NCBI GenBank assembly: GCA_027052175.1
Contig: JALUFE010000077.1
Span: forward strand, 1 to 35,177
Length of the DNA: 35,177 nucleotides
DNA from: Helicobacteraceae bacterium
GTDB lineage: Bacteria; Campylobacterota; Campylobacteria; Campylobacterales; Sulfurimonadaceae
Reading direction: 5' to 3'
Under the pieces are notes generated by a model that was given only the letters and a program-made list of their open reading frames with translations, was not told the DNA's origin and made no database searches. Made by a program: the position numbers and the translations under genes. How positions within the stretch are numbered: position 1 is the stretch's first letter; each line of letters begins with the position of its first letter. Below are positions 1-35,177 of the stretch, one piece after another.

Positions 1-89
1 TTAATCATTTAGTTATATGATTCGTATGTGTATAGTTACATATTGTAACAAAAGTCTTTTTGCTTTTATGTTTTGTATATATTTGTAAT

Positions 90-335
90 AGTTGTATGGT
101 AGGTAGAAAGCTCCTGGAAAGCCCGGACGGCCGCCATGCTAAGGACTTTGGTTCTCAAAGTCGAAAAATATGCAGATCGAGAGAGGCTTTAGGCGGCAGC
201 TTCTCGCCCTGTTTCCAAGGCTCAAACGAAGTCACCGACACACCGCCTCTCTACGGCATCCGCAATATGAAAATGTAGAACCCTCATATTGCAGTGATGC
301 GTACCGTCCAGGTACAGGATCGAATTCGATCCTTA
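90..335. ncRNA. Candidate structured RNA, family not recognised
   Basis: Dense complementarity: GACTTTG-GTTCT-CAAAGTC hairpin (~144-162); gagaggc (181-187) with gcctctc (245-251); GCATC-c-GCAATATGA ... TCATATTGC-agt-GATGC (256-300); GTACC-GTCCA-GGTAC (301-315); palindrome GGATCGAATTCGATCC (318-333). AT-rich promoter-like tract at ~50-85 on +, and TATAAT at ~345 on -, so strand is unresolved. Confidence 0.45.
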
Positions 336-370
336 AAGAAATTATACAGTAAGGAAGCTTGAATTTATGT

Positions 371-1027
371 TTAATTGGAGAGCTTTTTGGCTATTTGCAT
401 ACAGCTTTCGACAGTTGTGGCAGGAGAGATGATGCTTTTAATGTTCTCAGGCAATGCTTTTGCCGTCGTGCTGCCGATGACAATGACCTTTTGCGAAGGG
501 GAAAACACATGTGATTGCAGATAGCATTTTACACTTGAAGGAGAAGTGAAAATCAAGATGGCCTCGCTTGGGACTCTCGCTTCGAGGATATCTTTGGAGC
601 ATTCGGTTTTGTAAACGACAGCTTCGGTTATTTTGTATCCATCTTCCCGTAATTTTTCGGCAAAGTCGGAAGCGACTTTCTCTGCGCGCAAATAAAGCCA
701 TTTGATCTTTTTGGGATAGTGTTTGATGGCTTCATAAAGGGTGTCACCATACCCTTTGCCGGTTTGTAACACTTTTCCCCCTATACCTTCATACGCTGCA
801 GCGGTCGCTTTGGATATGCAAAGTGCCTTTTTGTCGATATAGTTCTCTTTTGGATACTGCTGCAAGGCTTTGACGGCTTGCTTGGATGTTAGAATCAGAT
901 AATCTACATCATTAAAATTGATATCGGACTTGAAAAAGGTAACAGAGAGTGAATTGATATGCACAGCATCGGGATGCGAAGAAACTGAAAAAAGATAGAT
1001 AGGAAGTTTTTGTGTTGAATTTTTCAT
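371..1027 (-). CDS. hemD: Uroporphyrinogen-III synthase (HemD)
   Basis: 218-aa ORF with HemD-like features (LILTSKQAVKAL, FTSPSSVKCYL, IGSTTAKAL). Confidence 0.85.
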   Translation of the reverse strand: MKNSTQKLPIYLFSVSSHPDAVHINSLSVTFFKSDINFNDVDYLILTSKQAVKALQQYPKENYIDKKALCISKATAAAYEGIGGKVLQTGKGYGDTLYEAIKHYPKKIKWLYLRAEKVASDFAEKLREDGYKITEAVVYKTECSKDILEARVPSEAILIFTSPSSVKCYLQSHVFSPSQKVIVIGSTTAKALPENIKSIISPATTVESCMQIAKKLSN

Positions 1028-1076
1028 AATATTTCTCGACCCAATCGTTCAAAGTGTGGTATAGATTGGAATGTTG

Positions 1077-1345
1077 ATTGCTCCATCAGGGGATTATTTG
1101 AATCATCAATGCTAGTGATTTTGTGCATAATCAAGGCAGTTTCTTGCAGGTGTAGCCGTAGCTACATCAAAAGGAACTAACGCAGAGTATGGACAAAAGC
1201 ACTGCACCCTTGGGGGAGAAAGATAAGGAGCGATCTGCAAATGCAAAAATCCTTGAATTAACCTGTTAGTCCTTCGTATTTTTACATTCACATCTCACTC
1301 CTTCTCTTTCTCTTGATGTTTCAAATAATCCCCTGATGGAGCAAT
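1077..1345. repeat. Inverted-repeat-bounded element (MITE-like or structured RNA)
   Basis: 1077-1102 ATTGCTCCATCAGGGGATTATTTGAA is the exact reverse complement of 1320-1345; with one mismatch the arms extend to 1077-1109 / 1313-1345 (32/33). Internal stems: 1216-1230/1298-1312 (14/15) and GGTGTAGC-CGTA-GCTACATC. Confidence 0.8.
1112..1291 (-). CDS. Hypothetical 59-aa ORF inside the inverted-repeat element
   Basis: GTG start preceded by AAGGAG with 6-nt spacing; translation VNVKIRRTNRLIQGFLHLQIAPYLSPPRVQCFCPYSALVPFDVATATPARNCLDYAQNH*. Below the 60-aa cutoff of the supplied track. Confidence 0.3.
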   Translation of the reverse strand: MNVKIRRTNRLIQGFLHLQIAPYLSPPRVQCFCPYSALVPFDVATATPARNCLDYAQNH

Positions 1346-1352
1346 AGGATAA

Positions 1353-1371
1353 GGCATAGTCAAACTATGCC
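1353..1371 (-). terminator. Possible terminator/attenuator downstream of guaA
   Basis: Perfect 8-bp hairpin GGCATAGT-CAA-ACTATGCC; on the minus strand it is followed by TTATCCTATT, only a weak U tract. Confidence 0.3.
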
Positions 1372-1413
1372 GTTCCTCAATCATTTCAAGATAGGCCAAA
1401 ATTTGAACGATTT

Positions 1414-2955
1414 TTATTCCCACTCGATTGTTGCAGGTGGCTTGGAGCTTATGTCGTAGACGACTCTGTTGATTCCGTCCACCTCGTTTATGATGCGTCT
1501 TGATATGCGTTCAAGCAGATCATGCGGAAGATGCGCAAAAGTCGCCGTCATTCCGTCCACCGCTTCGACGACACGGATCGCCACGGTATTGTCATAGGTT
1601 CTGTTATCCCCCATCACACCGACACTCTTGACATTCATAAGCACAGCAAACGCCTGCCATGTCTTGGTATAGTAGCCGCTCGCTTTGAGTTCGTCAAGTA
1701 GAATGACATCCGCTTCTCGAAGCAGATCGAGATCTTGCTCGTTGACCTCTCCCATAATACGGATCGCAAGACCCGGTCCAGGGAATGGATGGCGGTTGAC
1801 CATGGATTCTGGAAGGCCGAGTTCAAGACCGATCTTACGTACTTCATCCTTGAAGAGTTCGCGCAGCGGTTCAATCAGTTCGAAATCCATCCAGTCTGGC
1901 AGTCCGCCGACATTGTGGTGTGATTTGATTACTTCACTTGGGCCGTTGACGCTGACACTTTCGATGACATCGGGGTAGAGTGTCCCTTGAGCGAGGAACT
2001 TGATGCCGTCGTGTTTTTTCGCCTCCTCTTCAAAGACTTCTATAAAGGTATGCCCGATGATCTTTCTTTTCTGTTCGGGGTCGGTAACACCTTTGAGGCG
2101 GGTGAGAAATTTTTCTCTTGCATCAGCTACGATTAGAGGGACTTTGAGGTTGATCTTGAAGACTCGCTCAACCTCCTCACGTTCACCTTTGCGAAGTAAG
2201 CCGTTATCGACAAAGACGGGTACGAGCTGATCACCGATCGCTTCATAGAGCATTGCAGCTACGACGGAGCTGTCCACACCACCGCTGAGACCGCATAGTA
2301 CCTTTCCGTCACCCACTTTTTCGCGGATAAGCTTGATCTGCTCTTTTAAGAAGTGTTCCATTTTCCACTTTTCGGTTACACCGCATATATTACGCGCGAA
2401 GTTGCGAAGCATAAGATAACCCTCTTCGGAGTGGTTGACTTCCGGGTGGAACTGGAATGCAAAAACTTTTTTGTCCATGTTCGCAATGGCAGCGTATGGT
2501 GAGTTGTCACTGACAGCGATAACCTCGAATCCTTCAGGGAGAGTCTCGACTCTGTCACTGTGACTCATCCAGACTATGCGGTTGTCGTCACAATCCTTGA
2601 AGATCGGATTGTCCGGTTTTACAATGTGAAGCTCTGCTTTGCCGTATTCATGATGATCGCTGCGGATAACACTGCCGCCAAAATCAACGGCGATACGCTG
2701 CATTCCGTAGCAAATACCAAGGATCGGAAGACCCATATCATAGACCGCTTTGTCCACTTCATAGGCGTCTTTGGCATAGACCGACGACGGTCCGCCACTG
2801 AAGATGATCCCTTTTGGGTTTTTCTTTTTTATGTCCTCCGCTTTTGTGTAGTAGGGGAGGATTTCGCAGTAAATCTCCTGCTCACGCAGTCTTCGTGCTA
2901 TAAGCTGAGTGTATTGCGATCCAAAATCAAGAACGATAATGCTCACATTTGTCAT
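1414..2955 (-). CDS. guaA: GMP synthase (glutamine-hydrolysing)
   Basis: 513 aa; GATase motif GICYGMQ, PP-loop [13 protein letters not shown]-terminal PATIEWE. Confidence 0.98.
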
Positions 2956-3015
2956 GATAAGTAGCCTTTTGGAGGAAAAATAGTTGCGTAATGATAACGA
3001 AATGTAGATTAAAGT

Positions 3016-3098
3016 AGGTTTTAGGTTTCAGGTTTCAGGTTTCAGGTGCTGATAATGATTATCTGTTTTCTGAAACCTGAATCCTGATCTCTGAAATC
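3016..3098. repeat. Short tandem heptads (AGGTTTC)n followed by an inverted degenerate block
   Basis: AGGTTTT AGGTTTC AGGTTTC AGGTTTC AGGT, then CTGAAACCTGAATCCTGATCTCTGAAATCCT about 30 nt later, between the 3' end of nhaD and the 5' end of guaA. Confidence 0.75.
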
Positions 3099-4412
3099 CT
3101 AATACAACCCCATTATCTCAAACTGCACATACCAGATGGCAATGGAGAGAATATAACCCGCAAGGACGGTCCATCCGAATTTCATATGGCTTCCAAACGT
3201 ATAGATACCGCGAAGTCGTCCCATCACACCGACACCTGCAGCGGAACCAAAACTGATCAGGCTCCCTCCTATCCCTGCAGTCATCGTTACAAGCATCCAC
3301 TCATCCGTTCCCATGCTCGGGGAAGACTTGAGGATCGCACTCATGACAGGTACGTTGTCTATGATGGCGGAGATGAAACCGACACCGATGTTGGCCGTTG
3401 TCGCTCCAACAAGCTGGTAGAGATGATGGACATATTCGAGATATCCCAGAAAATGCAGGGCACCCACTGCCGAGAGGATACCGAAGAAGAAGAGGAGCGT
3501 ATCGTTTTCGACTTTTTGCATGTTGACGTAGATATCAAGTTTTTGTTTTCCGCTTTTTGCAAGATGGATGGAAAAAAGTTTCAGTAGTGCCAGACCGAAC
3601 ATCATGCCCCACATTGCCGGAAAGTGAAAAAACTGGTGTCCAAGGACTGCGATAACGATCGTGCCGATACCGAGATAAACCACACCCATTCCGCCATCTT
3701 TGAGGAGAGGCTTTTTCTCTGTTGCAGGATCGAAATGCGGCTCGCCTTTTGGGACGCTCATACTGAGTAAAAATGCCGTAAGTATCCAGCCCAGGAGTGA
3801 TGCAGGGAAAAGGTAGAGAAAGTCGACAAATTCCCCTTTTCCTGCTGTCCATGCCATCAATGTCGTGATATCTCCAAAGGGAGACCACGCACCGCCCGCA
3901 TTGGCGGCAACGACGATATTGATGGCACCGGGAACGAGAAAGTTGATCTTCTCTTTATCGATCGTAAAGAGCACAGTCGAGAGAATGAGCGCAGTTGTAA
4001 GGTTGTCGGCGACCGGCGAGATGAAAAATGCCAGAAGACCCGTCAGCCAAAAGAGCTTTTTGTAGCTGTATCCCTTGGAGACGAGTTTGAATTTCATCAG
4101 ATCGAAAACGCCCCGTTCAATGAGCGTTTCGATATAGGTCATGGCAACAAGCAGGAAGAAGAATATCTCTGCGATTTCGAGGATAAGCCCCTCTAGTTCA
4201 TGATGCAGCGGCTTTGGATCGAGGCCATTGATGCCGTAGTAGATCCCGATCAGCATGAACATCGAAGTTCCGGCAAAAAGAGCTGGTTTTGCCTTGTTTA
4301 TCTCATATTTTTCCTCTGTAGCGATGAAATAATACGCTATTACAAATACTGCCAGACTTAACCAGCCGACCCATGTGGTTGCCAGGTTGACGGTTTCTAT
4401 CGCTTCATGCAT
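3099..4412 (-). CDS. nhaD: NhaD-type sodium:proton antiporter
   Basis: 437-aa polytopic membrane protein; FFISPVADNLTTALILS, NAGGAWSPFGDITTLMAW, SAIIDNVPVMSAI. Confidence 0.9.
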   Translation of the reverse strand: MHEAIETVNLATTWVGWLSLAVFVIAYYFIATEEKYEINKAKPALFAGTSMFMLIGIYYGINGLDPKPLHHELEGLILEIAEIFFFLLVAMTYIETLIERGVFDLMKFKLVSKGYSYKKLFWLTGLLAFFISPVADNLTTALILSTVLFTIDKEKINFLVPGAINIVVAANAGGAWSPFGDITTLMAWTAGKGEFVDFLYLFPASLLGWILTAFLLSMSVPKGEPHFDPATEKKPLLKDGGMGVVYLGIGTIVIAVLGHQFFHFPAMWGMMFGLALLKLFSIHLAKSGKQKLDIYVNMQKVENDTLLFFFGILSAVGALHFLGYLEYVHHLYQLVGATTANIGVGFISAIIDNVPVMSAILKSSPSMGTDEWMLVTMTAGIGGSLISFGSAAGVGVMGRLRGIYTFGSHMKFGWTVLAGYILSIAIWYVQFEIMGLY

Positions 4413-5856
4413 CCTTCTTCTCCTTGATATAATGCACTCCTATGGAGCGCTCTCTTTTGAGTGCCGCCAGGACGATTTCTCTGGCTGTCAGCAAACGAAA
4501 TTTCAATAGTTTACCAATTTTTTCATTTAAAAGAGCATTAATCTCTTCGAGTGCTTCGTCTAAACCTTCACGTGTGCGAATAACTCCCACCTTCTCCCAC
4601 ATGATCTTGCGCAGCAGATTTTTCTTGGCTTTGTCATCTTTGAAACTCATCACCTCTTCCGTTACGCCGAAGTGGCGAAGAGAAACATCCTCGTCAGTCG
4701 CAAGAATCCGTTCTGCGGCACGCTTGGAGAAGACCATCGCTTCTAAAAGTGAATTCGAAGCAAGGCGGTTGGCACCATGGACGCAAGTGGATGCCACCTC
4801 TCCGACGGCATAGAGTCCCTTGATGTTTGGAACGGCACCGTCTAAGTCCGTTTTGATACCGCCTATGGCATAGTGAAAGGCCGGAGAGATGGGGACGCGC
4901 TGTGAAGGTACATTGTAGCCGATGGCATGAAACTTTTTGTAGATATTTGGAAAACGGTGCATAAAGTACATTTCGTCGAAATTGGACATGTTGAGATAGA
5001 CTTTTGACCCTGTTCTGGCGACATAGTCGAAAATGCTCTTACTGACGATATCACGGGAAGCAAGCTCTCCCCGCTTATCATAATCGAATAAAAAGCGTCG
5101 TCCCTCTTCGTCTTCTATCGTCGCTCCTTCACCACGAAGCGCTTCTGTCAGGAGCATCTTTTGTGCGAGATTGGAGTTGACGAAGACGGTCGGATGAAAC
5201 TGCATCATTTCCATATTTTCCAGTGCAATGCCTTTTTCAACGCAAAGTCCTTGCATATCGGCACTGATGGTAGGCGCATTGGTATGGTATTCGTAGAGAC
5301 TGCCGACACCTCCGGAGGCAAGGATGACGTTCTTTGCGTAGATATTGCGCAATTTTCTATTTTCGAGTACCGTTACGCCGTAACATCTGTCGTTTTCTAT
5401 GAGCAGATCGACGACACGGGTGTTGCCGAGCATGGGATGAGGGTTTTTTTCAAGCAAAAAGTAGTGGATGTAACGTCCCGTCGCATCACCGCCCGCATGG
5501 AGAATGCGCTCGGTCGAGTGGGCCGCTTCTTTCGTGTAAAGAAGATTGCCGTTTTCATCTTTGTCGAACTCAAATCCCATTACTATGAGTTCATCGATGA
5601 CTTTTCGGGAGTTTTTGCTGAGAACTTCGACAGCTTTTTTGTCGCAAAGCCCCGCTCCTGCTTCAAGTGTGTCATGTATATGGTAGGGGATATCGGCTTC
5701 ATTTTTTGCCAGTGCGACACCGCCCTGGGCATAGAAGCTGTTGCATTTGAATGCTTCGCGCTTGTTGATGATAAGGACTTTTTTCTCCTTAGGTATATGG
5801 GCGGCGGCGTAAAGCCCCGCAAGGCCGCTGCCAACGATGATGATGTCATAGGTCAT
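4405..5856 (-). CDS. nadB: L-aspartate oxidase
   Basis: 483 aa; FAD-binding GSGLAGLYAA, FYAQGGVALA, HSTERILHAGGDATG, GEVASTCVHGANRLASNSLLEAMVF. Confidence 0.95.
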   Translation of the reverse strand: MTYDIIIVGSGLAGLYAAAHIPKEKKVLIINKREAFKCNSFYAQGGVALAKNEADIPYHIHDTLEAGAGLCDKKAVEVLSKNSRKVIDELIVMGFEFDKDENGNLLYTKEAAHSTERILHAGGDATGRYIHYFLLEKNPHPMLGNTRVVDLLIENDRCYGVTVLENRKLRNIYAKNVILASGGVGSLYEYHTNAPTISADMQGLCVEKGIALENMEMMQFHPTVFVNSNLAQKMLLTEALRGEGATIEDEEGRRFLFDYDKRGELASRDIVSKSIFDYVARTGSKVYLNMSNFDEMYFMHRFPNIYKKFHAIGYNVPSQRVPISPAFHYAIGGIKTDLDGAVPNIKGLYAVGEVASTCVHGANRLASNSLLEAMVFSKRAAERILATDEDVSLRHFGVTEEVMSFKDDKAKKNLLRKIMWEKVGVIRTREGLDEALEEINALLNEKIGKLLKFRLLTAREIVLAALKRERSIGVHYIKEKKDA

Positions 5857-5993
5857 TGTTTACTCTTTTTTGGATGGATGATGACGGTGACGTTGTCATC
5901 TATCTGCTCTTCATAATAGGGAGCTTTTTTGTAGCCGCATCCGTTGAAGTTTAATAAAACTGTAGCTATAATAAGCGGATGAAAAAGGCGCAT
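5853..5993 (-). CDS. Small lipoprotein, LptM/YifL-like
   Basis: 46-aa ORF absent from the track: [46 protein letters not shown]. Short hydrophobic N-terminus, lipobox-like NGC, GCGYKxxPYY resembling GCGLKGPLYFP of E. coli YifL. Its TGA overlaps the nadB ATG (ATGA). Confidence 0.6.
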   Translation of the reverse strand: MRLFHPLIIATVLLNFNGCGYKKAPYYEEQIDDNVTVIIHPKKSKQ

Positions 5994-6416
5994 GATATTC
6001 TCTCTTCCTTGCAAAATCAACCTCAGTTTCGAAAATTACATAACGTTCGTTGTATAGAGAGGATCCTCTCCGTTTTCCTGCCTGCGGTGCAGCGTTTTGT
6101 CGATTTTGGATATATCAAGAACGATACGCTCTTTGTCGTACTCAACCACAACGCCGGCAAACAAGAGTTCGATAATAATATAAAAATGATTAAAGATCTG
6201 TTAAAGAGCGTCAAGATAGAGGAGTGCGAAGGAGTGCGCTTCTCACAGATCAAGGCCTTTGTGACTAACAGACCAAGACGTAAACAAGAGAGAAAAAAAG
6301 AGACCGTTCCTTTTTACGAAGAGCGCTCGCGCGGGGAGTTCGATATTGAGATGATCAAAGATATGGAGCTGAGAAATATCGCTAAAGAGATACGTGAGAT
6401 CGTTAAAAATGGATAG
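5979..6416 (+). CDS. DUF721/DciA-like protein
   Basis: 145-aa ORF with DUF721-like layout (short helical N-terminus, then [33 protein letters not shown]); placed directly before uvrC. Confidence 0.5.
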
Positions 6417-8217
6417 AGAAGCGTTAGAAAAGAAGATAAAAAATCTTCCAAAACAGCCGGGAGTCTATCAGTACTTCGATGAAAAGGGCAGGCTGTTGTA
6501 TGTCGGTAAAGCTAAAAACCTCGCCAATCGAGTCAAAAGTTACTGGAGTTTTTCGCCGCTTCGTCCAAGCTCCAACCTTTCGTTGCGCATCAAAAAGATG
6601 ATCAGCGAAGCGGTGAATCTGGAGTATATCGTCGTCAAAACGGAACATGATGCGCTGCTTTTGGAAAACTCGCTTATAAAGCAGCTCAATCCCAAGTACA
6701 ACATTCTGCTGCGGGATGACAAAACCTACCCCTATATCTATATAGATCGTTCAGAGGAGTATCCTCGCTTCGATATCACAAGAAAGATTATCGATTCCAA
6801 GGATATCAAGTATTACGGCCCCTATTCGGTAGGAGCACGCGATATACTCGACTCGATCTACGAGCTTTGCAGACTCGTGCAGAAAAAATCCTGTCTCAAA
6901 GGGGGCAAAGCATGTTTGTTCTACCAGATCAAAAAGTGTCTTGCCCCGTGTGAGAAGAGAGTACCAAAAGAGATATACGACAAAGAGGTGGCAAAAGCCG
7001 ACGGCTATATCAAGGATAAAAAAGCACTTGTAAAAAAGCTGCAAGAAAGGATGACGTTTTATGCCGAGGAGATGCGTTTTGAGGAGGCTGCGGAACTGAG
7101 AGACCGTATCGAACGCATAGAACGCAGTAGTATCCGCAGCGATATCGATCTGGCAAGCAGTGAGAATTACGACATCTTCGTTGTACGTTACGATGATGTA
7201 CGGGCTGCGATGGTACGTGTTTTTATGCGAGAAGGGAAGATCGTCTCCAGTAGTTCGGATACAATTATGATAAAAGAGAATTTCGATGATAAAGAGCTGC
7301 TTTCACGATCCATTCTCAATTTCTACGCTTATACCAAGCCGCCTGTTGTTGCTCCTATTCTTGTCAATCTTGAACTGGAAGATGCAGAACTGATCGAGGA
7401 GTATCTTACAAAAGAGTTTGGGAAAAGGGCGCGCATAGCAGTACCAAGGCGCGGTGTGAAGAAGCAGCTTGTCAATCTCGCACTCCTCAATGCCGAAGAG
7501 ATCCTCAGACAGGCAAAAACCAAAAAGCAAAACCGCATCGAAGAGGAGATCAAAGAGCTTTTTGATTTACAGCATACGCCGCAGCGCATCGAATGCTTCG
7601 ATAACTCGCATCTTGCAGGCAAAGCGACAGTCGGGGCGATGGTGGTCTGGGAAGAGGGCGGATTTAAAAAGAGCGAATACCGCCACTATCATCTCGAAGC
7701 GAAAGATGAGTATGCGCAGATGCGAGAGATGCTTGTGCGTCGCGTAGAGAGTTTCAAGACCAAGCCACCACCCGATCTGTGGGTGATCGACGGCGGTGCG
7801 ACACTGCTGAAACTTGCAAACGACATCATTCAAAGCAGCGGTGCGAACGTCGATGTGATCGCCATCGCCAAAGAGAAGATCGATGCCAAGGCGCATCGTG
7901 CCAAAGGAAAAGCCAGGGATCTCATCCATACAAAAGAGGGAGAGATGCATCTTAAAGAGAGTGACAAACGGCTGCATTTCATTCAGCGGCTGCGTGACGA
8001 AGCACACCGTTTTGCCATTACGTTTCATAAAAAAACGAAGTTGAAACTCGATAAAGAGAGTGAACTACTCAAGCTCAAAGGTATTTCAGAAGCGAAAGTA
8101 AAAAAGCTCATCAATTATTTTGGAACGTTCGAGGCTGTAAAAGCAGCTTCATTGGAGGAGATTAGTACAATTGTAAACAGTAAAGATGCAAAAATTATAA
8201 AAAAAATGTACGGATAA
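6409..8217 (+). CDS. uvrC: Excinuclease ABC subunit C
   Basis: GIY-YIG N-terminus (QPGVYQYFD...[10 protein letters not shown]), UVR motif, RNase H-like [11 protein letters not shown]-terminal HhH. ORF opens at GTG 6394, but ATG 6409 (MDREALEKK) overlaps the upstream stop and is more likely. Confidence 0.97.
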
Positions 8218-8308
8218 GAAGACTTTATATGGATTTGTGATATATTAAGGGCACGAACTGAAATATTTCGTTGAAACGCGATTTGGAAATATATAAGAAG
8301 GTAAAGAG

Positions 8309-8737
8309 ATGGGGAAGATAACACCGGTTGACGAAGAGTTCCGTTTCGATAATGAGGGTGTTCTGGTTAGCCAGACGGATAAAGAGGGTATCATTACCTA
8401 TGCCAACAAACGTTTTCGGGATGTATCCGGTTACACTTATGATGAATTGATCGGAAAGCCGCACAGTATCGTGCGCCATCCGGATATGCCGCGTATTACG
8501 TTCGCGAAGATGTGGGATACGATACAAAGTGCTCAGGTCTTTAACGGCACTATCAAAAATATGCGTAAAGACGGCAGGTACTATTGGGTGGATTTAGAGA
8601 TACTGCCCATAAAAAACGAAGAAAGTCAAATCACGGGATATATAGCTGTGGCCCGTTCTGCCTCAAGAAAAGATATAGAGGAGAACGAAGAACTCTATAA
8701 AAGGATGCGAGAAGCTGAGAGAGAAGGGGGAGCATAA
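8309..8737 (+). CDS. Stand-alone PAS domain protein (Aer-like PAS)
   Basis: 142 aa; TDKEGIITYANKRFRDVSGYTYDELIGKPHSIVRHPDMPRITFAKMW, including the VRHPDMP signature of Aer-type PAS domains; no output domain. Confidence 0.85.
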   Translation: MGKITPVDEEFRFDNEGVLVSQTDKEGIITYANKRFRDVSGYTYDELIGKPHSIVRHPDMPRITFAKMWDTIQSAQVFNGTIKNMRKDGRYYWVDLEILPIKNEESQITGYIAVARSASRKDIEENEELYKRMREAEREGGA

Positions 8738-10404
8738 TGATCATATACAATCATAAGAAAGAGTTTGTCGGTATCGAAGAGAAAGATCTCAAAGCTCTCA
8801 AGCTTTCCAGTCTCGCCGAATTACAAAACGAAGTTGCCGATTTTGCGGATCTTTTTGTCAAAACCCCCGGATTTATTCATAATTTCAAACATGTTCACTG
8901 GATCGACTTTATTAAAAGTGCCGACTCGATAGATGAAAATCGTGTGATTATAAGCGTGAAGGGCCGGAACTTCAAAGCTGTAATCGATTTGCATAAATTC
9001 TATTTGGTTGATGACCCGCAAAAAGAGGCATATGGTATCGTGTTGAGTGCTTTGCGCGAATTGACCAAAGAGGAGAACGAGCGAATTTCCGGTGATCTCG
9101 CACACAGAAGTGTCACAAAGCCGAGTGAACCTGTCTTTTCTGCTGTAGAGGGTGCACAAGAGAGCAAAAAGATCGAAGAGACGCTGAGCCGAGATGAAAA
9201 CGAAATCGAAGAAGAGCCGCTGATGTTCGATCTTGAAGAGGAACCAAAAGAGGCAGCTCCAGTGGAAGAGACGCCGCTGGAGCTTTCTGTGGAAGAGGAA
9301 CCCGCAAGAGTGGAGGAGGAGCTCTTTATTGAGGAGGAAGAAGATAAATTCAAAGACTATCATTTTGATCCTGAACTTGCGGCAAAAGAACTGGGCTTAC
9401 CGACGGATCTTGTAGAAGAGTTCATTCAAGATTTCATAGCACAGGCTCGCGAGTTCAAACCAGAACTGTATGAAGCGCTGGATATGGGTCGTATCGACAA
9501 TCTGCGAATGCTTTCGCATAAACTCAAAGGGGTGGCCGCAAATCTGCGGATTGAAGATGCTTTCGATGCGCTTGTGACTATCAACACTTCCGACGATATC
9601 GGTCTTGTCAAAAGAACGCTCGACCGTTTCTACAATATCATCATTAAAAAACTTGCCGGTGAAGAGATCAAGAGTGTCGAAAGGCCAAATGCAGCCGTTT
9701 CGAACGAGCAAGCGAAAGCAGAGGAAGATGCGATTACTCTAGATTTGGATGATCTCACGTTGGAAGCACCGCAAGAGATGAGCGTAGAAGATGTAGAGCA
9801 TACACCTCAGGCGGAGGAAGAGAAAATTGAACTCGATTTTGATGAGGATGGTCTCTTCATTGAAGAGAGTGCACCCTCATCTTCACTGGAAGGGACACAG
9901 CCTGATATTGAGGGTAAAGAGGAAGAACCTCCAACTCTTCCACTCAAGGAAGAGCCGGAAGAGCCGCTAGAACTCGACGTAGGTGATGATGAAATAAAAA
10001 GCGGCGATGCCGATGTCGTACAAGAAGAGCAGTCGCCAGAGGAAGTTCTTGAAGTTCCTATAGAAGCAGAAGAAGAAAAGCAGGAAGAGAGAGATCTATA
10101 TCTCACTATAGACAAACGGCGCATAGCAAGTGAGCTTGGAATAGATATCGAAGTATTTGAAGAATTGCTGGATGACTATGTGAATGATATGGAAGCCGGA
10201 TTGCTGCAACTTGAAGAGTTGCTTGCAAAAAAAGAGCAAAGCAGTGCCAAAAAGCTTGCTTTACGTCTCAAAGGGATGAGCGATAACATGCATATGAGTG
10301 CCGTTGCGGAAGAGTTTGAACACTTCATCAAGGATGAAAACGAGGATAAAGCCATGCTATTGCAAAAAATAAAAGCTCAAATAAACTCGATTGAGAGGAT
10401 GTAA
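8737..10404 (+). CDS. Hpt-domain phosphotransfer protein, two Hpt-like modules and acidic linkers
   Basis: First module MLSHKLKGVAANL (His codon 9517-9519); second module LALRLKGMSDNM lacks the His; Glu-rich low-complexity linkers. Confidence 0.75.
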   Translation: MIIYNHKKEFVGIEEKDLKALKLSSLAELQNEVADFADLFVKTPGFIHNFKHVHWIDFIKSADSIDENRVIISVKGRNFKAVIDLHKFYLVDDPQKEAYGIVLSALRELTKEENERISGDLAHRSVTKPSEPVFSAVEGAQESKKIEETLSRDENEIEEEPLMFDLEEEPKEAAPVEETPLELSVEEEPARVEEELFIEEEEDKFKDYHFDPELAAKELGLPTDLVEEFIQDFIAQAREFKPELYEALDMGRIDNLRMLSHKLKGVAANLRIEDAFDALVTINTSDDIGLVKRTLDRFYNIIIKKLAGEEIKSVERPNAAVSNEQAKAEEDAITLDLDDLTLEAPQEMSVEDVEHTPQAEEEKIELDFDEDGLFIEESAPSSSLEGTQPDIEGKEEEPPTLPLKEEPEEPLELDVGDDEIKSGDADVVQEEQSPEEVLEVPIEAEEEKQEERDLYLTIDKRRIASELGIDIEVFEELLDDYVNDMEAGLLQLEELLAKKEQSSAKKLALRLKGMSDNMHMSAVAEEFEHFIKDENEDKAMLLQKIKAQINSIERM

Positions 10405-10407
10405 ACG

Positions 10408-13400
10408 ATGAAATTAGGATTAAAAAACAGACTTCGCCTTATCAGTTTGGTGCCTTTGATTATTCTTTTTAGTGTCGCGAGTTATTTCGTTTACAGTTCG
10501 TATCAGAATTATGTCGATGCAGATAAACTGAAAAACAAGCTTGTCGAAAACAAATACCTTAACGATCTGCTTACCAACGTAGCCCGTGAGCGTGGTATGA
10601 GTGCTATGTATGTCGGAAAAGGATCGGATGTCATTTTTGCTTCACTCTCGAAGCAGCGTACCTTTACGGACAAGGCGGTTGCGAAATATTTGGATTTTCT
10701 CAAAAACAACAGTGAAAGCGGAAAGTCGCAGAAACAGAGTTTCATCCAAAAATTCAAGACAAGCGTGGCCGAGTTCAAAAAGATACGTCCGCTTGTAGAC
10801 AAGCGCAGCGTCGAGTTTGAGAAAATGTTCGATACCTATACGAAAACACAGAAACTGCTTATAGATGAGACGCAAAAGCTGGGGATCAAAAGTATCGATC
10901 CTGTTATTTCCAGGCTTTTTAGCGTGTATATTACCTTTATTAAAGCCAAAGAGTACAGTGGAATAGAACGGGGCTACGTTTCTTATTTTCTTTCCAAAAA
11001 AGCACCGATGGAAGAGGAACAAATCAGCCGTCTTATCTCTATTATCGGGAAGGCGGATGCGATAGCGTACGACGCCATCACGGACAAAAATCTCAAAGCG
11101 AAACTCGATGCTATCTTCGAGAATGAAGATGCGAAAGAGCTTTTTGACGATATCAATGCGGAAAGAACGAATATCCTTGCGGTGGCAAAAGACGGAGATT
11201 ACGACATCAGTGCGGGTATCTGGTTTGCTATGATATCCGAAAAGATCAAGCTGCTTACACAAGCGGAAAAGTTGCTTTCTGCGGCGATGGATGCCAGAGC
11301 GGCGGAGATCCAGCAGGATTCCATACAGATTCTTGCGATTGCGGTAACGATCTGGCTTATCGCCATCCTTTTGGCGGTTCTTGGTTATTTCATCTCCAAT
11401 CAGATAGCCAGAAACATTAGAGGATTGCAGGAAATTCTTCTCAAAGCGGCAGAAGATACTGGCGGTGCGGAAAGCTTCAATCTCGATCTCGATACTGCTG
11501 AGGGAACGGAACAGGCTTACAGACTGCTTGAGCGTATTATCGAACAGACGAAAAAAGATAAAGAGGCGGCGCTTGAAGCCAATGAAGCAAAATCGATGTT
11601 CCTTGCAAATATGTCCCATGAAATTCGTACACCGCTTAACGGTATTGTCGGATTTACAGAGTTGCTTCGAGATACGGAACTGAATGAAGAGCAGATGGAA
11701 TTTGTCGAAATTATAGAAAAATCTTCGGAAAATCTGCTTGAGATCATCAACAATATTCTCGATCTCTCCAAGATTGAGAGTAACAAGCTTGAGATCGAAG
11801 ATATCGTCTTCAATCCTATCGAAGAGTTCGAAAGTGCCGTCGAAGTGTATGCGGTCAGAGCAAGCGAGAAGAACATCGATCTTGGATGTTTTATCGATCC
11901 GCGACTGGAGGCTCCGCTCAAAGGGGATCCGACCAAACTTAAAGAGGTTATCATCAACCTGCTTTCCAACGCTGTCAAATTTACCAGCAGTGGAGGATCG
12001 ATCAATGTCGACATCCGAGAAGTGGAATCGCATCAGGAAGGATTCAGACGTGTAAGATTTGAAGTTCAAGACAGTGGTATCGGGGTAACGAGTGAACAAA
12101 AAGCACGGATATTCGAAGCTTTCTCGCAGGCGGATACTTCCATTACACGAAAGTATGGGGGGACAGGTCTTGGTTTGACGATTTCGAGTCGCTTTATCGA
12201 GTTGATGGGCGGTCAGCTCGATCTGCATTCCGAACCGGGAGAAGGAACGACTTTCTTCTTCACGATCGATTTTGAAGAGGTTGAGAGTGAGATAGAAACG
12301 AAGGAAGGTAAGTTTGGCTATTTGAGTGCACTCATTCTTGAAAACCCTCACAGAACGAAACAGCAGGACAAGTATCTCCGAGAATATCTCGATTATTACG
12401 GTGTCAAATATACGGTCTCAGACAGTGCGGAACGGATGAGTGAACTTGCGAAAGCCAAAAAATACAACCTGATGTACGTCGATTTTGATTATCTCAGCGG
12501 GGAAGAGCTCGTGGAATGTTCCGAGCTCTCGCCATCCCTTGTGCTGTTGACAAAATCGTTCAACATGAAACAGATAGAATCTCTTGGAATCCATCCGTAT
12601 AAAACCCTGTACGAGCCGCTGACGACATCGAAAGTCAAACGTTCACTTGAAGACTATAAAGAGGAAGAGAAGGAAGTCGTACAAGAGGAGCACAAAAAGG
12701 TCGAGGAGAAACCTAAAACAATCAAATCCTTCAAAGAGGGTGAAGCGAAGTTCAAAGCCAAAGTTTTGGTAGCTGAAGACAATATCATCAATCAGAAACT
12801 CATCAAGAGGACGTTGGAGGATCTCGGCCTGGAGGTCGGACTTGCAAGCAACGGCCTTGAAGCGTTCCAAAAAAGAAAAGACGGTGATTACGATCTGATC
12901 TTTATGGATATTCAGATGCCGTTCCTCGATGGTGTTGAAGCGACGAAGGAGATACTGGCTTGGGAGAAGGAGTTCGGGAAGAAGCATGTACCTATTGTCG
13001 CATTGACTGCAAATGCTCTCAAAGGAGACAGAGAACGTTTCCTTGCAGAGGGACTGGACGAATACACCACAAAGCCCCTTGTCCGCGATGAAATCGTAGC
13101 CATTCTCAACCATTTTCTTGCGGATCATATTGTTTATATAAACGAGGAAAACGAGCAGGGACAACTGCAAAACGAGTCGGTAGAAAAGGTTGACACAGAA
13201 GGGGAGATAAAAGCGCGCGAAGCGGTGGAAAATGAAGAAAAACCGCAGGTCGAAGAAGAAGTTGCCGAAGAAGAGGAAAAACCCGAAATTCAAAAAGAGC
13301 CGCAGCATAAAGATGAGACGGCAGAGGAGCAACTCGAAATAATAGAGGAAAAACCCGAAATTGAAGAAAAACTGCAGTTCGAAGAAGAGAGCGGGCAGGG

Positions 13401-13980
13401 CGGAGAAATTTTACAAGAGTCTGAAGTTGAAGAGGAAGAAACATCCCAGGAGGAACTTCTCGAAACCCTGCAAGAGGATGAAAAAGAGAAACTCGAAGTT
13501 CAAGAAGAACCGTTAGAACTGGAGAGTGAAGAGAGTCATAAAGAGTTGACTGAAGCACCTTTGCAAATAGAAGAAAACATCGAGATAGAAGAGGAACACA
13601 CCTCTGAAAATGAAGAAAATATTTCAGAGGAAAAATACACGAAAGATGTGCTTGTGATCAAGAAAAGTTCACTGGAGACGAATCTGTTTTGCAAAGTCAT
13701 AGAAAGTCTCGATTACGAATGTGACAAAGCTGCCGGATTGGAAGAGGGCATAGAGAAAACAGGAGAAAATGGATACAAAGTGATTGTAGTCGATGCGGAG
13801 CTTGATGGTTTTGATATAGATAAACTAAAAGAGAGTACGTCGGATTCGAAAATAGTCGTCGTCAGAGATTCACTGACCTCACTCGATGAAAAAACAAAAG
13901 AGGAAGCCGATGAAGTGATCAACAATTTCGCCAATCAAGACACGTTGCGATTAGTTTTAGAAAAATTCATAAAAGGATAA
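10408..13980 (+). CDS. NIT-domain hybrid sensor histidine kinase with several receiver modules
   Basis: 1190 aa; TM, NIT-like region ([17 protein letters not shown]...), TM, H-box [15 protein letters not shown], HATPase (DSGIGV, GGTGLGL), canonical REC VLVAEDN...[13 protein letters not shown]...TKPL, flanked by two REC-like degenerate modules and a Glu-rich stretch. Confidence 0.9.
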
Positions 13981-13983
13981 TGG

Positions 13984-14361
13984 ATGAAGAGAGACAACCT
14001 GGTTGTACTGGCAGTCGATGACGATATGATCAATCTCAAACTGCTGAAATCGATGCTGCTGAAAACCGGAAAAGTGAAGGAGGTCATTGAAGCGAAAAAC
14101 GGAAGTGACGCGATAGGTGTGCTCAAAAGTAGAGAAGATATCGACTTGATACTACTGGATATCATAATGCCTATCATGAACGGCATAGAGGTGCTGAAAG
14201 TCGTACGTGCCGATGACAGTCTCAGACAGTTGCCTATTATCGTACTGACAACAGATGAAACGAAAAAGGCGGAAGCGCTTGATCATGGTGCCAATGGATT
14301 TTTGACAAAACCGATCCGCCACGATAAGCTGGTCAAACAAATCTCACAGATGATAGTCTAA
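13984..14361 (+). CDS. CheY-like single-domain response regulator
   Basis: 125 aa; VLAVDDDMINLKLL, DLILLDIIMPIMNGIEVL, LTTD, FLTKPI. Confidence 0.95.
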   Translation: MKRDNLVVLAVDDDMINLKLLKSMLLKTGKVKEVIEAKNGSDAIGVLKSREDIDLILLDIIMPIMNGIEVLKVVRADDSLRQLPIIVLTTDETKKAEALDHGANGFLTKPIRHDKLVKQISQMIV

Positions 14362-14372
14362 AAGGAAGGCAC

Positions 14373-16790
14373 TCAGACAAGTGCCTCTTTAAGGACCTCT
14401 TCTATACGGGTGACAGGGATGATTGAAAGCGTCTCTTTCACTTCATCAGGGATTTCGTCGAGATCTCTTTCGAAATTTTTTTCCGGAATAAGCGCTTTTG
14501 TTATTCCCGCTTTATAAGCGGCAATAAGCTTTTCTTTGAGTCCGCCTATTGGCAGAACGTTTCCACTGAGACTTACTTCGCCTGTCATAGCGACATCTCC
14601 GCGCACTTTTTTGGAACTGAGGATGGATGCGATGGCTGTTACCATCGCTATACCTGCACTCGGACCGTCTTTTGGGGTCGCGCCGTCTGGAACATGCAGA
14701 TGCAGATCATAGCGTTTGTAGACTTCACTTGGATTCACCTTTTGTTTCTCTTCAAGCTCTTTGACGGTTTTTGGTATCTCTTTTTGAGCTATGGGGAGTT
14801 TTTTGGTATCGATGAGTGTTTTTACGACGCTAAATGCGATGCGGGCCGATTCTTTCATAACATCTCCGAGACTTCCTGTGAGCTGCAAGGAGCCTTTGCC
14901 TCGGATACGGATGGATTCTATCTTGAGAACATCTCCGCCTACTGCCGTCCACGCTAGACCGTTGACAATGCCAACAACAGGCTTTTTGTCGATCTTTTCT
15001 ATCTCGAATACGGTTTTGTCAAAATATTCTTTGAGATTTTTTAGAGAAATGGAAACCTTTTTCGTCTCTGGGTTTTCAAGGAGCTCTTTTGCGACTTTAC
15101 GGCACATCTGTGCTATTTTTCGACGAAGATTTCTCACACCGGCCTCACGTGTGTAGCTGTGAATCAGCTCTTTGAGTGCCGAGTCGGTAATGGAGAGTTC
15201 ACTCTTTTTGAGTCCATGCTTTTTTAACTCCTGCGGGATGAGATAGCGCTTGGCGATCTCGAACTTCTCTGTCGGTGTATAGGAGCTGACGAAGATGAAT
15301 TCCATTCTGTCGCGAAGCGGTGCGGGGATACGTCCCACATCGTTCGCAGTAGCGATAAAGATAACCGAGCTTAGATCGATGTCGAAGTTGAGATAGTAGT
15401 CCCGAAATGCACTGTTTTGCTCCGGATCGAGGATCTCAAGGAGTGCCGAGGTCGGATCGCCTCTGTGGGAGATACCTACCTTGTCGATCTCATCAAGCAC
15501 CATGACGGGATCCATCTCTTTGGCATCGATGAGCCCCTGGACGATACGTCCGGGCATTGCACCGACATAGGTCCGTCGGTGTCCGCGAAGCTCATTGACA
15601 TCTTCCAATCCGCCAAGGGCGATGCGTACCAAACTTCTTCCGAGCGCTTTGGAGATGGAGTTGGCAAGTGAGGTTTTCCCTACCCCGGGAGGTCCTGCAA
15701 AACAGAGGATCGCTCCCTCTGCGCTTGCATGTTTTTTGCCGCGAAGTTCAAGTAACTCTTTGACGGCGAAGTATTCGACTATGCGCTCTTTTGGTTTTTC
15801 AAGAGAGTAGTGATCCTCATCAAGCTGTTTTTGCACATCTTTGATATCAAGCGGCTTGGAAGAGAACTCACCAAAGGGGATTTCAAGCACGAAATCGAGA
15901 TAGGTCTGTGTCATACTCGCATCACTGGAGTCAGGATGCATTCTGGCATAACGCTCTATCTGCTTGGCGATCTCCTTGTAGGCATCTTCGCTCATCTTCT
16001 CCTTTTTGGCTTCGAGTTTCTCCCAGTATTCGTCTATTTCGTCTTCACGCGCGGTATCGACACCGAGTTCCTTTTGGATCTCCTTGAGCTGCTCTTTGAG
16101 GAAGTACTCTTTGTTGACCTGCTCGATCTTGGAGTGAACTTTGGAGCGTATCTCTTTTTGGAGTTTGTTTGCTTCGATCTCCTCTATGAGGATGTCTATA
16201 AGCAAAAAGAAGCGGTTTTCGGTATTTTCTTCTATGAAAAGTTTATAAGCCTGATCTTTTTTGAGTTTGAGTGTCGAGCTGATGAGATCGATGATACGGT
16301 TATAATCGTGATTTTCTTCGATGGTGCGTAGCAAATCGGGCGGGAAATAGTTGGTGATCTGCGAGAGCGTTCGCACTTTCTCGCGAACGATCGCAAGAAT
16401 CGCTTCGGCTTTGAGATCGTCCAGCGGTGTAGGGATGATCGTATCGACACGCGCTACAAGCGGATCGGTAGAAACCGGCATAAGTATTTTTGCACGAGCA
16501 AGCCCTTGAAAGAGTATTTTCACCCTGCCGTCAGGCAGTGAAACTTTGCGCATGATGTTTCCTACCACCCCTGCATCGTAAATCGCATCGAATGTGCGTT
16601 CACCTTCATGTCCCGGTTTTGTCGGAGTGACCATTACAAGCGTGCTCTCATGCATCGCCTGGGTGACGGCTTTGATGTTGGCGTCATCTCCCAAAAAGAT
16701 TGGAGAGATCATAAAAGGGTATAAAAAGATATCATCTTCGGCGATGACGGGAATATCTGCCGGAAGTTCTGCATAGTTGCTTAGTTTCAT
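14373..16790 (-). CDS. lon: ATP-dependent protease Lon
   Basis: 805 aa; Walker A GPPGVGKTSL, Ser-Lys dyad region GATPKDGPSAGIAM. Confidence 0.98.
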   Translation of the reverse strand: MKLSNYAELPADIPVIAEDDIFLYPFMISPIFLGDDANIKAVTQAMHESTLVMVTPTKPGHEGERTFDAIYDAGVVGNIMRKVSLPDGRVKILFQGLARAKILMPVSTDPLVARVDTIIPTPLDDLKAEAILAIVREKVRTLSQITNYFPPDLLRTIEENHDYNRIIDLISSTLKLKKDQAYKLFIEENTENRFFLLIDILIEEIEANKLQKEIRSKVHSKIEQVNKEYFLKEQLKEIQKELGVDTAREDEIDEYWEKLEAKKEKMSEDAYKEIAKQIERYARMHPDSSDASMTQTYLDFVLEIPFGEFSSKPLDIKDVQKQLDEDHYSLEKPKERIVEYFAVKELLELRGKKHASAEGAILCFAGPPGVGKTSLANSISKALGRSLVRIALGGLEDVNELRGHRRTYVGAMPGRIVQGLIDAKEMDPVMVLDEIDKVGISHRGDPTSALLEILDPEQNSAFRDYYLNFDIDLSSVIFIATANDVGRIPAPLRDRMEFIFVSSYTPTEKFEIAKRYLIPQELKKHGLKKSELSITDSALKELIHSYTREAGVRNLRRKIAQMCRKVAKELLENPETKKVSISLKNLKEYFDKTVFEIEKIDKKPVVGIVNGLAWTAVGGDVLKIESIRIRGKGSLQLTGSLGDVMKESARIAFSVVKTLIDTKKLPIAQKEIPKTVKELEEKQKVNPSEVYKRYDLHLHVPDGATPKDGPSAGIAMVTAIASILSSKKVRGDVAMTGEVSLSGNVLPIGGLKEKLIAAYKAGITKALIPEKNFERDLDEIPDEVKETLSIIPVTRIEEVLKEALV

Positions 16791-17554
16791 CGTTTACCTC
16801 GTAGTGTTTGTTTGTTGTTTGTGGTGTCGTTGTCGTCCTGGATGGAGTTTCTCGAAACAACGCTTTGCGTATCAGGGATCAAGAAAGCGTACCAGCTTCC
16901 TGTTCCATCCCCTTCGAACCACTCTCTGTACCAAGGAGTTCGTGCCCGCTCGACTTTGCTCCAGTTGATCCATTTTTCTTTGATTTTATCGCGGTAGAAT
17001 CTTGCCGCTTTGGGCTTGTCTATGCGCTTGTAGAGTGAAGCTATCGCCTCGTCGAGCACCGCTTTGGAGAGCAGTAGGCGTGTGAGCATTGTATCGACGA
17101 CATAGTAGTGCATCGAATGGGGATACTTTCTTTTAAACGCTTGTGCTTCCGCTATCGCTTCATCTATAAGTGCCTGATCACGTCTGGGATTGGGCAAAGA
17201 GAGATATTTCGCTTTGACTTTCAAAAATTCTGCCTCCTCTTTGTCGCTTTCGTTGGCTGCAAAGCGTCTGACATATTCGTCAAGATAGTGTTCTGCCAGG
17301 AGGTACTCTTCGTTGTACATATGCGCCAGCGCCATTATAAACGTAGCCTGCGGCAACAGCGGTGAACCTATATGCTCTCCCTGCAGCGAACTGTAGTAAC
17401 TGTCAGCTTTGTCGAGATCACTTTCGGAGATAGATTTGATCATTTTCGAGTACCAGTATATCGCCGGTTTGTTATACTCTTCGACATCTTTGGAACAAGA
17501 TGACACGAACAATACGACAACCAAAATGCTAAATAGCTGCAAAATATATTTCAA
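16787..17554 (-). CDS. bamD: Outer-membrane assembly lipoprotein BamD
   Basis: TPR-type lipoprotein; lipobox VSSC; ALAHMYNEEYLLAEHYLDEYVRRF. The track extends to 17647, but a TTG at 17554 with upstream AAGGA gives a normal lipoprotein signal peptide. Confidence 0.85.
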   Translation of the reverse strand: MKYILQLFSILVVVLFVSSCSKDVEEYNKPAIYWYSKMIKSISESDLDKADSYYSSLQGEHIGSPLLPQATFIMALAHMYNEEYLLAEHYLDEYVRRFAANESDKEEAEFLKVKAKYLSLPNPRRDQALIDEAIAEAQAFKRKYPHSMHYYVVDTMLTRLLLSKAVLDEAIASLYKRIDKPKAARFYRDKIKEKWINWSKVERARTPWYREWFEGDGTGSWYAFLIPDTQSVVSRNSIQDDNDTTNNKQTLRGKR

Positions 17555-17607
17555 AAAGTATCCTTCTTTTTTTGATGATATTCTATCGAAAATAAATACA
17601 ACAAGTA

Positions 17608-17643
17608 TTAAGGGCACCTCTAAAAACCCTAAATTGCCCTTAA
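17608..17643. repeat. Perfect 9-bp inverted repeat TTAAGGGCA ... TGCCCTTAA
   Basis: Arms 17608-17616 and 17635-17643, upstream of bamD. Confidence 0.6.
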
Positions 17644-17757
17644 TCAACGCTCCTGGAAATATGGATCAATAAATAAAATATAATTTTTCTGATAACACAA
17701 TATGCTTTTTCAGACTGAAAATGGACATATTCAGCTTATATTAAGCTTAGTTGAGAG

Positions 17758-17763
17758 TATAAT
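17758..17763 (+). promoter_or_regulatory. Probable -10 element of the large secreted protein/pilin operon
   Basis: TATAAT in gagagTATAATTagaa, just upstream of the hairpin leader; no clear -35 read. Confidence 0.5.
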
Positions 17764-17770
17764 TAGAAAT

Positions 17771-17840
17771 GAGCGAGTGTTATTTCGCTACATGAGCCCT
17801 GTACAAGTGTGCAGGAAAAACTCTCAAGTGAGAGGAAAGG
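17771..17840 (+). promoter_or_regulatory. Three-hairpin 5' leader
   Basis: AGCGA...TCGCT (17772-17789); CCTGTAC-AAGT-GTGCAGG (17798-17815); CTCTC-AAGT-GAGAG (17821-17834), the last merging into AGAGGAAAGG ahead of the start codon. Confidence 0.5.
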
Positions 17841-20800
17841 GTGAGTAGGATGAATGTTTTGATATTGATGAGTATCATCATACTGTATAAGCTTTTCTTG
17901 GGAAAAGAGAAAAGCAGATACATGGGGTCCATTTTGCTGATTGCTTTGCTCTATGAAGCAGCAGCGGCGGATAGCTTGGTAAGGCGGACGGGGAGTCAGT
18001 TCGATACTGCCGAAGAAAGAATTTCCAACGGTTCTATGTATATAACAAGCAGTGATTTGGAACTTGTGTATGACGGTCACAAACAGGCTGTCGGGATTCG
18101 ATTTCCAAACATCACTGTTCCAAAAAATGCGACGATAACGAGTGCATATATACAATTTCATGCCGACGGTACGACAACAAGTACTCCGGTGAATCTAACC
18201 ATCAAAGGAGAAGCGTCGGACGATGCGAGCAGTTTTGGTTACTCATACCATGATGTAACAGGGCGGAGTACGACAGGTGCGGTCGTATACTGGGATGACA
18301 TACCGGCATGGAGCCATGATAACGATGCCGGGAGCGCGCAACGCACTCCCAATTTGAAAAGTATCGTTCAGGAGATCGTTAACAGAGGCGGATGGTCGAG
18401 CGGCAACGCTATGGCGTTTATCATAACCGAACATGGTGACAACGGAAGCAGACTAAGAAGAGCGGAGACGCACCATGGAGACGATGAGTCACCGACACTC
18501 TACATCGAGTACACGACGGGCGGTTCTTCCGGGTGTGGCGGTTGTGACTGTTCTTTAGATAAAGAACCTGACAATGACAGCTCGCCGGGCGTGGCGATCC
18601 CGGGGCTCGATGGAGCCACGAGCGATGCCAGCAGATGTATCAGCGGAAGCTCGGAGAATGACGATGAGGATTATTATCATTTTACGGTACAAACACCGGG
18701 ACAGCTCGATATCACCACCTCTTCACCAAACGGACATGACTATCATATGGAGATTGTGTCCGATGTGCAAGGAACGCTTTTAAGCTACGATACGGATCAA
18801 AATCGCAATCTTTCCTATACGCTTTCGGCAGGAGAGAAGATTACGGTTCTATTTAAGGAGAGTGGTGACGACCTTGACGAATATCAGGCGAATTTCACTT
18901 TTACCAAGAGCAATACCGGCTGTGACGGTTGTGACTGTTCTTTGGACAAGGAACCTGACAATGACAGCAACCCGGGTGTCTTGATACCGGATCTGGATCA
19001 GGTCGATCACAATGTAACAACTTGTTTTTCCGGTGAATCGGAAAATGACGACAAGGATTACTACCATTTCACGACCGCGTCTGGCGGTATCTTGCATGTT
19101 TTGACATCGTCTCCAAACAATCATCGCTATCATATGGAGATCCAATCAAACAAGCAGGGAACGCTTCTGTCGTACGATACGGGTGAAAATAGAGACCTGA
19201 CCTATACACTTACTCCCAACGAAAGGATCACCTTCCTTTTTAAAGAGACGGGTGACGATAAGGACAAGTATCAGGCCAACGTAACGTTTACTGTAAGCGA
19301 GTACATTGAAAGTGCCGATGACATCTGTTATGTCGGTGATCCGGTAACGAGCGGGTTGTGTACCGGCATTGGAGGACTTGACTGTACGAAAACGATTACC
19401 TTGAAAAGTCTGGACAACATTGACGATGTAAAAGCGATCATCGATGCATCGAGTCTGATGAGCGGAAATTTGTTCAGTGACTGTGGGGTCGACGGTGTGT
19501 CGGGCACAGACAAAAACGAAGATGAAGATGGAGCCTGCTATGTCGACAACGATATCAACATGGGGCCTGTAGGTATGTTCAACAAGGGTGTGCAGTACAA
19601 TGTAGCTTCCAATATGCAACAAGACGAAAATCATAGTATTTACGATTATGCATTGTTTGATATCAGCTTTTTCAAAACGGAAACGCTCTATGCGACTTAT
19701 ACGAAAAACGGACAGAAATACAGAGGCAAAGTGAAGCAGTGTTCCAAATGGCACTGTACAAACTTGAGTAAAGGCGATCGAGATTTTACCATAAGAAATC
19801 CGGAAAATACGAGAAATATCTATGGGAACTATACGGTTATAGGCAATGAAAACCTCTGTACCGACCATAATGAAGACGGAACGTGTGTAGGCGATACGAA
19901 AACGACGAGCAACTCTCATCCCTCTTTGTATGTGGATGTGGACGACAATGCCTCTACCGTCAATTCATCGAGTTCCACGCTTTCCATTCCATCCGGTGCC
20001 AAAGTGGTATGGGCTGGTCTTTACTGGCAGGGAACGATACACAACAGTGACAACGATGATGATCCGTACGATGAAGATTTCGGACGTGACAATCTATGGG
20101 TCGAAGGCAACAAAATCCTCGGTGCCACCAATGTCGACGACGGGCATAAAGAGATCGATCTGCTTGCGGATAACAACGGATACGGTGCCTACAATGCCTG
20201 TAAAGTGAAATTCAAAGTACCGGGTAAAGGATATGTCGAGGTTGCAGCCGACCAGTTGGATTTTTATCAACTCGGATACGGCGGATATGCGGATGTCACA
20301 AAACTGCTGGATGCAGATAACCCAAACGGCGTCTATACGGTTGCGGATATCAAATCCCAAACCGGTAGAGAGACGGATCATGGGAACTATGCGGCCTGGT
20401 CGCTTGTCGTGATATATAAAAAGGATGACGACAAATTTAGAAATATCTCTGTATTTGACGGGTATGTCACTGTAAACAGTGCATACAGAGGTGAGCTTCA
20501 TATGAACGGTTTTCTTACGAGAAAAGCACCGCCCGTAAGATCGAAGCTGGCGTTTTTCACACTCGATGGGGACGGCGGAAGAAACTCGATATCCGTTGAC
20601 GATCAGAAGATATCCAACGCAAACCATCCGGCGGATCGCTTTTTCAACTCGACTATCAGCAGCGACATCGTCAGAGATCCCGATTATGTAAGTGCGAGGG
20701 TCGATCTGGATTACATCGACTTGGTCGATGTTCTGAAGCCTTCACAGACAAGTGCCGTTTTGAAACCGCGCTCAAAGGGAGATAGATATACCGGATCCTA

Positions 20801-23369
20801 TTTCATTATGTCCGCGGACTTGCGTCAAGTGGATATCTGTTACGATTATACCTATGGACAAAGCGGTGCGTACAGGACGGCACCGAGTATCAAACCGGCC
20901 ATTATTCAAGGCAGTTTCAACAGCGATCCGATCGATGTTAAGCTCTACTTTAAAAATCAGGAAAACTCGGATATAGAGATTAAAAATCTTTATGTCAACA
21001 TCGATCCTATCGACAGTAACACGACCTATAAGAGTAACAGTACCTACGTGACGCCGCCAAAAGGTCAAATGACTTTTGTGCCCGACAGCGGAAGAGTCAC
21101 TTCATCTACACGGGATGACAACATTTCCATTGGCAACGGTAACTTGAATAGTTTGGATTACTTTTATGTGTATTATTCGTTGAAGCATTCTCAGCCGGAT
21201 ATCAATGCGAAAATTCATGCAACGCTTCATTTCGATTTGGTTGTAAATACCGGTAATGAGGTAATTACATTAGGCAACTCACAGGCAGATCTTCAAACTA
21301 TGCAGCCGTGTCAGAACAGCAATGTCTATCAGCCGGCACCTGGATACTTCAATGTCGTTCACAAAGCATTTTACAAAGATGATTCGAATTACTACTTTAA
21401 TCTTCCGACGCAGATTGTCGGGAGATATACCGACAAGTTTTTAGTCGAATCGATGGATCCGGATGATTTGAACAAAACCAAAACCGGCGTAAAAGACAAA
21501 AACGTAACAGTAGAGATGCTCGATGTATCCGGATTTCACTATTCGACGGCGACCTGTACGGATTCCAATGCCACTGTCATAAGCGGTCAGCCCATCACCG
21601 TTATATTCAATAATGACAATACGACATTCACTGTTCCGCTTGACAAGTCTCAAATGTCATCATACGGCTTTTTTGAGAGGGCGATTCAAAATGCCGCCTT
21701 TAGAATGGGGTATTATATCGATGACAATGCTTCGCAGAGAGTGTATACCTGCTCCCGCGACAACTTCGCAATCCGCCCCGAAGCGTTTCATATGCACCTA
21801 AGTGACAGCAACAAATCAAACGGGAACATCTCGGTACCAGAGGGAAGTGCGCAGCAGAATATCGTCGCGGAGTACGATTACGATATTGATGTCAATGCGA
21901 CGACATACGGCAGCAGCACTCCGGCGAAAGGTTATACAAAAAGTTTTGATGGTGTGTCTTCGACAAACGACAGTTACGGATTCAAATGGAGTAGTTCCAA
22001 AGACGATTCGGTCTGTAACGATACAAGCGACAAGAACGCTTCTCTCACATTCATTGATGGAAAAGAGAGCAATAAAGTCAGCGTGGACCAGGTGGGTGAG
22101 TACACTCTACTGCTCCGAGATAGAACGTGGACGACGGTAGACTCCAATCTCTCTTTTATGACGCATCATATTGGAGGATATTTTAAACCGGGTCGAGACT
22201 GTAAAAACGGTTCGACGATTGTCGGAAGCGAGAACGATACAAACAATCTCAACGGATGCGATATCAGCAGTGATTATGCGGCTGAGCATTACAGCGATTA
22301 TTATCTCAAAGTTTTGCCGTATCGGTTTGAATTGGGAGAGATCGCCGCATCTTTAGGGTTGAAAGATCTAAGCGTCGGAAACAACGCTTTTGTGTATATG
22401 TCCGATGTCACCGATGCAAACGATCGAAATATGTCTTATCATCTCTATGGAGCCGTAAAAGCGGTTGGAGGGAGTGGTACGGTAATGAGCAACTTTGTCG
22501 ACGGTTGTTACGCCGAAGATCTGGATCTGGATCTTGAGAACGACTATGAGGGCTCAAGTGCGATGCAGTACTATATAGATACAAACGATACCGCCATCGC
22601 GGTAACCGTGCATGAAGGTAACATTACAAAAAACGATACCGATACGCTTATGCAAAAGGCTTTTTTCGCTAAAGGCGGAAAGGGCAAGGCGCAAATCTTT
22701 TTGCGTTACAATATAAAAAGAGCCAAAGATACGGCGATCAATCCGGTCAAAGTCCGGTTTGGTGATTTCAATGCAACCTTCCATACTCCGCCAAGTGGAA
22801 ATATTTATGCGAAGAGCGGCAGTGCATATAAAATTTCCGGCCGAAAAAACATGAACGATACACTCTATTTTTATTATGCCAAGGCGCATGTAAAAGATAC
22901 GAATATAAAAGGAAACAACGGTAATGCGATAGGGCATTACGAGGTGTATTGCTACGGAAACGGCTGTAACAAAAATTATCTGCAGGATGAGCTGTATGGA
23001 GGAAAATCGTCCAACAGTGACGATCCGCGATGGTGGATAAACAGCAAACATACGGACAATTTCGGTAAGATACACAAGGTCGTTCAAAAAAAAACACCCC
23101 TAAAAGTGAAAGTGACGACAACACCGACAGGAAACGCTACAGAAACGATCGGACTGCAGTATGACGGGACAAAAGGGTATCCTTACAGAACCATCATGAA
23201 GATAGTTCCCGACGACTGGCTTGTCTACAACCGATACAACGCCAACGCCGATCATAATGAATTTGAGGTCAAGTTCGAATCGGCCGGAGGAAAATGGGCG
23301 GGGAAAGATGAGTCGAACAGTTCGACAAGGACATCGAATGCCGATAAAAATAGGATTCTACAATGGTAA
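17841..23369 (+). CDS. Very large secreted modular protein, candidate pilus-associated adhesin (MshQ/PilY1-like role)
   Basis: 1842 aa; hydrophobic N-terminus; beta-rich N-terminal domain (ITSSDLELVYDGHKQAVGIRFPNI...IVQEIVNRGGW); tandem CxGCDCSLDKEPDNDS modules; IPSGAKVVWAGLYWQG domain; Asp/Asn-rich throughout. GTG 17841 or ATG 17850 start. Confidence 0.7.
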   Translation: MSRMNVLILMSIIILYKLFLGKEKSRYMGSILLIALLYEAAAADSLVRRTGSQFDTAEERISNGSMYITSSDLELVYDGHKQAVGIRFPNITVPKNATITSAYIQFHADGTTTSTPVNLTIKGEASDDASSFGYSYHDVTGRSTTGAVVYWDDIPAWSHDNDAGSAQRTPNLKSIVQEIVNRGGWSSGNAMAFIITEHGDNGSRLRRAETHHGDDESPTLYIEYTTGGSSGCGGCDCSLDKEPDNDSSPGVAIPGLDGATSDASRCISGSSENDDEDYYHFTVQTPGQLDITTSSPNGHDYHMEIVSDVQGTLLSYDTDQNRNLSYTLSAGEKITVLFKESGDDLDEYQANFTFTKSNTGCDGCDCSLDKEPDNDSNPGVLIPDLDQVDHNVTTCFSGESENDDKDYYHFTTASGGILHVLTSSPNNHRYHMEIQSNKQGTLLSYDTGENRDLTYTLTPNERITFLFKETGDDKDKYQANVTFTVSEYIESADDICYVGDPVTSGLCTGIGGLDCTKTITLKSLDNIDDVKAIIDASSLMSGNLFSDCGVDGVSGTDKNEDEDGACYVDNDINMGPVGMFNKGVQYNVASNMQQDENHSIYDYALFDISFFKTETLYATYTKNGQKYRGKVKQCSKWHCTNLSKGDRDFTIRNPENTRNIYGNYTVIGNENLCTDHNEDGTCVGDTKTTSNSHPSLYVDVDDNASTVNSSSSTLSIPSGAKVVWAGLYWQGTIHNSDNDDDPYDEDFGRDNLWVEGNKILGATNVDDGHKEIDLLADNNGYGAYNACKVKFKVPGKGYVEVAADQLDFYQLGYGGYADVTKLLDADNPNGVYTVADIKSQTGRETDHGNYAAWSLVVIYKKDDDKFRNISVFDGYVTVNSAYRGELHMNGFLTRKAPPVRSKLAFFTLDGDGGRNSISVDDQKISNANHPADRFFNSTISSDIVRDPDYVSARVDLDYIDLVDVLKPSQTSAVLKPRSKGDRYTGSYFIMSADLRQVDICYDYTYGQSGAYRTAPSIKPAIIQGSFNSDPIDVKLYFKNQENSDIEIKNLYVNIDPIDSNTTYKSNSTYVTPPKGQMTFVPDSGRVTSSTRDDNISIGNGNLNSLDYFYVYYSLKHSQPDINAKIHATLHFDLVVNTGNEVITLGNSQADLQTMQPCQNSNVYQPAPGYFNVVHKAFYKDDSNYYFNLPTQIVGRYTDKFLVESMDPDDLNKTKTGVKDKNVTVEMLDVSGFHYSTATCTDSNATVISGQPITVIFNNDNTTFTVPLDKSQMSSYGFFERAIQNAAFRMGYYIDDNASQRVYTCSRDNFAIRPEAFHMHLSDSNKSNGNISVPEGSAQQNIVAEYDYDIDVNATTYGSSTPAKGYTKSFDGVSSTNDSYGFKWSSSKDDSVCNDTSDKNASLTFIDGKESNKVSVDQVGEYTLLLRDRTWTTVDSNLSFMTHHIGGYFKPGRDCKNGSTIVGSENDTNNLNGCDISSDYAAEHYSDYYLKVLPYRFELGEIAASLGLKDLSVGNNAFVYMSDVTDANDRNMSYHLYGAVKAVGGSGTVMSNFVDGCYAEDLDLDLENDYEGSSAMQYYIDTNDTAIAVTVHEGNITKNDTDTLMQKAFFAKGGKGKAQIFLRYNIKRAKDTAINPVKVRFGDFNATFHTPPSGNIYAKSGSAYKISGRKNMNDTLYFYYAKAHVKDTNIKGNNGNAIGHYEVYCYGNGCNKNYLQDELYGGKSSNSDDPRWWINSKHTDNFGKIHKVVQKKTPLKVKVTTTPTGNATETIGLQYDGTKGYPYRTIMKIVPDDWLVYNRYNANADHNEFEVKFESAGGKWAGKDESNSSTRTSNADKNRILQW
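18534..19308 (+). repeat. Tandem duplication of a ~129-aa module in the large secreted protein
   Basis: CGGCDCSLDKEPDNDSSPG... (from 18534) and CDGCDCSLDKEPDNDSNPG... (from 18921), 387 bp apart, both running through YHxxTxxxGxLxxxTSSPNxHxYHMEI...GTLLSYDTxxNRxLxYTL. Confidence 0.9.
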
Positions 23370-23770
23370 AACGTTTTGCCTTTTCAATGATTGAACTTGT
23401 TTTCGCCATTGTTGTCGTAGCTGTTACGGTTCTTTCTCTGCCGCTGATGACGGATGTAACCTCAACGAGTAGTGCCGACACTATGAAAGAGGAGGAGGCA
23501 ATCTTCGAAGCCTATGTCAAAGCGTTGGAAGTTACAGATGGGGTATACGGTGCCCTTTCGAACGAAACAGACACCACTTTGACGACTGGGAGTGGATATG
23601 CGCAGGGATTGAAATACCCTTTCAAAGTCGATGTCACGGTGACGCGAGGATCGGGATTTGGCGACCGGGATGCAGGTGATCAAAATATCTCTTTGGTGAG
23701 CGTGAGTGTAAAAGACAGTGGCGAAGTGGTGGCGAAACTCTACGCGTACGACTTCAACGTAACGAGGTGA
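23363..23770 (+). CDS. Prepilin-like protein
   Basis: 135 aa; FSMIELVFAIVVVAVTVLSLPLM class III signal; start overlaps the upstream stop by 7 nt. Confidence 0.75.
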   Translation: MVKRFAFSMIELVFAIVVVAVTVLSLPLMTDVTSTSSADTMKEEEAIFEAYVKALEVTDGVYGALSNETDTTLTTGSGYAQGLKYPFKVDVTVTRGSGFGDRDAGDQNISLVSVSVKDSGEVVAKLYAYDFNVTR

Positions 23771-23773
23771 TAG

Positions 23774-24715
23774 ATGTGTAGAAGCAAAAAGGGATTTACT
23801 TTCATAGAGATGATTTTCGTACTTATCATACTCGCCATTATTGCCAAATACGGTGTGGAGTTTCTCGCGCAGGCATATAGAAACTATCTCTACGAAAAGA
23901 TAACGAACAAAATCGCAAATACAAGTTCGAGTGCCGTAGAATTCGTCGCCAAACGGCTGCAGTACAGGATACGCCCATCTGTCATAGTGCGAAAAGGGAG
24001 CACGACCGATTTCAGGGCGTTGGAAGGATTCAGTTTTACCGGGAGTGCGTCGGAGGATTACAATGTTCTTGAATGGATCGGATATGATATAGAGGGATTT
24101 AGAGGTGATGAGAATGCCACGCCTTTGTGGAGTGGAGTCATCGACAAGCAGGCTTCGTTGAACGATGGAGCGCATCTCGTTACACCCGGCAGTGATCTGG
24201 ACGCTGTAGATGCACTTATTAAGGTGCTCTCCAATGGTGATTCGTCGCTCGATCACGCAGCGATCTATCTGTTCGCTGCGGAAAACGACATCAGAAGCGG
24301 TTTTGGATGGTATGGAGGCGATTCGATTGTGGATCAGAACTTGAGTTATGCGATGCACCCTGTCAAAAAAGCGGGGAAAACGCTCTTCGATCCCGCCGTA
24401 GGAAGTTTTACCGGCCTTTTCAACGATCTTACGGCAAAAGGCAAGTGGGATGCGCGTTATTACCTTGCATGGAGTGCGTATGCCGTAAGTCTGGAAGACG
24501 GTACGTTGAAGTTCTATTACGACTTTCAGCCCTGGGAGGGAGAAAAGTACACAGACGGTAAAAATGCGACGATCTTGACTCATGTCGGTACATTTAAAAT
24601 GATACAGAAAGAAGGGGTTGTGAAGATTCAGATCTGTACAGCCAACGATATGAACGGCTCCGGAACGATGAATATAGGCAGGTTTGCACAATGCAAAGAA
24701 AAAACAATCTATTAA
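23774..24715 (+). CDS. Prepilin-like minor pilin, MshO/PilW-like position
   Basis: 313 aa; KKGFTFIEMIFVLIILAIIAKYGVEFL. Confidence 0.75.
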   Translation: MCRSKKGFTFIEMIFVLIILAIIAKYGVEFLAQAYRNYLYEKITNKIANTSSSAVEFVAKRLQYRIRPSVIVRKGSTTDFRALEGFSFTGSASEDYNVLEWIGYDIEGFRGDENATPLWSGVIDKQASLNDGAHLVTPGSDLDAVDALIKVLSNGDSSLDHAAIYLFAAENDIRSGFGWYGGDSIVDQNLSYAMHPVKKAGKTLFDPAVGSFTGLFNDLTAKGKWDARYYLAWSAYAVSLEDGTLKFYYDFQPWEGEKYTDGKNATILTHVGTFKMIQKEGVVKIQICTANDMNGSGTMNIGRFAQCKEKTIY

Positions 24716-25167
24716 AACGGCGGCAACGCCCAGGTATAGCGATGATAATGGCCATCTTCGTGTTGGTCGTACTGGCGACCATTATGGCTTTTACGATACA
24801 GATGACCGTTAAAACGGGCAAAAGAGCGGCGGATGTCTATGTCGAAGAGCAGGCGAATCTCTTTGCAAAAAATGCCGCGGAGTACACTGTTTATAAAATC
24901 AGTAAAGACAGAAACTGCTCTTTGACTTCGTTCAATACCACTTTGAAAACTTACTACAACGTCAATGTCAATATCTCTTACATTCTCTCCGATACGACTG
25001 CCGCTTGTCCTGTAAGCAGCATCGCTCTCACTTCGGTAGGGGCTCCGGACGGTTACGCTTTCGCCAAAATAGACGTGACGGTTACAGTCAACAATCAAGC
25101 GGTCGACACGGAACCGGTGCAAATTTTCAGACGTTATTTGGAGGATATCACACCGTATGTGTATTGA
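24691..25167 (+). CDS. PilX/MshP-like minor pilin
   Basis: 158 aa; RPGIAMIMAIFVLVVLATIMAFTIQ without the canonical Glu5, as in PilX/MshP-type proteins. Confidence 0.65.
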   Translation: MQRKNNLLKRRQRPGIAMIMAIFVLVVLATIMAFTIQMTVKTGKRAADVYVEEQANLFAKNAAEYTVYKISKDRNCSLTSFNTTLKTYYNVNVNISYILSDTTAACPVSSIALTSVGAPDGYAFAKIDVTVTVNNQAVDTEPVQIFRRYLEDITPYVY

Positions 25168-25204
25168 GCTGATACGATTTAACTCACATTTAACCGTGCG
25201 ATGC

Positions 25205-25210
25205 TATAAT
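25205..25210 (+). promoter_or_regulatory. Extended -10 promoter of hpf
   Basis: gcgaTGCTATAATtcc upstream of the hpf start. Confidence 0.65.
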
Positions 25211-25286
25211 TCCGAATCAAAAAACAGTAAAGACTGCCTTTTTACGTAAATGTGAAAAGTCGGTTTATAAAAAAAAGGGTTAAATT

Positions 25287-25829
25287 ATGAATGTTTCGTT
25301 CACTGGAAGACACATTGAACTCACAGACGCGATAAAAACACATCTTCAAGCTGCTGCAGAGTCTTTAAGCAAATTCAATATGGACATTATCTCTTTTAAT
25401 GCCGTTGTCGATTCACAGCAGAGAAAAAGCAAAGAACACTTTACGGTGGAGTTTACGATCAACCTCGCACACAAGGGAACGGTCGTTATCAAGCAAAGAG
25501 ACGAGGATCTTCATGCCGCTATCGATATGGCTGTCGATCGGGCGCAAAAAGCGCTTCGCCGAATTCATGACCGAGAGACGGATCATCAAAAAACAGGTCT
25601 CAATGTCGCCAAAGCCGAAGCCAACGAAGGCATCAACATGCATGAAGCCAAGCAGAGTGAAGAGGATGAGATTATTCCCGTAGAGCTTGAACTTTATAAA
25701 CCAAGAGAGGTCGAAGACGTGCTTGAGGAACTCAAAAATTCTGACAAGATGTTCGAGATTTTCGTCGACAATGCGGGAAAAACGCGCGTTCTGTACAAAA
25801 GAAACGACGGAAAATTCGGCCTGTACTAA
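25287..25829 (+). CDS. hpf: Ribosome hibernation promoting factor, long form
   Basis: 180 aa; MNVSFTGRHIELTDAIKTHL N-terminal domain and KMFEIFVDNAGKTRVLYKRNDGKFGLY C-terminal domain. Confidence 0.92.
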   Translation: MNVSFTGRHIELTDAIKTHLQAAAESLSKFNMDIISFNAVVDSQQRKSKEHFTVEFTINLAHKGTVVIKQRDEDLHAAIDMAVDRAQKALRRIHDRETDHQKTGLNVAKAEANEGINMHEAKQSEEDEIIPVELELYKPREVEDVLEELKNSDKMFEIFVDNAGKTRVLYKRNDGKFGLY

Positions 25830-25911
25830 AAGGAATGGGGAGGTGCACTCCCTGCGCCGATCTTTCTTTCTTCAATCCCGCATTTTTATCTTTTTTACCA
25901 TAAATTTTCGA

Positions 25912-25917
25912 TATAAT
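25912..25917 (+). promoter_or_regulatory. Probable -10 of alaS promoter
   Basis: tttcgaTATAATcgctc, ~30 nt before the alaS ATG. Confidence 0.6.
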
Positions 25918-25946
25918 CGCTCTAATTTTTTTATAAGTGAATAATT

Positions 25947-28493
25947 ATGGATGTACGCAAAGAGTTTTTAAACTATTTCGAGTCGAAAGGACACAGGATT
26001 GTTCCTTCCGCACCTCTTGTACCCGATGATGCTACGTTATTGTTCAATAATGCGGGGATGGTTCCTTTCAAGTCTATCTTTACGGGTGATGTACCGGTTC
26101 CCGAGAATCCGCGTGCGGCTTCATGCCAGGTATGTGTACGAGCCGGCGGTAAGCACAACGACCTTGAAAACGTCGGACATACGGCGCGTCATCATACCTT
26201 TTTCGAGATGCTTGGGAACTTTTCCTTTGGAGATTATTTCAAAGAGGATGCCATCGCTTTTGCGTGGGAGTTTATCACCGATGTTCTCCGTCTTCCTGTT
26301 GACAAATTGTGGGTGACGGTGCATGAAAGCGATGACGAAGCTGAAGCGATATGGAAGAAGTACATCGCAGCGGATCGTATCAAGCGACTGGGTGATAAAG
26401 ACAACTTCTGGCAGATGGGAGAGACTGGGCCATGTGGACCGTGCAGCGAGATCTTTTACGATCAGGGTGCAGAGCATTTTAACTCTTCGGAGGATTACCT
26501 CGGCGGTGACGGAGACAGATTTCTTGAGATATGGAATCTTGTTTTTATGCAGTATGAGCGAAGCGCAGACGGCACGCTCAGCCCGCTTCCGAAACCATCC
26601 ATCGATACCGGAATGGGACTTGAGAGAGTTGTAGCGATTAAAGAGGGTGTGTACAGCAACTATGACTCTTCACTCTTTATGCCGCTTATCCGCAAAGTTG
26701 AAGAGCTTATCGGCAAAGAGTACAAATACGAAAGCGGTGCGAGTTACCGTGTTATTGCCGATCATATAAGAACGACGACATTCTTACTGGCGCAGGGAGT
26801 GAACTTCTCCAACGAGGGGCGCGGTTATGTACTTCGCCGTATCCTTCGCCGTGCGATTCGCCACGGTTACCTTCTTGGCTTTAGAGAGCCTTTTATGTAT
26901 AAGCTTGTCGATACACTTGTAGAGCTTATGAAGGATCCGTATGACTATCTCGATACGAAAAAAGAGAGTGTCAAAGAAGCGATCGAACTGGAGGAGGCGC
27001 GCTTTTTCAAAACGATCGAGAGCGGGATCGAACTTTTCAATAAAGAGCTTGAGAACACAAAAGATGTTTTCAGCGGCGAGGTGGCTTTCAAGCTTTACGA
27101 CACATTCGGTTTCCCGCTCGATTTGACGGAAGATATGCTTAGAGAAAAAGGGCTCAGACTCGATGCAGAGCGTTTCGTGGAGTTGATGCAGGAGCAAAAA
27201 GAGCGTGCCAAAGCGGCTTGGAAAGGCAGTGGTGACGAGGCGGTACAAGGAGATTTCAAAGCGCTGCTTGAAGAGTTTGGAGCAAACGAATTCGTTGGAT
27301 ACGAGCTGACACACCATCACTCCAAAGTAGTTGCATTGCTTGATGCAAATTATAAAAAAGTGAATATACTTCCAAAAGATGCTCAGGGTTGGGTAATGCT
27401 CGATGTGACACCGTTTTATGCCGAAAGCGGCGGGCAGATCGGAGACATCGGCGAGCTTGTCGGTAAAGCGAAAGTGCTCGATACCAAAAAGTTCTTCGAT
27501 TTGAATCTCTCCAAAGTCAAAACGACGGATATCCTCGAAGTCGGCGAGGAGGTCGATGCCGTCGTCGATATCTCAAGAAACGAGATCGCCAAGCATCACT
27601 CTGCAACACATTTACTGCATGCCGTCCTTTACGATGTACTTGGTGAGCATATCTCTCAGGCCGGTTCACTTGTCGAAGCGGACAGACTGCGTTTTGACTT
27701 CTCGCATCCAAAAGCGCTTGAGCATGATGAATTGGCAGAGATCGAGACACGTGTGAACGAGTTGATTCTTCGAGCGATTCCCCAGGAAACAAAGGTGATG
27801 GATATCGAAGAGGCCAAAAAGAGCGGTGCGAAAGCGCAGTTTGGCGAGAAGTACGGTGAGAAGGTGCGCGTTGTTGGCTTTGGTGAGGCGAGTGTCGAAT
27901 TCTGTGGCGGCGTGCACGTGGACAATACGGCAAAGATAGGCTCTTTCATCATCACCAAAGAGAGCGGTGTGAGTGCCGGTGTGCGCCGTATCGAAGCAGT
28001 GTGCGGCCATGCGGCTTACAAGCACTTCTGTGAGCAGCGCATTCTGCTCAAGCGAGTTGAAGGTGAAGTGAAAAACCATGATGTCCTCGCAGGTATTGCA
28101 CGTCTTAAAAATAGGATCGAGGAGCTCAAAAATGAGCTTAAAGAGGTGCAAAAAGCTGCCGCAACGAAGATAGAGAGCGAAGAGATAAATGGAGTGAGTG
28201 TTATCATCGCCGACTATCCGGCAGGCGATATCAAAGAGAAGATCGACGAAATCAAGAACAGCCATGAGAAAGTGGCTGCGATGCTCTTTCAGGTCAAAGG
28301 AGACAAAGTACTTATCGCTGCAGGTGTGAAAAACGCCTCCGCGAAAGCGGGGGATTGGATCAAGCGTGTCGCACCCGTTCTCGGTGGCGGAGGCGGCGGA
28401 CGTCCTGACTTCGCACAGGCCGGTGGCAAAGATGTAAGCAAACTTCTCCAAGCGAAAACGGAAGCGAGAAAGTATCTTGAGGAGGTACTATGA
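25947..28493 (+). CDS. alaS: Alanine--tRNA ligase
   Basis: 848 aa; [54 protein letters not shown]-terminal [15 protein letters not shown]. Confidence 0.99.
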
Positions 28494-28975
28494 TGAGCTC
28501 GTTTGTGATGGAGTACAGACTTGAGCTTATCTTTTTGCACGTTATTTCGGCCGTTGTCTGGGTCGGTGGGATGATAGCGATGCGTTTTGCCGCGCATCAG
28601 GCATTTTTGGAAATCGGTGCGCCGATAGAGAGGCTCCCCTTGATCTCCAAAGCACTCAAGCGCCTTTTTCTCCTTGTACTCCCTTTTGTCCTCATCCTTG
28701 CTGCAACGGGTACGGTGCTGACGATCGGATACGGCATCAAGCATACCGATTTTCACTATCTTACCCATGTCAAAGAGGGAATCTGGACGATTATGTTCAT
28801 CAATCTTGCAGCGATGATGATACGTCGTTCCAAGGCTGACAGAGCGATGGCGATGGGGGATTACAAAAAAGCGGGTGAGTTGCTTGGGCTGATAGGACGT
28901 GTCATGGTGCCTGTCAACATAACGCTTGGGCTTGCGGCTATCGTGGTGGGGGTGATGCTACGCATCAATCTTTGA
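28490..28975 (+). CDS. CopD-like integral membrane protein
   Basis: 161 aa, about four TM segments; [18 protein letters not shown]; overlaps the alaS stop by 4 nt. Confidence 0.6.
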
Positions 28976-28976
28976 A

Positions 28977-29531
28977 ATGAAAATTCGTCTTGCTTCTTCA
29001 TCCCAGACACGCGCTCGGCTTTTAAAAGAAAAGGGAATCGACTTCATACAGGAGTACGTAGATTTTGATGAGGAGAGTATACGTACTCCGTCGCCGAAAA
29101 GTTTCGTCTATCAGGCGACGTTGGGAAAATACAAGATGAATTTCGAACGATTCGGGATAGAAGAGTATCCGCTTCTCGTTGCCGATACGGTCGTGGCGTC
29201 TCAAGGTCACATTCTGCGCAAAGCACGCTGCGCAGAGGAAGCGAGAAATATTCTTCTGACGCAAAGCGGCCATACGACCTCCATCATTACCTGTATGGTC
29301 TACCACTCCAAACAGCTTAAACTTGTCGATATCTCCTATACCGACTATGTTTTTGACGAATTCGATCCCCATGATCTCGAGCGCTACATTCAAAGCGGTG
29401 AGTGGCGAGGAAAAGCGGGAGCATGTATGGTGGAAGGTTTCTGTAAAACTTATATAAAAGAGGTGAGAGGCTATGAGAGTACGGCGATGGGATTGTGTGT
29501 CGAAAAACTTGATAGATTCATGATACTTTAA
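28977..29531 (+). CDS. maf: Maf family nucleotide pyrophosphatase
   Basis: 184 aa; IRLASSSQTRARLLKEKGI, VADTVV, SGEWRGKAGACMVEG. Confidence 0.9.
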   Translation: MKIRLASSSQTRARLLKEKGIDFIQEYVDFDEESIRTPSPKSFVYQATLGKYKMNFERFGIEEYPLLVADTVVASQGHILRKARCAEEARNILLTQSGHTTSIITCMVYHSKQLKLVDISYTDYVFDEFDPHDLERYIQSGEWRGKAGACMVEGFCKTYIKEVRGYESTAMGLCVEKLDRFMIL

Positions 29532-29567
29532 TAGATATTTAACGCTGGAAAGATTACAATTGTTCCT

Positions 29568-31382
29568 ATGAGAAAAAACAACCTAAAACGACTTGTATTT
29601 GCAGCACTTCTTCTGTTTGGAGTGGCGGCGCTGAATCTTTACTTTTTTTATTTTAAAATGCTTAAAAAAGAGGAAGAGGCCAAAAGATATGCGATAAAAG
29701 AGGAAGTGTCCCGGCTGCAAACGATACTGGATCGTACGATAGACGATAAACAAAAAGCCCTCAACGCGATTGCACTCGCTTTGGAGTTCGACAGCAACAT
29801 CACCAAGCGTGTAGCAGCGGGAAAAATTCCGGAGAATTACGCCGTCTCTTTGATGCAGCAGCTGCGACGTTTCAGCAACTATAAAAATATCTGGATGCAG
29901 CTTTATGACAAAAAGGGACGTATGCTCTTTTATCAAAGCTGGGTGAAAGAGCAAGATGGAGCCGGAGAGATCGTCCGAATGCCCTTTCCCAAGCGCAGAA
30001 TCGTTGACTATATCGATGTCGATGTGTATGACTTGTGCATCAATTCGCTACTCAAACTTCAAGACGAAAGAGGGGAGGGGGTCGGCGCTCTCAATCTCAA
30101 GGCGCATTTCAACTCCATTTCCGCGGAACTTACAAAGTATGGTATCGATTCGGTTGTTGTTGTCGACAAGACGTACCGTACACGCCTTTCGCAGCCTTTT
30201 ACAAACAAATTCATCGGTGATTATTATATAGCGAATCTCGATGCTAGCAAGGAGAAGCTCGATTTTTTAAAGAATTTGGGTGTGGATCGCTTGATGCGTC
30301 CCGGTTATCTCGTAATCGGCGAACAGATCGTTCTCTCCTATCCTTTGAAAAACAGAGAGGGCCGGAGTATCGCATACTACATACTTTTTGAAAATGCCGC
30401 TTCAATAGTCGCCAAGCTTGAAGAGAAGACGTTTATAGAGGCGATGAAGATCGCATTTGTCACTCTCTTTTTTGTCATTCTTGCAGTCTTTTCGTATGAA
30501 GCTTATCTCAATCGCGCGCAGAAGCGTTACTACAGAAGCATTATAGACCACAGCCGCAATGTCATCGTGATTACGGACGGCAGGCAGATTATCGATGTCA
30601 ACGAGATGTTTTTGGAATATTTCGGCGTTGATTCTCTCAAAGCGTTTGTCAACAGCAAGAAGAGGTGTCTGCGAGACTATTTTGTAAAAGAGGAGGGCTA
30701 TCTCGATATCGATGAAGCGGGAGAGAAGTGGTTCGAGTATGTCTATCGTAATCCGAACAAGAAGTACAAAGCCAAGCTCGACATAGAGGGGAAGATATAC
30801 TATTTTCTTGTAAGTGTTTCCAAAGTGAAAGCGGATGAAATGCTCTACAGCATCGTCATGGCCGATATAACTACGGAAGAGAACTATAGACGCAAACTGG
30901 AAAAAACAGCAGTGACGGATCCTCTTACAGGCATATACAACAGAGGATTTTTCCAAGAAAGACTCAAAGAGGAACTTCTTTTTGCGCAACGATATTCAAG
31001 GCCGCTTTCGTTGATGGTGATGGATATCGACCATTTCAAAAAGATCAATGACAAATTTGGTCATGATGTGGGAGACAGAGTTCTTGTCGAGATTGCACAG
31101 CTGATTTCCGAGCAGATACGTCCTTCAGATATTTTTTGCCGGATCGGCGGAGAGGAGTTTGCGATAATTCTCCGTGAAACATCACTCAAAGATGCGGTCC
31201 GCGCAGCGAAAAAAATCAATCGTCTCATTCGTGAAAACAAAAAAATGCTCGTTCCCGTTACCGTAAGTATCGGTGTTGTAGAGTATATCAAAGGGGAGAG
31301 CGAGGCAGATATTTACAAGAGAGCGGATTACGCTCTTTACAAAGCGAAAACTTCAGGGCGTGATCGCGTGGTCATTGGATGA
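29568..31382 (+). CDS. Diguanylate cyclase, periplasmic sensor + PAS + GGDEF
   Basis: 604 aa; two TM segments, PAS-like region (HSRNVIVITDGRQIIDVNEMF), active-site CRIGGEEFAIIL. Confidence 0.92.
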   Translation: MRKNNLKRLVFAALLLFGVAALNLYFFYFKMLKKEEEAKRYAIKEEVSRLQTILDRTIDDKQKALNAIALALEFDSNITKRVAAGKIPENYAVSLMQQLRRFSNYKNIWMQLYDKKGRMLFYQSWVKEQDGAGEIVRMPFPKRRIVDYIDVDVYDLCINSLLKLQDERGEGVGALNLKAHFNSISAELTKYGIDSVVVVDKTYRTRLSQPFTNKFIGDYYIANLDASKEKLDFLKNLGVDRLMRPGYLVIGEQIVLSYPLKNREGRSIAYYILFENAASIVAKLEEKTFIEAMKIAFVTLFFVILAVFSYEAYLNRAQKRYYRSIIDHSRNVIVITDGRQIIDVNEMFLEYFGVDSLKAFVNSKKRCLRDYFVKEEGYLDIDEAGEKWFEYVYRNPNKKYKAKLDIEGKIYYFLVSVSKVKADEMLYSIVMADITTEENYRRKLEKTAVTDPLTGIYNRGFFQERLKEELLFAQRYSRPLSLMVMDIDHFKKINDKFGHDVGDRVLVEIAQLISEQIRPSDIFCRIGGEEFAIILRETSLKDAVRAAKKINRLIRENKKMLVPVTVSIGVVEYIKGESEADIYKRADYALYKAKTSGRDRVVIG

Positions 31383-32476
31383 ATTATTATGAAAAAGAGC
31401 TTCGTGCACTCAAACGGAGTGGACGTTTTCGAAGACGCGAACTGCCCGAGCGAGGAGTCCATGATTTCGCCTCCAACGACTATCTTGGATTGGCTCACAA
31501 CAAAAATCTGCATCTGCAGACCTGCAGACAGCTTGAAAGAGGCGATATCCATGCACCCAAAGCTTCGTTGCTTGTCGGCGGTTACCATCATGAACATCGA
31601 AACTTTGAAAAAGAGCTCTGCAGGAGCAACGAGTTTGAAGAGGGAGTGGTCGTCGGCAGCGGTTTTGCAGCCAACATCGCTCTTATAGAAGCTCTTGTGC
31701 GTAAGGGGGATGTGTTGATAATGGATGCAAGCTACCATGCTTCAGGTGTGCTGGCTTCCAATATAGGAGCTCTCAATAAAGAGTTCTTTGCTCATAACGA
31801 TATGCTGCATCTTGAAAAACTACTTTCCCGTCATCAAGATAAAAAACGCCGTATCGTTGCCGTGGAAGGTGTTTATTCGATGGAGGGAGATATCGTTTCG
31901 AAAGAGGTTTTCGAGCTTTGCGCGCACTATGATGCGATACTTGTCGTCGATGAGGCGCACAGCAGCGGTGTCATAGGAAAAAATCTGCTTGGAGTGTATG
32001 ATCTTTACGACGTCAAAATCGCTCCCAACCATATCAAGATGGGAACACTCGGTAAAGCGTATGGAAGTTTCGGTGCTTATATTTTGGCCAGCGAGCATAT
32101 CATCACCTATCTGCTCAATCGCGCAAAGCCGTTAATATATGCTACGGCTTTGAGTCTGTACGACACGGTTTTGGCCCATAGGTCGTTCCTTTACATTCAA
32201 GAGCATAAAGGGGCGCTTAAAAAGGAGATACAAAGACGGCAGCAGCTTGTGTATAAAGTACTGGGCATCGAGATGCCCGCGCTTATCCTGCCAATACCCA
32301 TCGGAAACAACGAAAGAGTCATAGAGATCAAAAAAGAGCTCGAAGCCGAAGGATTTGCCATCGGGGCTATTCGAGAGCCGACCGTACCGAGTGCGATCCT
32401 GCGTATCATCGCACGACTTGGAGAGGATGCGGTGAGCTTCGAGAGACTGCTAAGAGAGCTGAGAAACTATTTTTAG
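31379..32476 (+). CDS. bioF: 8-amino-7-oxononanoate synthase family aminotransferase
   Basis: 365 aa; ASNDYLGLA, VDEAHSSGVIG, PLP-lysine region KMGTLGKAYGSFGAYI. Confidence 0.88.
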   Translation: MNYYEKELRALKRSGRFRRRELPERGVHDFASNDYLGLAHNKNLHLQTCRQLERGDIHAPKASLLVGGYHHEHRNFEKELCRSNEFEEGVVVGSGFAANIALIEALVRKGDVLIMDASYHASGVLASNIGALNKEFFAHNDMLHLEKLLSRHQDKKRRIVAVEGVYSMEGDIVSKEVFELCAHYDAILVVDEAHSSGVIGKNLLGVYDLYDVKIAPNHIKMGTLGKAYGSFGAYILASEHIITYLLNRAKPLIYATALSLYDTVLAHRSFLYIQEHKGALKKEIQRRQQLVYKVLGIEMPALILPIPIGNNERVIEIKKELEAEGFAIGAIREPTVPSAILRIIARLGEDAVSFERLLRELRNYF

Positions 32477-32481
32477 ATAAA

Positions 32482-33180
32482 ATGTCTCCGATGAAAATAG
32501 AGCGACTAATCATAGATGCCGGATCAAAAAGGCTTGTCGATATCTCTTTTGAGATAGTGCACTCGCTGGGACTTGTCGGAGAGAGCGGCAGCGGCAAGAG
32601 TCTCACCCTAAAAGCGCTGCTTGGAATGCTACCAAAAAACCTGCGTGCGCAGATAGAGTATGATGCCGACTTCGAACTACAGGCCGGCAAAACGGTTTCT
32701 CTCGTACCGCAAAATCCCTTTACGGCACTCTCACCGCTGACAAAGATCAAAAAGCAGTTTTTCTGTTCAAAAGAGAGAATGGAATATCTCTTGGGCGAGA
32801 TTGGCTTGCAAAAAGAGCTTCTTGAACGCTATCCTCCTGAGCTTTCAGGAGGACAGCTGCAGCGCGTGGTTGTCGCAATGGCGCTTGAAAGCGCACCAAA
32901 ACTTTTGCTGCTCGATGAGCCGACAACCGCGCTTGATCCGCAGACTACGGATATGATCTTGCAACTGCTTTTGCGCCTACAGAGCGAGATGGGTTTTTTA
33001 ATGCTCTTTGTCACACATGATATATCGAGTGCGGCGAAAATTTGTGAAGACATCTGTGTCGTTAAAGAGGGACGTGTGGTGGAGTATGGTAAAATAAACT
33101 CCATTTTGGAAGAGCCGAAAGATCCATACACAAAAGAGCTTATTGAGGCAAATTTCGCCAACAGGAATTTTAGAGAATGA
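32482..33180 (+). CDS. ABC transporter ATP-binding protein (Opp/Dpp/Nik-like)
   Basis: 232 aa; Walker A GESGSGKS, signature LSGGQLQRV, Walker B LLLLDEPTTALD; no permease or binding protein nearby. Confidence 0.88.
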   Translation: MSPMKIERLIIDAGSKRLVDISFEIVHSLGLVGESGSGKSLTLKALLGMLPKNLRAQIEYDADFELQAGKTVSLVPQNPFTALSPLTKIKKQFFCSKERMEYLLGEIGLQKELLERYPPELSGGQLQRVVVAMALESAPKLLLLDEPTTALDPQTTDMILQLLLRLQSEMGFLMLFVTHDISSAAKICEDICVVKEGRVVEYGKINSILEEPKDPYTKELIEANFANRNFRE

Positions 33181-35165
33181 TAAAAAAGTCGCTTATTGCC
33201 GTTTTTGTTCTGCTTTTGCTCTCTCCTTTTGCAGTACTTGTATATTATTTGAGCGCTTATGATTACGATGTCTCCAAGGTGGTACATTACAATCCGCCGC
33301 AAACGACTCGGATTTATGATAAAAACGGTAAAAAGATCGCCAATCTTTTTGCGGCGCAACATCGTTACTACGCTCCTTTTGAGGAGATTCCTCCTCGTCT
33401 CATCGAAGCACTTTTGGCTATTGAAGACACCTCTTTTTTTGAACATCCCGGTGTCAACTTCGATGCGATCTTTCGGGCTCTCATCAAAGACATCAAAGCA
33501 CGCAAAATGGTCGAAGGTGCAAGTACCATTACGCAGCAACTTGTAAAGAACGAACTGCTAACGCGGGAGAAAAAGCTGTCACGAAAGATCAAGGAGATCA
33601 TCTACTCTTTGAAGCTTGAGCGTTATCTGAGCAAGCAGCAGATTCTTGAACGTTATTTGAATGAGATCTACTTCGGTCATGGTTATTATGGTGTCAAAAC
33701 GGCTGCCGACGGCTACTTCCACAAGCAGCTCGACGAACTGACACTCAAAGAGATGGCGATGCTTGTCGGTATGCCAAAAGCCCCCTCTGCCTACAATCCG
33801 ACACGTAATTACGAGATATCGCTCGCCCGTGCCAACAGAGTGGTAAGCCGGATGTATTCGCTTGGCTGGATCGACGAGAAGACCTATAAAAAAGCGCTGA
33901 AAGAACGTCCAAGAGTCTATGACACGACATTGACGCAGAACAAAGCCCCTTTTGTCGTCGATGAAGTGGTTCGCAGAGCGAAAATGCTCGGATACGATGA
34001 TCTCAAAACAGGCGGATACGATATCTATACGTCGATCGATCTCAAACTTCAAGATGCCGCTAAAAAATCCCTGTCGTATGCGTATGACAAAACACTCAAG
34101 AGGATCGAGCGTTACAAACAAAAGGAACTCGCAAAAATGCGGAAGGATCCGACATACATTCCACAAGACGTCAATGTTTCACAGCTAAACGGTGCCCTCG
34201 TAAGCTTGGATAGCAGAACCGGAGATATCTTGGCGCTTGTAGGCAGCGTGGATTATACAAAAAGTTCCTACAATCGTGCCACACAGGGTAAAAGACAGCC
34301 GGGATCGGCTTTCAAGCCTTTTATCTATCAGGTGGCCCTCGATCTTGGATACAGCGGAGCGACAAAGCTTGTCGATGTTGCGAGGACTTACAACTATGAA
34401 AGAAACGGTGAGGATTTCAAATGGCAGCCCAAGAATTACGAGAAGGATTACAAAGGGCTCATATCGCTGCGTGAAGCGCTGATTCATTCTCGAAATTTGG
34501 CAACGATCAATCTTGTCAACGATATAGGACTGCATACGCTTCTTCGAGAGTTGAAAAAATTCGGTATCAAAAATCTTCCGCATGATCTCTCCATAGCTCT
34601 GGGTACCATTACGCTCTCTCCGCTCGAACTGGCACACTACTATACCTCTTTTGCAAATCACGGACTGCAGGTGCAGCCGCATTTGATTCTGAGTATTGAA
34701 AAAGACGGTACGCAGATATATAAAAAGAAAGAGGAGTCCCGGTATGTCACTTCGCCGCAGCAGGCTTTTATCATGACGACGATTCTGCGTGATGTCGTGC
34801 GTTTCGGTACAGGACGCAGAGCGGCCGTGAGAGGACTGGAAGTTGCAGGAAAAACGGGTACGACAAACAAGAGTATGGATGCCTGGTTTGCCGGTTATTC
34901 GCCTACGATTGAAACGGTTGTCTGGTTTGGCAATGACGACAACACACCGATGTACAAAGGAGAGACGGGTGGCCGTGTAAGCGGACCGGCTTTTTCGAAA
35001 TATTTTGAGCAGGTGTTGCGACTTTATCCGCAGATACCAAGAAAATTCATCAAACCTGACGGTATTATCGAGGTGAAGATGGGACGCTTTACGGAATACT
35101 TCAGCGATATCTCCAAGCCACCCGTAGAGCAGGAAAACGAGAAAGAGGAGAAATTGCTTTTTTAA
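33177..35165 (+). CDS. mrcA: Class A penicillin-binding protein (PBP1A type)
   Basis: 662 aa; GT51 motifs EDTSFFEHPGVN and GASTITQQLVKN; transpeptidase SxxK in GKRQPGSAFKPFIY, KTGTTN. Confidence 0.95.
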   Translation: MIKKSLIAVFVLLLLSPFAVLVYYLSAYDYDVSKVVHYNPPQTTRIYDKNGKKIANLFAAQHRYYAPFEEIPPRLIEALLAIEDTSFFEHPGVNFDAIFRALIKDIKARKMVEGASTITQQLVKNELLTREKKLSRKIKEIIYSLKLERYLSKQQILERYLNEIYFGHGYYGVKTAADGYFHKQLDELTLKEMAMLVGMPKAPSAYNPTRNYEISLARANRVVSRMYSLGWIDEKTYKKALKERPRVYDTTLTQNKAPFVVDEVVRRAKMLGYDDLKTGGYDIYTSIDLKLQDAAKKSLSYAYDKTLKRIERYKQKELAKMRKDPTYIPQDVNVSQLNGALVSLDSRTGDILALVGSVDYTKSSYNRATQGKRQPGSAFKPFIYQVALDLGYSGATKLVDVARTYNYERNGEDFKWQPKNYEKDYKGLISLREALIHSRNLATINLVNDIGLHTLLRELKKFGIKNLPHDLSIALGTITLSPLELAHYYTSFANHGLQVQPHLILSIEKDGTQIYKKKEESRYVTSPQQAFIMTTILRDVVRFGTGRRAAVRGLEVAGKTGTTNKSMDAWFAGYSPTIETVVWFGNDDNTPMYKGETGGRVSGPAFSKYFEQVLRLYPQIPRKFIKPDGIIEVKMGRFTEYFSDISKPPVEQENEKEEKLLF

Positions 35166-35177
35166 TAGAGTTTTGAT

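Follow-up and report, generated by a model that had tools for sequence, protein, structure and literature searches.

A diverged MshQ-type protein and three minor prepilins as the probable tip set of an MSHA-type pilus in Campylobacterota

Operon layout and prepilins

A secreted protein of 1842 residues is encoded here directly ahead of three prepilin-like proteins, which raises the question of which pilus or secretion system the four proteins serve. The window, that is, the whole stretch of 35,177 nucleotides analysed, lies on contig C77 and holds no assembly ATPase gene, as a preliminary description of this DNA had stated; T2SSE matches were found on other contigs. The open reading frames also agree with that description on the overlap between the giant gene and the first prepilin gene (7 nt) and on the overlap of the two later prepilin genes (25 nt between PP2 and PP3), with a gap of 3 nt from PP1 to PP2. 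The operon and its conserved neighbours are arranged as follows:

16787..17647, minus strand: BamD/YfiO-like lipoprotein, a divergent conserved neighbour outside the system (synteny)
17841..23369, plus strand: giant secreted MshQ-type protein, 1842 aa from a GTG start (ORF; homologues in 43 of 60 relatives)
17922..17969, plus strand: probable Sec signal peptide MGSILLIALLYEAAAA (read from the sequence by eye)
23363..23369, plus strand: ATGGTAA, the giant's Trp codon and stop overlapping the PP1 start codon
23363..23770, plus strand: PP1, minor prepilin with Glu5 in PilV/MshD-like position, 135 aa (sequence motif)
23774..24715, plus strand: PP2, large minor prepilin with Glu5, PilW/MshO-like, 313 aa (N_methyl profile)
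24691..25167, plus strand: PP3, prepilin-like protein without Glu5, PilX/MshP/GspK-like, 158 aa (sequence and 26 homologues)
25287..25829, plus strand: hpf, a conserved neighbour outside the system (Ribosomal_S30AE match, synteny)

The giant has alternative in-frame starts at 17850 (ATG) and 17922 (ATG), the latter opening the signal peptide as read from the sequence (MGSILLIALLYEAAAA/DS). Elsewhere in the window, a GGDEF diguanylate cyclase (160 bits, 29568-31382) lies a few kb downstream of the operon; the MSH-type ATPase of contig C120 has an MshEN domain. A large NIT-domain hybrid sensor kinase (10408-13980) is encoded upstream, and a purD RNA motif (76.4 bits) occupies 121-254 on the minus strand.

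As a set, PP1, PP2 and PP3 carry the class III signal and the Glu5 of type IV minor pilins, from which the PilX/GspK type is exempt. PP2 (25.3 bits) scored above the N_methyl cut-off of 21.2; PP1 scored 13.3 bits, under that cut-off, and has the motif G/FSMIE or A/FSMIE. PP3 had no match in the family scans. Its N-terminus reads RPG/IAMIM, with the Glu at +5 missing, likewise in its homologues, and this is a trait of PilX/GspK-type pilins. These are not chance open reading frames, since most of about 100 loci contain homologues of all three types. The order giant-PP1-PP2-PP3 is retained in nearly all of these loci, which span Sulfurimonas, Sulfurovum, Sulfuricurvum, Hydrogenimonas, Sulfurospirillum and others and lie mostly between lon/bamD and hpf. 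Loci of the Sulfurovum type (e.g., L141, L151, L158, L177) have a fourth prepilin-like gene after PP3, encoding about 211-230 aa.

Identity and architecture of the giant

Direct family scans gave no significant Pfam or NCBIfam match for the window giant, which did not reach the PF20419 cut-off. Comparison with relatives placed its conserved part in the last ~550 residues, with CSRDNFAIRP near the start and TNRRIxW at the end. A profile of window-like members aligned in hhalign with Campylobacterota proteins matching PF20419 (prob 100, E 2.6e-60, 445 columns); this target comprised eleven Campylobacterota proteins retrieved with PF20419, nine of which matched it when scanned as 600-aa proteins. 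Among 34 direct C-terminal homologues of the giant, three matched DUF6701 (PF20419), including L086 (E 9.5e-23, the best) and L082 (E 4.5e-08). We take DUF6701 to be the C-terminal domain of MshQ. Given the hhalign result and the PF20419 matches among the linking proteins, sequence comparison identifies the giant as a diverged MshQ-type protein, its tie to gammaproteobacterial MshQ going through PF20419. The set is conserved through much of the phylum, yet had escaped notice because its signature domain has diverged past detection.

The different domain mix claimed in the preliminary description thus applies to the N-terminal modules, which do differ; the C-terminus carries the MshQ domain after all, in diverged form. 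No match to the PilC/PilY1 beta-propeller family was found in the giant (Pfam, NCBIfam) or in the 34 C-terminal homologues (Pfam). A PF20419 search of the genome itself found no match, and none was found in the control genomes either. Neither a PDB sequence search with the giant's C-terminal profile nor a tblastn of plasmids for gammaproteobacterial MshQ returned a match. The following parts of the giant were distinguished:

18534..19301, plus strand: two tandem beta-sandwich repeats, residues ~232-487, with a PPC/collagen-binding-like fold (weak Pfam PPC, AlphaFold, Foldseek)
19767..21560, plus strand: central beta-rich region, residues ~643-1240, conserved in relatives (BLAST, alignment, AlphaFold)
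21735..23366, plus strand: diverged DUF6701 (MshQ C-terminal) domain with CSRDNFAIRP near its start (hhalign; profile match spanning this interval)
23337..23366, plus strand: conserved C-terminal tail NADKNRILQW, a candidate docking strand (consensus TNRRIxW; low model confidence)

The tandem repeats scored 15.7 bits with Pfam PPC, below the cut-off, and were modelled by AlphaFold with pLDDT mostly 80-95; their best Foldseek match was 5iku, the tandem collagen-binding domain of ColG (E 7.9e-10). A model of residues 643-1842 had a mean pLDDT of 84.6, with low confidence in this single chain for the tail (model residues 1181-1200). Foldseek of the C-terminal part retrieved only generic Ig-like/adhesin-type beta-sandwiches and no named pilus-docking fold.

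The tail is of interest for its likeness to that of PilY1, for which a strand added to PilX by an eight-residue C-terminal stretch has been predicted (PMC11046646, PMC13190605). By analogy, a minor pilin is probably the docking site of the giant's tail. The C-terminal Trp might have been retained merely through the overlap of TGG with the PP1 start, an explanation that we rejected, as tandem upstream copies and giants with no PP1 behind them keep the Trp too. In loci of the Sulfuricurvum group (L067, L069, L147, L149, L154, L160, L167, L173), DYTPATR or similar replaces the NRRIxW tail, and the overlap of giant stop and PP1 start differs. Giants linked to msh genes carry other tails, which are RGVRLLR-like.

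The two halves of the protein appear to evolve differently. N-terminal parts vary freely among relatives, which display cadherin, DUF11, Calx-beta, Big_9 and PPC-like modules. Meanwhile, distances between the C-terminal domains track those of PP1-3 once Lon and HPF are removed (partial r 0.46-0.52, permutation p 0.001), against a partial r of 0.13-0.19 for the central part, a contrast to which alignment noise in that part could add. One species of the same genus (L051) has tandem giants at 4788-9890 and 10053-15365, about 40% identical over their N-terminal parts, after which their 3' DNA shares 99.0% identity over 2301 nt. Behind the first copy lies what is left of a PP1 start, in truncated form (MVNRNGFSMIELIFAI). 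Together with the near-identical 3' ends, this remnant suggests that the docking end was duplicated or gene-converted. We regard it as possible, if somewhat improbable, that Campylobacterota MSHA pili have exchangeable tips, in which a constant DUF6701 dock is gene-converted between tandem copies, N-terminal binding modules are swapped, and a TNRRIxW-type tail strand donated to a minor pilin sets the fit between giant and pilus.

An MSH-type machine on another contig

The genome encodes T2SSE ATPase matches on five contigs (C130, C120, C45, C85 and C36). Contig C120 holds an MSH-type locus in msh order, mshI-J-K-L-M-N-E-G, in which the I, K and N labels were assigned by gene order and size. 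Its MshL scored 279.9 bits against the TIGR02519 equivalog cut-off of 250.2. The locus also encodes MshE with MshEN and T2SSE domains, MshG with T2SSF, an MshM-like AAA protein (AAA_22), an MshN-like TPR protein and a PilO-like J; MshL, MshE, MshG and MshM, the components that mark an MSH system, are thus all present. PilT is encoded on C85 (458.8 bits, cut-off 319.1) and PilD on C21. The type IV pilus machinery for which the preliminary description proposed a genome-wide search, and whose absence would have spoken against its reading, was therefore found.

The C120 locus has no prepilin of its own, which leaves the MSH machine without minor pilins at home. C130 is a type II secretion (T2SS) locus, the C36 locus looks like Tad, and C45 is a second pilus-like locus. 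Three candidates for the mshA major pilin were found on C17 and C95; on C17 (L074), two prepilins lie directly beside priA. Apart from these C17 and C95 pilins, the window set is the sole leftover set resembling minor pilins, an argument that is not airtight, since the assembled genome is 85.7% complete and other prepilins may be missed.

MSH systems have been described as almost exclusively single-locus (PMC6668835). Here the tip genes are on C77 and the machine on C120, and the giant comes first in place of the mshO-P-Q order; in complete relatives, too, tip and machine genes lie far apart. The strongest evidence that the giant and PP1-3 work with the MSH machine comes from gene linkage in L197 (a species of the same genus), L196 and L200, where giant-PP1-PP2-PP3-pilin-mshI-J-K-L-M-N(-E-G) form one run on one strand. 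Each run continues without a break to the end of the region fetched, its genes mostly overlap or lie a few bases apart, and the pilin in L197 is C17-like. The linked set is a second copy, organised as a single locus with the giant still first, so the leading position noted in the preliminary description holds there as in the window. Together with the DUF6701 homology and the type IV pilus machinery, these loci support its proposal of a divergent MSHA/MshQ-type set with minor pilins.

A profile search detected the giant's domain in 93 of 200 sampled Campylobacterota genomes. An MshL-like secretin was present in 89 of the 93 giant-bearing genomes versus 75 of the 107 others, a correlation that partly reflects shared descent. 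Hence the set is not confined to this genome, and adhesion is a role that we infer.

Proposed tip complex and competing readings

Based on these findings, we consider it very probable that the four genes of this operon specify the tip of an MSHA-type type IV pilus, with the Sec-secreted giant sitting on a complex of PP1-3 and the MSH machine working the pilus. PP1, PP2 and PP3, in a presumed order, would together prime pilus assembly as a minor-pilin complex and remain at the tip. Exported by Sec, the giant would attach to this complex via the DUF6701 domain at its C-terminus, with the conserved tail probably contributing as an added beta-strand on a minor pilin. Its N-terminal modules would face outward and may recognise a ligand on a surface, in the matrix or on a cell. 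The MshE/MshG/MshL machine would extend the pilus and PilT retract it. In Vibrio cholerae, a mutant of mshQ, which encodes a putative adhesin, has lost or lowered surface MSHA (PMC7096442), and a tip complex that primes assembly fits this loss.

DNA uptake is the main rival, because the machine also resembles a homologue of the Campylobacter Cts system. Under this unlikely reading, the set would tip a competence pilus, the same machine taking up DNA, with the giant binding DNA or acting as an accessory. In a compact genome of the same order (G212, region L188), mshK-L-M-N-E-G encode proteins of 103-472-198-198-520-392 aa, matching C. jejuni Cts, where CtsD, CtsP, CtsX and CtsE have 472, 202, 195 and 519 aa (PMC8308473); the Cts identity of the L188 machine was read from gene order and protein lengths. 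Moreover, the C17 prepilins adjoin priA, as does the competence prepilin Cj0683 (PMC10046745). However, G212 is not among the giant-bearing genomes and has no PP1-3 in its machine region. A Cts-like genome with no detected DUF6701 giant indicates that the giant is dispensable for a Cts-type machine. In addition, the cadherin, DUF11, Calx-beta and Big-family modules of relatives are frequent components of adhesins and stalks. The machine may serve both attachment and DNA uptake.

A reading of the giant as a type II secretion substrate or a surface-layer-like protein, with PP1-3 as T2SS pseudopilins, is highly improbable. A T2SS is present (GspD 359 bits, cut-off 351), but its locus has at least four pseudopilins of its own, no gsp genes were seen beside any giant-PP cassette in about 100 loci, and the linked loci pair the giant and PP1-3 with MSH genes. 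We likewise rejected C45 as the assembly machine, a scarcely credible partner which does encode an ATPase, a platform protein, two prepilins and an MshL-like secretin (232 bits, below 250), but whose prepilin N-termini are of another type and whose secretin type occurs in 5 of 37 family genomes against 33 for the giant.

Relation to known pili and implications

The proposed MSHA-type tip complex shares with MshD/O/P/Q of Vibrio, Shewanella and Aeromonas the C-terminal DUF6701 domain on a large secreted protein, minor pilins including one without Glu5, the MshL/E/G/M/N machine, PilT, and a locus devoid of PilD. Unlike in MSHA, the giant gene comes first and not last, the locus is split from the machine, DUF6701 falls mostly under Pfam detection, N-terminal modules are different and variable, and some species have tandem giants. 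PilY1 with PilV/W/X in Myxococcus and Pseudomonas also offers a large tip protein with a conserved C-terminal and a variable N-terminal part, a gene adjoining several minor pilins, and a tail predicted to act as a docking strand (PMC11046646, PMC13190605), but the giant has DUF6701 instead of a beta-propeller family match and leads its operon. With Campylobacter Cts, the likeness extends to a prepilin beside priA and to homologues of its secretin, ATPase, platform, AAA and TPR proteins, encoded in the same order. This suggests that the Cts and MSH machines are one lineage and that the Campylobacter DNA-uptake machine shares ancestry with MSHA pili.

Denise et al. reported MSH systems in Epsilonproteobacteria, with MshQ unmentioned in their main text (PMC6668835), and MshQ has been called a component of unknown function (PMC9815625). 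In the literature searched, we found no published description of the Campylobacterota giant and PP1-3 as a tip set.

By these data, DUF6701 tip proteins with their accompanying minor pilins occur across Campylobacterota of vents and sediments, where it matters to attach to sulfur, minerals or animal hosts. Biofilm formation on sulfur by Sulfurovum takes place without flagella, and MshL is upregulated on sulfur in Sulfurovum indicum (PMC10045233). The family also supplies a large natural alignment in which the docking half of the giant can be told apart from its variable half.
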